A DNA stretch of 64,000 nt from Aestuariivivens sediminicola (GTDB lineage Bacteria; Bacteroidota; Bacteroidia; Flavobacteriales; Flavobacteriaceae). Made by a program: the position numbers and the translations under genes. Below are positions 1 through 64,000 of this stretch, one piece after another. Numbering within the stretch: position 1 is the stretch's first letter; every line of letters begins with the position of its first letter. Below the pieces are notes generated by a model. That model did not search any database, was not told the origin of the DNA, and saw only the letters and a list, made by a program, of their open reading frames with translations. Location of the stretch: contig NZ_JAKMCM010000005.1 of NCBI RefSeq assembly GCF_022662015.1, positions 1-64,000 on the forward strand. Reading direction: 5' to 3'.

Positions 1-75
1 TATTAAAACAAAGAGAGATAATTAAAATTAAAACAATCAAGAAGAGAAGAAAACATCATTTATTGCAAAAAATGA

Positions 76-564
76 ACTAATAACTTAATTTTAAGCCTAA
101 CTGGTAAACATGCTTTGACTACATACAGGGTAGGCGTAAATTCTGATTTTGGTGACAATTTAAAATGGCATACTAGAGAATTGATTATAGGCGCAACAAG
201 AAACTGGTGTAAAACGGTTTTAGAATGGAACTTAGCGGCAAATTCAAATCTGGAACCTCATACAGATGGGGGCTGTACCGAATGTTTAGGAGCTTTAACT
301 ATAGACGGAAACACCGTAAAAAGAAATGTGGCTTACTATATCATAGCACATATATCAAAATTTGTAAGACCCGGTTCAAAAAGAATAAATTCAAATTACT
401 TAACAGAATTGCCTAACGTAGCTTTCAAAACACCTTCAGGGAACATAGTTGTTGTTGTTTTAAATAATACTTCAATAGACAGGGCTTTTAATATTCATGG
501 TCCTGATGAATCCATTACTGCTTCGCTTACTGCCGGTGCTGTTGGAACCTATGTTTGGGATTAA
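76..564 (+). pseudogene. 5'-truncated GH30 glycosidase remnant
   Basis: The frame is open from position 76 but has no ATG near its beginning; TTG at 115 is the first start-like codon. The peptide matches the C-terminal third of GH30 enzymes, with IIGATRNWCKTVLEWNLA, a GGCTECLGALTIDG segment, the HISKFVRPGS segment and a closing beta-sandwich ending in YVWD. The acid/base and nucleophile glutamates of GH30 lie upstream of this part and are absent. The preceding 75 bases are AT-rich and non-coding. The most economical reading is a deletion that removed the signal peptide and most of the TIM barrel, leaving a fragment beside the intact GH30 downstream. A programmed short protein is possible but unlikely. 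Confidence 0.75.
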
Positions 565-578
565 TAAATAAAAATAAA

Positions 579-2069
579 ATGATAAAAAATCAGTTAGCAT
601 TAATTACTCTAATAATAGTTGTTATTTCCTGCTCAAAGAATAGAAAGGAAGTTTTGGCTATTGATAATGATCTGTCAAAAAATGAAAGTGAACAAAAAAT
701 AGATATAAACCAAAAGTTAGAGGTTTATACCACAGCAGAGGATACAGATTTAATGTTGTCTAAAACAGGAACATTTACTTTTAAAAATGCAGAACAGGCA
801 TTAGAATCAGAAATAGCTGTATTTGTTAATTCGAACAAAGCTTTTCAAAAGTTTATGGGAATTGGGGGAGCGATAACAGATGCTTCGGCAGAAGTATTTG
901 CAAAATTAACTAAAGACAAACAAGAGGAATTATTACATGCATATTTCGGTAAGGAAGGTAACAACTATAATATTATTAGAACAAGTATTCATAGCTGTGA
1001 TTTTAGCCCATATAGCTTTACTTATATTTCAGAGGGAGACAAGGATCTAAAAACCTTTTCCATAGACCACGATAGAGAATTCAGGATCCCGATGATTAAA
1101 AGGGCTATGAATTTAATAGGTAATAAAGACTTGGTTTTTTATGCAAGCCCCTGGAGTCCTCCGGCATTTATGAAGAGTAATAAAAACATGTTACAGGGGG
1201 GAAAGTTATTACCGGAATATTATCAAACTTGGGCAGATTATTATGTTAAGTTCATTCAGGCCTATGAAAAAGAAGGTATTCCTGTTTGGGGCATAACCAT
1301 CCAAAACGAGCCTATGGCAAAACAGCGTTGGGAATCGTGTATTTATACAGCGGAAGAAGAACGCGATTTTCTCAAAAGTTATTTAGGGCCAACACTTGAA
1401 AAGGCAGGGTTTAACGATAAAAATATTGTGGTTTGGGATCATAATAGAGATTTAATGTCCCACAGGGCGAATACCATTTTTGAAGATCCTGAAGCTGCAA
1501 AGTATGCCTGGGGTATAGGGTTTCATTGGTATGAGACATGGACTGGAGGAGAACCTAAGTATGATAATTTACAGAATATTAACGAATCGTATCCATCGAA
1601 AAATATACTCTTTACCGAGGGTTGTCAGGAAAAGTTCGATAGTAACCATTATTTCCGATGGTCTAATGCAGAACGTTACGGAAGCTCCATGATTAATGAT
1701 TTCAATAACGGAACTGTTGGTTGGACAGACTGGAATATATTACTTGATGAAACCGGAGGGCCTAATCATGTAAGTAACCTTTGTTTTGCACCTGTGCATG
1801 CAGATACACGGACCAATAGCCTGATTTTTACACCTTCTTTTTATTACATTGGACATTTTTCGAAATTCATAGAGCAAGGTGCCTATAGAATTAGTACCAC
1901 AACTAGCAGAAGCACTATTGAGAGTACCTCTTTTAAAAATAGTGATGGACGAATGGTTACTGTAGTGTTGAATAAATCGGATAAAGCAATTGATTATAAA
2001 TTAGTTGTAGAAAACAGAGAAGTAGTTCTAAATATACCTAAGCATGCCATTCAATCTATAATTTATTAA
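579..2069 (+). CDS. GH30 family glycoside hydrolase, lipoprotein
   Basis: This is a retaining glycosidase of family GH30 (glucosylceramidase-like; members cleave beta-glucosyl, beta-1,6-glucan, xylosyl or fucosyl bonds). The acid/base Glu is about residue 244 in TIQNEP and the nucleophile Glu about residue 347 in LFTEG. The C-terminal beta-sandwich ends with a VVLNKSDK strand. I chose the ATG at 579 because it starts a clean lipoprotein signal with lipobox VISC (Cys18); an in-frame ATG at 555 overlaps the preceding remnant and adds a poor leader. It likely acts on the cell surface or in the periplasm. It follows a truncated paralogue, so the two probably arose by tandem duplication. Substrate specificity is not readable. 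Confidence 0.9.
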   Translation: MIKNQLALITLIIVVISCSKNRKEVLAIDNDLSKNESEQKIDINQKLEVYTTAEDTDLMLSKTGTFTFKNAEQALESEIAVFVNSNKAFQKFMGIGGAITDASAEVFAKLTKDKQEELLHAYFGKEGNNYNIIRTSIHSCDFSPYSFTYISEGDKDLKTFSIDHDREFRIPMIKRAMNLIGNKDLVFYASPWSPPAFMKSNKNMLQGGKLLPEYYQTWADYYVKFIQAYEKEGIPVWGITIQNEPMAKQRWESCIYTAEEERDFLKSYLGPTLEKAGFNDKNIVVWDHNRDLMSHRANTIFEDPEAAKYAWGIGFHWYETWTGGEPKYDNLQNINESYPSKNILFTEGCQEKFDSNHYFRWSNAERYGSSMINDFNNGTVGWTDWNILLDETGGPNHVSNLCFAPVHADTRTNSLIFTPSFYYIGHFSKFIEQGAYRISTTTSRSTIESTSFKNSDGRMVTVVLNKSDKAIDYKLVVENREVVLNIPKHAIQSIIY

Positions 2070-2116
2070 ATAAAATCTTTTAGATTGTCAATACAGGCGG
2101 GTCCACCCAGGTGGCA

Positions 2117-2143
2117 GAAACCTCGGCGTACGAAGGGGTTTTT
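2117..2143 (+). terminator. Hairpin with T-run after GH30 gene
   Basis: AAACCTC pairs with GGGGTTT (one G-U) around a short loop and is followed by a T-run. It lies just downstream of the GH30 stop. The same AAACCTC...GGGGTTT design occurs at 6502-6529, so it is both a probable terminator and a member of the dispersed repeat family of this region. Confidence 0.5.
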
Positions 2144-2360
2144 ATGCCTACTTACCTTATTAATTGCATTTCGTGTTAAAAAAGCAACTGCCAAAGGCAG
2201 GTAAACTTGGCAACTTTTTTCTTTAAAAAATTTGTGTCTACAAGTATTCAAAAATTTTTTCTAGGCACCCCATAAATTAAGTTTTATTATATGAAATTAA
2301 GTACGTGGGTTTTATAAGATAATTTTTTAATTTTAGTGTAACTAATTTAAAACCAAAATT

Positions 2361-3314
2361 ATGAAACCGTATAAGAGGCTTAATTGGAATGGTGTCTTTG
2401 TCCTTATTCTTTTTTTATTAATAATATCTTGTAAAGGAGATAAAAAGCAAGATCAAAAGGAAGTAGAGCAATTAATAAAAGATCCAGTTATAGAAGTGAT
2501 AACTAATAATATGGAATTTCAAATGCCGGACACCATACCATCTGGTTGGAATACTTTTAGGTATATTAATAAGTCTACTCAAACGCATTTTTTTACAATT
2601 GAAAAATACCCAGAAGGAAAGACACTGGAGGACGTAAAGGAGCTAGTTATTCCTTATTTTGACAGTGGAATGAAATTTATTAATGAAGGTAAACCAGAAG
2701 AAGGGTTCGCTGAATTTGGAAAGCTTCCAGAATGGTTTAGTGAGGTTAAAATTCTTGGTGGTGTAGCATTATTGTCTCCTGGGGTAACAGGGGAAACAAC
2801 CATGAGGCTAGATCCAGGGAATTATTTTATTGAATGTTATGTTAAGATGAGTAATGGGGTATTTCATGCTTCCGTGGGGATGTTTGATGAGTTTTATGTT
2901 TCAGGAAGCAATTCTGGAAATACTGAGCCTACTGCGGATTATAGTATAGAGCTTTCCAGTACGGATGGTATAGTTCTTAAAGATAAGCTGAAGGCTGGAA
3001 ACGCATCTTTTTCAGTTTTTTTCAAGGATCAAATTGTACATGAAAACTTTGCGGGACATGACGTAAATCTTGCCAAAATAGATGATTCAGCTGATTTAGA
3101 GGAAATTGAAAGTTGGATGAATTGGGCAGATCCCAAAGGATTAATTGAACCTGCGCCAAAGGGAATCACTTTCTTAGGAGGTGTTAATAATATGCCTGCA
3201 GGTGAAAGGGCTTATTTTAAGGCGAATCTTGATCAGGGGAAATACATTCTTATTGCTGAGGTTCCAAATGCTAAAAGTAAAAATATGCTTAAAGTTATTG
3301 ATGTATCAAATTAA
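2361..3314 (+). CDS. Lipoprotein with two tandem beta-sandwich (cupredoxin-like) repeats
   Basis: The function is unknown. The N-terminus is a lipoprotein signal with lipobox LIISC (Cys about residue 24) followed by a Lys/Glu/Gln-rich linker. Two related halves follow, roughly residues 45-180 and 195-315. Each opens with a strand resembling 'PSGWNTFRYINKSTQTHFF' or 'KAGNASFSVFFKDQIVHENF', contains a GGV(A/N) turn, and closes with a GNYFIECYV or GKYILIAEVP strand. This layout resembles cupredoxin-type sandwiches, but no convincing set of copper ligands is evident. It is monocistronic, preceded by an AT-rich leader, and followed by a repeated terminator module. A surface-exposed or periplasmic binding role is only inference. 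Confidence 0.7.
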   Translation: MKPYKRLNWNGVFVLILFLLIISCKGDKKQDQKEVEQLIKDPVIEVITNNMEFQMPDTIPSGWNTFRYINKSTQTHFFTIEKYPEGKTLEDVKELVIPYFDSGMKFINEGKPEEGFAEFGKLPEWFSEVKILGGVALLSPGVTGETTMRLDPGNYFIECYVKMSNGVFHASVGMFDEFYVSGSNSGNTEPTADYSIELSSTDGIVLKDKLKAGNASFSVFFKDQIVHENFAGHDVNLAKIDDSADLEEIESWMNWADPKGLIEPAPKGITFLGGVNNMPAGERAYFKANLDQGKYILIAEVPNAKSKNMLKVIDVSN

Positions 3315-3375
3315 ATCAGTGTACAAGCTATGCTAGAGTAATTAGAATGGATAATTAAATAAATATATAACAATT

Positions 3376-3424
3376 GGGACCACCTTAAAGGCCTAAATTA
3401 CATTTGTAGTTTGGGCTTTTTTTT
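3376..3424 (+). repeat. Dispersed hairpin module, copy A (terminator-like)
   Basis: The core is GGGACCACCTTAAAG followed by an inverted repeat (GCCTAAATTAC / GTAGTTTGGGC) and a T-run. Near-identical cores lie at 5292-5338 and 8740-8785. It ends the 2361-3314 gene. Downstream (about 3425-3500) are pieces such as ACAACTGGGCGAGTTTAC and GGAAGCTAAAAGTGGAACC, which also occur beside the other copies, so modules are joined in a mosaic. Confidence 0.8.
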
Positions 3425-3503
3425 GGATACAACTGGGCGAGTTTACCATCATTTAGTAGAAAGCCTGTCCTCCTGTAAGAAGGAAGCTAAAAGTGGAACC
3501 ATA

Positions 3504-3534
3504 TAAAAAAAAGCCTCCGCTAGATTGCAGAGGC
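3504..3534 (-). terminator. Rho-independent terminator for the minus-strand gene at 3567-4310
   Basis: On the minus strand GCCTCTGC pairs with GCGGAGGC around a six-base loop and is followed by an uninterrupted T-run. It sits directly downstream of the stop codon of the 247-residue secreted protein. Confidence 0.8.
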
Positions 3535-3566
3535 CTATACTCTTTACGAACAGGTTAAATAGCCAT

Positions 3567-4310
3567 TTAATATGCGTTAAACTCCCACAATTCTCGCGTT
3601 ACAACTGGGAAATAGTCTCGCCAAAGCGCCATGGCCTCTTCCCAGCTGCCGTCACCATGTATTTCTTCATACTTTTTCTTAAAGGGTATATTTACCTCTA
3701 AATCGGCCAATTTGGTTTTAGGAAAAACAAAGGCGAGTGCCCTGTCTGTATCCGATGGCCCGTATAAATTATAAAATTCTCTCATGTCTGAATCTAATTT
3801 TTCGTTAATATCTCTCAAACGATTAATAAAAACAGATAACTTTTCATTGCCTACACCCTTTTTAATCTTTAAAAACCAAACTGCAGCATATTTAATACTT
3901 TCATCAGGAAGGCTAACATAGGAAAGCTTTTCATTGTAACCCCAATATTCAGTACGACCGTATTTTTTAATATGTGGCGCTACTGTTGTATTCCAGTCAT
4001 TATTATGCTCTTCGTTATCTGGACGATTATCCAGATGTTTAAAGCTCGTGGGACCCATTTCCCATACGTACCATCCAGATTCATCACCGGTCATTACTAA
4101 ATTTAATGTAGCTTCGAAGGGCGCGTTGCTGTGGTAAGCTTCGTTATGAGCTTTTACAGCTTTAGTAAAAAGGGATTCTTCACCGATCTTGGGCAGAATA
4201 TATTCCAGCTGATAGAGGTTACTTTTGGTTTCATTTTGGGAACTTAAGAGTATTGGCGTCAAATACAATGATGTAAATAACAAAACCAATTTTAAGACAT
4301 TTGATTTCAT
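3567..4310 (-). CDS. Secreted protein of unknown function
   Basis: I do not recognise a family. The 247-residue product starts with a Sec signal peptide ending near LLSSQNE, so it is probably periplasmic or exported. The mature part is mixed polar and aromatic, with WYVWEMGPTSF and two charged Trp/Tyr-rich segments (HNNDWNTTV, GRTEYWGYNEK), and ends in an amphipathic C-terminus. There are no transmembrane helices after the signal and no obvious catalytic motif. It stands alone, read against its neighbours, with its own terminator at 3504-3534 and an AT-rich region of about 240 bases before the start. Its length and signal support a real gene. Confidence 0.7.
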   Translation of the reverse strand: MKSNVLKLVLLFTSLYLTPILLSSQNETKSNLYQLEYILPKIGEESLFTKAVKAHNEAYHSNAPFEATLNLVMTGDESGWYVWEMGPTSFKHLDNRPDNEEHNNDWNTTVAPHIKKYGRTEYWGYNEKLSYVSLPDESIKYAAVWFLKIKKGVGNEKLSVFINRLRDINEKLDSDMREFYNLYGPSDTDRALAFVFPKTKLADLEVNIPFKKKYEEIHGDGSWEEAMALWRDYFPVVTRELWEFNAY

Positions 4311-4553
4311 GATTAATTAGTTTAGTAAGAAAGTTGAATTACAAGTTAGAAGAGGGATAAAAGGTCACTGTTATGTAAAAAGTAATTCCTAAAAAAAGGG
4401 ATTCAAAAATTACAAAATATATCTGTATGAGACAAACAAATCGTACATATAAGGGAGTAAAAATTTTAAAAAACTACACATACGTCAGGCTTTTTTTATG
4501 TCCTAAAGTTCCATTCAGATTTTCATTATCTTTAGAAGGTTAACCAACAAACC

Positions 4554-5246
4554 ATGATTAAATTCTTTCGCAACATACGCCAACAGCTATTATCACAGAA
4601 TAGGTTTAGTAAGTATTTGCTTTATGCTATTGGTGAGATTGTACTGGTGGTTGTTGGGATTTTAATTGCTTTGAGTATTAACAATTGGAATGAGGATAAA
4701 AAAGAAAGACAGAAAGAAACAAAATCCTTAGTTGAGTTAAAAGATAATCTGAAAAGTAATATTGATGAATTCAACAAATTTATGAGCATTCAGAATGAGA
4801 GTATTGAAAATATTTCAATGATTGTTAAATACAAAGAAGCAAATCTAAATTACCACGATAGTATCAGAAAATATTTTCGCGGAATAGGATTTTTGGAACA
4901 GATAAATATAACCTCTTCATCTTATGAAACCATGAAAACAAATGGATTAGATTTGATTTCTTCAGATGCATTGAGATTAGAAATAATCGAACTTTACGAT
5001 GTGCATTACAATCACTTTGATAGGCTTATTCAGAATGTTGGTCTCGCCCTTTTTTCAGGACATGTACTTCCAATTAGAAATAAATATTATTTAATAAATG
5101 AAAGATACGAAAGTGAAGAGTTCTTATACTTCTTAAAAGATAGAATATCTTGGAAAAAAGACGCTATTGAATATTGTGAGGTTATCAGTCAAAGAACGAA
5201 GGAATTAATTAAATCGTTAGAGGAGGAATTAGATAAAACAGACTAA
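4554..5246 (+). CDS. DUF6090 family membrane protein
   Basis: The N-terminus (FRNIRQQLLSQNRFSKYL, then LLYAIGEIVLVVVGILIALSINNWNE) is the signature of the flavobacterial DUF6090 family. A short basic amphipathic leader is followed by one transmembrane helix (about residues 22-44). The rest is a Lys/Glu-rich, largely helical domain that may be periplasmic. Family members occur as scattered, often tandem paralogues with no established function. The gene has its own leader with a TATCTTTA box about 30 bases before the start, and repeat copy B follows it. The start is firm because the family begins MIKFFR. Confidence 0.85.
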   Translation: MIKFFRNIRQQLLSQNRFSKYLLYAIGEIVLVVVGILIALSINNWNEDKKERQKETKSLVELKDNLKSNIDEFNKFMSIQNESIENISMIVKYKEANLNYHDSIRKYFRGIGFLEQINITSSSYETMKTNGLDLISSDALRLEIIELYDVHYNHFDRLIQNVGLALFSGHVLPIRNKYYLINERYESEEFLYFLKDRISWKKDAIEYCEVISQRTKELIKSLEEELDKTD

Positions 5247-5291
5247 TTGATTCTTCCTAAGCGAGTTTACTGCAAGCGGGAAGCTAAAGGT

Positions 5292-5338
5292 GGGACCACC
5301 TTAAAGCCTAAATTACATTTGTAGTTTAGGCTTTTTTT
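5292..5338 (+). repeat. Dispersed hairpin module, copy B (terminator-like)
   Basis: This is the cleanest copy of the family. GGGACCACCTT is followed by AAGCCTAAATTAC paired with GTAGTTTAGGCTT around an ATTT loop, then a T-run. It should terminate the DUF6090 transcript. It is preceded by GCAAGCGGGAAGCTAAAGGT, of which variants precede copies A and C. It lies 55 bases before a MORN-repeat gene, and this arrangement is repeated at copy C. Confidence 0.85.
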
Positions 5339-5393
5339 GTGCCTTAGAATTAATAAAACATAAAATCTTTATCTTTAAAAAAATAATAACGGT

Positions 5394-6440
5394 ATGAGAC
5401 AACTTCTATTGGTATTGTGTGCAATTCCTGGATTTGTATTCGGGCAGGAAACAGAATTTTTCAATGAAAAAGATGTTTTTTATAAGGATTACTGTTGGTA
5501 TCATAAATCGGACAGCACTAAAGTTACAGGAGTAATTAAACGGTTCCGTAAGAATGGTGTGGTTGAAAAGGAAGTATACGCTGTTGATGGGCTTTTAAAT
5601 GGGGAAGCGAGAAGTTGGTATGATAATGGAGTGCTTTACGAGGTTGGAAATTTTAATAGTTCTAAGGTGGACGGAGAGGTAAGAGGATGGCATCGTAATG
5701 GACAATTAGCTGCGCGTGGCACTACGCGTGACGGTCAAAAAACAGGAACTTATCAAAAGTGGTATGAGAATGGTAGTTTAGAGGAGGAAAAAAATTATGT
5801 TAATGGTAAAGAAGAGGGTTCACAGAAGGTTTATCATTATAACGGTCATCTAAAATCGGAGACCAATTATGTTAATGGTAAATTGGAGGGCTGGCAAAGG
5901 GTGTATCACCCGAACGGCCAGTTAAAGTCTGAAACCAATTATGTAGAGGGAGAAAAAGAGAGAGAGACAATTTATTATGCCGATGGCAACATAATAACAT
6001 TAACAGATAAAGTAGAGGATGATTTTGATGGGTTGCACAAGGAATATTACCATAACGGGCTGTTATGGTCTGAGAGTAATTTTGTTCACGGTGAATTAGT
6101 TGATGGGACAGAATATTTTCCTGATGGTAAACTTAAAATCGAAGTTAAATTTGAGTTGGGGGAGATGTTATTTAAGCGGGAGTGGTACGGGACGCATTCT
6201 GGTCAACCACACGTTCTTATGAATGAAGGAAAACGCGAAGGTGATGTTTGGACCTATAAAACATGGTATCGTGATGGCACTTTGATGGAAGTCAGCCATA
6301 CTAATAATAAAGGTGAGAGTATAGGTGTTTATCAAAGATTTTACGCTAATGGAGTTCTTAAATATGAAAGAAATTATGATGACAACGGTAAATTCATTTC
6401 AAGTAAAAGTTGGGACATTAATGGCAACCTTATGGATTAA
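5394..6440 (+). CDS. Secreted MORN_2 (YwqK-like) repeat protein, copy 1
   Basis: The 348-residue product has a Sec signal peptide (MRQLLLVLCAIPGFVFG) and then about a dozen repeats of the form W/Y-Y-x-N-G-x-L-x-x-E, the MORN_2 pattern of proteins labelled 'YwqK family antitoxin'. The label is a domain name only; a signal peptide argues against a cytoplasmic antitoxin. It is a close paralogue of the gene at 8840-9892: the signal peptide, the KSDSTKVTGVIKRF block and the C-terminal block around SHTNNKGE are almost identical, while the middle repeats differ. The upstream 100 bases, including repeat module B, are also shared. Its role is unknown; the repeats suggest a surface or periplasmic binding scaffold. 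Confidence 0.85.
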   Translation: MRQLLLVLCAIPGFVFGQETEFFNEKDVFYKDYCWYHKSDSTKVTGVIKRFRKNGVVEKEVYAVDGLLNGEARSWYDNGVLYEVGNFNSSKVDGEVRGWHRNGQLAARGTTRDGQKTGTYQKWYENGSLEEEKNYVNGKEEGSQKVYHYNGHLKSETNYVNGKLEGWQRVYHPNGQLKSETNYVEGEKERETIYYADGNIITLTDKVEDDFDGLHKEYYHNGLLWSESNFVHGELVDGTEYFPDGKLKIEVKFELGEMLFKREWYGTHSGQPHVLMNEGKREGDVWTYKTWYRDGTLMEVSHTNNKGESIGVYQRFYANGVLKYERNYDDNGKFISSKSWDINGNLMD

Positions 6441-6500
6441 TCTTTGCAATTCTCAATCTGTTTAATTTTTGCTTCAAGCAGTTTCCGAGCTCAAGCGTTA

Positions 6501-6636
6501 GAAACCTCAGTGTAAGCTGGGGTTTTTTTGTGGGACACAACTGGGCGCACAATGTTACATTGAGTAGTTTTGAATGGAGCAAAAGAGGATCAAATACTGA
6601 ATAGGATTCCGTAGAAATGTGGTCTTTTTAAGATGA
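6501..6636 (+). repeat. Dispersed repeat, copy D (second type, about 135 bp)
   Basis: It begins with a terminator-like hairpin at 6502-6529 (AAACCTCAG / CTGGGGTTT plus T-run). It continues with GGGACACAACTGGGCG and ends with a stretch around AATACTGAATAGGATTCC and GAAATGTGGTCTTTTTAAGATGA. The same order of degenerate blocks recurs at 12097-12246. It lies between the end of MORN copy 1 and the convergent YD-like gene. Confidence 0.65.
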
Positions 6637-6688
6637 AATTTTTGTATTAGAATTTTTTCAAAAAGGGCAATTTATTTAAAACATTGAA

Positions 6689-7765
6689 TTATTGATATTT
6701 TATTTCCCGTTCAATTATATATTTTGGTTTGTTATTTTTAAAAAAGTAAATTTTTGAAATGTTGTTATAATTATCGTATTCAAATTTTTCTCGATACCTT
6801 ATTATTTTTTTATTGATTGAATTGTTATGATTTTCAATGATTTCTTTGATTATACCATCCCGATCCCTATTTATCTTTGATTTTATATTCCATATAATTC
6901 CGCCAAAATCAAATCGTAATTTCGTTTCGGTTTTTAGCCCTTTATCGTCATATATATGATTCAATTGGATTGTTGATTTTATCTCACTTAAATTATCCAT
7001 AATTTTTAATTCCTTTAATGGATTTCCATCACTATCATAATCACAAGTGTATGTCTCAACAACATTTCCAATATTTTCAGTAATGTTGCTACTATATGTT
7101 ATTTCTTTCACTAATTGGGCATTTTCATTGTAGAACTCAATAGATTTTAAATAAACATCTTCTTCTCTGTTTGCTTCTCCCAGAACGATTACATCTGCTA
7201 AAAATGACACTAATGGATATCCGTGTAGTTCCGAGTAAAATGATTCAATTATGCGGTTGTTTTTGTCATAATCGTAAGTATACTTTTTATAAGTGTTAAG
7301 TTGAAAAATTTCTTCCTGAATTAACTTTTGATTATTGTTATAAGTATATTTTTCCATATACACACAAGAGCCATTGGGTTTATAACCTTTTACTTCGATA
7401 AGGTTTCCAATTTTATCAATTAAATATTCATAAGACATTTTGGTCTTTCCAAGTTCAGAATATCTTTCAGTTTCAATTATTCTGCCTTGTTCATCATACT
7501 GAATGTAGAAATTGGAATCATTATCAAAACTTCCTGTTTTTTTTCCTTTTTGCAATTTTCCTGATTTAAACTTTAACTTATATTTTGTTTGCTTTACAGA
7601 TTTTATTTTACCAAAGGTATTGAATGAAATTCCCCAATAAAATTTATTCTCTTTATAGGTGTTCAAAAACCCTAAATCACCATATGCAGGTAATTGCGAT
7701 TGAGAATGATTAAAAACAAAGATTAGCTGGGAAAGGATGAATAATATTTTAAATTGTGTTTTCAA
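6689..7765 (-). CDS. Secreted YD-like repeat protein
   Basis: The 358-residue product has a signal peptide ending near NHSQSQ. It carries repeated strands of the type YDxxGRIIETxRY, YEYLIDKIGNLIEV, YTYNNNQKLIQEE and YDYDKNNRIIES, spaced 20-30 residues apart. These resemble the YD/RHS-type beta repeats of extracellular proteins, but the array is short and has no RHS core or toxin tail. The gene is markedly AT-rich. It lies seven bases after the stop of the lipoprotein gene at 7773-8168 on the same strand, so the two probably form an operon. Its role is unknown; binding of a surface ligand is possible. Confidence 0.75.
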   Translation of the reverse strand: MKTQFKILFILSQLIFVFNHSQSQLPAYGDLGFLNTYKENKFYWGISFNTFGKIKSVKQTKYKLKFKSGKLQKGKKTGSFDNDSNFYIQYDEQGRIIETERYSELGKTKMSYEYLIDKIGNLIEVKGYKPNGSCVYMEKYTYNNNQKLIQEEIFQLNTYKKYTYDYDKNNRIIESFYSELHGYPLVSFLADVIVLGEANREEDVYLKSIEFYNENAQLVKEITYSSNITENIGNVVETYTCDYDSDGNPLKELKIMDNLSEIKSTIQLNHIYDDKGLKTETKLRFDFGGIIWNIKSKINRDRDGIIKEIIENHNNSINKKIIRYREKFEYDNYNNISKIYFFKNNKPKYIIEREIKYQ

Positions 7766-7772
7766 TATATTA

Positions 7773-8168
7773 TCATTCTGAAAAATCTATCCAGTTACCC
7801 CCGCCGGTATCTATAAAATACCATATAATAATAACACCAACTAATGCCCCAAGTGTAGTTGCAATCGTACCGATTGTTGAAGCGCCTTTATTTTGCAGGT
7901 TAATCTTTTTTAGCTTATCAGCCTGCAACAAGGTTTTAATGATTTCTCCTTTGGATTCTTTAATACCATAAAATTGATCATCTTCAGAGCGAATATTTTT
8001 GAACTTGTATGTTTGTTGGTCTATAGTTATGACTTTTGCTTTTCGGTTCTGAGTTGCCGCCCATTCTAGAGAAACAGAGCTTTTTTCATAGAGAACACAG
8101 CTTTGAAACAACAATAAAATTGTGAAAAGCAATACAAATGATTCGACATGTTTTCTAATAGTTTTCAT
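7773..8168 (-). CDS. Small lipoprotein with C-terminal hydrophobic segment
   Basis: The ATG at 8168 is preferred over the in-frame GTG at 8174. The signal ends in lipobox FQSC. The mature part contains a short beta-rich domain (KAKVITIDQQTYKFKNI, then a GIKESKG turn and LKKINLQNKG), which is common in small flavobacterial lipoproteins of unknown function. A Gly-rich hydrophobic stretch (TIGTIATTLGALVGVIIIWYF) near the C-terminus may be a membrane segment. It precedes the YD-like protein by seven bases, suggesting co-transcription and possibly a joint envelope function. I do not recognise a named family. Confidence 0.7.
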   Translation of the reverse strand: MKTIRKHVESFVLLFTILLLFQSCVLYEKSSVSLEWAATQNRKAKVITIDQQTYKFKNIRSEDDQFYGIKESKGEIIKTLLQADKLKKINLQNKGASTIGTIATTLGALVGVIIIWYFIDTGGGNWIDFSE

Positions 8169-8263
8169 TCTCACTCAGTTTAATTTAAATCTTTTGTTAC
8201 ACATCATTTTTAAGACCTTAGTTTGTTATCCTGTCCATATTTATTTGATCTACTTGAAATTTA

Positions 8264-8500
8264 TTAGTTGCATTTAACACAAGAGGATCCTGAATAACCA
8301 TGAGTTTTAGCCCATTCCAGGCAATCTTTTTCGGTTTCAAAGCATGGTGATCCTAAGTTTAAAGATTCAACTGTCCAAGGGGTTTCATCAGCACATTTAG
8401 TTGGGCAAATTTTGAAATCTTCAAAAGAATCGTCATCTCCGCAGGTTGTGATAAAAAAGCATACTGGCAGAAAAACGAAAAGAGATTTAAAAGTTCTCAT
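8264..8500 (-). CDS. Cys-rich mini-lipoprotein
   Basis: The 78-residue precursor has a lipoprotein signal (lipobox ITTC) and an acidic start to the mature chain (GDDDSFED). Six further cysteines follow: ICPTKC, SPCFE, KDCLEW and a closing SSCVKC. Such density suggests two or three disulfides or a metal site in a very small domain. The clear lipobox and family-like size support a real gene despite its length. It lies about 100 bases upstream of the lipoprotein/YD pair on the same strand and may share its transcript. The function is unknown. Confidence 0.65.
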   Translation of the reverse strand: MRTFKSLFVFLPVCFFITTCGDDDSFEDFKICPTKCADETPWTVESLNLGSPCFETEKDCLEWAKTHGYSGSSCVKCN

Positions 8501-8739
8501 AACTTTAGTATTTAGATAATCTGAAATCTTCTGTTTTGAATGGAAAAGTTAAATATCAGTTATGTATTTATCACTGATATTGGTCAGTTAAGATTTAAAT
8601 ACAGACTTCTGGTAAAGAGTTATGTTAAATGAACTTTTAGAAAATTAAAATATTAAACCATTGCACAAATGAAGAGGTGTTTTTGGCATTAAACCTAGGG
8701 TGAAGAAGCCTATCCCGCCGCAAGCGAGAAGCCAAAGGT

Positions 8740-8785
8740 GGGACCACCTTAAAGGCCTAAATTACGGATGTAGTTTAGGCTTTTT
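8740..8785 (+). repeat. Dispersed hairpin module, copy C (terminator-like)
   Basis: GGGACCACCTTAAAG is followed by GCCTAAATTAC paired with GTAGTTTAGGC and a T-run. It is preceded by CCGCAAGCGAGAAGCCAAAGGT, related to the sequence before copy B. It lies 55 bases before the second MORN gene, exactly mirroring the B-MORN copy 1 arrangement, so it was probably duplicated together with that gene. Because the genes on its left are on the minus strand, it does not terminate an adjacent plus-strand gene, unlike copies A and B. Confidence 0.85.
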
Positions 8786-8839
8786 ATGTCCCGGAATCCA
8801 TAAAACATAAATTTTTATCTTTAAAAAAATAAAAAAGGT

Positions 8840-9892
8840 ATGAGACAGCTTCTATTGGTATTGTGTGCAATTCCAGCATTTGTATTCGGACAGGACACCA
8901 ATTTCTATTATGAGAAAGATGTTTTTTGGGATAAAGAGGACCGTGCCTATCATAAATCGGACAGCACTAAAGTTACAGGAGTAATTAAACGATTCCATAA
9001 AAATGGTCAGGTTGAAAAGGAGTTATACGTTGTTGATGGACTGATAAATGGGGAAGCAAGAGGGTGGCATGAAAATGGAATGCTTGGTTGGGTTGGGAAT
9101 TTAGAAAATTCTCTTGTAAATGGAGAGATTAAACAATGGTATGATAACGGACAATTAAAGGAGCGCAGTACGATGAGGAACAATCCGTTAACTGGAACAA
9201 CCTCTTACTGGCATAAGGACGGTAGCCCAAAAGGAGAAGAAAACTATGTTAATGGTAAAAAAGAGGGTTTTCAAAAGGCGTATTATGAGAGTGGTCATCT
9301 AAAAAAAGAGTTGAATGTTGTCAATGGTGAATTGGAGGGATTACAGAGGGAATATTACAGGAATGGTCAAATTAAGTCTGAAATAAAATATATTAACGGT
9401 AAAGTAGACGCAGTGATAGGTTATTACGAACGTAGTGATCACCCAAAACGAGAAAAAAATTATGTTGACGGTAAACTGGAAGGTTGGCAGAGGGATTATT
9501 ACCATAACGGTCAGCTAAAGTCTGAAGCCAAATATGTCGAGGGTGAACCATCTGAAGAGAAGACCTATTATTCTGACGGTAATCCTGAAATAGAGATAAT
9601 ATATGAGTCAGGGGAAATGCTAGTTATGAAGAAATGGTACAGTGCACATTCGGGTCAACCATCTTCTCTCATGAACGAAAGAAAACGAGAAGGTGATATT
9701 TGGACCCATAAGGAATGGTATCGGGATGGTAATTTGATGGAAGTCAGCCATACGAATAACAAAGGAGAGAGGGTAGGTATTCATCAAAGATTTTACGCTA
9801 ATGGAGCCCTTGAATATGAAGGCAATTTTGATGAAAACGGTGAAAACATTTCAAGTAAAAGTTATGACATAAATGGACAACAAAGGAATTAA
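8840..9892 (+). CDS. Secreted MORN_2 (YwqK-like) repeat protein, copy 2
   Basis: The 350-residue product is the paralogue of the gene at 5394-6440. It has the same signal peptide (MRQLLLVLCAIPAFVFG), the same KSDSTKVTGVIKRF block, a run of Y-x-N-G-x-L/I-K repeats and a nearly identical C-terminal block (KREGDIWTHKEWYRDG, SHTNNKGERVG). The middle repeats have diverged and been rearranged, as expected for recombination between repeats. The promoter-proximal DNA (CATAAA...TTATCTTTAAAAAAATA...GGTATG) is also conserved. It is exported to the periplasm or surface; its function is unknown. Confidence 0.85.
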   Translation: MRQLLLVLCAIPAFVFGQDTNFYYEKDVFWDKEDRAYHKSDSTKVTGVIKRFHKNGQVEKELYVVDGLINGEARGWHENGMLGWVGNLENSLVNGEIKQWYDNGQLKERSTMRNNPLTGTTSYWHKDGSPKGEENYVNGKKEGFQKAYYESGHLKKELNVVNGELEGLQREYYRNGQIKSEIKYINGKVDAVIGYYERSDHPKREKNYVDGKLEGWQRDYYHNGQLKSEAKYVEGEPSEEKTYYSDGNPEIEIIYESGEMLVMKKWYSAHSGQPSSLMNERKREGDIWTHKEWYRDGNLMEVSHTNNKGERVGIHQRFYANGALEYEGNFDENGENISSKSYDINGQQRN

Positions 9893-10087
9893 ACACCGTT
9901 ATGATCCATATAATAACTATTGCCTCAAATAGTTTTCTAGTCAGGCAGGGCCACAATTTAAAAGTCATTTCTTGATTGAAGTGGCTTGTTTTGTATACTA
10001 AAGCTTCATTCAGGTTTTTAGGAACCTTAAGATTCTAACTTGGCTCTCACAATTACATACTTCGGCACAAAAGGACATCACTAGCAA

Positions 10088-10267
10088 TCACAAAACAAGT
10101 TTACCAAATAGTGTAATCATTTCCGTCATACCAATTGAGATTTTTGGCGCAAGTTCAATTCCCGGACCTTTAAGCTGGCCCTCTGTTTTATCAAGTACAG
10201 GAAGGTGTACTGGCATCATTTTTGCATCGCATTGAGAACATGGCTTTTTTACGAATGGGTTTGAGAA
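10088..10267 (-). pseudogene. Possible C-terminal gene remnant with a CxxC motif
   Basis: The gap between 9893 and 10384 is otherwise featureless. On the minus strand a frame is open from 10267 to a stop at 10088-10090 and has no plausible start. It encodes about 59 residues of protein-like composition, including KKPCSQCDAKMMPVHLP and a tail with GPGIELAPKISIG. The CxxC motif and ordered hydrophobic pattern suggest the end of a decayed gene. I do not recognise the family, and chance cannot be excluded. Confidence 0.3.
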
Positions 10268-10384
10268 TTAAGCCGGTGAATGTTATGTGTATGCCTTTTA
10301 AATACATGGACTTTCATTGACCATTTTCCTTCACGGAAACGGGATATTCTCAAACAATTAATTAATCTCAAAAAACTATAAGTA

Positions 10385-10744
10385 ATGAAAAAAATGGTAT
10401 TGACATTAGGAATTGGACTTTTGTTTATCACATCCACCTACGCTCAGGAAAATAATAAAATAGCCGTTAAGGGAGATTTTATACAAATGGACATGAAATG
10501 CACCACAGCATATCGTAATTTCCACGGCTTCGGTAAAGAATATGTTGAGATTGATAAGGCTTTAATTAGAAAAAATTCAATTCTTTCCATTGTTGTGAAT
10601 AACAATGAAGTCATCATTACGACTACTGAGTTGAGTTGGGCCAATTCTACAAATATATCTAAACATTATGCGTTTAAATTCTCAGATTCAGATGCGTGCA
10701 ACAGGTTCTACTCTGGCTTGGTTGATACGATTTCAATAGATTAA
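10385..10744 (+). CDS. Small secreted protein of unknown function
   Basis: The 119-residue precursor has a classical signal peptide (LTLGIGLLFITSTYAQ). The mature domain of about 98 residues appears beta-rich, with a KGDFIQMDMKC strand, ILSIVVNNNEVIITTTELSW and a helical end (DSDACNRFYSGLVD). Two cysteines could form one disulfide. There is no lipobox. It is isolated, with about 490 bases upstream that contain only a possible gene remnant, and it converges with the minus-strand gene at 10980. The family was not recognised. Confidence 0.65.
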   Translation: MKKMVLTLGIGLLFITSTYAQENNKIAVKGDFIQMDMKCTTAYRNFHGFGKEYVEIDKALIRKNSILSIVVNNNEVIITTTELSWANSTNISKHYAFKFSDSDACNRFYSGLVDTISID

Positions 10745-10979
10745 TGCGCCCCTCACATATTTAGATTTCATGCCAATAGGTGAAGTACAATAGCATTAAC
10801 CGTACTGACCAACACATAGGATCTGAGCTTATTTTATGTAGGAAACTGAACTACACCGTATAAATAACCGCATGAGATAACGATTTCAATAGCTGGCGCT
10901 TAGGTTTGTGCTCGTACTGCTCATGGGAGCAAACCGTATTACGGATCTGTAGCATAGTGCTCCTGTTTCTGTGGGGGTT

Positions 10980-11942
10980 TTAGTTGATTTGATTGGCTCT
11001 TTTGTAATAGGATTCTTTCTTGAATAAGCCCTCTGTCTTAAGGCTCAGCCCCGTGTTATTTAATCGGGTAATGAGAAATCGCCTTCTCCACTTATTTACA
11101 TCAGGTAAATAGTCCAATTGCAGGTAAAACTTAGGGTATCCCATGAAGTTCTCCTCAAGTTCTATGGACCACCAGCCAATTACCTTTCCTTCATTGGCAA
11201 TCTCCATTTGGCTCGTGAATTCATAATCGCCCGTATAATCTGAAATCCACAATCCGGGAAGGCTGCCATATAAGACCTCAATAACATCAGCAGCATTTTG
11301 ATCTTTTTTTAGTTCATTTAAGTCAAATTCATTTGCCAAAACATGCTGTTTGTCAGATTCACAGCGCCCTCCCATGCCATTGACCCAATGCCCTTTAGCA
11401 CAAAGATTTCCACCCCACATATAGCCTTTTAGAGACTTGCCATAGGAGACCAGAAACCAGTTATATCCTCTTGAAGTACTGTCAGTAGCGTGAATCAGTT
11501 TCAGTTTGGCATCGGCAGCAGTTAACACGGTGTCCTTTGATGCCGTAAATGAGGGTTCACTGTAAATACTTCCGTCAAGGGTCCCAACGTAGATTGGCCT
11601 TTCAAAAAAGCCGGATAAAAAATAAACCCACAGGAGCACCAATACTGCAGCAAGGGTAATAAAAACAGGCTTGGCTCCAAATAGTTCAATCAGCTTTACA
11701 AATAGCTGAATCAGAGCTCCAAAGGCCCAGGTTATAAGGAGAGCAACGGTGCATAATCCGCCAATAAATGCAATAACACCTCCGATTATGATATTGAATA
11801 AAGCAGGAATTGCACCGTCACCCGGTGTGTTCTCAAAGATTTGTATATCCTGACTGATAATCTTAATGCCGATATAGGTGACAAGCGCTCCTATAACGAA
11901 CAGGACAGCCGCAATTGCATGGGGCAGGTTTTTTAAGTTCAT
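10980..11942 (-). CDS. Membrane protein with SH3-like extracytoplasmic domain
   Basis: The 320-residue product starts with three hydrophobic segments (about residues 9-29, 47-80 and 93-112) and continues into a soluble domain. Residues 118-180 (IYVGTLDGSIYSEPSF, WFLVSYG, GYMWGGNLC) follow the pattern of bacterial SH3b domains. The remainder has WISDYTGDYEFTSQMEI and a basic C-terminus. It is probably an inner-membrane protein with its domain in the periplasm; the specific role is unknown. It lies convergent to the small secreted gene at 10385 and has a repeat-rich leader upstream (11943-12320). Confidence 0.65.
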   Translation of the reverse strand: MNLKNLPHAIAAVLFVIGALVTYIGIKIISQDIQIFENTPGDGAIPALFNIIIGGVIAFIGGLCTVALLITWAFGALIQLFVKLIELFGAKPVFITLAAVLVLLWVYFLSGFFERPIYVGTLDGSIYSEPSFTASKDTVLTAADAKLKLIHATDSTSRGYNWFLVSYGKSLKGYMWGGNLCAKGHWVNGMGGRCESDKQHVLANEFDLNELKKDQNAADVIEVLYGSLPGLWISDYTGDYEFTSQMEIANEGKVIGWWSIELEENFMGYPKFYLQLDYLPDVNKWRRRFLITRLNNTGLSLKTEGLFKKESYYKRANQIN

Positions 11943-12096
11943 AAAATAAATTGTTTAGCTCTTTGTCCACCCCTAATATAGGCACTTTCATAAAGACCCC
12001 TGGGGAATTCAAAAAAATATAATGTTTTTTGCAGCTGCTATAAAACCCGGAACAACTCATAATGAGATGCTTCTCTTGCCCGGTTTAGTCTGGCGT

Positions 12097-12246
12097 GGGA
12101 CCACCCTAGTAATAGAAACCTCAGCATTAGCCGTGTATTTTTTGGAACACACCTGGGGACTAAGTTTATATGGCGTCGGGTTAAATGGAACGATAGAAAG
12201 TTAAATACTGGATGGGATTCCCAAGAAATTGGGTCTTTTATGATGA
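12097..12246 (+). repeat. Dispersed repeat, copy F (mosaic of both module types)
   Basis: GTGGGACCACC, the opening of copies A-C, is followed by GAAACCTCAG, the opening of copy D. It then continues through degenerate D-like blocks AATACTGGATGGGATTCC and GAAATTGGGTCTTTTATGATGA. No strong hairpin survives. This composite links the two module types and suggests they belong to one decayed element or were shuffled together. Confidence 0.6.
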
Positions 12247-12320
12247 CTGATATATATCATTGCTTGGGTATAATAATCGTGGTATTTTTTGATTCTCAGT
12301 AATATTTAATACTTAATAAA

Positions 12321-12986
12321 ATGAAAAAAATACTTAGCACACTAATTATGCTTGGCTTTTTTATATATGGGTTTGGTCAGACAAATCTTTATGTAAATCC
12401 TGCTTTCGAAAGTATTGCGATGAACCATGAGGTCATAGCAATAGCCCCCTTCAAAACCCAAGTGAAATTGCGCCCTAAGCAAATGGCGGAAATAAGCACT
12501 GAACAATTACATAATTTGGAAAAATCAGAAGGCGAGGCAATTCAAAGGGCCATGCATTCATGGTTTTTAAAGCGCAAAAAAAGAGGAAGTCTACTTTACA
12601 TAGATTTGCAGGACCCTAGAACAACAACATCAATTTTATCTCAAAATGGGATTGATTATGATAACATAACAGAATTTTCTCCTCAACAGTTAGCGGATTT
12701 ATTAAACGTTGATTCGATTATTATGGGAGAATATGAGACAAATAAACCAATGTCAGAAGGAGCATCTGTGGTATTAGGCGTGCTTGTTGGCTTTTTCGGG
12801 ACAACAAATAGCGCTACGATGAATATGAGTATATATAATGGAGAGGATGGCATTCTGTTGTGGAATTATAATAAAAAAGTAAGAGGTAGTATTGGCAGTA
12901 GTCCAGACGACCTAATTAATATATTGATGAGAAAAGCATCGCGGCGGATGGCCTACACAAAGAGCGACAAAGACAAATCTCTATGA
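12321..12986 (+). CDS. Secreted protein with LpoB/CsgG-like (TolB N-domain-like) fold, putative
   Basis: The 221-residue product has a signal peptide ending near YGFGQ. The mature domain opens with a HEVIAIAPFKTQVKL strand, has a helix-rich middle, then LADLLNVDSIIMGEYET, a Gly-rich hydrophobic loop (VVLGVLVGFFG), NMSIYNGEDGILLWNY and a final helix. 'vaiapF ... aDaiivGey ... l.d...g.llw' is the order seen in the LpoB/CsgG/DUF799 group of outer-membrane-associated proteins. There is no lipobox, which is unusual for that group. The assignment is by pattern only; the role is unknown. Confidence 0.55.
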   Translation: MKKILSTLIMLGFFIYGFGQTNLYVNPAFESIAMNHEVIAIAPFKTQVKLRPKQMAEISTEQLHNLEKSEGEAIQRAMHSWFLKRKKRGSLLYIDLQDPRTTTSILSQNGIDYDNITEFSPQQLADLLNVDSIIMGEYETNKPMSEGASVVLGVLVGFFGTTNSATMNMSIYNGEDGILLWNYNKKVRGSIGSSPDDLINILMRKASRRMAYTKSDKDKSL

Positions 12987-13154
12987 ATACAAATAGGAAG
13001 AAGCAAAAGGAGACAAACCATTCTGGAATACGGCGGTTTTTTTAACCATTGGGATAACTCAATTTAGCGCATCTTCTTGCAATGTATTAACGCCTCACAG
13101 GTATAATTTTATGAGTTTTGAAATTCAAATCAACGATTTTAGCGCGCAAAAAAT

Positions 13155-13634
13155 TTAATCAATTGGAATCACTAAAGTGATCCCAATATTTTTCGGTGAT
13201 TTAAAGTGGTTATTGTTCAATGTGCTTTGGGATGTACCCAACAAGAGATTGGCTTTTTTCTTATGTTCATTTGCTTTCATGAAAAAAGGGATACTAGCTA
13301 AAGAGGCACAGACACCACCTATCATAAAACCATTAATTTTTAAATCTGCTTCGCCCTCACCATCCACAAAAGCGTCTCCCATAGCATCCCAGAGTGCATC
13401 ATCAAAAGATATTACCATGCCTGTAATTAAAAAGACTCCGCCGGCTGCCAAATTAATTATTCCCAGAGTTTGGTTTTTTCTATATTTCTGAATGTGAAAA
13501 TCATAGGATTCTAAGGCTGAAGATTCAGAAGTGGGTTCAAGTTGTTGAGCCTGTGCCAAACTACATATCAGCAAAAGATTAATCAGGGTTAACCGAATGG
13601 CTTTGAGCGTGGGGTAAAGTGATCGTGTTCTCAT
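13155..13634 (-). CDS. Small membrane protein with YDFHIQK motif, paralogue 1
   Basis: I placed the start at ATG 13634, where a signal peptide begins (MRTRSLYPTLKAIRLT then LLLICSLAQAQ); the frame is open further upstream but without signal-like sequence. The mature protein starts ESYDFHIQKYRKNQ, followed by two hydrophobic segments (GIINLAAGGVFLITGMVI and INGFMIGGVCASLASIPFF) and a basic tail (NEHKKKANLLLG). The protein at 26340-26759 has the same motif, segment spacing and tail, so the two are paralogues. The function is unknown; small size and two helices suggest an envelope accessory protein. Confidence 0.65.
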   Translation of the reverse strand: MRTRSLYPTLKAIRLTLINLLLICSLAQAQQLEPTSESSALESYDFHIQKYRKNQTLGIINLAAGGVFLITGMVISFDDALWDAMGDAFVDGEGEADLKINGFMIGGVCASLASIPFFMKANEHKKKANLLLGTSQSTLNNNHFKSPKNIGITLVIPID

Positions 13635-13902
13635 GATATTTACTATTAATTGTATATTTAAATTTAATGTGGTAAAAGAGAATCTATATCCCGAATGATG
13701 GTTTGTAGATGAATCAGGACATTTAAGCGGTTTACCGTTGAATTTTGCTGCATACAAACTACTTAAAGCACCTTGGGTCTGTTAGGCAATCTGTTAAAAC
13801 AGGTCTTTCGTATTGGGTTAATCAAATTTGCAATCCATTGTATGCAGAAGGCCTCAGTGCTGTGTTCTGAAGGTAAATTTCATGAGACCATAACGGATTA
13901 AG

Positions 13903-13937
13903 TTTGAAAAATCATCGTTTGGGTGAAAATATATTTG
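13903..13937 (+). promoter_or_regulatory. Candidate flavobacterial promoter for the GH20-like gene
   Basis: TTTG at 13903-13906 and TATATTTG at 13930-13937 resemble the Bacteroidota -33 (TTTG) and -7 (TAnnTTTG) boxes. The spacer of 23 bases is slightly long. The predicted transcript would start near 13945 and include the palindrome at 13987-14000. The rest of the 13635-14071 gap holds no recognisable gene. Confidence 0.4.
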
Positions 13938-13986
13938 CGACAAGCAATCACGATCATTATTTTTATACAACAAGACCAACATTCAA

Positions 13987-14000
13987 TTCGGGTACCCGAA
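13987..14000. promoter_or_regulatory. Perfect 14-bp palindrome, candidate operator
   Basis: TTCGGGTACCCGAA reads the same on both strands. It is GC-rich within an AT-rich leader, 72 bases before the GH20-like start and about 50 bases after the candidate promoter. Position and symmetry suit a dimeric repressor or activator site. No regulator gene of a matching type lies nearby. Confidence 0.4.
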
Positions 14001-14071
14001 CCCGTGAGTTGCATGGTTATAATCCGGTTTCCCATTGCGCGTAATTTTGAAATAAAAATAAAATCAGTGAT

Positions 14072-15133
14072 ATGAGAATTAAACCAGTGCTTATTGGGGC
14101 ATTGTGCTTTGCGCTTTCCATCTCGGCGCAAGATGTATTGCCCATCAGAGGATTTGCCATTGCGGCTCCAAAAAAAGAAAATGTCGACCGGTTTGTCAAA
14201 TTCATCAACGAGGAGCTTCCTCCAAGACAGATTAACACCTTGATCTTGAGAGTCGATTATAATTTTCAGTACAAGTCGCATCCGGAACTGGCTGAAGATA
14301 ACGGCCTCTCCCAGGATGACGTTAATAAAATAGTATCGGCTTGCCAGAACAATAACATTGATGTTATCCCTCAAATTAACTTATTGGGACATCAGTCATG
14401 GCATTCAGATCTGGAAATGCTACTGAAAGTTTACCCGGAATTCGATGAAACCCCGAACATACAACTTCCGGAAAGCTATGAATGGCCGAATGATGATGAT
14501 CTTTATTGTAAAAGTTATTGCCCTTTACATCCTAAAGTACATGAGGTTGTATTTTCGATAATGGATGAAATTGTTACTGCTTTTCAGGCCAATGCCTTCC
14601 ATGCGGGAATGGACGAGGTATTCTACATAGGTCATGAAGACTGCCCCCGCTGTAACGGAAAAGATAAGGCCGAGTTATTTGCCGGAGAACTGACAAAAAT
14701 AAGGAACCACCTGGCCTTGTCGGGCCATAAACTCTGGATATGGGGCGATCGGCTGTTGGACGGAAAGACGACAGGAATGGGTATGTGGGAGGCAAGTATG
14801 AATAACACCCACAGAGCCATAGACATGATTCCAAAAGACATTGTGATATGCGATTGGCACTATGAGCGTATGGAGCCCACAGCAGCTTATTTTGCCTTAA
14901 AGGGATTTGATGTGGTGACCTCTTCATATAAAAAGGGTGCAGTGGCTCTAAAACAATTGGCCTTTTTGGAGAATATCAGAAGAAATTCAAGTGAGGAAAC
15001 AGCCCAACACATTTTGGGTATGGTGCATACATCATGGAGCTCAGCCTCCTCCTTTCTGGACCGATTTTATGCCCCTTTTGATAAAACGAAACAAAACGAC
15101 GCAGTTTGCTTTAAAATATTATTTGGCGAATAG
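14072..15133 (+). CDS. GH20-like beta-N-acetylhexosaminidase
   Basis: This is a secreted TIM-barrel enzyme (signal peptide MRIKPVLIGALCFALSISAQ). The diagnostic Asp-Glu pair of GH20 lies at about residues 181-182 in FHAGMDEVFYIG; these residues polarise the substrate acetamido group and act as general acid. Other barrel strands are DVIPQINLLGHQSW and LWIWGDRLLDG. At 353 residues it lacks the N-terminal GH20b domain and most C-terminal extensions of typical hexosaminidases. It probably releases terminal GlcNAc or GalNAc in the periplasm. It is followed by a GH18 lipoprotein, which fits joint processing of GlcNAc-containing polymers or glycans. Exo-specificity cannot be read. Confidence 0.8.
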   Translation: MRIKPVLIGALCFALSISAQDVLPIRGFAIAAPKKENVDRFVKFINEELPPRQINTLILRVDYNFQYKSHPELAEDNGLSQDDVNKIVSACQNNNIDVIPQINLLGHQSWHSDLEMLLKVYPEFDETPNIQLPESYEWPNDDDLYCKSYCPLHPKVHEVVFSIMDEIVTAFQANAFHAGMDEVFYIGHEDCPRCNGKDKAELFAGELTKIRNHLALSGHKLWIWGDRLLDGKTTGMGMWEASMNNTHRAIDMIPKDIVICDWHYERMEPTAAYFALKGFDVVTSSYKKGAVALKQLAFLENIRRNSSEETAQHILGMVHTSWSSASSFLDRFYAPFDKTKQNDAVCFKILFGE

Positions 15134-15295
15134 CGGTAACACAATACTAGTGTCCAAAGTGCAATTTGTGAAAAGAATACCCTAATGGATCTAAGAATAC
15201 ACGGTTATACTTATTTTTTTGTTATCGTTTGCAGTCTTACTCTTATTTCATTTTTAATTGAACATTCACCCAGGGACACCTGAAACTTTTTTAAT

Positions 15296-16435
15296 ATGGA
15301 ACTAATGACACACATCCGGGATTACCTAAAGCCCTTTATTTTAATTCAATTCATACTGTTGTTCTCATGCGATATGAAAAACAAAATGCCTGATGCAGAT
15401 GTTGAAAACACTGAATTTAAGATTGTAGGGTATTTAAGCGGAGGCAGTTTTGATAAAATTGATCATCTCGAACTTGATAAACTAACGCATTTAAACCTTG
15501 CATTTGCCAATCCGGATAACAATGGGAAACTCATTTTCAGCTACAATAGAGATGTCAAAGAGATCGTTGAAAAAGGTCATGCTGCTGGTTTGAAAGTGTT
15601 TATATCCCTGGCAGGAGGCGGTACACCAGACACCTCAATTTGGAGTGCACTCTTGCAGCCGGAGCGTATGCCAGCTTTCGTGAAGCACATATTGGATTAT
15701 GTGGACGACAACAATCTGGATGGGGTCGATGTGGATATTGAAGGCAATTTACTGCCATATATAGGAGATACTTATACACCATTTGTTCTTGAACTAAGGG
15801 ATGCGCTCCATGCAAAAGGGAAGGGTATCACCACTGCCCTGGGGGCCACCTGGCTACATGAATCCGTTACTCAGCAATCCCTGGAGGCCTATGACTTTAT
15901 CAATGTCATGGTCTACGATAAGACGGGGCCCTGGAGACCTCAGGATGTTGGACCGCACGCTCCGATCTCCTATGCAGAAGAAGCTATAGCATTCTGGATT
16001 AATGAAAAAAAGATACCTTCTGAACACATTGTACTCGGCATGCCATTTTATGGATGGGATTTTTCACATCCGGTAAGATCAAGAACCTACAGGCAAATCA
16101 TAAGGGACAATCCAGAACACGCGTATACAGATCAGATGGATAGCCTATACTACAATGGAATTCCCACAATTGTACATAAGACGCAAATGGCAAAGAACAA
16201 ACTTGGCGGGGTAATGTTTTGGGAGATTTCTCAGGATACCATTCATGAACTGTCATTATTGAGGGCTGTCCACCAGACTCTGGAGGCAGATAGTTGTCTT
16301 GTAAGTACATTCTATAAGGATTCAGATGGTGATGGATTTGGTGATCCCACAAAACCACTTCAGGCCTGTCAGAGACCCCTTGGATATGTGACAAACCGAG
16401 GTGATAGCAACGATACAAACCCGGAGATCCAGTAA
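15296..16435 (+). CDS. GH18 lipoprotein (chitinase / endo-N-acetylglucosaminidase-like)
   Basis: The hallmark DGxDxDxE motif is present as LDGVDVDIEG with the catalytic Glu at about residue 149. Other GH18 strands are LTHLNLAFANP, KVFISLAGGG, FINVMVYD and GVMFWEISQD. The leader carries lipobox LFSC, so the enzyme should be anchored. After the barrel a short tail (about residues 338-379) contains DSDGDGFGDP and GYVTNRGDSNDTNPE, like one unit of the Ca-binding, MopE/thrombospondin-type repeat. It cleaves beta-1,4 bonds between GlcNAc units by substrate-assisted catalysis; chitin, chitooligosaccharides or N-glycan cores are all possible substrates. It may act in sequence with the GH20-like enzyme upstream. 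Confidence 0.85.
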   Translation: MELMTHIRDYLKPFILIQFILLFSCDMKNKMPDADVENTEFKIVGYLSGGSFDKIDHLELDKLTHLNLAFANPDNNGKLIFSYNRDVKEIVEKGHAAGLKVFISLAGGGTPDTSIWSALLQPERMPAFVKHILDYVDDNNLDGVDVDIEGNLLPYIGDTYTPFVLELRDALHAKGKGITTALGATWLHESVTQQSLEAYDFINVMVYDKTGPWRPQDVGPHAPISYAEEAIAFWINEKKIPSEHIVLGMPFYGWDFSHPVRSRTYRQIIRDNPEHAYTDQMDSLYYNGIPTIVHKTQMAKNKLGGVMFWEISQDTIHELSLLRAVHQTLEADSCLVSTFYKDSDGDGFGDPTKPLQACQRPLGYVTNRGDSNDTNPEIQ

Positions 16436-16509
16436 CTACCAACCGAATAAATAAAATAGCTATACAGAGTTGAAGTTTTTTTAAGTTTTCAACCGTTTTA
16501 ACCATTCGA

Positions 16510-17262
16510 ATGAGTCATACGCGTTATAAAGCAACAAAATTATACCTCCTTGTACTGCTCCTATGCATGCCATATACCTTTTATGCACGACCGAGAGCAA
16601 AAACAGGTTTACGTATTCTGTTTAATGAGGACAAAGCGCATTTTACACCAGATGAAAAAGAACGTATCACCGAATTCATAACAGCCTCAGAACGAAAAAT
16701 AAGAAGGCTATTGCCTGATTTGCCAGAGGATATTACGGTGTCCATTGAACTGACGGACAACGATTTTAAAGACAACGGTGGGGTGATTGGCAGAGCTGAA
16801 AGAAACCGTCCTGCTAAGGTGGTTATTGAAGTGTCAAGTGCGTATCAGGGGGGCGTTGGTCAGGCCATTAAAACAGGTTTAATACCTGTAATCTATCACG
16901 AATTTCATCATCTTGCAAGAGGCTGGGCCATACAGGATAACAAGTATGACACCGACATTCATATCGCCGCTGTCAATGAGGGTTTGGCGGTTGTATTCTC
17001 CGAAATCTATACAGGCGTAGTTCTGCCCTGGAATACCTATCCAAACAATGTGAGTCTTTGGGTAGAAGAGATCATTGCCTTGCCGGAGAATTCAAATTAC
17101 AGGTCATGGATGTTTCAACATCCAGACGGCAGAATTGGAATTGGATACAAGGCGGGGAATTTTATTGTACGGGAGGCCATGGCAAACTCGAATAAGGACA
17201 TACTGGAATTGAGTAAACTGTCGCATCGAAAAATACTGAAACTGGCAGGATACAAAAGATAA
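16510..17262 (+). CDS. Predicted secreted zinc metalloprotease (HEFHH)
   Basis: The motif HEFHHL at about residues 130-135, with a downstream NEGLAVVFSE supplying a likely third ligand Glu, matches DUF2268-type predicted Zn-dependent proteases (gluzincin-like). The N-terminus is hydrophobic (LYLLVLLLCMPYTFYA), indicating export. An upstream domain (residues 30-110) has alternating strands and helices (DITVSIELTDNDF). It lies 74 bases after the GH18 gene on the same strand and may belong to the same transcript, where it could process glycoproteins. Protease activity is inferred from the motif only. Confidence 0.7.
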   Translation: MSHTRYKATKLYLLVLLLCMPYTFYARPRAKTGLRILFNEDKAHFTPDEKERITEFITASERKIRRLLPDLPEDITVSIELTDNDFKDNGGVIGRAERNRPAKVVIEVSSAYQGGVGQAIKTGLIPVIYHEFHHLARGWAIQDNKYDTDIHIAAVNEGLAVVFSEIYTGVVLPWNTYPNNVSLWVEEIIALPENSNYRSWMFQHPDGRIGIGYKAGNFIVREAMANSNKDILELSKLSHRKILKLAGYKR

Positions 17263-17406
17263 TTTACGCTAAGGGTAATGACTGGAGTTCAAACGGCCGG
17301 TATCCAATGGAGCTCTGGAACTTTTGCTAAATACGTGGGGTTTCATTCAATGCATTAAAATCACTAATTTGGGCCATATAATTCCAATTATGAACACATA
17401 TTTTTA

Positions 17407-19020
17407 ATGAATAAGGCGTTTAACAGAGGAGGCTTAATTCAGAAAATGCATAATACTTCCGAATGGGATGTTATTGTTATTGGTGGCGGAGCAACAGGCT
17501 TAGGAATAGCTTTAGACAGCATAACGCGTGGCTATAAGACCTTGCTTTTGGAGCGGGCCGATTTCGCTAAAGGAACATCCAGCCGAAGCACGAAACTTGT
17601 TCATGGGGGGGTTAGGTATTTAGCTCAGGGTAATATTAATTTGGTAAAAGAAGCTTTGTATGAAAGAGGACTAATGCTTAATAATGCATCACATTTAGTG
17701 AGTCGCCAATCCTTTATTATTCCAACCTACAAATGGTGGGATCATTTTATTTATACTGTTGGATTGAAAATTTATGATGTTCTCTCTGGTAAATTGAGTT
17801 TAGGAAAGTCATTTAGCATAAGAAAAACAGAAACTATAGAACGTCTTCAGACCCTTAGAACGATAAAGCTAAAGGGGGGAGTTGTCTATTACGACGGACT
17901 GTTTGATGACTCGAGGTTAGCAATAAATATGGCTCAGACCTGTATTGAAAAGGGGGCCGTTGTTTTGAATCATTTCAGGGTTATTGCACTATTAAAAGAT
18001 ACGGACGCCTCCATAACGGGAGTCCGGGCTGTGGATGAGGAAACGGGTAAAACTTACAAATTCGAGGCCAACGCTGTTATCAATGCCACAGGAGTCTTTA
18101 CGGACGACATTTTGAAAATGGATGACCCGACGGCACAAAACAAAATAAGGCCGAGTCAGGGCATCCATTTGGTTTTTGACAAATCTTTTTTACCGGGAAA
18201 GGATGCGATTATGGTTCCTAAAACAGATGATGGCAGGGTGCTGTTTCTGGTGCCCTGGCATAATAGGGTGGTTTTAGGAACAACGGATACACTTTTAGAT
18301 AGTCATAGTTTAGAACCTAAAGCTCGAGAAGAGGAGATAGATTTTATTATTAAAACAGCCAATCGATATTTAACTAAAAGCGTAACCAAAGGTGATGTCC
18401 TCAGCGTATTTGCCGGATTACGTCCCCTGGCTGCACCGAAAGACAAATCAGAGAAGACCAAAGAAATATCCAGAAGTCATAAAATTATAATTTCTAAATC
18501 GGGTTTGGTTACCATTACAGGCGGGAAGTGGACGACCTACAGGAAAATGGCAGAAGACACGATCAATAAAGTGATTGAACTGGGTAAATTGCCAAAGGCC
18601 CTCTGTAATACAAAGGGTTTGCATATTCATGGTGCCAATGGAACTTTAGATAAGTCAGATCATTTGTATATTTATGGAAGCGATTATAAAGAAATACACA
18701 AGCTGATAAAAAAACATCCTGATCTGGGGGAAAGGTTACATCCAAGATTGGAATTTTTAAAAGCAGAGGTCCTTTGGGCGGTTCGATTTGAAATGGCGAG
18801 GACAATCGAAGATGTTTTGGCCAGAAGGGTAAGAGTGCTCTTTTTGGATGCAAAAGCAGCCATTGAAATTGCCCCGGAGGTGGCAAGGATTTTAGCTAAT
18901 GAGTTAAATAAAGATGGCCAATGGGAAAAGCAACAAATTTCTGATTTTATTAAAGTTGCGAGAAATTACATAATTCAAACGCCGTCGCATATGGAGGATC
19001 GTCTTAATTTACCCAACTAA
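17407..19020 (+). CDS. glpD: Glycerol-3-phosphate dehydrogenase (FAD)
   Basis: This membrane-associated flavoenzyme oxidises sn-glycerol 3-phosphate to dihydroxyacetone phosphate and passes electrons to quinone. The FAD-binding motif is [17 protein letters not shown] (about residues 20-36). The substrate/FAD block [18 protein letters not shown] and the C-terminal DAO_C segment ([21 protein letters not shown]) are typical. The 537-residue length fits the family. ATG 17407 is used, although an internal Met (MHNTSEWDV, residue 15) could also serve. glpK follows after 14 bases and glpF after it, so this is the first gene of a glycerol operon. Confidence 0.95.
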
Positions 19021-19034
19021 ACCACATCGATTAT

Positions 19035-20528
19035 ATGGAAAAATATATTTTGGCATTAGATCAGGGAACCACGAGTTCAAGAGCTATTATTTTCAATAAA
19101 AAGGGACGTATTATTTCCGTAGCTCAAAAGGAGTTTACTCAATATTTCCCCAAGCCGGGCTGGGTCGAACACGATCCCCTGGAAGTTTGGTCTTCACAGG
19201 CAGGTGTGGCATCCGAGGCCATCGCTAAGAATGGCTTAAAAGGAGAAAATATCGTGGCTATGGGTATTACCAACCAGCGCGAAACCGTCATTGTTTGGGA
19301 CAAAAATACCGGGGAGCCCATATATAATGCTATAGTCTGGCAGGATAAACGAACGTCCGGATATTGCGATCAGCTTAAAAGGGAAGGCCTTGAAAAAGAA
19401 ATCAGGGAAAAGACGGGATTGGTAATAGACTCCTATTTTTCCGGCACCAAGGTCAAATGGATATTGGATCACGTAGACGGTGCAAGGGAAAAGGCTGAAA
19501 ATGGATCCTTAATAATGGGCACAATTGATACCTGGCTGATATGGAATTTTACGAAAGGAGAACAACATGTCACGGACGTCTCCAACGCCTCGAGAACATT
19601 GCTGTTTAATTTAAACACCCTGGAATGGGACGATGATTTGTTGGAATTATTTACGATACCAAGAAGCATGTTGCCTCAGGTAAAGCAATCGAGTGAAGTT
19701 TATGGGTATGCCTTATCATCTTTTTATGGCGCTAAGATTCCAATTTCTGGAATTGCAGGCGATCAACAGGCCGCTTTGTTTGGTCAAATGTGTACCAAAG
19801 CGGGTATGGTAAAGAATACCTATGGAACGGGTTGTTTTATGTTAATGAATATTGGTGAGAAACCTATTGTTTCAAAAAACAATTTATTGACGACAGTAGC
19901 ATGGAAGCTAAACGGTAAGACCCATTATGCTTTAGAGGGCAGTATCTTTATAGCAGGGGCTATTGTTCAGTGGTTGCGGGATAGCTTAAAAATTATTAGA
20001 AATTCTAAGGATGTTGAAAAATTAGCAGGATCTGTTGAGAGTTCTGAAGGCGTGTATTTTGTTCCTGCCTTCGCGGGACTGGGAGCACCCTATTGGAATC
20101 AGTATGCTCAGGGCACTATTTTTGGATTGACACGAGGAATTACAGATGCGCATATGGCTCGAGCCGCTTTGGAGTCTATTGCTTATCAAACTATGGATGT
20201 TTTAAAGGCCATGGAGGCCGATTCCGGTATTGGAATAAAAGAACTGCGTGTCGATGGCGGTGCCACCGTAAATGACATGCTCATGCAATTTCAGGCCGAT
20301 GTTCTGGATATTGTGACGGTGCGCCCTAAAGTAGTGGAAACTACAGCCATGGGAGCTGCATTTTTAGCTGGGCTGGCCATTGGTTTCTGGGAAAATACTG
20401 AAGAAATTCAACACATATGGCAAATAGACACCTATTTTCACCCAACGACTAAAAGAGGAAATATTGATGAAGGCATTAAAGGTTGGTACAGAGCAATCGA
20501 TGCCATAGAATATTGGACAAAACAGTAA
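19035..20528 (+). CDS. glpK: Glycerol kinase
   Basis: It phosphorylates glycerol with ATP to glycerol 3-phosphate, the substrate of the preceding GlpD. The FGGY-kinase hallmarks are present: [13 protein letters not shown] at the N-terminus, [14 protein letters not shown], the [14 protein letters not shown] segment, [13 protein letters not shown], and [16 protein letters not shown] with [11 protein letters not shown] near the C-terminus. At 497 residues it is full length. It sits between glpD (14 bases upstream) and glpF (16 bases downstream) and is cytoplasmic. Confidence 0.97.
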
Positions 20529-20544
20529 TACTAATATCGAAAAA

Positions 20545-21273
20545 ATGACACCATTCATTGCAGAGGTTATAGGAACAGGACTTTTAATTTTATTAGGTGA
20601 AGGCGTAGTCGCCAATGTTGTGCTAAAAAAAACTTTGGGACACAACAGTGGGTGGATCGTGATAACCGTTGGTTGGGCACTGGCAGTATATGTTGCTGTT
20701 GTAGTTGCTGCCCCGTACAGTGGCGCTCATATTAATCCGGCGGTCAGCATCGGATTGGCACTGGCAGGTAAATTTGATTGGGATTTAGTTCCCATATATA
20801 TTTCGGCGCAAATGATTGGTGCTATGATGGGTGCCTTAACGGTTTGGTTAATGTATAAGGATCATTTTAAGGCAACAGAGAACGGGGATTTAAAAAGAGC
20901 CGTTTTTTGCACATCGCCTGCGATTAGAAATTTGTCCTCGAATTTATTCAGTGAGGTGGTGGGCACTTTCGTACTGATTTTTACAATTCTATATTTTACA
21001 GGCGCATCAATTGAGGAGACCCAGTCAGTGATTGGATTAGGTTCCCTGGGGGCACTTCCAGTGGCTTTTTTAGTATGGGCTATTGGGCTGTCCTTAGGCG
21101 GTACCACAGGCTATGCGATAAATCCTGCAAGAGATTTGGGCCCACGAATTATGCATGCCATATTACCTATCAGAGATAAATCTCCAAATGATTGGGGGTA
21201 TTCCTGGATTCCTGTCCTAGGTCCTGTTATAGGGGCTTCCATCGCGGCATTAACCATGTTGTTATTGTCCTGA
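20545..21273 (+). CDS. glpF: Glycerol uptake facilitator (aquaglyceroporin)
   Basis: This MIP-family channel lets glycerol enter by facilitated diffusion, and the kinase upstream traps it. Six hydrophobic segments and both signature loops are present: GAHINPAVS in the first half and GYAINPARDLGPR in the second. The Asp after the second NPAR and the long periplasmic loop favour the glycerol (GlpF) rather than the water (AqpZ) branch. It is the last gene of glpDKF. About 236 bases follow before the convergent gene. Confidence 0.95.
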   Translation: MTPFIAEVIGTGLLILLGEGVVANVVLKKTLGHNSGWIVITVGWALAVYVAVVVAAPYSGAHINPAVSIGLALAGKFDWDLVPIYISAQMIGAMMGALTVWLMYKDHFKATENGDLKRAVFCTSPAIRNLSSNLFSEVVGTFVLIFTILYFTGASIEETQSVIGLGSLGALPVAFLVWAIGLSLGGTTGYAINPARDLGPRIMHAILPIRDKSPNDWGYSWIPVLGPVIGASIAALTMLLLS

Positions 21274-21509
21274 TCGGCATAATGTTTCTACAGCAGCAAA
21301 ACCTTAAAATTACCTCGGGACCACCTATACGAACTGCACCATAAATCCGTATCGGAAATTGTATGATCGAAGGATTTCAATCCCAATACAATTAGATCAA
21401 GATATCTTACAAACCGCTGGTTTAGCTGAGGTTTTTCGGGTTGTTTCAACAGGAAGGGGAAGCAGGAATTTAAAATGTCCAACAGAGATGATTCACTTTT
21501 TTTGCCTAA

Positions 21510-22970
21510 TCATTCAGCCAATGAGGCTTCCGCAAACTGCACGAGTTGCCAATACGGGGGCAAATAACCATTTTCCATCTCGAAGCGCTCCGCCTTTTTT
21601 AGGGTCCTGGATTTAAGATCTTGAAAAAGAGCTACAAAATAGTTGTTTTTCAATGCTGTTTGAGCATTCATGCCCTTGGGTATAACACCCTCCTTTCCAA
21701 AAAGATTGAGAACAGAAGAATACAGTTTAACAACCCTGGCCAGGGGTAGCGCCCAGATTGAATAGCTTAATTCTTCACCGGAATTTGCCAGGCTGATTAA
21801 TGCATCCATAACGGCATTGTCCAAATGGTCCTGAAAAAGAACATCCTTATCTATCCATTCGGCCACAATACTCAACATGGGATCATATTCCAGGTCTGAG
21901 GGCATTTGCGTCACAAAGTTTGCTACCCCAAAGGCGCTTAACCAGTTTATAATCCCATTTGAAGAAATGGTAGATTCAAATTCCCATAAAGAAATGCCAT
22001 AGCGTTTATAAGCAAAAGATCCAACCTCCGAGCAGAACATGGCTGACGCATCCCTGTAATCCATTTTAAAATCATAGGGAATATATCTTTTTTGAGCTTC
22101 TTCATACATGAATTCGGATACCTCATGGGGCAGCATGGGGTTCAATTGTATTTCCGGGAGATCAGAGCGTGGCCTCATCACCATAAATCTTAATTTTTTA
22201 TCTTTCAAATAGCTGTCCAGGGACGCTATGGCAACCCCCTTTTCAATATGAGCTTCAACAAAATAAGGGGTATTGCTTTCTTCATCAATATACACCAGGG
22301 CGACATGAGAAAAATTACCGGGATAATCATTCCCCCTCGAAATAAAGGCGGAAACCTCCGCACCACCTCTGCTGACAAGTAAATCGCCGCTGTGTACTTT
22401 TATGCCGAGCACATCAATTGAAGGGGTTCGAGAAGGCGCGTCTGTAACGGACATGGTGGAAGTAAATTCGTCTTTATCAGATTGTAGCAGTATTTCTTCT
22501 ACTGCTGCCCGCATCCCATAAAGTATGCGATAAGAAGTATGGCGAGCGCTGGTTGCAGACATATCCCATAGACGTGAATCTTTTTTCAATTTTTGTCTTA
22601 CGCTGTTATAGTATCTTAGGTGCCAATCCGATTTTTTTTCCTGGGCAGCGATCACTGGTGCAATGCGGAAAAACGCATGTTCAATGGAATCGTAGATTTT
22701 ACTGTCAGCACTGTAAACAGTATCCATGTATGTTGTCAACAGCAGATCTGCCTCATCGCACAATTTTCCCACCATAGAATCGCGTTTTATGGAGGATAAG
22801 GCTCTGGCTGTGATAAACCTGTTTTCCAGATTTTTCCAAAGGGAATCCTGATTCCAGGTAAATGGCGTTTTTGAAGCGGTTTGAATCGGGGTTTTGTCCT
22901 GTGGTGATGGAATTAAAAGCAGCACATATAGTATCCCAAGGATTTTTAAAAGTAAATATATCTTTTTCAT
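21510..22970 (-). CDS. YiiX/YebB-like (permuted NlpC/P60) hydrolase with extra domains
   Basis: I chose ATG 22970 because it begins a hydrophobic leader (MKKIYLLLKILGILYVLLLI); upstream sequence in the same frame is not protein-like. Residues about 200-320 form a permuted papain-fold domain of the YiiX/DUF830 type: KVHSGDLLVSRGG, then NFSHVALV with the catalytic His near 224, and AMFCSEVGSFAYKR with the catalytic Cys near 311. Related proteins act as amidases or thioesterases on lipids or cell wall. The 486-residue chain is far longer than the usual 200, with a helical N-terminal region and a helical C-terminal region. It is convergent with glpF. Confidence 0.75.
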   Translation of the reverse strand: MKKIYLLLKILGILYVLLLIPSPQDKTPIQTASKTPFTWNQDSLWKNLENRFITARALSSIKRDSMVGKLCDEADLLLTTYMDTVYSADSKIYDSIEHAFFRIAPVIAAQEKKSDWHLRYYNSVRQKLKKDSRLWDMSATSARHTSYRILYGMRAAVEEILLQSDKDEFTSTMSVTDAPSRTPSIDVLGIKVHSGDLLVSRGGAEVSAFISRGNDYPGNFSHVALVYIDEESNTPYFVEAHIEKGVAIASLDSYLKDKKLRFMVMRPRSDLPEIQLNPMLPHEVSEFMYEEAQKRYIPYDFKMDYRDASAMFCSEVGSFAYKRYGISLWEFESTISSNGIINWLSAFGVANFVTQMPSDLEYDPMLSIVAEWIDKDVLFQDHLDNAVMDALISLANSGEELSYSIWALPLARVVKLYSSVLNLFGKEGVIPKGMNAQTALKNNYFVALFQDLKSRTLKKAERFEMENGYLPPYWQLVQFAEASLAE

Positions 22971-23228
22971 TGGGTCTGTTATCAAAAGAAGTTTAATTGC
23001 TGTTGAAATGTAATAATAAATAACTATAAATCCGTTATAACGTCTAGGAATTTCCTCGCGTTCATCTCCTTGGAGCAGGGCGATTATCCCGCTGTAAGGG
23101 GCGTCCCTGCCAATTCGTCCCAAATGAAGTGAAGTTGAGGCGGGATCCCTTTTAGGAATGACATATGTTAAGGGAGTTCGGATACTTTGATCTTCCGTAT
23201 TTCACATTAAAATCAGGGAAGAATCTGT

Positions 23229-23498
23229 TTAGTGACTTTTGGTTTCTAATTTTCCACGAAGGTTTAAAACCAATGTCATTAAGGCGATAATAACAAACCC
23301 TATTCCTATATAGTCCACAAAGTTGGCATAATTCAGATAGATGCCATAAGACAAAAAATAAATGCTGTATAAATACCAGAAGTATTTTCGGTGTCGCGCT
23401 TTTTTGGAGTCAGAGAGTTGCATTGTTTTCATTGAAATCAAATGAATGGCGCCTACAATGATAAAAGTTCCGATAAATATTAATATTGCCTTTTCCAT
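23229..23498 (-). CDS. Small membrane protein, three predicted helices
   Basis: The 89-residue product has hydrophobic segments at about residues 5-24, 40-56 and 63-82, with a basic loop (SDSKKARHRKYFW) between the first two and a charged C-terminus (RGKLETKSH). No family is recognised, although small proteins with this layout are common in Flavobacteriaceae. It lies between two unrelated genes and points away from the MORN gene at 23642. Confidence 0.65.
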   Translation of the reverse strand: MEKAILIFIGTFIIVGAIHLISMKTMQLSDSKKARHRKYFWYLYSIYFLSYGIYLNYANFVDYIGIGFVIIALMTLVLNLRGKLETKSH

Positions 23499-23641
23499 GT
23501 TGCTAAATTTACAAAAAAACAGGGATCATTGATTCGAGAGTTATTTTGGGAATGGGTGCATTTATTACGCCCGGATCGAATAGACAACCATGCAAAGCCA
23601 GTGTTGAAATTATTTTTATTTTTACGCCAAAGCAGAAACAC

Positions 23642-25207
23642 ATGAAAACCGTTTTTATTCTTCTTTTTACAATGCCATACCTTTTAATGGGGCAGGAAAC
23701 TGATGTGATACATTATGATGCTGTTTTTGTAAAAGACAGGTTATTTTATTTCAAGCGAGACACCACGCTGGTCAATGGAAAAGTTGTAAAGCATGAGCCC
23801 AATGGAAAAGCAAGCGGGTCTTTTGAGGTGGCCAATGGGATGTTAAATGGCCATGCCAGGATCTGGCAGGAAGGCAAAGGAACTACAGAGATGTCTTATA
23901 GCGCTAATCTGTTAGACGGGCCTTATAAGGAAGTGGACATGAATGGGGTGGTAATACATGAGGGCGGCTACAAACAGGATAAAAAAGAGGGCATATGGAA
24001 GCATTGGAGTCCCGATGGCAATTTGCTGGAGGAAGCAGCATACAAGAAAGGGAAAAAGGATGGCATGTATAAGTTTTGGTATGAAAATGGCCAGGTTTCT
24101 ACGGAAGGGTTTTACAAAGAGGATACAGAGCAGGGCTTATGGAGGAGATGGTATCTCAATGGGGAATTAAAAAGTACCGGAAATTACGAGAATGGCACTT
24201 TTAGCGGTGTATGGAAATTTTATGATGAGAACGGGGCGATCCGTAAAGAGGGGCTGTTTAATGAGGGCAGGGAGCAAGGGCTATGGAAGAAGTGGTATCC
24301 GAATGGTACATTGGGAAGCATCGGAAATTATGACAATGGTGTGTACACAGGGGAATGGAATTATTATAATGTGAACGGGGAATTAAGCTTAACCTATGTT
24401 TACGACGATTTGCCGCATTCCGAGAATAGGGATGCGAAGGTGATTGATGCCAAAGACACCTTTATCCGGGAGGGTATTGTTTATTTTACATCGGATACTA
24501 CCAGAGTAACGGGATTGGTAAAAGCGTATAATACCTGGTCCAATCGAATTAAGCAAGAGGTCAATGTTGTTGATGGTCTTTATAATGGAAAGATGATAAC
24601 ATGGTATGATTCCGGAGCGCTTTCCAGTATAAGCCGTTATAAAGACGGTGTGGAGGATGGTGAAACAAAAACATTTTATCGGAGCGGGCAATTACATGAG
24701 ATTAAAAGCTACAACGCCGGAGTGCTGGATGGATGGCGTAGGATATTGTTTGATAATGATGGCTTAGAACTGGAAATACAGTATACCAATGGAAAGAATA
24801 ATGGTATAATGAGAGCATATTACAGGAACGGTAATCCGCATTATGAGCGGCACTTTATGATGAACAAACAAACCGGGATTCAGAAAACATGGTACGAGGA
24901 GGGCCCGTTAAAAGAGGAGATCATACACGCAGATGGGCAATCGCCGGAAATCAGAAAAAGGTGGTACAGGAATGGCACCCTGCAAAGTGAAGCCCCTTAT
25001 AATTCTAATGGGGTGATAGACGGCATTGAAAGCTTTTGGAGTGAGGATGGGTATATATTGCGGAAAACGGCCTTTCAGAACGGTGTTTTAAACGGTCCCG
25101 AACAGATTTGGCACCCTAATGGGGAACTTGCCGAGGAAAGGTATTATCAGTTTGGAAGGTTGAGGTCCAGTAAAAAATGGGACGATAAGGGTAATCCGGT
25201 GGATTGA
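23642..25207 (+). CDS. Large secreted MORN_2 protein, two fused modules
   Basis: ATG 23642 begins a signal peptide (MKTVFILLFTMPYLLMGQ); the frame is open upstream from 23546 but without signal-like sequence. The 521-residue protein consists of two head-to-tail copies of the plan seen in the genes at 5394 and 8840. Module 1 starts with VFVKDRLFYFKRDTTLVNG and module 2 (from about residue 268) with DTFIREGIVYFTSDTTRVTG, each followed by an xVVDGLYNG-like strand and a run of W-Y-x-N-G-x-L repeats. The repeats number roughly eighteen. It is exported to the periplasm or surface; its function is unknown. A terminator follows at 25234-25267. Confidence 0.85.
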   Translation: MKTVFILLFTMPYLLMGQETDVIHYDAVFVKDRLFYFKRDTTLVNGKVVKHEPNGKASGSFEVANGMLNGHARIWQEGKGTTEMSYSANLLDGPYKEVDMNGVVIHEGGYKQDKKEGIWKHWSPDGNLLEEAAYKKGKKDGMYKFWYENGQVSTEGFYKEDTEQGLWRRWYLNGELKSTGNYENGTFSGVWKFYDENGAIRKEGLFNEGREQGLWKKWYPNGTLGSIGNYDNGVYTGEWNYYNVNGELSLTYVYDDLPHSENRDAKVIDAKDTFIREGIVYFTSDTTRVTGLVKAYNTWSNRIKQEVNVVDGLYNGKMITWYDSGALSSISRYKDGVEDGETKTFYRSGQLHEIKSYNAGVLDGWRRILFDNDGLELEIQYTNGKNNGIMRAYYRNGNPHYERHFMMNKQTGIQKTWYEEGPLKEEIIHADGQSPEIRKRWYRNGTLQSEAPYNSNGVIDGIESFWSEDGYILRKTAFQNGVLNGPEQIWHPNGELAEERYYQFGRLRSSKKWDDKGNPVD

Positions 25208-25233
25208 AATAGGATTTGTCATTATACAAATAG

Positions 25234-25267
25234 AAAAAGGATTTACACACTGCAAATCCTTTTATTT
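25234..25267 (+). terminator. Rho-independent terminator after the large MORN gene
   Basis: AAAAGGATTT pairs with AAATCCTTTT around an eight-base loop, followed by a T-rich run. Because the hairpin is flanked by A and T runs it could also serve the convergent gene at 25300-25998. Confidence 0.8.
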
Positions 25268-25299
25268 TGGAAGCACTTAAGGCCAGGTCCAAATTTTGT

Positions 25300-25998
25300 T
25301 TAATCGTTTAATTTATATTTTCCATAACCTGGGGAGTATGGACTACGATATGGATCGGTTCTGTAAAATAAGTAGGGCACATCTCCCGTATTGATAACTT
25401 GGTTAATAATAAGTTCAGGCCAAACATCGGTTGCAACCCCCAGTTCAATGCCATCCTTGTTATACCACATGCCATTTTCAACATAATCTGTAGATCTGGC
25501 GGCCACCATTCTTCTAAAATGTGACCATTTTTCGTTGTCTTTATCATACATAAAATGAAATGTTATCCAACCGTTGGAATCCATCCATTTTTCGGGATAA
25601 ACACCCTCATGAGATATTAGTTTTTCATTCCAGTGCATGACTAATTTGCAATCCAGCAGTTCAGGCGGCATGAAATAGACAAAATAATCAAAATAGCCAA
25701 CCAATTCGTCCCAATAGGGCATTCCCTCTCCTGTGTAAGGAGGATATTGATAATGGGGATAATCTATAAATAAAAAATCTCCAAGAACGGCATTAATTAA
25801 ATACCCATTAAAATGATGAGCATTCCAGTTGTAACCCCATTGATCAAAGCCGGTCATCTTTTTATCTGCTTTACTGTTTTTAAATGCTGCTTGATCTAAA
25901 GTAGTTACATTCTCAGGGGCGGTCATCTGGTCTGTTTCACATGACGTAAACGCCATAAAAACCAGAGTAAGTCCGATTAATACATACAATTGTTTCAT
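25300..25998 (-). CDS. Lipoprotein of unknown function, aromatic-rich
   Basis: The 232-residue precursor has a lipoprotein signal with lipobox FTSC. The mature protein is unusually rich in Trp, Tyr and Pro (GFDQWGYNWNAHHFNGYL, IDYPHYQYPPYTGEG, GYFDYFVYFMPPELLDCKLV), like surface carbohydrate-binding or secreted structural proteins. It contains WNEKLISHEG and GWITFHFMYDKDNEKWSHFR, a pattern seen in hypothetical secreted marine bacterial proteins. No catalytic motif is visible. It is monocistronic and convergent with the large MORN gene. Confidence 0.7.
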   Translation of the reverse strand: MKQLYVLIGLTLVFMAFTSCETDQMTAPENVTTLDQAAFKNSKADKKMTGFDQWGYNWNAHHFNGYLINAVLGDFLFIDYPHYQYPPYTGEGMPYWDELVGYFDYFVYFMPPELLDCKLVMHWNEKLISHEGVYPEKWMDSNGWITFHFMYDKDNEKWSHFRRMVAARSTDYVENGMWYNKDGIELGVATDVWPELIINQVINTGDVPYLFYRTDPYRSPYSPGYGKYKLND

Positions 25999-26339
25999 AA
26001 TGATTAAATATGTTAAGTGATTTTAGTTTGTTAATATAGAGTTAGAGAGCCTTGAACTTAGTTATTTTCAAACAGGTACTAAATGATATCCATCAGTTTT
26101 GTGGTGTCATAAAAAAAGAAATCATAAGCAAAATCGGTTGTGCCTATGAATTATGCAATAGCCATTTCAGGTATGAAAGGGCGAGGATTCGAATCATTGC
26201 TGTGTTTAAGTTTGGTAAAGTACAATTTGGGAAGTTGGGTGCTTCCATTTTAAAATTGGATTACAGCCAGCCGGAGTTTCTATTTAATCAAAAAAATTAT
26301 AGATTTGGAGATAGACTAACTGACTTAAACATAAATCAA

Positions 26340-26759
26340 ATGAAACTACAGGCACTACCATTGCTCATTTTAGTTTTTGGCTTAACATCTTTACATGCTC
26401 AGAAATTGGATACTACCGACATGTCGGTTCAGGAACGCTATGATTTTCACATTCAAAAAAAGAAGACCAATAACCTTATAGGCTGGATTGCCCTGGGGAG
26501 TGGTGTGGCCATGGTTGCGGGATCTGTCCTTGGAGGAGGAGCGGATTATGTTTTGGACAGCATCAACCCGAACAAAGAAGAGAGTGAAGTTGTTGAGTGG
26601 CTCTTTGTTGGAGGTAGTGTTGTGGCCGTGGCGAGTATACCATTTTTTATTGCCTCAGGGAAACACAAAAGGAAAGCCCGGATTCAGTTACAGAATGGCG
26701 CCCTAGGATTTAATAGGGCGAATAGTTATAAGGGCATAGCGATTTCTTTAAACTTTTAA
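26340..26759 (+). CDS. Small membrane protein with YDFHIQK motif, paralogue 2
   Basis: ATG 26340 starts a signal peptide (LPLLILVFGLTSLHAQ); the frame is open further upstream from about 26052 but has no second signal. The mature protein has SVQERYDFHIQKKKTNN, a Gly-rich hydrophobic segment (GWIALGSGVAMVAGSVLGGG), a second one (WLFVGGSVVAVASIPFFI) and the basic tail SGKHKRKARIQL. It shares its layout, motif and length (139 residues) with the gene at 13155-13634. Function unknown. Confidence 0.65.
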   Translation: MKLQALPLLILVFGLTSLHAQKLDTTDMSVQERYDFHIQKKKTNNLIGWIALGSGVAMVAGSVLGGGADYVLDSINPNKEESEVVEWLFVGGSVVAVASIPFFIASGKHKRKARIQLQNGALGFNRANSYKGIAISLNF

Positions 26760-26843
26760 AGGGTCTCAATAATATCATGCCAGGTGCAAGAATTTCAATT
26801 TGCGTTTATATGATCCCTGGTACTGTTTTAAATACCTCAAGCA

Positions 26844-27686
26844 ATGCGTAAATTACATTCATTCCTGGTACTTCTTCTTGCCTTCCATTTTTCCGGTTTT
26901 TCCCAGGAAAAAGTGTTGTATAAACAGGTCGACACCACTAAGTTATATATGGAGGTCTATTACCCAGGTCCATCGGAGGACACAAAAAAATATCCCGCCA
27001 TGGTATTCTTTTTTGGCGGCGGGTGGATAGGAGGAAGTGTCGAGCAATTTGAACCCCATGCCAGGTATTTTTCAAAAAGAGGCATGGTTTGTTTTCTGGT
27101 GGATTACAGGGTTTTAAGCAGGCATAAAGCAACGCCCTTCGAATCTTTGAAAGATGCGAAATCGGCGATACGTGTCATAAGGCAGCGGGCCGATCAATTC
27201 CGTATCGATTCTTCAAGAATCATAGCGGCCGGGGGGTCGGCCGGAGGTCATTTGGCAGCGGCATGCGCCATCATACAGGATTATGATGCACCTACGGATG
27301 ACCCTGGTATCAGTCCCGCGCCCAATGCCTTAGTGCTTTTTAATCCGGTTATAGACAATGGTCCGGGAGGCTATGGCTATGATAGAATAAAAACAGCCTA
27401 CAAAAGCTTTTCCCCGCTTCATAATATAATGTCCGGGGCGCCACCCACCATTTTCTTTTTGGGAACCAAGGATCACCTGGTGCCGGTAGAAACGGCGCAA
27501 TACTATAAAAAGGTCATGGAAAAGGTAGGCAGTCGCTGCGAACTTTATTTGTATGAGGATCAGGGTCATGGGTTTTTTAATCGTGACAGGAATTTTGAAC
27601 ATTACAGGAAAACAGTAATGGCCTCGGACACCTTTTTGCAATCCCTCGGCTATTTAGATCAGGAACCAAAAGTCGAAATAGAATAA
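26844..27686 (+). CDS. Secreted alpha/beta-hydrolase (esterase/lipase, HSL-like)
   Basis: The enzyme has a Sec signal peptide ([18 protein letters not shown]). The oxyanion segment is [11 protein letters not shown] in place of the usual HGGGW. The nucleophile elbow is GGSAGGH with Ser at about residue 132, followed by a late Asp in [11 protein letters not shown] and His in EDQGHGFFN. It is thus a serine carboxylesterase; acetyl- or feruloyl-type esterases of this group remove side groups from polysaccharides. A sulfatase gene follows after 10 bases, so the pair probably forms one transcript for stripping decorations. Confidence 0.85.
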
Positions 27687-27696
27687 TAGAATACAC

Positions 27697-29163
27697 ATGT
27701 TAACCGAAATCAGAACAAACATTCTTAGACCTAATTGGTTCGCGTTAGTGAAATGGTTCACTGCCATATGGGGGCTCTTGTTCCTGTTGTCAGGCTGCAA
27801 TGAGACCAATCCGGATCTCAAGCCGAATGTCCTGCTCATCTGTGTGGATGACCTGCGTCCGGAACTGCAATCCTTCGGCGCTCCATATATAAGTTCGCTT
27901 CACATCGACAAGCTGGCGCAAAAGGGGATGGCATTTCAAAGGCATTATGTCAATGCCCCAAGTTGTGGTCCCTCACGATATACCCTGTTAACCGGACGAT
28001 ATGGACCTGCCACGAATGACGCCCTGTTTCAAAGAGCCCAATGGTTACAGGACAGCGCCATCAAGACCAACCCAAGTATGCCCGAGTGGTTCAAATTACA
28101 TGGGTATACAACAGTATCCGTGGGGAAGGTGTCCCATCATCCCGGAGGCAGGGGCGGGAAAGATTGGAACGACAGTACCCTTATTGAAATGCCTCATGCC
28201 TGGGACAGGCACCTGATGCCTGTAGGCCCATGGAGGCATCCCCGTGGTGCTATGCACGGTCTGGCCAATGGAGAGATAAGGACCAAAGCTGATGAAATGG
28301 ATGTGTATCAATCGGCTGAAGGCGAAGATGTCATCTATCCGGATGATCTGATAACGGCCGAAGCGCTGAACCAGCTGCAGGCATTAACCACAAAAAAGGA
28401 CCAGCCCTTTTTTCTTGCTGTTGGCATTATAAAACCCCATTTGCCTTTTGGTGCACCAAAATCGTACTACGAGGCCTATCAGGACGTAAGCCTTCCAAAG
28501 ATTCCACACCCCGAGAAACCCGAAGGGCGAACCACCTGGCACAGATCGCATGAATTTATGAAATACAATCGTTGGGGAAAGGACCCGAATACAGATTCGA
28601 TCTTTGCAGCGGAGGTACGACGACATTATGCCGCCTGTGTTTCCTATGCCGATGCACAGGTCGGTAAGATTCTGGCAGAACTCAAGCGAACCGGTGCCGA
28701 TAAGAATACCATTGTCGTACTTTGGGGAGATCATGGCTGGCATTTGGGAGAACATGCCATTTGGGGCAAGCACAGTTTGTTTGAGGAATCCCTGCGTTCG
28801 CCCCTTATTATTTTTGATCCAACGGATGTGTCGACCCCACAGCACATTGATAACATCGTGGAGACACTTGACATTTTTCCAACCCTGTGTGAGATGACCG
28901 GAATAGGTATTCCGGATTTTGCTCAGGGCAGTTCATTGAAACCGCTTTTTAGTGGTCAGAATGTCGAAAAGAAAACGGCGATAGCCTACACCTCAAAAGC
29001 AAAAACCATCAGGACTGAAACGCATCGGCTTGTGCTTCATGATGACGGATATGTAGAATTATACGATCATTCCACAACGGGAGATGAGACCATTAATAAT
29101 GCTGAGGCGCAAGAGGATTTGGTTAATGCATTAACCGGGCTACTCATAGCAAAACGGCCATAA
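27697..29163 (+). CDS. Sulfatase S1, iduronate-2-sulfatase-like (S1_7 type)
   Basis: This is a formylglycine-dependent sulfatase. The modification signature C-x-P-S-R appears in [15 protein letters not shown] with Cys at about residue 90, and needs an FGE or anSME maturase encoded elsewhere. The metal ligands are [12 protein letters not shown] near the N-terminus and [11 protein letters not shown] near residue 350. The N-terminus has a lipobox-like LLSGC. The AGKVSHH... pattern and the length of 488 fit iduronate-2-sulfatase-like subfamily S1_7. Together with the esterase it would remove ester groups from an algal sulfated polysaccharide. The gene is more GC-rich than the accessory region to its left. 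Confidence 0.9.
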
Positions 29164-29265
29164 TGCCTTTTTAAAACTATTTATTGTGTTATCCGTGTCA
29201 CTTGAGCAAGGGATAAGGACCTCTGATGAGTAGGGGAATTTAACGAGGTATTGCATTGCCTTATG

Positions 29266-29718
29266 CTATAAATGCATTTTCATGCCTTCATGAGTGGCTC
29301 TAAAGCCCAGGTGCTCATAGAATTTTAAGGCCTCCGGTCTTTTCTTATCCGTGGTGAGCTGCAGCAAGTGCGCCTTCCGTTCTCTGGCCCTGTTAATGGC
29401 CCATTCAAAAAGGTTTTGACCGATCCCCTGACCCCGCTGATCTTTTCGAATTCGGACAGCTTCAATCTGTGCACGAATGCCGCCCCGGTAGGTTAAATAT
29501 GGAATAAAGGACAGCTGCAAGGTGCCCACGACCTCCGCGTCTTCGTTTTCAACGACGATCAGTTCCTGATTGAGATCAGCATCAATGTTTTTAAAAGCCT
29601 CAATATAGGATGTTGGTAAGGGGATTTGAAATTGTTCTCTGGTCTGACCTAAGCCGTCATCCGAGAGCATTTGTACAATGGGGATAAGATCGTCTGCTTT
29701 GGCCTTTCTGAAATTCAT
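29266..29718 (-). CDS. GNAT family N-acetyltransferase
   Basis: The 150-residue GNAT fold is complete: MNFRKAKADDLIPIVQML at the N-terminus, EVVGTLQLSFI strand, and the acetyl-CoA motif A VRIRKDQRGQGIGQNLFEWA (the RGQGIG loop binds pyrophosphate), ending in RPEALKFYEHLGF and an MKMHL tail. The acceptor is unknown. It lies on the opposite strand between the sulfatase and the heme lipoprotein and is not obviously connected to either. The start ATG 29718 is supported by family length. Confidence 0.9.
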   Translation of the reverse strand: MNFRKAKADDLIPIVQMLSDDGLGQTREQFQIPLPTSYIEAFKNIDADLNQELIVVENEDAEVVGTLQLSFIPYLTYRGGIRAQIEAVRIRKDQRGQGIGQNLFEWAINRARERKAHLLQLTTDKKRPEALKFYEHLGFRATHEGMKMHL

Positions 29719-29906
29719 AATTTAATGATTTATGGATGGTATCACAAGTAATGAAAATTTATTCATTCGGCATAATGGCTTATGGTGCTACTTTTATGTG
29801 TCTGATTTCTGGATACCTTTACGATTTAAAAACAACCGCTCAGAGCTGCTTTTCCACGGCCCCAAAACCCGCTGCCTGTGCATCTTAAATTTTATGCGCA
29901 GGGAAT

Positions 29907-29948
29907 GACAAAAACATAAGCAGGAATCGGACAAAACATAGGCACGAA
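29907..29948. repeat. Tandem 20-mer direct repeat, 22-bp period, candidate operator
   Basis: GACAAAAACATAAGCAGGAA (29907-29926) is followed by GGACAAAACATAGGCACGAA (29929-29948). The shared AAAACATA starts at 29911 and 29933, 22 bases apart, about two helical turns. Direct repeats at this spacing suit AraC-type DNA-binding domains. They lie 173 bases before the heme lipoprotein gene and 190 bases upstream of the divergent GNAT gene. The rest of the 29719-30120 gap holds no recognisable gene. Confidence 0.5.
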
Positions 29949-30120
29949 ATGCCCATTTCTTCCGCATGTTTCTAAAGCCCTGTAAACACTGCTGTTTTCA
30001 GCGGATTTTATCCGAATGAATCTTTTGGGGACTTCTGATATTGAAGCCTATAAGGGCGTGCGATAATTTATCAATAAACACTCAGAAATTCTGTATATTT
30101 AAAATCTAACACAAAAAGCA

Positions 30121-32763
30121 ATGCCAACAGGCTTACTTAAGATGATCATCAACAGAACCCATATGCTCCTTCCGGTCCTATGTTTACTAATGGCCTGTCA
30201 TGATAAACCCGTTCCGATAACGGAGACCATCAGCATCAATGAGGTCACCCTCCCCTTGGGATTCAACATAGAGACCTTGTATCGTCCCGGAGCCCATGAG
30301 CAAGGCTCATGGGTAAGCCTTACTAAAGACGAAGAGGGCCGTTTGTACGCCTCCGATCAATATGGCACTATTTACAGGGTGAGTTTACCAGATCGGGAAC
30401 AACATCAAGACAGCGTCCAGGTAAAACGGTTGGCTATTCAAATCGGGATGGCCCAGGGCCTGTTGTGGCATGATGAGGTGTTATATGCCGTCGTCAATGC
30501 CGAGACCAACAATGAGATGGGTATACAAAGCGGGTTTTACAGGATCACCGATACCAATAAGGATGATGCATTCGATACGGTAACGCTATTACGTGCTTTT
30601 GACGGCGATGGCGAGCATGGCCCCCACAATATCGCACTGGCACCGGATGGCGAATCGCTGTATATCGTCCTGGGCAATCATACAAAGATTCCCGAAGATC
30701 TAGGGAGTGCCGTACCAAAACAATGGGGAGAGGACAACCTGTTACCTGTCATAAAAGATCCCAGTGGACATGCGAATGATGTCAAAGCCCCAGGGGGTTG
30801 GGTGGTGAAAACCGATTTTGAAGGGAAGGACTGGACCATCATCAATGTCGGTCTGCGCAATACCTATGACATGGCTTTCAATCCTGATGGGGAACTGTTT
30901 GGCTTTGACTCTGACATGGAATACGACATGGGAATGCCCTGGTACCGCCCCATTCGGCTTTGTCATTTAACACAGGGTGGTGATTTTGGATGGCGTACGG
31001 GAACAGGTAAGTTTGCTGCGGAGTATCCGGATAATCTTCCGGCGATAGTCAACATGGGACAGGGTTCCCCGACCGGCGTTCTCTATGGTAAAGGGTTGAA
31101 ATTCCCGGAATATTATCAGGATGGCCTCTACCTGTTCGACTGGAGTTACGGCACCATGTACTTTGTAAGCCTAAGCCCTAACGGGAGCAGCTATACGGCC
31201 GAAATCACCGAGTTTCTGTCTGGTGTCCCCTTACCCCTAACAAATGGCGTGGTGGGAAATGACGGGGCCTTATATTTTTTAACCGGAGGCAGACGATTGG
31301 AATCGGCACTTTATAGAGTGACCTACAACGGCGATCTAAAACATGAGGTCATACCCTTAAAAGAGAACCGATCCGGAAAAAAGAAACGGGCCTTGAGGAA
31401 GACCATTGAGCACCTTCAATTGGAGAAAGATACGCGTAAAATAGATTTTCTTATTGAAAACCTGAATCATGAAGACCGCTATATCCGTTTTTCCGCCAGA
31501 GTGGCGCTTGAGAATCAGGATATGGCTGGTTGGAGAGCCGACATCACAATACAGGAGGATGCCATGCGAAAAATCGCTATGGCGATTGCCATAGCCCATC
31601 AGGGTGAGGATAGCGATCGACTACTGGCCTTGAGTGCCCTGATTGAATTGGATTGGACCAGCTTGAACACGACCGAAAAGACGGATTTTTTAAGAGCCAT
31701 AGAACTCCTCATCGTACGCATGGATCAGGATATGGATACCACGTTTAAGAACGCCTTATCTCGTAAATTATTACCGTTTTTATTCAAAGAAACAAGCGGT
31801 ATCAACAAACAGTTGGTCGCCTTGTTGAGCTATCTGGACCTGCCCGAAATTCTGGAACCCACCATATCTAAGATGGAACAGGACACGATTACCGATCAGT
31901 TTAAGGGGATGTACCTGTCGTCGGACATTTCAAAACGGAGTGCGCAATACGGGCAGGATGTTGAGAACATGTTGAAGCAAATGCCCAACCAACAGCATAT
32001 CAGCTATGCCAAGAGTTTGGCCGAACTAAAGACAGGATGGACCAAGGCGCTTCGCGAACGGTATTTCAGATGGTACAGTGAAGCCTTTACTAAAAAGGGC
32101 GGATTACAGTACACTAATTTTATAAAAGCAATCCAGAGGAGGGCACTGACCAATGTTCCGGAAGCGGACCGGGCCTATTTCGAATCCCTGGGTGAGGCAT
32201 CCATGAATGACATGGAAGATCTCATGAAGGATGTGCAAGCTCCGGAAGGGCCGGGGCGCAATTGGACGGTTAACGAGGTGGTAAACGCCTTTGCCCAAAA
32301 TAGCGCTAATGCAAACTTTGAACGTGGCGATAATTTGTTCAGGGCTACCTTATGTGTTGCCTGCCATCAGATTAACGGCATGGGCGGTAGTGTGGGTCCG
32401 GAGCTATCCCAGCTGGGCACACGTTTTACGGTTAAGGATATCGCCGAAGCCATTGTAAATCCGTCACAGACCATTTCAGATCGCTACAGGGATGCCATTT
32501 ACTATTTAAAGGATGGACAAACCGTTACAGGGCGATTTATCGAGGAAACAGATCAGGACATCACATTGAGCACAAATCCGTTTTCGCCGGACATCACCAC
32601 CCGTATTGGAAAGAGCGACCTGCTTAAAAAGGAACCGTCGCCCTTGTCTTCCATGCCCCCCGGCTTAATAAATACGCTAAATGAGAAGGAGTTAAGTGAT
32701 TTAGTGGCCTTTTTATTGGCAGGTGGCGATAAGGGCCATTCTATTTACACGAAATCTCCTTAA
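30121..32763 (+). CDS. Lipoprotein: sugar-dehydrogenase-like propeller plus cytochrome c
   Basis: The leader carries lipobox LMAC in the run beginning at Met15, so the true start may be 30142 or 30163. Residues about 40-400 form a PQQ/soluble glucose-dehydrogenase-like beta-propeller (GPHNIALAPDGESLYI, GLRNTYDMAFNPDGELF). A helical HEAT-like region (residues 430-700) follows. The C-terminus is a heme-c domain of the 'putative heme-binding' type, with CVACH (Cys745, Cys748, His749) and a distal MPPGL Met. The role is probably periplasmic oxidation of sugars or alcohols with electron transfer to respiration. PVC-like architectures of this kind occur in many Bacteroidota. The gene sits next to the sulfatase group. 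Confidence 0.8.
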   Translation: MPTGLLKMIINRTHMLLPVLCLLMACHDKPVPITETISINEVTLPLGFNIETLYRPGAHEQGSWVSLTKDEEGRLYASDQYGTIYRVSLPDREQHQDSVQVKRLAIQIGMAQGLLWHDEVLYAVVNAETNNEMGIQSGFYRITDTNKDDAFDTVTLLRAFDGDGEHGPHNIALAPDGESLYIVLGNHTKIPEDLGSAVPKQWGEDNLLPVIKDPSGHANDVKAPGGWVVKTDFEGKDWTIINVGLRNTYDMAFNPDGELFGFDSDMEYDMGMPWYRPIRLCHLTQGGDFGWRTGTGKFAAEYPDNLPAIVNMGQGSPTGVLYGKGLKFPEYYQDGLYLFDWSYGTMYFVSLSPNGSSYTAEITEFLSGVPLPLTNGVVGNDGALYFLTGGRRLESALYRVTYNGDLKHEVIPLKENRSGKKKRALRKTIEHLQLEKDTRKIDFLIENLNHEDRYIRFSARVALENQDMAGWRADITIQEDAMRKIAMAIAIAHQGEDSDRLLALSALIELDWTSLNTTEKTDFLRAIELLIVRMDQDMDTTFKNALSRKLLPFLFKETSGINKQLVALLSYLDLPEILEPTISKMEQDTITDQFKGMYLSSDISKRSAQYGQDVENMLKQMPNQQHISYAKSLAELKTGWTKALRERYFRWYSEAFTKKGGLQYTNFIKAIQRRALTNVPEADRAYFESLGEASMNDMEDLMKDVQAPEGPGRNWTVNEVVNAFAQNSANANFERGDNLFRATLCVACHQINGMGGSVGPELSQLGTRFTVKDIAEAIVNPSQTISDRYRDAIYYLKDGQTVTGRFIEETDQDITLSTNPFSPDITTRIGKSDLLKKEPSPLSSMPPGLINTLNEKELSDLVAFLLAGGDKGHSIYTKSP

Positions 32764-32853
32764 TGAAAACCCTTTCCACACACTATTTGTTAGTAATGTT
32801 CAATTGAAGGCGATTACTTAGGCATTGGATATTTTTAATATATTTAGCTGATC

Positions 32854-35800
32854 ATGACCATATACATCAGACATATTGTTTTTATAGGATTATGCATCCT
32901 CTCATGTCTCGTGAATGCTCAGAATGTCGATTTTAAAAAATTGTCTATCAATGAAGGCTTGCCCCATAGCGATGTGACCAGTATAGCCCAGGACTCCTTG
33001 GGTTTTATGTGGTTTGGAACCTATAATGGATTGTGCAGGTTTGACGGGTACGAGACCAAAGTGTTTCGTTACAGCCAGGATGACAGCAATAGTATAAGCA
33101 ACAATAGAATTCTTTCGCTTTTAACTGATAATGACAACAATTTATGGATAGGGACCGAACTTGGAGGTTTAAATAAATTGAATCTTACCACGCATCAACT
33201 TCTTAGAATGCGGCATGATCCTAAGGATGAAAACAGTATTAGCAGCAACTTGGTAACGGCTGTTTTTGAAGACCTTAATGGAAAAATTTGGGTAGGAACC
33301 AACAGGGGTTTGAATGAACTCGAAAACAATGCATTTAAACACCATCTAAATCCCAACACATTTGTCAATACCATAGTAAAAGATGGCAGGGAAACCCTTT
33401 GGATTGGAACAGGCGAAGGGCTCATTTCATTCAATACCATGACCAAAAGTCATTTATATTATGGATCCGATGAATATGGTGCTGTCAATGCCATACTCAA
33501 GGACCGTCTAAACAGTAATGTGCTATACCTGGGGATGGACTCAGGCCTTTATAGATTTGATAAAACCACTAAGACCTTTTCCAGACTGCGATCGGAAGAG
33601 GTACTTACCATTGCATACGACCACGGCAATAATCTTTGGTATGGAACAAGAAATCATGGTGTGTTCAAATTAAATACATCGGGGGGTGTGGAACACTATC
33701 AGAAAAACAAAATGCTGGGTCAGAGTTTGAGCAACAATGAAGTGTCATCTCTGTATGAAGATTATTCCGGTGTGTTATGGATTGGTACCCTGGGCGGAGG
33801 GATCAATCAATTTAACACGCGACAGAAAAAATTTGAACTCTATAAAATCAGACCCGACAGCGATAATTCCATAAACAGTGATGTCATCATATGTTTTAAT
33901 GAGACCAATGAGCGTCATCTTTGGATCGGCACACGAGGTGGTGGACTGAATATTATGGATCGCATCAGTGGTAAGATCCGTACTTTTGATAGTTTCATCA
34001 GTGATGAAGGCCTTATCCATAATAACATCTCTGCACTCTGCCCGGATGAAAGTAACAATCTTCTGGTGGGGGCCTGGGGAGGGTTGTACCTGCTGGATCC
34101 GATGGCACAGCAAAACATATTAAAGGGAAAACGACCAGAATATACCGATTTGCTCTCCAGATGGAATATTGAACCGGTGAGCGTGTTTAAAATTGTAATT
34201 GACAACGATGGACATGTATGGACATGCACCCATCGCGGACTCATTGAATTCATTCCGGATAAGATCGGTTCCTATGAAAAAGGCACCATTAAGCGTTACG
34301 GTTTGGATAAAACCGATATGGCCTTAACGGCTGATTTGATATCTGATATCTTGATTGAACATATTGAACACGATACCAAGCTGGTATGGGTGGGATCCAG
34401 AAATGGTTTGAACAAAATGCGCATTAAAAACGATTCCTTAATTGCACTTAATAAAATATACCATGATCCTAAGAATCATAATGGATTAACAGCGAATTAT
34501 ATCTCTTTTCTACATAAAGATCAATCCGGTCAGCTTTGGGTGGGTACGCTTGGCGGCGGACTCAACAGGATGATGAGCGGCAGGAGCAGTGCCGATACTG
34601 AGTTCACCTTTGAGGCCTATACACAGAACAACGGTCTGGTTAACAATGATGTTGAAGGACTATTGGAAGATTCTAAAGGGAACCTGTGGTTGTCAGGGGA
34701 AGGCATTACCAAGTTTAATTATCAGAACAATACCTTCAGGCACTATACGGTCGAAGATGGTTTACAGAGCAATTCCTTTAAAATATGGTCGGCATTCAAA
34801 AATAAGAGAGGCGATTTGATTTTTGGGGGCATAAACGGATTTAATATTTTTAATCCCGATAGTATTGTGGACAACCCCGTACCTCCCAGGGTCTGTATTA
34901 CGGAACTTAAAATCTACAATAATGATGTTGAGCCTTTCGAAAAAATTGACAACGATATTATTCTTTCCAAATCCATAAGCCATACCAATCAAATTACCCT
35001 AAAACACAGTTTGAATAATTTCACATTAGGATTTTCGGCACTTCATTATACTTCGCCCCAAAGCAACAGTTACAAATATAAACTGGAAGGAGCAGATGAG
35101 GACTGGACTTTAACCTCAGGTGACCAACGTTCCATTTCCTATGCCAACCTCAACACCGGTGATTATACATTAAAAGTCATGGCAGCCAATTCCGATGGCA
35201 TATGGGGCCCACCCATTAGCATGGGCATAAGTATTAGTCCGCCATGGTGGTTGTCCGGATTGGCATATGCCCTATATGCACTAATCATAATCGGATTATT
35301 GTTGCTTTTCAGAAAGTATTCCTTAATTCGGGTTCAGGAAAAAAACAGGCTTCAGCTGGAGAGCGTTCTGCGTAAGCAGGAAGAGGAAGTCAATCAAATT
35401 AAACTACGTTTTTTTACGGATATCTCCCATGAAATACGCACACCACTTTCACTGATCGTTGGACCGATAAAGGAACTGCTGGCCGATATGAACATTGGCA
35501 TGAAAATCAGAAACAAAATAAACCTGGCTCATCGCAATATAAACATGCTTATGCGTTTAACCGATGAAATTATGGACTTCAGTAAATACGAAAAGGGACA
35601 AATGGGCCTGCATGCCTCAAAAGGCGATCTGGTCTCTTTCGTTAATGAAATAACACTCTTTTTTGAGCACATAGCCTTGAAAAAGGATATAGACTATTCC
35701 TTCAGCTCCAATGTGAAAGAAATTATCTTATGGTACGATAGAAACAAATTGGAAAAGGTGATATTCAACTTACTGAACAATGCCTTTAAATTCACCCCCG

Positions 35801-36966
35801 ATGAAGGCACAATTCGTGTAAGTTGTACTAAAAATGAACTGGATAATACCGTTGAGGTTGCGGTTTACAACAGCGGCATAGGTATTCCGGAGCATGAGAT
35901 CTCACATATTTTTGAACGCTATTACCAAATAGACAACCATACCAAGCACCGAGGATCAGGTATCGGGCTCTCCTTGAGTAAGTTCATTGTAGAACAACAC
36001 CGGGGAAGAATTTGGGCAGAAAGTGAAACTGATAAGTATGCGGTCTTTAAATTTACACTTCTTCTCGGTAAGGAACACCTTAATGAGGACGAGATTGTTC
36101 TGGAATCCTATGAATCCGAAAGACCTGAATACTATAAACCAACCGAACAACTGGTGTCCTTGGAAGATCAAGTGACTATTCCGGAGGATGGAGGAAAAAG
36201 TAATATATTGGTTGTGGAGGACAATGATGATCTCAGACGATACATTAAAGATAATTTGTCAAAATATTTTAATGTCTATGAGGCCAATAATGGGGAGGAA
36301 GCATTGAACATCACCTCAAAAAGAACCTTCGACCTTATCATAAGCGATGTCATGATGCCGAAGATGGATGGTATTATGTTATGCAGGAAACTGAAGACCT
36401 CAATACATACGAGTCACATTCCTATTATTTTACTGACTGCCAGGACCTCGCTAATCTATAAACTGGACGGTTACAATACAGGAGCAGACGACTATATCAC
36501 CAAACCATTTAATATAGAGTTGCTCGTTGTAAGAACTAATAACCTTATTGATTCCCGCAGGAAACTAAGAGAAAATTTCAAAAAGGACTACTTAACAGAA
36601 CCACAGCATGTAACGGTAACTTCACTGGACGAGAAAATATTGCAAAAGTGTCTCGATTGTGTAGAAAAGCATATGTCGAATACAGAATTTAGTGTTGACA
36701 TGTTATGTGCGGATGTGGGCTTGAGCAGATCGCAGCTCTATCGCAAAATTAAGGCATTAACAAATTTATCTATATCTAATTTCATTAAAACCGTCAGGTT
36801 AAAACGAGCTGCACAAATTTTAGGTCAGGACAGTTCGTCTGTTGTTGAGGTGATGGATCGCGTCGGGTTCTCAAACAGTTCCTATTTTACCCGATCCTTT
36901 AAGTCTGAGTTTGGATGCACGCCAAAAACCTACAAGACCAAATTCAGCAATTCAAAGGAGGAATAA
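32854..36966 (+). CDS. Hybrid two-component system regulator (HTCS)
   Basis: This 1370-residue one-protein phosphorelay controls PULs. The order is: signal peptide (residues 1-22, ...SCLVNAQ), Reg_prop propeller repeats to about residue 680 (many LWIGT blades), Y_Y_Y domain (about 700-790), one transmembrane helix (about 799-820), HisKA with phospho-His859 in DISHEIRTPLS, HATPase with NLLNNAFKFTPDEG, receiver domain with phospho-Asp1165 in LIISDVMMPKMDG, and a C-terminal AraC-type HTH with SRSQLYRKIKALTN and GFSNSSYFTRSFKSEFG. A periplasmic oligosaccharide should bind the propeller. The gene stands directly upstream of the PKD/SusC/SusD genes it likely activates. Confidence 0.95.
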   Translation: MTIYIRHIVFIGLCILSCLVNAQNVDFKKLSINEGLPHSDVTSIAQDSLGFMWFGTYNGLCRFDGYETKVFRYSQDDSNSISNNRILSLLTDNDNNLWIGTELGGLNKLNLTTHQLLRMRHDPKDENSISSNLVTAVFEDLNGKIWVGTNRGLNELENNAFKHHLNPNTFVNTIVKDGRETLWIGTGEGLISFNTMTKSHLYYGSDEYGAVNAILKDRLNSNVLYLGMDSGLYRFDKTTKTFSRLRSEEVLTIAYDHGNNLWYGTRNHGVFKLNTSGGVEHYQKNKMLGQSLSNNEVSSLYEDYSGVLWIGTLGGGINQFNTRQKKFELYKIRPDSDNSINSDVIICFNETNERHLWIGTRGGGLNIMDRISGKIRTFDSFISDEGLIHNNISALCPDESNNLLVGAWGGLYLLDPMAQQNILKGKRPEYTDLLSRWNIEPVSVFKIVIDNDGHVWTCTHRGLIEFIPDKIGSYEKGTIKRYGLDKTDMALTADLISDILIEHIEHDTKLVWVGSRNGLNKMRIKNDSLIALNKIYHDPKNHNGLTANYISFLHKDQSGQLWVGTLGGGLNRMMSGRSSADTEFTFEAYTQNNGLVNNDVEGLLEDSKGNLWLSGEGITKFNYQNNTFRHYTVEDGLQSNSFKIWSAFKNKRGDLIFGGINGFNIFNPDSIVDNPVPPRVCITELKIYNNDVEPFEKIDNDIILSKSISHTNQITLKHSLNNFTLGFSALHYTSPQSNSYKYKLEGADEDWTLTSGDQRSISYANLNTGDYTLKVMAANSDGIWGPPISMGISISPPWWLSGLAYALYALIIIGLLLLFRKYSLIRVQEKNRLQLESVLRKQEEEVNQIKLRFFTDISHEIRTPLSLIVGPIKELLADMNIGMKIRNKINLAHRNINMLMRLTDEIMDFSKYEKGQMGLHASKGDLVSFVNEITLFFEHIALKKDIDYSFSSNVKEIILWYDRNKLEKVIFNLLNNAFKFTPDEGTIRVSCTKNELDNTVEVAVYNSGIGIPEHEISHIFERYYQIDNHTKHRGSGIGLSLSKFIVEQHRGRIWAESETDKYAVFKFTLLLGKEHLNEDEIVLESYESERPEYYKPTEQLVSLEDQVTIPEDGGKSNILVVEDNDDLRRYIKDNLSKYFNVYEANNGEEALNITSKRTFDLIISDVMMPKMDGIMLCRKLKTSIHTSHIPIILLTARTSLIYKLDGYNTGADDYITKPFNIELLVVRTNNLIDSRRKLRENFKKDYLTEPQHVTVTSLDEKILQKCLDCVEKHMSNTEFSVDMLCADVGLSRSQLYRKIKALTNLSISNFIKTVRLKRAAQILGQDSSSVVEVMDRVGFSNSSYFTRSFKSEFGCTPKTYKTKFSNSKEE

Positions 36967-37027
36967 GCTGTTTTTTCCACGCATCGTTTTCGCATTTACT
37001 CTTGTCTTGTAAATTTCTATAAAAATG

Positions 37028-37061
37028 AACACTGTGTGTCAATTTTTGATTGATGAGTGTT
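37028..37061. promoter_or_regulatory. Spaced inverted repeat before the PUL operon
   Basis: AACACT at 37028-37033 and AGTGTT at 37056-37061 are perfect inverted copies with centres 28 bases apart, in the 185-base gap between the HTCS and the first PUL structural gene. The gap is the natural place for the HTCS to bind. The six-base arms are short enough to arise by chance, so this is only a candidate site. Confidence 0.25.
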
Positions 37062-37151
37062 ACGCCATGTTTCAGTCCGCATTTAATTTTAGGTGTTAAG
37101 GAGCAGTCATGCTTTCCTGACGAAATTAACTTAACAACTAAACTAAATATT

Positions 37152-38282
37152 ATGAAGCGAAGTTTACTTGACTTTTTTAAAAAGGTATGCCTTATAATGG
37201 CGCTATTTTTAGTCCATTCATGTGATGAAGGTGCAACCGTTGAAGGACCAAGGGAAAAAGAATTTTTGTCGAGGGTCTCGGCTGAAAGAGCTGTGGTGAA
37301 CGATGACATTACGTTTACCGATTTATCTTTAGGAGCGGTAAGCCGCAGCTGGGTATTCGAAGGAGGTGATCCACTGAGTTCCTCCAGCCCTGAGGTTATT
37401 GTAAGTTTCCCTGAGGCCGGTATGAAAAACTGTTCTTTAACCGTGACCTTCTCGGATGGTTCAGAGGAAACCCAAAACTTCAGTATTGAAATTTTACCTG
37501 AACTTGTGGCCAGCTTTACGTATGCTGAAACCGGAGCGAACATTCCAATACAATTTACAGATACCAGTGAAGGCGATCCTGATGGGTGGTCTTGGGTATT
37601 TCCGGGAGGATCACCGGCTACATCTACCGAAAGGAATCCGGTTGTAACATGGCCATCAGAGCGTGAAATCACCGTTTCTCTTACGGTCTCTCGATCTTTT
37701 GATGACATTACCACCTCCTATGCGATTCCCGTTTCCATTGGTCCGCCTAATCTATGGACATCAGAAGCCCAGGGCTTCGAGAATCCCGATTCCCCATTTT
37801 GGTGGCAAACCTGGTTGGGAGGCGGAGGCTGGCCTGCAGGGAGCCTGACAACGGTTGCCGGAGGCGCCAATGACACTGAGAATACAGCGCGGGTAGCTTA
37901 TCCCGGAGGCAGTACCTGGAATATGATTACGCGAGATACACGGGCGCATAACGCCGTAATTTATAAAGGTAAAACCTATAAGATCAGTTTTTATATAAAG
38001 GCTCAAACAGCAACTTCCATTGCTTTCGTTCGATTTTCCAATCAGATTCCGTCGTGGTGGCCTGACGCCTGGAAAAACGGGGATCCCGATCAGGGCTTTT
38101 ACTCCCAGGGTATTTATGGAATAAACGTGACAACGGATTGGCAGTACCATGAAGCACAGTTTACCTTAAACGACCTGCCATACGATGTGGGATTGAATAC
38201 GTTCCCGGATATCGAATTAAGCGGACCTGTGTCTCCAAATGTCATTTTTATAGACGAAGTCAGATTACAGCAACTAGACTAA
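37152..38282 (+). CDS. PKD-domain lipoprotein with C-terminal carbohydrate-binding-like module
   Basis: ATG 37152 begins a lipoprotein leader with lipobox LVHSC. Two PKD domains follow (about residues 40-125 and 126-200), marked by FTDLSLGAVSRSWVFEGGDP and FTDTSEGDPDGWSWVFPGG. The C-terminal 170 residues resemble a beta-sandwich CBM of the CBM4/9 type (GFENPDSPFWWQTW, YKGKTYKISFYIKAQTAT, IFIDEVRLQQ), with many exposed-type Trp residues. It is most likely a surface glycan-binding protein, taking the place of SusE/F. It precedes susC by 24 bases in one operon. Confidence 0.8.
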   Translation: MKRSLLDFFKKVCLIMALFLVHSCDEGATVEGPREKEFLSRVSAERAVVNDDITFTDLSLGAVSRSWVFEGGDPLSSSSPEVIVSFPEAGMKNCSLTVTFSDGSEETQNFSIEILPELVASFTYAETGANIPIQFTDTSEGDPDGWSWVFPGGSPATSTERNPVVTWPSEREITVSLTVSRSFDDITTSYAIPVSIGPPNLWTSEAQGFENPDSPFWWQTWLGGGGWPAGSLTTVAGGANDTENTARVAYPGGSTWNMITRDTRAHNAVIYKGKTYKISFYIKAQTATSIAFVRFSNQIPSWWPDAWKNGDPDQGFYSQGIYGINVTTDWQYHEAQFTLNDLPYDVGLNTFPDIELSGPVSPNVIFIDEVRLQQLD

Positions 38283-38306
38283 ATAAACCAACTTAAAATA
38301 GATTAT

Positions 38307-41300
38307 ATGAAAAATTTAAAGAAAAAACTCTTTTTCTTGAGTTTTATAATGTTCACCATACAGTTATCTGCACAGGAAGTGTCAATATCAGGTAGCGTTG
38401 TAGATGCCGAAAGCCAGACACCGTTAATAGGAGCCAATGTTCTTATTGAAGGAACAAATAAAGGGACGGTTACAGATTTTGACGGGAAGTATACGATCAA
38501 AGCCAAGGTTGGTGATGTTCTGATAGTTACCTATTTGGGATATGAAGCATCCAGAATTACCGTAGGCAATAGTACCACCATAAATATGCAACTGATGCCA
38601 TCGAGCGATACCTTAAATGAGATCGTCGTCATTGGTTATGGTACGTCTACCAGAAAGGATTTGTCCGGATCCGTGGCATCCATTAAACCTGAATCTTTTG
38701 AAGAACGTCCGATTACGACAATAGAAGATGCCTTGCAAGGAAATGCCACGGGACTCCTCATTCAAAGTAGCAGTGGACAACCTGGTGCTGCAGCAAATAT
38801 GAATATCCGAGGAATATCATCGCTCACTGGAAATACCCAACCGCTAATCGTTATAGATGGGTTTCCAATTTTTGAAGTCACTACCAGTGGAGGAGGCGGA
38901 CTCGAACAGTTTAGCGGTCAGATTAGTCCGTTCTCGTTTATCAACCCGAACGACATCGCATCGGTAGAAGTTTTAAAAGATGCCTCTGCGACCGCTATTT
39001 ATGGAAACAGAGGGGCCAATGGGGTCATCCTAATTACTACTAAAAAAGGAAAAATGGGTGCTCCGAAAGTCAACTATACCTCCTATTACGGTGTACGCGA
39101 TGTGCAGGGATCCTATGATGTCATGAATCTCTCCCAATATATTCAATATCAGCAGGAACAGAATCCGAATAACCAACTCTATACCAATTTAGAGGATGGT
39201 ACAGCTTATCAGTTTGATGAGAATATGAGGTCCAGAAACTGGCAGGACGAAATCTACAAAACAGGGGTCGTTCAAAGCCATTCTATTTCTGTTCAGGGAG
39301 GTAACGATAATACGAGATACCTGCTTTCCGGTTCGTATCTTGACGACGAATCCATTATCATTGAAACCGATTTTGAAAAATATGACCTTAAACTCAGTTT
39401 AGACCAGAAACTGCGTGACAATTTAAAAGTTGGCACTTCCCTGAGCTATAACTATATCTCCAACAACGGGGTGCCAACCGACGGTAGGGAAGGTACGGCA
39501 TTTGGTGCCGTTATGGGAGCGTTTATTGCCTCACCCTTACGTTTGGATGAGGATACCCAGGCCTATTTCAGAAGGGCAGGTGTGCAACAGGTGCTGTTGG
39601 ATGATTTTGTCAACAATTATTTAGGTGATCCCGAAAATTTGGCCAAAAACACACAGCTAAATAAAAACCTCAGCAGGTTTATAGCGAATGGCTTTATGGA
39701 ATGGGATATTACCGAAAAACTTAATTTAAGGGTAAGTGGCGGTGTGGATATGTTTAACGGGAAGGATCAACAGTATTATCCTAAGAATACCCCATCGGGA
39801 TTCCTGGTCTTTGGTCGCGCCATTGTGGCTTCCTTTCTCAACAGGAGCTGGATAAACGAAAACATTTTTACATATAAAAATCAGTTTGGTGACGACCATA
39901 GGTTGGATTTGGTTGCAGGAGCAACCATTCAGGACAGTCACTTTGAATTCCTGAGGACTGAGAATGTCACCTTCGCCAACGAACTTCTTGGCTATAATCA
40001 GCTGGCCGCTGCCGCAGATTTCAGAAATATTTCCGACGTTACCGATTTAAAATTAATAGGCTTTTTATTGCGTGCCAATTATACCTTCAAAGACAAACTG
40101 ATTCTAACGGTAAGCGGGCGTCGTGATGGAACCTCACGTTTTAAAACGAACAAATGGGGAAATTTTTATTCAGGGGCCATAGCCTATAATTTGTCTGAAG
40201 AAGACTTTATGAAAAATATCGAAGACATTTCATTGCTTAAGTTAAGAGCCAGTATAGGCGAAACAGGTAATGCCAATGTATCAACGCTGGGGGCCTTCTC
40301 TCAATTGCGCAATACAAACTACAACTTTAATGACAGCGAAGTGCCGGGGCAATCGCCGGCGAATCTGGCTAATGAAGATTTATCCTGGGAAACAACCCAA
40401 CAGATTAATGCCGGTATTGATGTGAGCCTATTCAAGGATAGAGTTGCACTTACAGCCGATTATTATATCAAAAAGACTAAGGATTTGATTCTGCAAACAC
40501 CAATACCAAATGTTACAGGATTTGATTTTGCCTTCCAGAACATTGGAGAATTGCAGAATTCGGGGCTTGAAGTTTCATTGAATACGGTGAACGTTAAGAC
40601 TTCAAATTTTGAATGGAAAACCAATTTTAACATCACTTATGGTACCAGTGAGATCAAAGATTTAGGACAGGGCGGGCAGCCCATTTATGTCGATCCTAAT
40701 TTTGACAATGTGATTAAAGATGAGGTTATTCTAGAAGAAGGAGGTGAAATAGGAGCCTTATTTGGATACATTCAGGAAGGGCTTTATCAGCCAGAAGATT
40801 TTGATTCCTCTGGAGATCTAATAGTCGCGGGTCGTGGTGTTGGAGAGCAGGCAGGCGATATTAAATTTCGAGATGTCAATGGAGATGGGATTGTTAATGC
40901 CGACGATAGGGTGGTGATCGGAAATACCTTGCCTGATTATTTTGGCGGGCTTAACAATACATTCAGTTATAAGGGTATAGATTTAAGCATTCTTCTTCAA
41001 TATTCGATTGGGAATGATGTTTTTCATGCCACAAGAACAAGAACCGAGCGCTTTATAGGAGGGGGTAGCAACCAGTCTACCAAATACCTTGATCGGTGGA
41101 CGCCTGAAAACCCGAACAGCACACAATATGCGCGGTTTAACTCCCTGGTCTCGGCCTCCACATTTGTAGAAGACGGCTCTTTTTTGAGGATTCGAAACAT
41201 TAGACTGGGGTACAATTTTCCTGCTTCTGTTACGGATAAAATAGGTCTTAACAGTTTGAGATGTTACGTATCTGCCGATAATTTAAAAGTATTTACGAAA

Positions 41301-41435
41301 TATACAGGCTACGATCCTGAGGTAAGCACCAATCAGGGTGATGGCAGCAGAAGTTCGGTCCTGTCGAGTGGATTTGACTATGGTGCATTTCCGAGATCTC
41401 GAACCATAACCTTTGGTTTAAACCTTGATTTTTAA
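38307..41435 (+). CDS. susC: SusC-like TonB-dependent outer-membrane transporter
   Basis: The transporter imports oligosaccharides across the outer membrane with SusD as lid. After the signal peptide comes a CarboxypepD_reg-like domain (about residues 25-95, VSISGSVVDAESQTPLIGAN). The plug domain with IVVIGYGTSTRKDLSGSV and NMNIRGISS follows, then the SusC-specific segment VEVLKDASATAIYGNRGANG (about 215-240) and a 22-strand barrel ending in RTITFGLNLDF with terminal Phe. At 1042 residues it is complete. The symbol is used in the generic family sense. susD follows after 18 bases. Confidence 0.97.
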   Translation: MKNLKKKLFFLSFIMFTIQLSAQEVSISGSVVDAESQTPLIGANVLIEGTNKGTVTDFDGKYTIKAKVGDVLIVTYLGYEASRITVGNSTTINMQLMPSSDTLNEIVVIGYGTSTRKDLSGSVASIKPESFEERPITTIEDALQGNATGLLIQSSSGQPGAAANMNIRGISSLTGNTQPLIVIDGFPIFEVTTSGGGGLEQFSGQISPFSFINPNDIASVEVLKDASATAIYGNRGANGVILITTKKGKMGAPKVNYTSYYGVRDVQGSYDVMNLSQYIQYQQEQNPNNQLYTNLEDGTAYQFDENMRSRNWQDEIYKTGVVQSHSISVQGGNDNTRYLLSGSYLDDESIIIETDFEKYDLKLSLDQKLRDNLKVGTSLSYNYISNNGVPTDGREGTAFGAVMGAFIASPLRLDEDTQAYFRRAGVQQVLLDDFVNNYLGDPENLAKNTQLNKNLSRFIANGFMEWDITEKLNLRVSGGVDMFNGKDQQYYPKNTPSGFLVFGRAIVASFLNRSWINENIFTYKNQFGDDHRLDLVAGATIQDSHFEFLRTENVTFANELLGYNQLAAAADFRNISDVTDLKLIGFLLRANYTFKDKLILTVSGRRDGTSRFKTNKWGNFYSGAIAYNLSEEDFMKNIEDISLLKLRASIGETGNANVSTLGAFSQLRNTNYNFNDSEVPGQSPANLANEDLSWETTQQINAGIDVSLFKDRVALTADYYIKKTKDLILQTPIPNVTGFDFAFQNIGELQNSGLEVSLNTVNVKTSNFEWKTNFNITYGTSEIKDLGQGGQPIYVDPNFDNVIKDEVILEEGGEIGALFGYIQEGLYQPEDFDSSGDLIVAGRGVGEQAGDIKFRDVNGDGIVNADDRVVIGNTLPDYFGGLNNTFSYKGIDLSILLQYSIGNDVFHATRTRTERFIGGGSNQSTKYLDRWTPENPNSTQYARFNSLVSASTFVEDGSFLRIRNIRLGYNFPASVTDKIGLNSLRCYVSADNLKVFTKYTGYDPEVSTNQGDGSRSSVLSSGFDYGAFPRSRTITFGLNLDF

Positions 41436-41453
41436 ATTAAAAAATTCTAAAAA

Positions 41454-43001
41454 ATGAAAAAAGCTTTATTTATAGCAGTACTGATGATTTTTTCTTGTGA
41501 TTCTGCTCTCGATGTCGAAATTAAAAACAATATTTCAACATCTAATTTCTTTCAATCTCAGGTAGATTTCGATCTGGCCCTAACCGGCGCATACGACATA
41601 TTAGGTAACCATCAGGATGATTCCGGTTTTGGGACCTATTTCCGGGGCTTGCTTTGTATGGGACGTGCAGGAACCGATGAGGGTTATATAGTGGCATCAT
41701 TTGCACAATATGGTGTTGAACTCTCAAATTATACCTTTACACCGGTATCCCAGGTTCCGGATAGAGTGTGGGCATTCCAGTATAAAGGCATATCTCGTGC
41801 TAATACCGTGATTACCAGATTGGAACGCGCCGGGGATATTGATATGCCTCAGGCGGAACGAAATCGTATCGAGGGTGAAGCACGGTTTTTAAGGGCCTTT
41901 TATTATTTCCAACTCGTAAGGTATTATGGAGGGGTTCCTCTGGTAACGGAAGAAGTAACCGATATTTCACAAGTTAATTTTGAAAGAGCGTCCATAGCTG
42001 ACGTGTATGCTCAGATCATAGAAGATCTTCAGGCGGCCGAACAATTATTACCAATCAGCAATGAAAATGGAAGGGCTGAACGTTATGCAGCTACGGCCTT
42101 TCTCGCCAAGGCTTATCTTCAAATGTCCGGATTTCCACTTCAAGATGACACTGCGGCCGCGCTTGCTGCTCAAAAGGCCAAAGAGGTGATGGACAGTGGC
42201 CTTTACGCGCTTTTACCAAATTATGAAGATGTGTTTAAATTGGAAAATGAATATACCAGTGAATATATTTTTAGTGTACAGTTTGCCTTTTGCGGCAATT
42301 GTGAAGGAGGTCAGGTGGGCACCTGGGATGGTATTCCGGGGAATTGGGCCTTTGCGCGTACCTATAATATATTCAGGACCTTTAATGAGCATTATGATGC
42401 TTACGATCCGAACGACTTAAGGCGGGATTATAATATTGTTGATTACAGGATTATAGATGCCGATGGAAATACGACACCTACCAACGATGGGAATAAGTAT
42501 GCGTTTAAATGGCGACATGCACCAAACCCTGAGGACAGACCCGGTGGCACAGGCTGGTTTGAATGGCAGAGCTCTTTCGATTTCCCATTAACGCGTTACG
42601 CCGACATCCTACTTACCTACGCCGAAGCCATTAACAGAAGTAATGGTGCTCCTAACGCAGAAGCATATGAGGCCATTAACAGGTTACGAAGAAGAGGCTT
42701 TGGTGTGGATATGACTATGCCCAGTGCGGTAGCCGATTTACCAACCGGCCTCTCTTTCAATGAATTTCAGGACGCTGTATTGGACGAAAGAAAATTTGAG
42801 CTTTGCTATGAAGGTCACAGATGGCACGATCTGGTGCGATTCGGGAAATTGATTGATGCGGTGAAGAGCATTAATTCACCAGAATCTCTGGAGCGATCGC
42901 CGGCTGCAAATAACATTCAGCCACATCATGTGTTCTTCCCCATTCCGCAATCGCAAATACAGATTAGTGATGGGGTGTTAATCCAAAATGAAGGGTATTA
43001 A
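41454..43001 (+). CDS. susD: SusD-like surface glycan-binding lipoprotein
   Basis: The SusD/RagB partner of the preceding transporter is anchored through lipobox FSC (Cys15). Diagnostic segments are NFFQSQVDFDLALTGAYDIL near the N-terminus, RIEGEARFLRAFYYFQLVRY, FPLTRYADILLTYAEAINRS and LDERKFELCYEGHRWHDLVR near the C-terminus, typical of its TPR-containing fold. At 515 residues it is full length. The stop overlaps an upstream extension of the GH27 frame but not its likely start at 43030. Its divergent binding loops set which glycan is taken up and cannot be read from sequence. Confidence 0.97.
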   Translation: MKKALFIAVLMIFSCDSALDVEIKNNISTSNFFQSQVDFDLALTGAYDILGNHQDDSGFGTYFRGLLCMGRAGTDEGYIVASFAQYGVELSNYTFTPVSQVPDRVWAFQYKGISRANTVITRLERAGDIDMPQAERNRIEGEARFLRAFYYFQLVRYYGGVPLVTEEVTDISQVNFERASIADVYAQIIEDLQAAEQLLPISNENGRAERYAATAFLAKAYLQMSGFPLQDDTAAALAAQKAKEVMDSGLYALLPNYEDVFKLENEYTSEYIFSVQFAFCGNCEGGQVGTWDGIPGNWAFARTYNIFRTFNEHYDAYDPNDLRRDYNIVDYRIIDADGNTTPTNDGNKYAFKWRHAPNPEDRPGGTGWFEWQSSFDFPLTRYADILLTYAEAINRSNGAPNAEAYEAINRLRRRGFGVDMTMPSAVADLPTGLSFNEFQDAVLDERKFELCYEGHRWHDLVRFGKLIDAVKSINSPESLERSPAANNIQPHHVFFPIPQSQIQISDGVLIQNEGY

Positions 43002-43029
43002 TTTAAGTTTTAAACAGAATTCGATACTA

Positions 43030-44211
43030 ATGATGAAATATAGTTTTGCACTGGTGATCACCTTGTGCATGGGTCTGGGACATGCCCAGAAATTTGATGG
43101 TTTGGCCCAGACACCCCCAATGGGATGGAACAGCTGGAATAAATTTAATTGTGATGTTAGCGAAAAACTCATAAAGGAAATTGCTGATGCCATGGTGGCT
43201 TCTGGTATGAAAGATGCCGGATATCAATACATTGTCATTGATGACTGCTGGCAAATTGACAGAGATGGAAACGGCAAGATTGTTGCGGATCCGGAGCGCT
43301 TTCCCTCCGGGATCAAAGCGCTTGTGGATTATGTGCATGGGAAAGGATTGAAGTTTGGTATTTATTCCTGTGCAGGCACAAAAACATGTCAGGAACGGCC
43401 GGGAAGTCATGGCATGGAACGCATTGATGCGAAAACCTATGCAGAATGGGGCGTGGATTATCTGAAGTACGACTGGTGTTTTACTGAGGGGATTGAACCC
43501 ATTGCAGCCTATACTGCCATGAGTGAGGCGATAAAGGAAGCCGGACGACCGATGATATTCAGTATCTGCGAGTGGGGGTTGAGCAAGCCCTGGACCTGGG
43601 CAAGAGATGTTGGTCATTTATGGCGCACAACCTACGACATCAGAGACTGGTATGATGGTGAAATCAATGGTAACTTTTTAGGATGGAGTATCATACTGGA
43701 CAAACAGGTGGGTCTTGAGAAATATTCCGGGCCGGGACATTGGAATGACCCGGACATGCTGGAGGTAGGCAATGGAAGGCAGACCAATACAGAATATAAA
43801 GCCCATTTTAGTTTTTGGGCGCTTTTAAATGCACCGCTCATTGCGGGAAACGATTTAAGAAATATGGATGCGAATACCATTGAAATATTAACCAACACAG
43901 AAGTTATTGCTATTAATCAGGACAAATTAGGGCAACAAGGCTATAAAATTTTTGATTATGGCGACAGCGAGGTTTGGTGTAAAAATTTATATAACGGAGA
44001 CTATTGCATCATTTTATTTAATCGCGCCTCAAGCCGACAGCAAGTTGCCGTTCAGTGGGAGATGATAGCTCCAGAATTGGCTGCCGACAGTTTTGCACTA
44101 AGGGATCTGTGGAAGCATGAAGATCTAGGTGATTTTAAATACGGGTTCAATGCTGAAATTCCATCCCACGGAGCTAAAATGATACGCCTGAAGAAAAGGT
44201 ATAAACACTGA
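43030..44211 (+). CDS. GH27 alpha-galactosidase family enzyme
   Basis: ATG 43030 (or the next codon, 43033) begins a signal peptide ending at LGHAQ. The mature enzyme opens with the GH27 hallmark LAQTPPMGWNSWNKFNCDVS. It contains YIVIDDCWQ and the nucleophile Asp at about residue 148 in DYLKYDWC; a later Asp in DIRDWYDGE is the likely acid/base. The C-terminal beta-sandwich ends AKMIRLKKRY. GH27 members remove terminal alpha-galactose, alpha-N-acetylgalactosamine or beta-L-arabinopyranose. It follows susD by 28 bases and is part of the PUL operon, acting in the periplasm on imported oligosaccharides. Confidence 0.93.
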   Translation: MMKYSFALVITLCMGLGHAQKFDGLAQTPPMGWNSWNKFNCDVSEKLIKEIADAMVASGMKDAGYQYIVIDDCWQIDRDGNGKIVADPERFPSGIKALVDYVHGKGLKFGIYSCAGTKTCQERPGSHGMERIDAKTYAEWGVDYLKYDWCFTEGIEPIAAYTAMSEAIKEAGRPMIFSICEWGLSKPWTWARDVGHLWRTTYDIRDWYDGEINGNFLGWSIILDKQVGLEKYSGPGHWNDPDMLEVGNGRQTNTEYKAHFSFWALLNAPLIAGNDLRNMDANTIEILTNTEVIAINQDKLGQQGYKIFDYGDSEVWCKNLYNGDYCIILFNRASSRQQVAVQWEMIAPELAADSFALRDLWKHEDLGDFKYGFNAEIPSHGAKMIRLKKRYKH

Positions 44212-44390
44212 ACCGATAGGTCCAATCAAAAGGGCTGTAAATGATTATAAAGAATGACGTTTCATGTTGGTGTTATTGTGTTTGAAGGACGTTGTGAAAA
44301 CCATACGAATGACCAAGTGGGATACGATGGATGTAATTACAATATGAAATGGATAGATTAAACATAACGGACCTAATTATAAAATGACTT

Positions 44391-46619
44391 ATGATCCCGT
44401 CTTTCGCATATGAAATAAAATTAAAATACCCTAAGGGCCTGATATTTATTGCTTTCATGGTTTTGACTACCATGAGATTATCCGGTCAATGTTGGTCTTT
44501 TTCACTTGATGACAACCCGTCGACCATAAGTCAGTCGATGTTTCCGGGTGCCATAGGCGGCTATTTCCCGGATGCTGGCATTAGTGTTTTGGAGATTGAT
44601 TCGAACTATTATGCATTTTGGGCCATGTTCGAAAATTACAGGAGCATTGCCAGTTCGCCGTTGCTGCAGAATCACGTGGGACAACTGGATCCGGCAACGG
44701 CAGTATTTGGTGGACGAGAACCGAATAACGGCACTTCGAACGGGTTTAATGATGGCGGTATGTGGTTCATTGGTGTGAGAAAACTCGATGACGGGCGACT
44801 TGCAGGGTTTTTCCATGCAGAATCCCACTGGTACCCGCGCAGCACCTATGGAGGCACGGCATATAAATCGATTGGAGTGGCCTATTCGGAAGACAACGGT
44901 TTGACGTGGGGAACACCGGAATTAATTTTGAAACATTTCTACGATAAACCTGCCACACCAGATTGGTCCGGATTGGGTGATGGATGCGTTATTTACAATC
45001 ACCTGAAGAACAGATATTATTGTTACTATACGCCTGTATTTGGGAGTGTCAATCTGAGTATGGCCATATCTGAGGACCCTGCCGGTGCGCCGGGGACATG
45101 GATGAAATGGTACAACGGTTCTTTCTCCCAGCCTGGAATCGGGGGTTTTCACTCGCCTATCGATGGGTTGTCAGGTCGACCTGGAGCCAATCCATCAGTG
45201 CATTGGAATACCTATCTCGAAAAATTTATCATTGTTTTTCACGGCTGGAATGAAAAACTCTATATATCTGCAAGTGAAGACGGTGAGGTTTGGGAGGAAC
45301 CCCAGCTGCTGCTGGACGAAGGTTCAAAAACCTGGTACCCCGTTGTAGTCGGCACCAATAGTTCTGAGGGTGGGCAGACGGTTACCTTATATTATGGAAA
45401 CAATTTTCAGTCGGATGGGAGACGAACCTTGTCCTATCGAACCCTGACTTTTAATAAGGGACTTTTGGAGACAACCGATCAATTGTTGGCAGATGGACGA
45501 TACGCTATAAGGAATATGTCCAATAATAGGAATCTGGCCGCGACGAGCGCCAGTGGTTTTGACGGCGTACTAGTGTCCCCGGACAGCTTCGAGGATCAAC
45601 GATGGGATGTCACCCATTTAGGGAATAATGAATACAGGATAACGCATGCCTGTTGCGGAGGCAGATTGGCTGTGGAAAATTCCAATTGTACTTCGGGGAG
45701 CCTGGTTCTCAGCGAAACTGCAGACGACTCCAGAGATAGTCAGATTTGGAAGGTAGAGCAACTCACAAACGGGAATTTTGTGCTTAGACCAAAACATTGT
45801 CAAACTCAGGCCCTGGCAAGAGCGGATGCATCCTCAGATGATGTGGTCACCTTAAATTACAATGTATGTAATGAACTGCAGGCATGGTCTTTTTTGGCTG
45901 AAAACTTTGCCTTACCGGTTACCAATTTTAAAATACAAGGTGTGAGCGAAACATGCAGAAATAGGAATGACGGCAGCATCAGTATATCTGCTGTGCGTTT
46001 TTTAAACTATACAGCTGTAATTACGGGCAATGGGTATAATAGCACCGATACGTTTACCATGTCCCTTACAAAAGCAGGCCTAAGTGCCGGCGACTATAGA
46101 ATATGTATTAGTGTTCAAGATCAACCCGGTTTTGGGCAGTGTTTCAATGTCACCATTAACCAACCCGAAGAGCTATCTGTTTTATCTAAAGTAAATAAGG
46201 ACAAGGGTGTTGTTTCTTTAAATATGAATGGCAGCGATACCTACAAAGTGAATCTTAATGGGGTGTCAACTGAAACTAAAAATCCTTTTATAGAGTTGCA
46301 GTTAAAAGCCGGAGAAAACAAGATTACTGTTGAAACAGATAAAAATTGTCAGGGGAAATATGAGGAAACGATTTTCTACGGCAGGGAATTGTTCTTGTTC
46401 CCAAATCCCGTTGCAGATCATGTGTCCCTATTCTTTGGTGAATCGGATAATAACACAGTCTCTGTTAAAATAGTGTCGCTATTGGGGAATGAGGTGTATA
46501 GCCAGATAACCCGAAAGCCCGTGTTAACTGTTGATACCTCCGGACTGACCAATGGGATGTATGTAATACAAGTTGCATCTGAAACATATACTAAAAGTTT
46601 AAAAATTATAAAACAGTAA
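44391..46619 (+). CDS. T9SS-exported propeller protein with ricin-like domain, putative glycosidase
   Basis: The 742-residue product has three parts after an export signal (about residues 1-33). Residues 34-345 look like a five-bladed beta-propeller as in GH43/GH117-type enzymes, with GVAYSEDNGLTWGTPEL, GLGDGCVIYNHLKNRYYCYY and LYISASEDGEVWEEPQLLL. Residues about 360-500 form a RICIN beta-trefoil (RNLAATSASG, GRLAVENSNC, QIWKVEQL). The last 75 residues (LFLFPNPVADHV... to SLKIIKQ) are a type A T9SS sorting domain, so it is a cell-surface or released protein. No catalytic residues can be assigned with certainty. It starts 180 bases after the GH27 gene. Confidence 0.8.
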   Translation: MIPSFAYEIKLKYPKGLIFIAFMVLTTMRLSGQCWSFSLDDNPSTISQSMFPGAIGGYFPDAGISVLEIDSNYYAFWAMFENYRSIASSPLLQNHVGQLDPATAVFGGREPNNGTSNGFNDGGMWFIGVRKLDDGRLAGFFHAESHWYPRSTYGGTAYKSIGVAYSEDNGLTWGTPELILKHFYDKPATPDWSGLGDGCVIYNHLKNRYYCYYTPVFGSVNLSMAISEDPAGAPGTWMKWYNGSFSQPGIGGFHSPIDGLSGRPGANPSVHWNTYLEKFIIVFHGWNEKLYISASEDGEVWEEPQLLLDEGSKTWYPVVVGTNSSEGGQTVTLYYGNNFQSDGRRTLSYRTLTFNKGLLETTDQLLADGRYAIRNMSNNRNLAATSASGFDGVLVSPDSFEDQRWDVTHLGNNEYRITHACCGGRLAVENSNCTSGSLVLSETADDSRDSQIWKVEQLTNGNFVLRPKHCQTQALARADASSDDVVTLNYNVCNELQAWSFLAENFALPVTNFKIQGVSETCRNRNDGSISISAVRFLNYTAVITGNGYNSTDTFTMSLTKAGLSAGDYRICISVQDQPGFGQCFNVTINQPEELSVLSKVNKDKGVVSLNMNGSDTYKVNLNGVSTETKNPFIELQLKAGENKITVETDKNCQGKYEETIFYGRELFLFPNPVADHVSLFFGESDNNTVSVKIVSLLGNEVYSQITRKPVLTVDTSGLTNGMYVIQVASETYTKSLKIIKQ

Positions 46620-47335
46620 TGAAGCGATTTTTTATATACATAACAGTTAGTTTATTCTATTGTATGCTCGTATTCAATTGCAGTAGTGGTGGTGGTGACG
46701 ATGCCGTCGATCCTGATCCGAAGATCGAGACCCCTCCTGTGGCGGCAAATCTTATTTTTCCTAGTAATAATTCGGAATGTACTGAAGGGGCTGATGTATC
46801 AAGTACAGAAACTGAAGTGACCTTTGATTGGTATAACGCCAACAACACGGATTCATATCAATTATTTATAAAGAATTTAACGACCCAATCTACTGTAAAT
46901 TACAATACGACTGAATCTGAGAAGCGCGTCACTCTTTTAAAAGGGACGCCTTATTCATGGTATGTCGTTTCAAAAAATGTGACCTCACAAACGGCCCAGA
47001 GCAGTGTGTGGAAGTTTTATAACGCAGGTGAGGCCCAATCGTCCTACGCACCCTTTCCGGCGGAACTTTTGGAGCCGGGGTTATACAGTGAGTTAAGCGC
47101 ATCTACAACAAGTACCCTGCTGGACTGGACAGCGGAAGATGTGGATAACGATATAAAAGAATACGACGTGTATTTTGACACCGTCGGTTCACCTGATAAC
47201 AAGATAACCACAACAAGCGATTCAAGCTTTACAGTAACCGTTAGCTCAGGAAACACCTATTATTGGAGAATAATTACTAGAGACGAGCAAAACAATAGTT
47301 CGGAATCTCAGGTGTTCGAGTTTAGCGTGAAATAA
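46619..47335 (+). CDS. Lipoprotein with FN3-like repeats
   Basis: The start overlaps the preceding stop (TAATG), so translation is probably coupled to the propeller gene. The leader has lipobox LVFNC followed by SSGGGDDAVDPDP, a linker rich in Gly/Asp typical of surface-exposed lipoproteins. Two beta-sandwich repeats follow (about residues 45-135 and 140-238), with TEVTFDWYNANNTDSYQLF, PYSWYVVSKN, TLLDWTAEDVDNDIKEYDVY and TYYWRIITRD, the pattern of fibronectin type III-like domains. It is probably a surface glycan-binding or anchoring partner of the PUL; it has no enzymatic motif. A terminator follows. Confidence 0.8.
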   Translation: MKRFFIYITVSLFYCMLVFNCSSGGGDDAVDPDPKIETPPVAANLIFPSNNSECTEGADVSSTETEVTFDWYNANNTDSYQLFIKNLTTQSTVNYNTTESEKRVTLLKGTPYSWYVVSKNVTSQTAQSSVWKFYNAGEAQSSYAPFPAELLEPGLYSELSASTTSTLLDWTAEDVDNDIKEYDVYFDTVGSPDNKITTTSDSSFTVTVSSGNTYYWRIITRDEQNNSSESQVFEFSVK

Positions 47336-47452
47336 AGTGGAACGATGGAAGGTGGCCTTGTTGCAGGCAGATTAAAGATGAAAATTATATATTAAAAATT
47401 TTGATTAAGTAGTTAGTTTTAGTTTTTACCTCAATGTTTGAGTTAGTTATGA

Positions 47453-47484
47453 AAAGGGAAGGCTGAAAAACCTTCCCTTTTTTG
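47453..47484 (+). terminator. Rho-independent terminator within the PUL
   Basis: AAGGGAAGG pairs with CCTTCCCTT around an eight-base loop and is followed by a T-run. It separates the 37-47 kb operon from the GH28-like gene, which therefore needs its own promoter in 47485-47562. Confidence 0.85.
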
Positions 47485-47562
47485 AACTCAAAACGCTGCT
47501 TTTTTGATTAAATTGAAATTATTGAAACGCACTTTTTTAGAAGTCGTTTTACAAAAAGTTAA

Positions 47563-49062
47563 GTGATGAGCACTAGGAAAATTTTTGTAATGGCCGTAAC
47601 CTGTTTAATTCTATCAGGTATATATGTCCTAAGAACTGTTTACAATAGGACCCAAGGCCAAAGAACAACAGAAAATATGACGCGGTTAATTTCCTCGAAT
47701 TCCGGGTTAACCATTTATCCCGCGCCCTCAGATGAGGACCTTTCAAAAGATTATCGGTTGGAGGTTAATGGGAAGGCTGTGGACATCTATCTGGCCCAGA
47801 TTGCTGCTATTGAAAACCGTCCACCATGGACCTTGGACCCGAAAGATGTTGGAGGGCCCTACTCGTTCAGTTATTTCGATTTTTCTGGCAGTGTAACCAT
47901 AAAGGTCTCTGCTTTAAACACATCTTTTGATCAGGTAGTCATTCGTCCTTTGTCTGCCGGAATTAAACCTGTTATAGAAGGGAATACGCTGACCTTCAGT
48001 ATTGACCGGCCCTGTAAACTTTCTATAGAACCCAACGGCAGGCGGGAACCCCTTTTGATTTTTGCTAACCCTCTCGAGATAGATCCTCCAAAAATAGATG
48101 ATCCCGATGTGATATATTATGGCCCCGGTATTCATAAGCCCGAAAAAATAATACTCAAAACAGGCCAGACGCTTTATATCGCAGGAGGTGCTGTCGTCAA
48201 GAGCGGTGTTGCTGTGTCAGGGAAAAACATCAAGATAAAGGGAAGGGGAATCTTATGTGGGAATGACTGGGAGTGGAAAAAGGGGCCAGGCAATATGATT
48301 GGTATAAGGGATGCTGAAAATGTTTCCATTGAAGGGATTATTCTCAGGGGGTCGTGGAGCTGGACCATTCCTATGTACAATAGTAAAGGCGTTAACATTA
48401 CCAATGTTAAAATGGTATGCAGTAAAAACCCGAATGACGATGGGATTAATCCCTGTAACTCACAGGACGTTTATATCGGCGACTGTTTTATACGTACGGA
48501 TGATGACTGTATTGCCATGAAGGGCATTACACTGGGTTCGGCCAATGACAATGTTGAAAACATAGTTGTTGAAAACTGTATTCTCTGGAGTGACAGGGCG
48601 CGTGTTTTCCTCCTTGGCCATGAAAGCCGTGCTCCTTATATGAGGCACATCACGCTATCCGATTTAGAGATCATACATTTTAATATGAGCCCGTTTCTTT
48701 TTGAACCCGGAGAGGAGATGTCCATAGAGAATGTAAGGGTTGAAAATGTCAGGCTCTATGCTGATTATCCAAAGCAGAATGGAGAACGTACCTTCGAATG
48801 GATTCGTTTAAAACCAACGGTTAATCAGTACATGAAAAGGCAGGTGCCCGGCAGAATGCGTAACCTGTACTTTAAAAATTTGGCTCTGACCGGTGAAGCA
48901 AGAGAAGGTTGGTATTACATTTGGATTACGGGTGCAGATGAAGCACATCAGGTCACCGATGTGACCTTAGAGAATATCACCTGGTTTGGTGAAAGATTGG
49001 ATGAAAATTCATTACAAGTAAAGATAGGGGATTTTACAAATGGGGTTAAATTCAGGCGTTGA
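47563..49062 (+). CDS. GH28-like right-handed beta-helix glycosidase
   Basis: The 499-residue product has an N-terminal membrane/signal segment (FVMAVTCLILSGIYVL) and a beta-sandwich prodomain (about residues 50-175). A right-handed beta-helix follows with GH28 signatures: NPNDDGINPCNSQDV (Asp pair near 291), IRTDDDCIAMKG (near 311) and LGHES (His near 352). GH28 enzymes hydrolyse galacturonans and related polymers by inversion; the prodomain is also like GH49 dextranases. The target may thus be a uronate- or galactose-based chain. It is followed after 101 bases by an esterase gene. Confidence 0.8.
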   Translation: MMSTRKIFVMAVTCLILSGIYVLRTVYNRTQGQRTTENMTRLISSNSGLTIYPAPSDEDLSKDYRLEVNGKAVDIYLAQIAAIENRPPWTLDPKDVGGPYSFSYFDFSGSVTIKVSALNTSFDQVVIRPLSAGIKPVIEGNTLTFSIDRPCKLSIEPNGRREPLLIFANPLEIDPPKIDDPDVIYYGPGIHKPEKIILKTGQTLYIAGGAVVKSGVAVSGKNIKIKGRGILCGNDWEWKKGPGNMIGIRDAENVSIEGIILRGSWSWTIPMYNSKGVNITNVKMVCSKNPNDDGINPCNSQDVYIGDCFIRTDDDCIAMKGITLGSANDNVENIVVENCILWSDRARVFLLGHESRAPYMRHITLSDLEIIHFNMSPFLFEPGEEMSIENVRVENVRLYADYPKQNGERTFEWIRLKPTVNQYMKRQVPGRMRNLYFKNLALTGEAREGWYYIWITGADEAHQVTDVTLENITWFGERLDENSLQVKIGDFTNGVKFRR

Positions 49063-49163
49063 GGTTTTTAAAATGGTGCTCGCATTGGAGCATACCAGAA
49101 GGAAATATGATTGCTACAGGATGTCGAATACAGTTTAGAAACGATTAATTTAATATACTATTA

Positions 49164-50090
49164 ATGTTGGTGTTGCAAAATCGCTATATGTTGATTTTGA
49201 TGTCTCTCATGGTATCCTGGGCATCAGGTCAGAACATGGAAAAAGAAAGGTTTAAGCTCTACTTTCTGGGTGGTCAGTCCAATATGGAAGGGCATGGACT
49301 TAACACTGAATTACCGGATTCCCTCAGCATGACCAATGATCAGGTCTGGATTTATCATGGTGTTCCAATGGAAGATGAAAATCCTGATGGCGGATTGGGG
49401 AGATGGGAAAAACTCAAACCGGGCAACGGTGCGGGATTCAAATCGGATGGTATCAACAACAGGCATTCTCATAAGTTTGGAATTGAGTTGTCCTTTGCTA
49501 AAAAACTACAGACGTTGTATCCGGATGAGAAAATAGCTTTGATAAAATACGCCAGAGGAGGATCGTCTATTGACAGTCTTGCAGCACGTAACTTTGGATC
49601 CTGGGAAATGGACTATCGCGGCAACGGCGGCTTAAATCAATTTGACCATTTCCTTAGGACGTTAGTCGATGCTTTTAAAATAAAGGATATTAACGGTAAC
49701 GGGATCGAAGATATCTTGATGCCAAGTGGTATTATTTGGATGCAGGGCGAAAGTGATACAGTACTTACGGAAGCCATTGCACTTCGGTATTATGCCAACC
49801 TCAAAAGACTAATGGATTTGATTCGTTCTGCCTTCCGAGACGATGATATTCCAGTGGTTATCGGGAAAATTTCCGATTCGGGGATGGATAACAGAGGGAA
49901 AACATGGACGTATGGAGAATTAGTTCAGCATGCTCAGGAAACATTTGTGAGAAGGGATAAGAATGCCGCTATTGTTAGAGAGACTAAGGGCTACTCCTAT
50001 TCCGATCCCTGGCATTACAACAGCGAGGGATACATTGATCTGGGTATAAAATTCGCGGAAGCCGTTTATAAACTTAATAGCAGCAAATAA
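49164..50090 (+). CDS. SGNH/SASA-type acetylesterase (CE6-like)
   Basis: The enzyme shows the SASA hallmarks: FLGGQSNMEGHG with the nucleophile Ser at about residue 39, IIWMQGESDT (oxyanion/second block) and the Asp-x-x-His pair DPWHY near 281-284, together a complete Ser-His-Asp triad. A hydrophobic leader (MLILMSLMVSWASGQ, from the internal Met at residue 9) directs export. Members remove O-acetyl groups from xylan, pectin-like or sialic acid substrates. Its neighbours, a GH28-like enzyme upstream and the convergent GH105 gene 2 bases downstream, suggest it deacetylates the PUL substrate. Confidence 0.85.
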   Translation: MLVLQNRYMLILMSLMVSWASGQNMEKERFKLYFLGGQSNMEGHGLNTELPDSLSMTNDQVWIYHGVPMEDENPDGGLGRWEKLKPGNGAGFKSDGINNRHSHKFGIELSFAKKLQTLYPDEKIALIKYARGGSSIDSLAARNFGSWEMDYRGNGGLNQFDHFLRTLVDAFKIKDINGNGIEDILMPSGIIWMQGESDTVLTEAIALRYYANLKRLMDLIRSAFRDDDIPVVIGKISDSGMDNRGKTWTYGELVQHAQETFVRRDKNAAIVRETKGYSYSDPWHYNSEGYIDLGIKFAEAVYKLNSSK

Positions 50091-50092
50091 TC

Positions 50093-52507
50093 TCAAGCAT
50101 TCGGTTTATCTAAAATAATGCCTTTAACATCGGCATCGTAATCGGTATAGTCATGCCATGGCCCGTTGAGCCATAAGAGTACTTTATAGCCTTCATCGGC
50201 TACAATAATGGGGCGAATGTTACGGTAGTTTGAATTGGAGGTTACCGCTTTCCATTCAATGCTGCTGATGTCATCATCGATTCCAACAAGTGCTTCGTAT
50301 ATTTCATGAACACCTCCCAAATCGGCTCCTGTTGAGGGGTCGACGTCGGTAGAAATATAAACCTTTTCAGGATCTTCCGGGTCGAAAGCCAGAAGCCCAG
50401 TATAGCTGCTTTCTACTTTATACAGGCATTTACCCGCATAGGCAATCTCTCGATCGTGCCAGCTTTGCCCATCCCATGACGCCATTCTGAACCTGTGGTC
50501 AGCATCGTTCAGGTACACCGAATAACCCATGTGCGGATGGTTGTTCTGGTCAGTGGCCATGGCACAGGTCCAGGCACTCCGGGGGACACTCTCCGTAAAA
50601 ATGGATTTGACATCGGTATCACTCCCGGCAAATATTTTTTCCCCTTCCGAAGTCCTGAGAGGGCCTTCAGCCAAATGTTTGATTTCAGTCCCGTCTGCAG
50701 TGTAAAAAGTGCCGTTTGTAAACTGTGCATAGTAGAGGTTATTACCATAGCGGCGCGGGTGTCCGTCGGTATAGGAAATGCCGACCGTATTCGGGTCTAT
50801 TTGATAGTATCGTGGGTAGGGACGCTGATACCCTTCAATATCATTGGCAATAAAATGGCTGCGATTGCCCCAGGTCTCACCGTGATCGTCTGAAGTGATG
50901 AAAAAGGGATTAAAGGTCGATCCGTCGCGATAAAAATTATAGAGCCGATCTTCATTTTCCATATGATATAAATTCATGTAGGTCACGCCATTCTCATGAT
51001 CGTAAACATGTTCATAGCTTTTTACATCGCCCCAAAGCAAATAATTATCCGGATCTGAAATAGTATAATAATGCGTCTTTTCTGAACCGTGCTTGGCCCA
51101 AACTGCTAAAACACCACCATCAGGGCGTTTATACAGGGCGGGCACATTATGATCGTCGGTTTGAAGTTCCTTATGCAGTACAAGGGTGCTGTCTAAGCTT
51201 GCCGATTTTAAATCGTAGATCCCAAGACGAACATCACCGCTTTGTCCGCTTAAACCACCAATGAGTAATTTCCCATGGCTAATAAGTGCTCTCGGGTCCT
51301 GGTACCAGCACCATCCGCCGTCCTTCATAAAGGTAGCATGCTGTTCGTCTCTCGGCAACGGATAAAACCGATTGAGATAGGTATACAGTTCTGAACCTGC
51401 CGCCAGAAATGCCCCAATACCATAAACTTCGGTATAGTCTTTAAAACTTTCTCCAGGAGCCGCACCAATAGGTTGCACATAACCCAGCATGCCATCTTCA
51501 TTAACGCAATTTTTCAGGCTGTGCCATGCCTTGAATACTACGGGTTCGTAAGTTTCCCTGTCTAAAAGCCCGCTATTGATGCCCCAGGCCATGCCAAACG
51601 TAAAGAATGAGGAGCCGCTGGTCTCAATGGTGGGGTAGTCATTCGGATCGCCTAAAAGACCACCGGACCAGGTACCGTCTGCTCTCTGAACCGCTTTAAG
51701 CCGCTCTGCCATCTGAACAAAAAGCGTTTCATAAAAGGCCCTGCCTTCCCAATCTTCCGGTAAATCCGGAATCATAAGGGCCAAACCAGCGAATACCCAA
51801 CCGTTACCGCGTGACCAAAAGACCTTGCTGCCATTTTTCTCTCTGGAATCGAAAAACGATTTGTCTCTGTAAAATAAATGCTCTTCAGGATCCCACAGTT
51901 CGTTGTAGGTCATTTTATATTGCGAATCCATATACTGTAAATAGGTACTGTCTTTGGTAACCTTTGCTAATCTGGCCCAAACCGGTGGAGACATGAAGAG
52001 GGCATCACACCAGTCCCATAGGTATTTTTGGCCTTCTTCACTCGTCATGATGGAATCGAAGCGTTGTTTGGTGGGCACGATGGAGGCTATTTTTTTTAAT
52101 CGGATATTTTGATTCAGACTCAAATAGAGTTGCCCCACGGCATGATCGTCGGCGTGGTACATGCGTCGATGCAGGTTCCACTCATTTCTATCGCCTATGC
52201 TGACCAACCAATTGATGTATTTTGGATAAGTGGAGACCTTGGTCAATTCGAACATTCCAGCGTACAGGGCGGCGTTTGTCCAGTCCAAATCATGGTGCTT
52301 CGTCCTGTTATCCCAGGCTCTTTTGGTTGATGGCAGGGCCCTGTACTTACCCTGGTCTTCAAAAGTTTCTATCTGCCAGTTGGCCACTTTCTCTGTAAGC
52401 TGTAAGACCTCTTTTTGATTTGGAATATCAGTTCCCATCGAGGTATCCTGCTGTTTACAGGCATGACACAAAAGGAAAATAAAGCATATTGTTAAAATTG
52501 ATCGCAT
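50093..52507 (-). CDS. GH105 unsaturated uronyl hydrolase fused to BNR_4 propeller (ulvan-lyase-like)
   Basis: The 804-residue lipoprotein (lipobox CHAC) joins two enzymes. Residues about 25-385 are a GH105 (alpha/alpha)6 barrel: YHADDHAVGQLYL, catalytic Asp in WDWCDALFMSPPVWARL (near 166), FWSRGNGWVFAGL and ETSGSSFFTFGMAWGIN. GH105 removes the unsaturated uronate left by lyases. Residues about 395-795 are a BNR_4 seven-bladed propeller (YQDPRALISHGKLLIGGLSG). It carries His453 in DDHNVPAL and His473 in WAKHG, with Tyr510 and Arg527 downstream, a spacing I recall from PL24/PL25 ulvan lyases. The chain could thus cleave and then trim the polymer. It is convergent with the PUL operon and probably co-regulated. 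Confidence 0.85.
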   Translation of the reverse strand: MRSILTICFIFLLCHACKQQDTSMGTDIPNQKEVLQLTEKVANWQIETFEDQGKYRALPSTKRAWDNRTKHHDLDWTNAALYAGMFELTKVSTYPKYINWLVSIGDRNEWNLHRRMYHADDHAVGQLYLSLNQNIRLKKIASIVPTKQRFDSIMTSEEGQKYLWDWCDALFMSPPVWARLAKVTKDSTYLQYMDSQYKMTYNELWDPEEHLFYRDKSFFDSREKNGSKVFWSRGNGWVFAGLALMIPDLPEDWEGRAFYETLFVQMAERLKAVQRADGTWSGGLLGDPNDYPTIETSGSSFFTFGMAWGINSGLLDRETYEPVVFKAWHSLKNCVNEDGMLGYVQPIGAAPGESFKDYTEVYGIGAFLAAGSELYTYLNRFYPLPRDEQHATFMKDGGWCWYQDPRALISHGKLLIGGLSGQSGDVRLGIYDLKSASLDSTLVLHKELQTDDHNVPALYKRPDGGVLAVWAKHGSEKTHYYTISDPDNYLLWGDVKSYEHVYDHENGVTYMNLYHMENEDRLYNFYRDGSTFNPFFITSDDHGETWGNRSHFIANDIEGYQRPYPRYYQIDPNTVGISYTDGHPRRYGNNLYYAQFTNGTFYTADGTEIKHLAEGPLRTSEGEKIFAGSDTDVKSIFTESVPRSAWTCAMATDQNNHPHMGYSVYLNDADHRFRMASWDGQSWHDREIAYAGKCLYKVESSYTGLLAFDPEDPEKVYISTDVDPSTGADLGGVHEIYEALVGIDDDISSIEWKAVTSNSNYRNIRPIIVADEGYKVLLWLNGPWHDYTDYDADVKGIILDKPNA

Positions 52508-52833
52508 GGTGTAGCTGAATTAAAATGAATACCTACTTAATGTTCTAAGGTTTAGAATAAATTTAAAGTTACATAAATTATTGTGCAATAAATAAAAGTT
52601 GAAAATAGTTTTAAACAGAATTCTCTTTTTAGTTAAATAAGGTTATTTATATATCTTTGTTGAGCAAAATGTAAATGCAAGGGATTAGTTTTATTCGAAT
52701 ATGTAATTGTTAAAGGTAAAATGTTAAAAAAACTGCCTTTAATCGATACTTCATGTTATTTGGATGGGTATTTTTATAAAATAACTTTAAGAATATATGA
52801 GTTAAATGGTATTTTTTATAGATTAGCAACCCC
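52508..52833. other. AT-rich divergent intergenic region
   Basis: This gap of 326 bases holds the leaders of the GH105 gene (minus) and the mini-protein gene (plus). TATCTTTG at 52652-52659 matches the -7 consensus TAnnTTTG on the plus strand, but no clear -33 box precedes it. No gene, hairpin or repeat of note is visible otherwise. Confidence 0.4.
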
Positions 52834-53037
52834 ATGATACCACGACCTAAGAAAATATTAACCGTTATCTTATTTTTATTAATAAGTATGGTGTGCGTCG
52901 CACAAAAGGATGTGCCGCCACCGCCACAGCCGTCCGATGTTCCGCCACCGGGATTATCCTTAGGAGTAAGTACGATTGCCCTTCTGTTAGGGGGTCTTTT
53001 TTATGGTGTAAAGGTCCTGTTATTTAGAAATAAATAA
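52834..53037 (+). CDS. PID-CTERM-like small membrane protein
   Basis: The 67-residue product has a signal peptide (ILTVILFLLISMVCVAQ), a Pro-rich stretch (DVPPPPQPSDVPPPGLS), a hydrophobic helix (IALLLGGLFYGVKVLLF) and a short basic tail (RNK). This order of Pro/Gly turn, hydrophobic span and basic end resembles the PID-CTERM family of tiny Bacteroidota proteins. No specific function is known. It ends a few bases before the convergent riboflavin synthase gene. Confidence 0.6.
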   Translation: MIPRPKKILTVILFLLISMVCVAQKDVPPPPQPSDVPPPGLSLGVSTIALLLGGLFYGVKVLLFRNK

Positions 53038-53041
53038 GCTT

Positions 53042-53638
53042 CTATTCCTTTAATTTTTCGGATAGCAGTTTCGATACGTATTTCCCCAACATATCGAATT
53101 CTAAATTCACAACCGAACCCACTTCCAGGGTCTTAAAATTAGTATGTTCATACGTATAGGGTATAATGGCCACACTGAAGGTGTCTGCTTTTGAGTTCAC
53201 CACGGTTAAACTCACCCCATTTACAGTAATGGATCCTTTTTCAATAGTTATGTTGTTGAAGGCTTTGTCATATTCAAAGGTATATACCCAACTGCCGTTT
53301 GCAGATGCGATATGCGTACAGGTGGCAATCTGGTCGACATGACCCTGAACGATATGCCCATCAAGCCGTTCGCCCAGCTTCATAGCGCGTTCTAAATTTA
53401 TTTTACTGCCGACTTTTAGGCGACCCAGATTGGATTTTTCAAGGGTCTCGCTAATGGCGGTGACCGTATAGATGTTGTCTTTTATCTGAACAACGGTCAA
53501 ACACACGCCATTGTGAGCTACACTTTGATCCACTTTTAACTCCGAAGTGATACTGCTCTCGATGCTTATGTGCAGGTTACCTTTTTCATGTTCCAATAGC
53601 CTTACAGTTCCAATGGCTTCAATAATTCCTGTGAACAT
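53042..53638 (-). CDS. ribE: Riboflavin synthase, alpha chain
   Basis: This enzyme converts two molecules of 6,7-dimethyl-8-ribityllumazine to riboflavin and a pyrimidine. It begins MFTGIIEAIGTV, the invariant start of the family. It has two homologous lumazine-binding halves, each with a VAHNGVCLTVV or ITVNGVSLTVV block followed by a helix. At 198 residues it is full length. No RFN riboswitch is visible in the 133 bases upstream. It is cytoplasmic and transcribed divergently from pdxA. Confidence 0.95.
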   Translation of the reverse strand: MFTGIIEAIGTVRLLEHEKGNLHISIESSITSELKVDQSVAHNGVCLTVVQIKDNIYTVTAISETLEKSNLGRLKVGSKINLERAMKLGERLDGHIVQGHVDQIATCTHIASANGSWVYTFEYDKAFNNITIEKGSITVNGVSLTVVNSKADTFSVAIIPYTYEHTNFKTLEVGSVVNLEFDMLGKYVSKLLSEKLKE

Positions 53639-53771
53639 AATGAAAATCTGTTTATTTGGTTAAATTTGCCATATCAAAAGTACGTGAAAAATTTTCATTT
53701 GAAAACTTAGATTCAATAAATAAACAGGCAAGTCTGCCTGTGCAATTAATTATAAAAGAACACATCTTTTA

Positions 53772-54818
53772 ATGGAGAATACAAAACCTATCATTGTTGG
53801 AATTTCAATAGGCGATTTAAACGGTATCGGAGGAGAAGTGGTCTTAAAGACCTTCGAGGATGAGAGAAGCCTGGAGCTGTGTACACCGGTTATTTTTGCA
53901 TCTGCTAAAACCATGGGGTTTCTGAAGACGCATTTCAATTCGACCATACATTTTAACAGCATCAACAATTTAGATCATATCAAGGAAGGCAAGGTGAACG
54001 TCTATAATTGTTGGCGAGAACCTGTAAGCATTAATTTTGGTCAGGAAGATGTGACTATCGGAACCTATGCGGTGAAGTCATTGGAGTGCGCTACAAAAGC
54101 TTTGAAGGATAATTATATTGATGTATTGGTAACAGCACCCATAAACAAGCACAACATTCAGTCAGACCGATTTAATTTTCCGGGGCATACCGACTATCTG
54201 GCGCAACAGCTTAAGGGTGAAAGTTTGATGTTTATGGTGGCCAATGACCTGAGAGTGGGGTTGCTTACCGATCATGTGCCCCTAAAGGATATAGCACAGC
54301 ACATAACACCGGAACTGATCAAGAAAAAAATTGCCATTGTTCACGATTCTCTTAAAAAGGATTTTGCCATTAACAAACCTAAAATTGCCGTTTTAGGGAT
54401 TAATCCTCATACGGGAGATAACGGTGTTATTGGCAATGAGGATGATACCATAATGAGACCAACTTTAAAGCAGATAAAGGAATCAGGGACATTGGTTTTC
54501 GGGCCTTATGCGGCCGATAGTTTTTTTGGCAACGATAATTATAAAAATTTTGATGCTATTATCGCAGTCTATCACGATCAAGGCTTAATACCCTTTAAGA
54601 CCTTATCTTTTGGACAGGGAGTCAATTTTACCGGGGGTCTTAATAGAATAAGAACATCACCCGATCACGGAACAGCCTACGAAATTGCAGGTAAAGGACT
54701 TGCTGATGCGGGATCGTTTAAAGAAGCCTTATACACGGCGATAAAAATCTTCAGGAACCGGAGTGATTATGAAGTGTTTAGCTCCAACCCCTTAAAAAAG
54801 ATTTATAAAAAGACCTGA
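53772..54818 (+). CDS. pdxA: 4-hydroxythreonine-4-phosphate dehydrogenase
   Basis: PdxA oxidises and decarboxylates 4-phosphohydroxy-L-threonine in the pyridoxal 5'-phosphate pathway. The N-terminus contains GISIGDLNGIGGEV, the family's phosphate/NAD region. FPGHTDYLA, LLTDHVPLKDI, AVYHDQGLIPFKT and RTSPDHGTAYEIAGKG carry the metal-binding His residues. At 348 residues it is full length. A perfect hairpin (ACAGGCA/TGCCTGT, 53724-53741) lies 30 bases before the start and might affect expression. The fatty acid cluster follows. Confidence 0.95.
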   Translation: MENTKPIIVGISIGDLNGIGGEVVLKTFEDERSLELCTPVIFASAKTMGFLKTHFNSTIHFNSINNLDHIKEGKVNVYNCWREPVSINFGQEDVTIGTYAVKSLECATKALKDNYIDVLVTAPINKHNIQSDRFNFPGHTDYLAQQLKGESLMFMVANDLRVGLLTDHVPLKDIAQHITPELIKKKIAIVHDSLKKDFAINKPKIAVLGINPHTGDNGVIGNEDDTIMRPTLKQIKESGTLVFGPYAADSFFGNDNYKNFDAIIAVYHDQGLIPFKTLSFGQGVNFTGGLNRIRTSPDHGTAYEIAGKGLADAGSFKEALYTAIKIFRNRSDYEVFSSNPLKKIYKKT

Positions 54819-54861
54819 GGAAAAAAATACATATAACCAAGGCAGCATAAATAAAAATTTA

Positions 54862-54869
54862 TATATTTG
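54862..54869 (+). promoter_or_regulatory. Candidate -7 box of the yceD-rpmF cluster
   Basis: TATATTTG matches the Bacteroidota sigma-A -7 consensus TAnnTTTG and lies 22 bases before the likely ATG at 54892. No convincing -33 TTTG is seen upstream, so confidence is limited. Confidence 0.4.
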
Positions 54870-54891
54870 CAGGCTCAAAATAGATGTGATA

Positions 54892-55434
54892 ATGAAGCCT
54901 TTAAAAGAGTTTACGATCCCATTTGTGGGATTAAAAGATGGAGCGCATCATTTTGAGTATAAAATTAGCGAAGCGTTCTTTCAACATTTTGAGTATGAAG
55001 ACTTTAATGATGTAAATATTAAGGTTAATGTTATTTTAAATAAAAAAACAACCTTGCTTGAATTACATTTCGAGGTTTCTGGTGATGTCAATATTAATTG
55101 TGATGTTACCAATGAGCCCTTTAACCAGGGCATTCGTAATGATTTCGATTTGGTTGTGAAGTTTGGCAGCGAATTCAATGATGAGTTTATTGATATACTC
55201 ATTATTCCTCACGGGACCCACGACATTAACATTCAGCAATATATTTACGAATTAATTGTGCTGGCTGTACCGATTAAAAGAATCCATCCCGGAGTAATAG
55301 ATGGTACTTTACGCTCGGACATACTCAAAAAACTGGAGGAATTAAGTCCAGACTCTCATAAGGAGAGACAGGATGAAGGGGATGATATAGACCCGCGCTG
55401 GAATACATTAAAACAATTATTAACGGATAAATAA
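54892..55434 (+). CDS. DUF177 (YceD) family protein
   Basis: ATG 54892 is preferred over the in-frame GTG at 54886 because the chain begins cleanly [11 protein letters not shown]. The product of about 180 residues shows the DUF177 plan: an N-terminal beta domain, a [10 protein letters not shown] motif with the family's conserved Cys, an [34 protein letters not shown] helix-rich block (shown as part only: [15 protein letters not shown]), and an acidic C-terminus with [11 protein letters not shown]. YceD homologues are linked with 23S rRNA and ribosome assembly and sit upstream of rpmF, as here (8 bases). Confidence 0.9.
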
Positions 55435-55442
55435 TACAGATA

Positions 55443-55646
55443 ATGGCACATCCTAAAAGAAAAATCTCTAAAACAAGAAGAGATAAAAGAAGAACACATT
55501 ACAAGGCAACTGCGCCAGAGATTGCGACATGCCCTACGACAGGAGAACCACACCTTTACCATAGAGCGCATTGGTATGAGGGAAAATTATATTACAGAGG
55601 TCAGGTTTTGATTGACAGCTCTGAAGAAGTTGAGAACTTAGCATAA
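55443..55646 (+). CDS. rpmF: 50S ribosomal protein L32
   Basis: This is a small basic ribosomal protein. The N-terminus [20 protein letters not shown] is the invariant rRNA-binding start of L32. The core has [16 protein letters not shown]. Only part of the usual Cys pattern is present, as in other Bacteroidota. It forms the conserved yceD-rpmF pair ahead of fabH and accBC, and a strong terminator follows at 55665-55692. Confidence 0.97.
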
Positions 55647-55664
55647 ACGATTAACGGTCTTATT

Positions 55665-55692
55665 TAAAACGCTCACTTGTGGGCGTTTTTTT
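55665..55692 (+). terminator. Rho-independent terminator after rpmF
   Basis: AACGCTCAC pairs with GTGGGCGTT (one G-U) around a two-base centre and is followed by a T-run. It separates the yceD-rpmF transcript from fabH, which has its own candidate -7 box TAAATTTG at 55725-55732. Confidence 0.85.
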
Positions 55693-55825
55693 TATGAACG
55701 GTATTCAAGGCATCACAAAAACAATAAATTTGTGTAGAATTACGCCAAAATTTAGTAGTTTTCACAAGTTTTAAACGTTTTTGACCGATTTTGATAAAAT
55801 TTTTGGTCAATTTAACTCTAAAATT

Positions 55826-56818
55826 ATGGGTAAAATCTCCGCGGCAATTACGGCTGTAGGTGCTTATGTACCAGAGTACGTGTTAACCAATCAGATTCTT
55901 GAAACTATGGTTGATACTAATGACGAATGGATAACGACCCGCACCGGAATTAAAGAACGGCGAATTTTAAAAGGAGAAGGAAAAGGGACCTCCTATTTGG
56001 CCATTCAAGCTGCCAAGGATCTCATCAATAAGAAAGGCATCGACCCAAAATCCCTAGAACTTGTTATTGTTGCCACTGCAACACCAGATTTAAAAGCGGC
56101 TTCAACGGCTGCCTTTACGGCTGCTGAAATTGGTGCAACGAATGCATTTTCCTTCGACATGGATGCAGCGTGTTCTAGTTTTCTTTATGGAATGTCTGTT
56201 GCGGCAAGCTATATTGAATCAGGACGCTATAAAAATGTGTTGCTGATTGGTGCTGATAAAATGTCCTCATTGATTAACTACAAGGATCGAGCGACCTGTA
56301 TTATTTTTGGCGATGGCGCTGGTGCTGTTTTGTTTGAGCCCACTGAAGAACATCTCGGATTGATAGATGAGTACTTAAGAAGTGATGGCACCGGGCGTGA
56401 GTTTTTGCAAGCCACCTATGGCGGATCCCTACACCCCATAACGCACGAAGCCATAGACCAGGGGGGGCAATTCGCATTTCAGGAAGGACGAACGGTATTT
56501 AAAAACGCGGTGTTCAACATGGCCGATGCAACGGTCAAGGTTATGGAACGTAACGCGCTTACCAAGGACAATGTAGATTGGCTGGTGCCCCATCAGGCGA
56601 ATAAGAGAATCATCGACGCCACTGCACAGCGCATCGATTTGGATGAGAATAAAGTCATGGTAAACATTCATAAATATGGCAATACAACTTCTGCGACCTT
56701 GCCATTACTTTTACACGACTATGAGCCCCAACTTAAAAGAGGAGACAATTTGATTTTTGCCGCCTTTGGTGGCGGATTTAACTGGGGAGCCATTTATTTG
56801 AAGTGGGCCTATAATTAA
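55826..56818 (+). CDS. fabH: 3-oxoacyl-ACP synthase III
   Basis: FabH condenses acetyl-CoA with malonyl-ACP and starts fatty acid synthesis. I set the start at ATG 55826 (MGKISAAITAVGAYVPEYVL) rather than the upstream in-frame ATG 55781, which adds residues not typical of the family. The catalytic Cys is about residue 116 in DMDAACSSFLYG, His in WLVPHQANKRI and Asn in HKYGNTTSATLP. At about 330 residues it has the normal length. It precedes accB by 31 bases, so the first committed steps of lipid synthesis are grouped. Confidence 0.95.
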   Translation: MGKISAAITAVGAYVPEYVLTNQILETMVDTNDEWITTRTGIKERRILKGEGKGTSYLAIQAAKDLINKKGIDPKSLELVIVATATPDLKAASTAAFTAAEIGATNAFSFDMDAACSSFLYGMSVAASYIESGRYKNVLLIGADKMSSLINYKDRATCIIFGDGAGAVLFEPTEEHLGLIDEYLRSDGTGREFLQATYGGSLHPITHEAIDQGGQFAFQEGRTVFKNAVFNMADATVKVMERNALTKDNVDWLVPHQANKRIIDATAQRIDLDENKVMVNIHKYGNTTSATLPLLLHDYEPQLKRGDNLIFAAFGGGFNWGAIYLKWAYN

Positions 56819-56849
56819 ACTACATAACCAATTACCAAAAAAGTAAATT

Positions 56850-57341
56850 ATGGAACTTAAAGAGATTCAAAACCTAATTAAATTTGTTGCAAAGTCAGGG
56901 GCAAGTGAGGTTAAGCTTGAAATGGACGATATTAAAATTACCATTAAAACAGCTGGTGATTCCGATGCCACTGTCGTACATCAGGTACCTGCCGCTGCCA
57001 TACCACAAGTACAACAAGTAGCAGCACCTGCACCCGCACCCGCTGCAGCTGAACCTGCAGCACCAGCAGCAGAAAAGGCCCCGGCATCAGACGATTCGAA
57101 ATACATTACAATTAAGTCGCCCATAATCGGGACCTTCTACAGAAAGCCATCTCCCGATAAACCCTTATTTGTTGAGGTGGGACAAACCATTGCCGAGGGT
57201 GATGTATTGTGCATTATTGAAGCGATGAAACTATTTAACGAAATAGAATCTGAAGTTTCGGGAAAAATTGTTAAGATATTAGTGGATGATGCTTCACCGG
57301 TAGAATTTGATCAACCTTTGTTTTTAGTAGATCCGTCATAA
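56850..57341 (+). CDS. accB: Acetyl-CoA carboxylase biotin carboxyl carrier protein
   Basis: The 163-residue BCCP has an N-terminal helical domain ([20 protein letters not shown]), an Ala/Pro-rich linker (residues about 48-80) and a C-terminal biotinyl domain with the modification site EAMKLFNE, Lys about residue 127. The carried biotin shuttles CO2 between AccC and the carboxyltransferase. accC follows after 75 bases. Cytoplasmic. Confidence 0.97.
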
Positions 57342-57416
57342 CCAAATTTAAGATTCCAAAACACAAATCCCAATGTGATGGAATTTGGAATTTGAGATTT
57401 TAAATATCCAATAGTT

Positions 57417-58769
57417 ATGTTTAAAAAAATATTGATCGCCAATAGAGGAGAAATTGCATTACGTGTTATAAGAACCTGTAAGGAAATGGGTATTAAAACC
57501 GTGGCTGTATATTCTACGGCAGATGCAGAGAGTTTGCATGTAAAATTTGCTGATGAAGCTGTTTGTATAGGTCCACCGCCCAGTACGGAATCTTACTTGA
57601 AGATGTCTAATATTATTTCTGCCGCAGAGATCACCAATGCAGATGCGATTCATCCGGGCTACGGATTTTTGTCTGAAAACGCCAAATTCTCGAAAATATG
57701 TGAGGATCACGGTATAAAATTTATTGGTGCTTCGTCTGAAATGATCGATCGAATGGGTGATAAGGCCAATGCCAAAGCCACGATGAAAGCAGCCGGTGTG
57801 CCCTGTGTTCCAGGGAGCGACGGTATAATAAAGGATTTCGAGGACTGTAAAAAAATAGCCAAGAAAACGGGCTACCCTGTCATGCTTAAGGCGAGTGCAG
57901 GAGGCGGCGGTAAAGGGATGCGAGGAGTATGGAAGGAAGAAGACCTAAAAGCGGCCTGGGATTCTGCACGACAGGAAAGTAAGGCTGCCTTTGGTAATGA
58001 CGACATGTACATGGAAAAGCTCATCGAGGAACCAAGGCACATAGAAATCCAGGTCGTGGGTGATTCCCGAGGGAAGGCCTGTCATTTATCGGAAAGGGAT
58101 TGCTCCATTCAACGTCGTCATCAGAAATTAACTGAAGAGGTACCCTCACCTTTCATGACTTCAGCATTACGAAAAAAGATGGGAGAAGCAGCGGTAAAGG
58201 CGGCTGAATACATTCAATATGAAGGCGCGGGAACCATTGAATTTTTAGTGGATAAGCACCGTAACTTCTATTTTATGGAAATGAATACACGTATTCAGGT
58301 TGAACATCCCATAACCGAACAGGTCATTGATTTTGATTTGATACGTGAACAGATATTGGTAGCGGCCGGGGTGCCGGTTTCAGGTAAAAACTATACACCT
58401 AACCTGCATTCCATTGAATGCCGAATTAATGCCGAAGACCCCTATAACGGTTTCAGACCATCGCCAGGCAAGATCACCACACTCCATGCTCCGGGAGGAC
58501 ACGGTATAAGACTGGACACCCATGTGTATTCCGGTTATACCATTCCGCCGAACTACGATTCTATGATTGCCAAGTTAATTACCACCGCTCAAACCCGAGA
58601 GGAAGCCATTAGTAAGATGAAGCGTGCACTGGATGAGTTTGTGATTGAAGGCATAAAAACAACCATTCCATTTCACAGGCAATTAATGGACCACCCCGAT
58701 TATTTATCGGGTAATTATACGACCAAATTCATGGAAACTTTTGTCATGGATAAGCGAACCGATGCCTAA
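57417..58769 (+). CDS. accC: Acetyl-CoA carboxylase biotin carboxylase subunit
   Basis: This ATP-grasp enzyme carboxylates the biotin of AccB with bicarbonate. It begins [20 protein letters not shown]. Further landmarks are [13 protein letters not shown], the ATP loop [26 protein letters not shown] with catalytic Arg, and [18 protein letters not shown] with metal ligands. At 450 residues it is complete. A perfect terminator at 58778-58809 ends the cluster. Confidence 0.97.
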
Positions 58770-58777
58770 TACAGTTT

Positions 58778-58809
58778 TAAACTCCGAAAGTAATTTCGGA
58801 GTTTTTTTT
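58778..58809 (+). terminator. Rho-independent terminator after accC
   Basis: AACTCCGAAA pairs perfectly with TTTCGGAGTT around a four-base loop and is followed by eight T. It closes the fabH-accB-accC transcript. The following 58810-58994 has no gene. Confidence 0.92.
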
Positions 58810-58994
58810 GATCTGTTGTCAACCTAACCGGAGTCCGGGCTTTAGACGGTTATACTACCTCGCCAAAGCTGGGTTTACCCAGTGCGGTATTTTTGTGCTG
58901 GCATTACTAAGATAAAGGCCTCTCCGCTATTGGGATGTTAACCTGACTTTGAAACAGAATTTCACTATTTTTACAATAAGCAAAAACGAATATT

Positions 58995-60110
58995 TTGAAT
59001 CTATCCTATTGGGAAATGAAGTCATGGCTTACCAACGTAGATTTCACTATTGTAGGGAGTGGTATCGTTGGGTTGAATTGTGCCTTGTCGTTAAAATCAC
59101 GTTTTCCTAAAGCTAATATTTTAATTCTGGAGAGAGGGATTCTACCACAAGGCGCAAGTACTAAAAATGCAGGTTTTGCCTGTTTTGGTAGTTTGAGTGA
59201 GGTTTTAGAAGATCTTAAAACGCATTCGGAACAGGACGTCCTCGATCTGGTTAAAAAACGTGTTGAAGGTTTAAATTTACTCAGGCAAATTTTAGGCGAT
59301 GGCGCTATTGACTACCATCAGCTTGGGGGGTATGAGCTTTTTACCAAATCCAATGCATCTCTTTTTGAAGCCTGCATCTCAAATCAAAAGGCGATCAATA
59401 CATTGCTCTTTCCTATATTCAAGGCACAAATATTCCATCTGAAAGACAACACATTTCATTTTAAAAAAATAAACAATAGGGTCATTTTTAATCCCTTCGA
59501 AGGACAGCTTGATACCGGTAGGATGATGGCGGCGTTACTGCGGAAGGCCCAAACAGAGGGCATTAAAATATTGAATAACGTTTCGGTTGAAGCATTTTCT
59601 GAGGATCGTAATGCGGTTAAGGTGAAAACCCATCTTTTTACATTTTCTACCTCTAAATTACTTATTGCAACAAATGGTTTTGCATCGACATTGAACATAA
59701 AGGAGGTCCATCCTGCCAGAGCCCAGGTCTTGATTACCACACCTATTAAAAATTTTCATATTAAGGGCACGTTTCATATGGATAGGGGCTATTACTACTT
59801 TCGGAACATAGATGATCGAATTTTATTCGGCGGAGGCAGGCATTTGGACTTCAAAACAGAGGAAACCATGGAATTTGAGGAGACCGAACGGATTCAGAAT
59901 ACATTAGAAGACCTATTAAAAACCGTTATAATACCCGGTGTTCCTTTCGAAATAGAACATCGCTGGAGTGGTATTATGGGGATTGGGCAACAGAAAAAGG
60001 CCATTGTAAAGGCTTTGGGCGATCATGTGTATTGTGGTGTGCGTCTTGGCGGTATGGGCGTTGCCATAGGGAGTTTGGTGGGTCAGGAACTCGCAGGTTT
60101 ATTGGATTGA
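58995..60110 (+). CDS. FAD-dependent oxidoreductase (DAO family)
   Basis: The product belongs to the glycine/D-amino-acid-oxidase-like group: DFTIVGSGIVGLNCALSLKS is the dinucleotide-binding fold (GxGxxG), followed by an ERGILPQGASTKNAGFACFG block and the C-terminal GVRLGGMGVAIGSLVGQELA. The TTG at 58995 is preferred because relatives start with an SYWE sequence as here (MNLSYWE); the internal ATG at 59016 would cut it. The substrate is unknown. It is followed after one base by mtgA, suggesting an operon with the next two genes. Confidence 0.85.
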   Translation: MNLSYWEMKSWLTNVDFTIVGSGIVGLNCALSLKSRFPKANILILERGILPQGASTKNAGFACFGSLSEVLEDLKTHSEQDVLDLVKKRVEGLNLLRQILGDGAIDYHQLGGYELFTKSNASLFEACISNQKAINTLLFPIFKAQIFHLKDNTFHFKKINNRVIFNPFEGQLDTGRMMAALLRKAQTEGIKILNNVSVEAFSEDRNAVKVKTHLFTFSTSKLLIATNGFASTLNIKEVHPARAQVLITTPIKNFHIKGTFHMDRGYYYFRNIDDRILFGGGRHLDFKTEETMEFEETERIQNTLEDLLKTVIIPGVPFEIEHRWSGIMGIGQQKKAIVKALGDHVYCGVRLGGMGVAIGSLVGQELAGLLD

Positions 60111-60111
60111 T

Positions 60112-60801
60112 ATGCTAAAAAGGGTATTTCGGTTGTTGTTAAAATGCATGCTATGGTTTTTCATACTGTCCATCGCCTTAGTTATTCTGTTTAAATGGAT
60201 ACCTGTGCCCTTTACACCTTTAATGATCATTCGATATCTCGAAACGCCTGCTTCTCAAAGGCAATCAACATGGGAGCATGATTGGATACCGCTTCAGGAG
60301 ACATCACCATTCATACAACTTGCAGTTATTTGTTCTGAGGATCAGAATTTCATGAGTCATAATGGCTTTGATTTGAAGGCTATTGAAAAGGCCATGAAGG
60401 ATAACAATAAAGGCAAGTCCATTCGAGGTGGGAGCACCATTAGTCAGCAAACGGCTAAAAATGTGTTCTTATGGCCTCAGCGAAGTTGGTTAAGAAAGGG
60501 ATTGGAAGCGTATTTCACCTGTTTAATTGAGTTGCTTTGGAACAAACAGCGTATTATGGAAGTCTACCTGAACTCTGTGGAAATGGGCGATGGTATTTAT
60601 GGTATCGAGGCTGCTTCGCGGTATTGGTTTGGCAAAGCTGCGTCGAAATTAACCCGTGATGAGGCCGCCGCAATCGCAGCCATATTGCCTAACCCAAGAC
60701 ATTATAAGGCAGTTCCTGCCACGCAATACATACACCACAGAAAAACATGGATCCTGAAACAGATGGGCTTCTATGGAAACTTAAAGTATAATGACAACTA
60801 A
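60112..60801 (+). CDS. mtgA: Monofunctional biosynthetic peptidoglycan transglycosylase
   Basis: This GT51 enzyme polymerises lipid II glycan strands without a transpeptidase domain. An N-terminal transmembrane helix (LLKCMLWFFILSIALVILF) anchors it. The catalytic Glu lies in CSEDQNFMSHNGFD (about residue 75), with RGGSTISQQTAKNVFLW and KQRIMEVYLNSVEMGDGIYG as further GT51 blocks. At 229 residues it is typical of MtgA. Its end overlaps the next gene by 11 bases. Confidence 0.95.
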   Translation: MLKRVFRLLLKCMLWFFILSIALVILFKWIPVPFTPLMIIRYLETPASQRQSTWEHDWIPLQETSPFIQLAVICSEDQNFMSHNGFDLKAIEKAMKDNNKGKSIRGGSTISQQTAKNVFLWPQRSWLRKGLEAYFTCLIELLWNKQRIMEVYLNSVEMGDGIYGIEAASRYWFGKAASKLTRDEAAAIAAILPNPRHYKAVPATQYIHHRKTWILKQMGFYGNLKYNDN

Positions 60802-61258
60802 TTTATCCTTAAACATAAAACGAGAATTGTATCAGCTTTGTGTCGCTGATATACAGACCAGGTTGAACACGATTAAGGCCACTATTTTCGAATTGGATCA
60901 AGCTCTGCTTTCCGAAACCAAGAGCAGTGCCGGAGACAAGCATGAAACGGGTCGTGCGATGATTCAGTTGGAACGTGAGAACGTGGGACGGCAACTGGCC
61001 GAAGTTGAAAAGACGCAGCATATTTTGTCTAAAATTGATGTAAACAGAACGAATCAGACCATCGGCTTAGGCAGTGTGGTCATTACGGACAGAATGAATT
61101 ATTTCCTAGCCATCAGTTTAGGGGAAATACGTTTAGAGCATACAGAGTACTATGCCATTTCTCCTCATGCACCAATAGGTCGACTGCTTATGGGTAAAAC
61201 CACTGGTGATACGATTGCATTCCGGGAACAACACTTTGAAATACGCGCCGTTCTGTAA
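60791..61258 (+). CDS. GreA/GreB-like protein
   Basis: The 155-residue chain has an N-terminal helical hairpin-like part (RLNTIKATIFELDQAL ... LERENVGRQLAEVEKTQHIL) and a C-terminal FKBP-like fold (GLGSVVITDRMNYFLAISLG, PIGRLLMGKTTGDTIAF), the plan of transcript cleavage factors GreA/GreB. The homologous flavobacterial proteins are often named '3-oxoacyl-ACP synthase', which the sequence does not support because there is no thiolase fold. Whether it acts on RNA polymerase is not known. It overlaps mtgA by 11 bases and ends one base before the convergent ABC gene. Confidence 0.75.
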   Translation: MTTNLSLNIKRELYQLCVADIQTRLNTIKATIFELDQALLSETKSSAGDKHETGRAMIQLERENVGRQLAEVEKTQHILSKIDVNRTNQTIGLGSVVITDRMNYFLAISLGEIRLEHTEYYAISPHAPIGRLLMGKTTGDTIAFREQHFEIRAVL

Positions 61259-61259
61259 T

Positions 61260-62174
61260 TCATCTGCGGTCTATAGAAAGATGGACTTGCGACTGTGGCT
61301 TAATTTTAGATGGGTGTTCAAAGAATACCGTTTTTCCTTTTAACTGGGCTTTAATCAAATAGTAATGTCCTTTAAAGTAAGATTGTTCGACAGTAGCTTT
61401 TAACTCTGATTTTGGAACCACTTTCAACGCGTTAGCATATATAATTTGTCCGTCAATAACATTGAATTCACCAAAAAAAGAGGCCACTAATTTATTAATT
61501 GGATTTGAATAAAGGGTCTCAGGGGTATTGTTGGCAATGAGTTTTGTCCCATCCAATACGATCATTTTTTGGGCATAGGAAATCACATCGTCTTTATCGT
61601 GTGTGGCAACGATGCAGGTAATGTTCTCTTTCTCCAAAAAACTGAACAGACTCCGGCGCAGGGATTGTTTTTTAAAATTGTCGATATGGCTAAAGGGTTC
61701 GTCCAGCAATACTATTTCGGGTTGTTTTGCCAAAGCTCTGGCCAGGGCTACACGTTGCTTCTGGCCACCGCTCAAATACTTAACCTTTGTCTGGGAATAT
61801 TCGGTGAGTTCAACAACTTCCAAAAGTTCTTTTATGCGATTGGCTTTCTCTTCCGGGTAAAAATTAGAAAGAAAAGTACTAATATTTTCTGAAACGGAGG
61901 TGTAAGGCATCAGGTCAAACTCCTGTGCGACATACTTCATAAAATCAGGCCCCGTAATAAGATTGAATTTTGGTCCCAGAATTTCAACATCTTTCCAAAA
62001 AATATGACCTTTGTTTAAATCGTATTCACCGTAAAGTAACTTGAGCAATGTGCTCTTTCCCGAACCACTTTCTCCAATTACAGCCAGCGTTTCGCCACTG
62101 TTTAATTGGAATGAAATATCTGTTAATACCGGAGCCTTGTGATATGAGAACGAAAGGTCTTTTACGTTTAACAT
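61260..62174 (-). CDS. ABC transporter ATP-binding protein
   Basis: The 304-residue ATPase has the nucleotide-binding set in order: Walker A GESGSGKSTLLKLL (about residues 35-48), Q-loop near VAQEFDLMP, signature LSGGQKQRVALARAL (about 139-153), Walker B IVLLDEPFSH and the switch His in VATHDKDD. A C-terminal beta-rich extension (about residues 230-304) resembles the TOBE-like regulatory domain of importer ATPases. No permease is in the window, so the transported substrate is unknown. It follows the prolyl oligopeptidase gene by 28 bases on the same strand. Confidence 0.9.
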   Translation of the reverse strand: MLNVKDLSFSYHKAPVLTDISFQLNSGETLAVIGESGSGKSTLLKLLYGEYDLNKGHIFWKDVEILGPKFNLITGPDFMKYVAQEFDLMPYTSVSENISTFLSNFYPEEKANRIKELLEVVELTEYSQTKVKYLSGGQKQRVALARALAKQPEIVLLDEPFSHIDNFKKQSLRRSLFSFLEKENITCIVATHDKDDVISYAQKMIVLDGTKLIANNTPETLYSNPINKLVASFFGEFNVIDGQIIYANALKVVPKSELKATVEQSYFKGHYYLIKAQLKGKTVFFEHPSKIKPQSQVHLSIDRR

Positions 62175-62202
62175 GACTTAATGATCCTCATAAATGGCTG
62201 CC

Positions 62203-64000
62203 TCAGTCTTTAAAGTCATCCGCTTTACTGGGTAAAATACGAAAGCCCATATTATAGAGTGTAAATCCATAAATATCGGCATATTGTTCAATGGTTTTAC
62301 TTACAGGAGTCCCGGCTCCATGACCTGCATCCGTTTCAATACGTATTAAAGTGGGATGATCTCCGGATTGTTTGTCTTGAAGTTCGGCGGCGAACTTAAA
62401 GCTGTGTGCAGGAACCACCCGATCGTCATGATCGCCCGTTGTGATCAAGGTCGCCGGATATTCTACGTCCTCTTTTACGTTGTGAACAGGGGAGTACCCT
62501 TTTAGATATTCGAACATCTCTTTACTGTCTTCAGCTGTGCCATAATCATAGGCCCATCCTGCACCGGCTGTAAAGGTGTGATAGCGTAACATATCCAGAA
62601 CACCGACAGCGGGCAATGCCACACGAGCCAGGTCAGGGCGTTGTGTCATGACCGCTCCCACGAGCAGACCGCCATTGGATCCACCCCTTATGGCCAAATA
62701 ATCTGATGAGGTATACTGGTTCTCTATTAAATATTCACCCGCCGCAATAAAGTCGTCAAACACATTTTGCTTTTGCATTTTTGTTCCGGCCGTATGCCAT
62801 GCCTTACCATATTCTCCACCTCCGCGTAAATTGGGGATGGCCAATATACCACCTTGTTCCATCCAAACGGCGTTTCCTATGCTGAAGTTCGGGGTAAGAC
62901 TGATGTTAAAACCACCGTAGCCATAGAGTATTGTCGGGTTTTTGCCATTGCGATCCAGGCCTTTTTTATGGGTTATCATCATAGGGACTTTAGTACCATC
63001 CTTGGAGGTGTAGAACACCTGATTGCTTTCATATTCATCACTGTTGAATGCAATACCCGGTTTCCAGTGGGATACGGATTCCCCGGTATCAACATTAAAT
63101 TTAAAAATACTTGTGGGTGTTATGTAGTTGGTAAAGTAGAAATAATCCGTCTTCTCTTCCTTTTTGCCTCCAAATCCACTGGCTGTTCCAATACCCGGGA
63201 GTTTAATATCTCTGACAAAGGTACCATCGTAGCTGTATTGCTTGACTTGAGACTTGGCATCGATCATATAATGCGCATAAATGTAGCCACCTCCGGTAGA
63301 AGGGGTCAGGACATTCTCGGTTTCCGGGATGAGGTCCGTCCAATTTTCAGGGCCGGGATCTGAGGCATCTACAGATACCACTCTTTTATTGGGCGCATTT
63401 AAATTGGTGACAATAAACAAGGTGCTCCCCCGGGTATCTAAGATATAGGAATCACTTTCGGTATCGTCTAAAATGCTGACAAACTCGCTCTGGGGGTTGG
63501 TGAGGTCTTTTATAATTAATTTGTTGCCCGTCGTTGAGTTTCGGGGTGTGATAACGAGGTACCTGTTATCCTCGGTAACTCCGGCATAAATATAACGGTG
63601 CTTCTCCTCAGGTGCACCGCCATAAATGAGCTGGTCCTGATCCTGTGTTGTACCTAATTCATGGTAATAGATCTTATGTTGGTCCGTTTTGGCAGAGAGC
63701 TCACTGCCTTTGGGTTTATCGTAACTTGAATAATAGAACCCTTCGTTTTTATACCAGGAGATCGAAGAGAATTTAACATCAACCAGGGTGTCTTCAATGA
63801 GCGATTTCGTTTCCACATCCATGACTACTATTTTCCTCCAGTCACTACCCCCTTCAGAAATCGAATAGGCCATAAGCTTGCCATTGTCTGAAAAACTCAT
63901 GGCGCCAAGCGATGTGGTCCCATCCTCGGAAAACGTGTTGGGATCTAAAAAGAGTTCGGTTTCTCCATCCTCTCCTTTTTTCCTGTAATAGACACTTTGG
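62203..64000 (-). CDS. Prolyl oligopeptidase (S9A), partial at window edge
   Basis: The frame continues past the right edge of the window, so the N-terminal part is missing here; an internal ATG at 63900 is not the start. The visible N-terminal propeller part contains [20 protein letters not shown] and many beta-blade repeats. The catalytic alpha/beta domain has the nucleophile Ser in [20 protein letters not shown], Asp in [12 protein letters not shown] and His in DAGHGAG. It cleaves short peptides after proline. Relatives of this group carry a signal peptide, which would lie outside. It is probably expressed with the ABC gene downstream. Confidence 0.93.

Follow-up and report, generated by a model that had tools for sequence, protein, structure and literature searches.

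Can a single bacterial protein both cut a uronate polymer and trim the product of its own cut? This question is raised by one gene in the window, by which we mean the whole 64,000-nucleotide stretch of the Aestuariivivens sediminicola genome that was analyzed. The first-pass annotation described its product as a lipoprotein in which a GH105 barrel is joined to a BNR_4-type propeller, and proposed from four propeller residues that it might act as an ulvan-lyase-like enzyme with a built-in trimmer.

A GH105 barrel and a BNR_4 propeller in one chain

The two-domain architecture is borne out. The 804-residue protein begins with a GH105/GH88 barrel and continues into a BNR_4 propeller, both recognized by Pfam (Table 1); the BNR_4 match (PF15892, residues 423-689) scores 93.8 bits, above its curated cut-off of 27.3. 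An AlphaFold model of the full chain places a helical domain ahead of an all-beta one (mean pLDDT 87.6, pTM 0.83), and the propeller modeled alone reaches a mean pLDDT of 92.3. A match to the NCBIfam beta-galactosidase BglB was rejected, as its 66.6 bits fall far below the cut-off of 420. The protein is probably a lipoprotein: a hydrophobic stretch precedes Cys17, and a loose lipobox pattern is matched in 15 of 19 orthologues, although the motif of the window protein itself is non-canonical.

Table 1. Features of the fusion gene and its neighbors, with positions in the window
Feature	Position	Strand	Evidence or conservation
Whole gene, 804 aa, probable lipoprotein, GH105 and BNR_4 propeller	50093..52507	-	ORF, Pfam, AlphaFold
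Signal peptide to Cys17, probably of the lipoprotein type	52457..52507	-	Sequence and orthologues
GH105/GH88 domain, residues 39-377	51377..52393	-	Pfam Glyco_hydro_88, 233.6 bits
Asp120, candidate GH105 active-site Asp	52148..52150	-	Asp in 51 of 52 GH105 domains
Asp168, column of YteR Asp143 through alignments to 4ce7 and 1nc5	52004..52006	-	52 of 52 GH105 domains
Lyase-like propeller, residues 385-804	50096..51355	-	Model and Foldseek
His453 (DDHNVPAL), aligned with PL25 His123 and PL24 His146	51149..51151	-	115 of 117 rows
His473 (WAKHG), aligned with PL25 His143 and PL24 His167	51089..51091	-	115 of 117 rows
Tyr510, aligned with PL25 Tyr188 and PL24 Tyr243	50978..50980	-	117 of 117 rows
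Arg527, aligned with PL25 Arg204 and PL24 Arg259	50927..50929	-	116 of 117 rows
Tyr564, aligned with PL25 Tyr246; also Tyr in PL24 and 4irt	50816..50818	-	116 of 117 rows
His583, aligned with PL25 His264; not His in PL24 and 4irt	50759..50761	-	116 of 117 rows
SASA-type carbohydrate esterase, convergent neighbor	49164..50090	+	Pfam, 99.9 bits
Neighboring PUL: HTCS regulator, PKD protein, SusC, SusD, GH27, ricin-lectin protein, fn3 protein, GH28-like	32854..49062	+	Pfam

The propeller carries conserved residues of the PL24, PL25 and PL42 lyases

Relatives of the propeller were collected from genomes of the same family (15 of 249 with a match), from genomes of the same phylum (18 of 395), and from GTDB, where the best 80 of at least 513 confirmed contig stretches were taken, a choice biased toward close relatives. 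In the resulting 117-row alignment, some rows of which are overlapping fetches of a single gene (e.g. L110/L124), His453, His473, Tyr510 and Arg527 lie where they had been placed and are nearly invariant (Table 1). The exceptions at His453 are one Leu and one gap, and those at His473 one Arg and one Tyr. Most exceptions come from a single row, L021, which has lost His453, His473 and Arg527 and has kept its GH105 aspartates; it is a paralogue, and its contig also carries an intact copy at a distance of ~14 kb. The Tyr at His473 belongs to L019, in which the two domains are fused in the reversed order, and we count this substitution against a lyase function.

To compare the family with known lyases, its 117-row profile was aligned by hhalign to profiles of PL25 (whose relative L121 scores 472 bits to 5uam), of PL24 (relative L155, 229 bits) and of a 4irt/PL42-like group. 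The last consists of 4irt and L129-L149 without L136; among its rows only L147 was compared with the PDB, where it is nearest to 4irt (148 bits) and then to BT3686 (143 bits). The match probabilities are 99.1 for the 4irt/PL42-like profile, 98.9 for PL25 and 89.6 for PL24, and in all three alignments His453, His473, Tyr510, Arg527 and Tyr564 fall on identical residues. A 22-row profile also matches PL25, with 18% identity over 365 columns in the profile-profile alignment.

The residues reached in this way are those to which catalytic roles have been assigned in PL24, PL25 and PL42 enzymes (PMC8377490, PMC12915356, PMC11395424). The His pair, Tyr and Arg that had been likened to PL24 and PL25 thus coincide, by profile alignment, with published catalytic residues of both. 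For PL25, the key set His123, Tyr188, Arg204 and His264 (PMC11395424) is matched in full. Lyase activity of BT3686 requires H90 and Y143 (PMC8406133), and their spacing of 53 residues recurs in the matched His-Tyr pairs of 4irt and L129. One assignment differs from the literature: PMC8377490 equates LOR_107 Tyr243 with FoRham1 Tyr202 by structure, whereas in our sequence alignment Tyr243 shares a column with PL25 Tyr188.

Two unrelated propellers from the same window served as controls, entered as single sequences and hence weaker than profiles; they gave probabilities of 0.1 and 0.2. By chance, the control alignments show the same letter at two of the four positions in one case (Tyr510, Arg527) and at one in the other (His453). 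Because such single-letter matches arise in controls, it is the four residues together that carry the weight. The pattern also extends beyond them. Among the 420 propeller positions, 22 are at least 97% identical across the family, and 18 of these are aligned with PL25; 10 of the 18 are identical in PL25, compared to 67 of all 365 aligned positions (hypergeometric P = 3e-4). A chance spacing of residues is rejected by this enrichment, by the conservation and by the profile alignments to PL24 and PL25.

The fold of the propeller agrees with the alignments. In a Foldseek search of the PDB, the first 16 rows contain only members of the same clan: 5mum, 5mvh, 5muk and 5mul (GH145, now PL42), 5uas and 5uam (PL25), 4irt, 7esk and 7esl (PL42), and 6byx, 6byp and 7drq (PL24), with E-values from 2e-15 to 5e-11. 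Their TM-scores of 0.58-0.68 by query length and rmsd of 5-9 Å represent a match of fold rather than a superposition of active sites, and the moderate scores and these deviations weigh against our interpretation. Lectins and sialidases appear only from row 17 on; a sialidase or lectin identity for the BNR domain was rejected on this ranking.

Other searches count against a lyase function as well, in that only profile-profile alignment and fold reach the three families. A single-sequence search found no PL24, PL25 or PL42 chain even at an E-value of 10, and a 20-row profile searched at E 1 recovered 4irt at 1e-9, with none of these families represented among its 51 matches. Most of those 51 matches are antibody chains. 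A further point against concerns the sugar in the -1 subsite. In FoRham1 the -1 rhamnose is held by Tyr26, Asn275, Gln276 and Arg331 (PMC8377490), and the PL42-like profile conserves N278, Q279 and R342 of L129, the last lying 190 residues after the Tyr, like R333 of BT3686. The window family has no conserved counterpart of N275, Q276 and R331 of FoRham1, in a region where the alignment is weak.

Membership in PL24, PL25 or PL42 was rejected on the absence of direct sequence matches and of conserved counterparts of the PL42 rhamnose-site residues. The propeller family thus lies outside all three but probably works like them. Its nearest counterparts differ from it in several ways. PL42 enzymes, formerly GH145 (FoRham1, BT3686, BACPLE_00338 and BACCELL_00856), share its fold, the anterior His/His/Tyr/Arg site and the Pfam BNR_4 assignment (PMC8377490); their rhamnose-site Arg (R333 in BT3686) and Asn-Gln have no conserved counterpart in the window family. 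The PL25 ulvan lyase PLSV_3936 (5uam/5uas) has H123, H143, Y188, R204, Y246 and H264 identical to the window columns, though it is a single-domain chain. PL24, represented by the ulvan lyases LOR_107 and Uly1, whose H146, H167, Y243 and R259 align with the window's His pair, Tyr and Arg, is the most distant of the three and lacks a His in the His583 column.

The partner domain resembles hydrolases of unsaturated uronates

The catalytic aspartates of GH105 are intact in the window protein: Asp168 falls in the column of YteR Asp143, and Asp120 has what we take to be the active-site role of its counterpart in UGL/YteR. The closest solved structure is 4ce7 (258 bits, compared to 165 for 5noa and 54 for YteR), with 44% identity over 318 columns; chains of 4ce7 also occupy Foldseek ranks 1-3, and 4ce7, 4q88 and 5noa fill ranks 1-6. 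The GH105 domain of one reversed fusion is likewise nearest to 4ce7 (244 bits; 5noa 132, YteR 60). In a tree built from 51 GH105 rows, grouping with 4ce7 and grouping with 5noa cannot be told apart. The structure 4ce7 is that of NuGH105, an unsaturated 3S-rhamnoglycuronyl hydrolase and, unlike the window fusion, a single-domain protein. The window GH105 domain would remove a 4,5-unsaturated uronate.

GH105 and the propeller have been joined repeatedly

The first-pass annotation regarded the fusion as uncommon and called for a search for further examples. In the order found here, with GH105 first, it is indeed infrequent (7 of 249 genomes of the same family), yet fusions are found across several phyla and with either domain first. 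Among the best 80 of at least 513 GTDB loci, GH105 is fused first in 21, fused last in one, encoded by another ORF of the locus in six and absent from 52, so that 28 have it fused or nearby. The 52 loci that lack GH105, among which we count L051 with its weak GH105 fragment, weigh against our interpretation; flanks are complete in 25 of the 52. Loci L010, L015/L022, L019, L021, L023, L025, L108 and L111, from other genomes, have the propeller ahead of GH105. Two Pontiellaceae proteins combine two GH105 domains with the propeller, and two Alteromonadaceae proteins have the order DUF4861-GH105-BNR_4. The propeller family itself extends across Bacteroidota, Pseudomonadota, Verrucomicrobiota, Kiritimatiellota, Planctomycetota, Acidobacteriota and other phyla, and the window propeller is 27-29% identical to those of reversed fusions.

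The existence of both orders indicates that the fusion arose at least twice. On a quick tree of 116 rows (one short row dropped, many forks unresolved), the states fused-first, fused-last and neither require 11 changes, gains and losses together. With three GH88/105 matches in 3.65 Mb of the window genome, one would fall within ~16 kb by chance at a probability of the order of 1%. This recurrent pairing is the strongest support for a two-step reaction that is independent of the lyase alignments.

Substrate clues and alternative functions

The gene neighborhood offers mixed clues to the polymer and favors none. The PUL beside the fusion gene (Table 1) is weak evidence, because it is convergent with that gene and because, among the loci examined, only L038 shares the setting; there, too, the SusD-to-SASA part adjoins the orthologue. 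Inference of a substrate from this PUL was dropped for the latter reason. PDB searches with its ricin-lectin and GH28-like proteins pointed to no specific substrate. Elsewhere, gene contexts vary from locus to locus: for instance, GH2 enzymes, a sulfatase and a GH95 are among the neighbors in L031, L033 and L036, and L030 has a convergent sulfatase.

Two narrower versions of the lyase interpretation differ in the polymer. In the first, which is plausible though short of probable, a sugar other than rhamnose precedes the uronate, for example a hexosamine, in the reversed fusions, or a residue of a pectin-type chain. The contexts of reversed fusions suggest hexosamine-uronate chains for that clade: in L158 two of them lie in tandem on one strand with genes for NAGLU, two GH20 enzymes, GlcN-6-P isomerase/PIG-L and MFS proteins, and in L159 one adjoins PL8, SusD and SusC. 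Also in favor of this version are one pectic acid lyase, one tagaturonate epimerase and four GH43 enzymes among 43 neighbors scanned in gammaproteobacterial and planctomycete loci, and the lack of conserved counterparts of the PL42 rhamnose-site Arg and Asn-Gln. At the low identity between the window propeller and those of the reversed fusions, however, context may not transfer from one to the other, and the contexts of the window's own clade are mixed.

In the second version, which we consider unlikely, the propeller is an ulvan lyase proper, cleaving Rha3S-alpha-1,4-GlcA/IdoA, and GH105 would then remove the unsaturated residue attached to Rha3S. The proximity of both the window GH105 and that of a reversed fusion to the ulvan enzyme 4ce7 is consistent with this, as are sulfatases: 6 of 14 flavobacterial-type loci (L030-L034 and L036 among L026-L039) have a sulfatase-like ORF no more than 8 kb away, and searching the host genome gave 41 sulfatase matches, 40 of them over the cut-off. 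The one sulfatase searched is nearest to 6hhm (204 bits), which presumably has a role in ulvan breakdown, and then to an iduronate-2-sulfatase (172 bits). Against ulvan stand the GH105 tree, with its failure to separate 4ce7 from 5noa; the GH27, GH28-like and SASA genes of the window PUL; the NTP transferase and DUF389 genes upstream in the orthologous loci L026 and L030; and, as a weak point, the failure of a search lacking a positive control to find PL24 or PL25 relatives in the host genome. Of the original proposal, then, the lyase plus trimmer is retained as the best interpretation, given the residues, the fold and the intact GH105 aspartates, and ulvan is only one candidate substrate. It is not singled out, since PL42 exo-lyases acting on gum arabic or wine AGP have these residues too (PMC8377490, PMC8406133), direct searches miss all three families, the rhamnose-site residues are unconserved and gene contexts vary.

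Other functions of the propeller would dispense with chain cleavage. An oligosaccharide dehydratase would take water off a terminal saturated uronate for GH105 without cutting the chain, which would explain the tight coupling of the two domains, and P29_PDnc, previously reported as a lyase, feeds GH105 in this way in ulvan breakdown (PMC8511951). In the literature covered, however, described propeller enzymes with the anterior site are lyases, making a dehydratase quite improbable. We also take P29_PDnc to have a fold different from that of the window propeller. Least probable is a non-catalytic binding module with GH105 as the sole active part, for although propeller lectins have the same fold, each of the four residues is retained in at least 115 of the 117 rows, and the only row missing three of them, L021, has the intact paralogue described above.

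A probable lyase and its trimmer in cis

We consider it likely that the propeller is a lyase that acts on uronates by beta-elimination, belonging to the PL24/PL25/PL42 fold clan but to a family of its own, and that its product is trimmed in cis by GH105. Directly established are the domains, the residue identities in the alignments, the fold match, the conservation and both fusion orders. From these we infer the chemistry, the role of each residue, sequential action on one chain and the lipoprotein location. His453, Tyr510 and Arg527, aided by His473, Tyr564 and His583, would neutralize the carboxylate, abstract the proton at C5 and supply one to the leaving oxygen. Such an elimination would leave a 4,5-unsaturated uronate on the new non-reducing end, which the GH105 barrel of the same chain could then take off.

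The same division of labor is known from separate proteins. In B. plebeius, rhamnose is split off by BACPLE_00338, a lyase of the GH145 family, whose unsaturated product passes to the GH105 enzyme BACPLE_00337, which has the next locus number (PMC8406133). Lyase and GH105 are separate proteins in PL42 systems, whereas the window protein would perform both steps in one chain. A comparable economy is found in P36 of Formosa agariphila, where GH78 and an S1_25 sulfatase likewise unite two steps of ulvan breakdown (PMC8511951), though with domains and reactions that differ from those of the window protein.

A bolder extension, which we regard as doubtful, is that the family comprises new two-stroke exo-depolymerases of alternating uronate chains, which were fused with GH105 repeatedly and in either order, with clade-specific chains that include hexosamine-uronate ones. 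Here the propeller would split a terminal sugar from the uronate by elimination, GH105 would remove the unsaturated uronate thus exposed, and further rounds would yield monosaccharides.

The chemistry and the fold are known; the family is one of which we know of no assayed member, and a description of its recurrent fusion was not found in the literature searched. These data point to a widespread lyase-like family with named candidate catalytic residues, and a two-step reaction is predicted from the fact that either domain may come first in the fusion. GH105 can use only the products of a lyase (or a dehydratase), so it constitutes a built-in reporter of the activity of its partner. Once found, the substrate would add to the tools available for uronate polymers and reveal how a single fold alters the sugar it accepts at the -1 subsite.

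Relatives of the GH105-BNR_4 fusion in other genomes

Several loci carrying relatives of the propeller differ in domain order or content (table below). In one, two propeller-first (reversed) fusions lie in tandem on the same strand as genes for NAGLU, two GH20 enzymes, GH31, an MGH1-like hydrolase, GlcN-6-P isomerase/PIG-L and MFS proteins, a gene set that gives this locus the appearance of a hexosamine-uronate degradation cluster. Another reversed fusion adjoins PL8 lyase, SusD and SusC genes. In marine Gammaproteobacteria, DUF4861 is fused ahead of GH105, and a related protein (L063) carries a SASA-like N-terminal part (40.5 bits) in its place. At L021, a paralogue has decayed lyase residues and retains the Asp residues of its fused GH105. 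Large plasmids (records H1-H5, four of them haloarchaeal) also carry BNR-4 relatives, at 25-28% identity across 96-99% of the query.

Coordinates of loci and proteins
Location	Source	Feature
L158:440-19653	G248	Tandem BNR_4-GH105 locus
L159:6801-18502	G119	Reversed-fusion locus
L159:17348-18502	G119	Stand-alone GH105
L043:5700-9236	Pontiellaceae	GH105-GH105-propeller
L047:5511-9242	Pontiellaceae	GH105-GH105-propeller
L057:5970-9215; L068:5991-9212; L061:5983-7995	Marine Gammaproteobacteria	DUF4861-GH105, with or without BNR_4
44391-46619	Window	742-aa protein; ricin-type lectin stretch, Por sorting tail
30121-32763	Window	880-aa protein directly upstream of HTCS regulator
G000:C17:260991-298645	Window genome	Eight sulfatase matches

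Window proteins and genomic sulfatases

Within the window, the first ~360 residues of the lectin-bearing protein have no Pfam or PDB match at E 0.001; at the same threshold, the only Pfam match in the 880-aa protein is a cytochrome c near its C-terminus. The 3.65-Mb window genome has 41 sulfatase matches, including the eight at G000:C17:260991-298645, and these point to a bacterium that uses sulfated polysaccharides.
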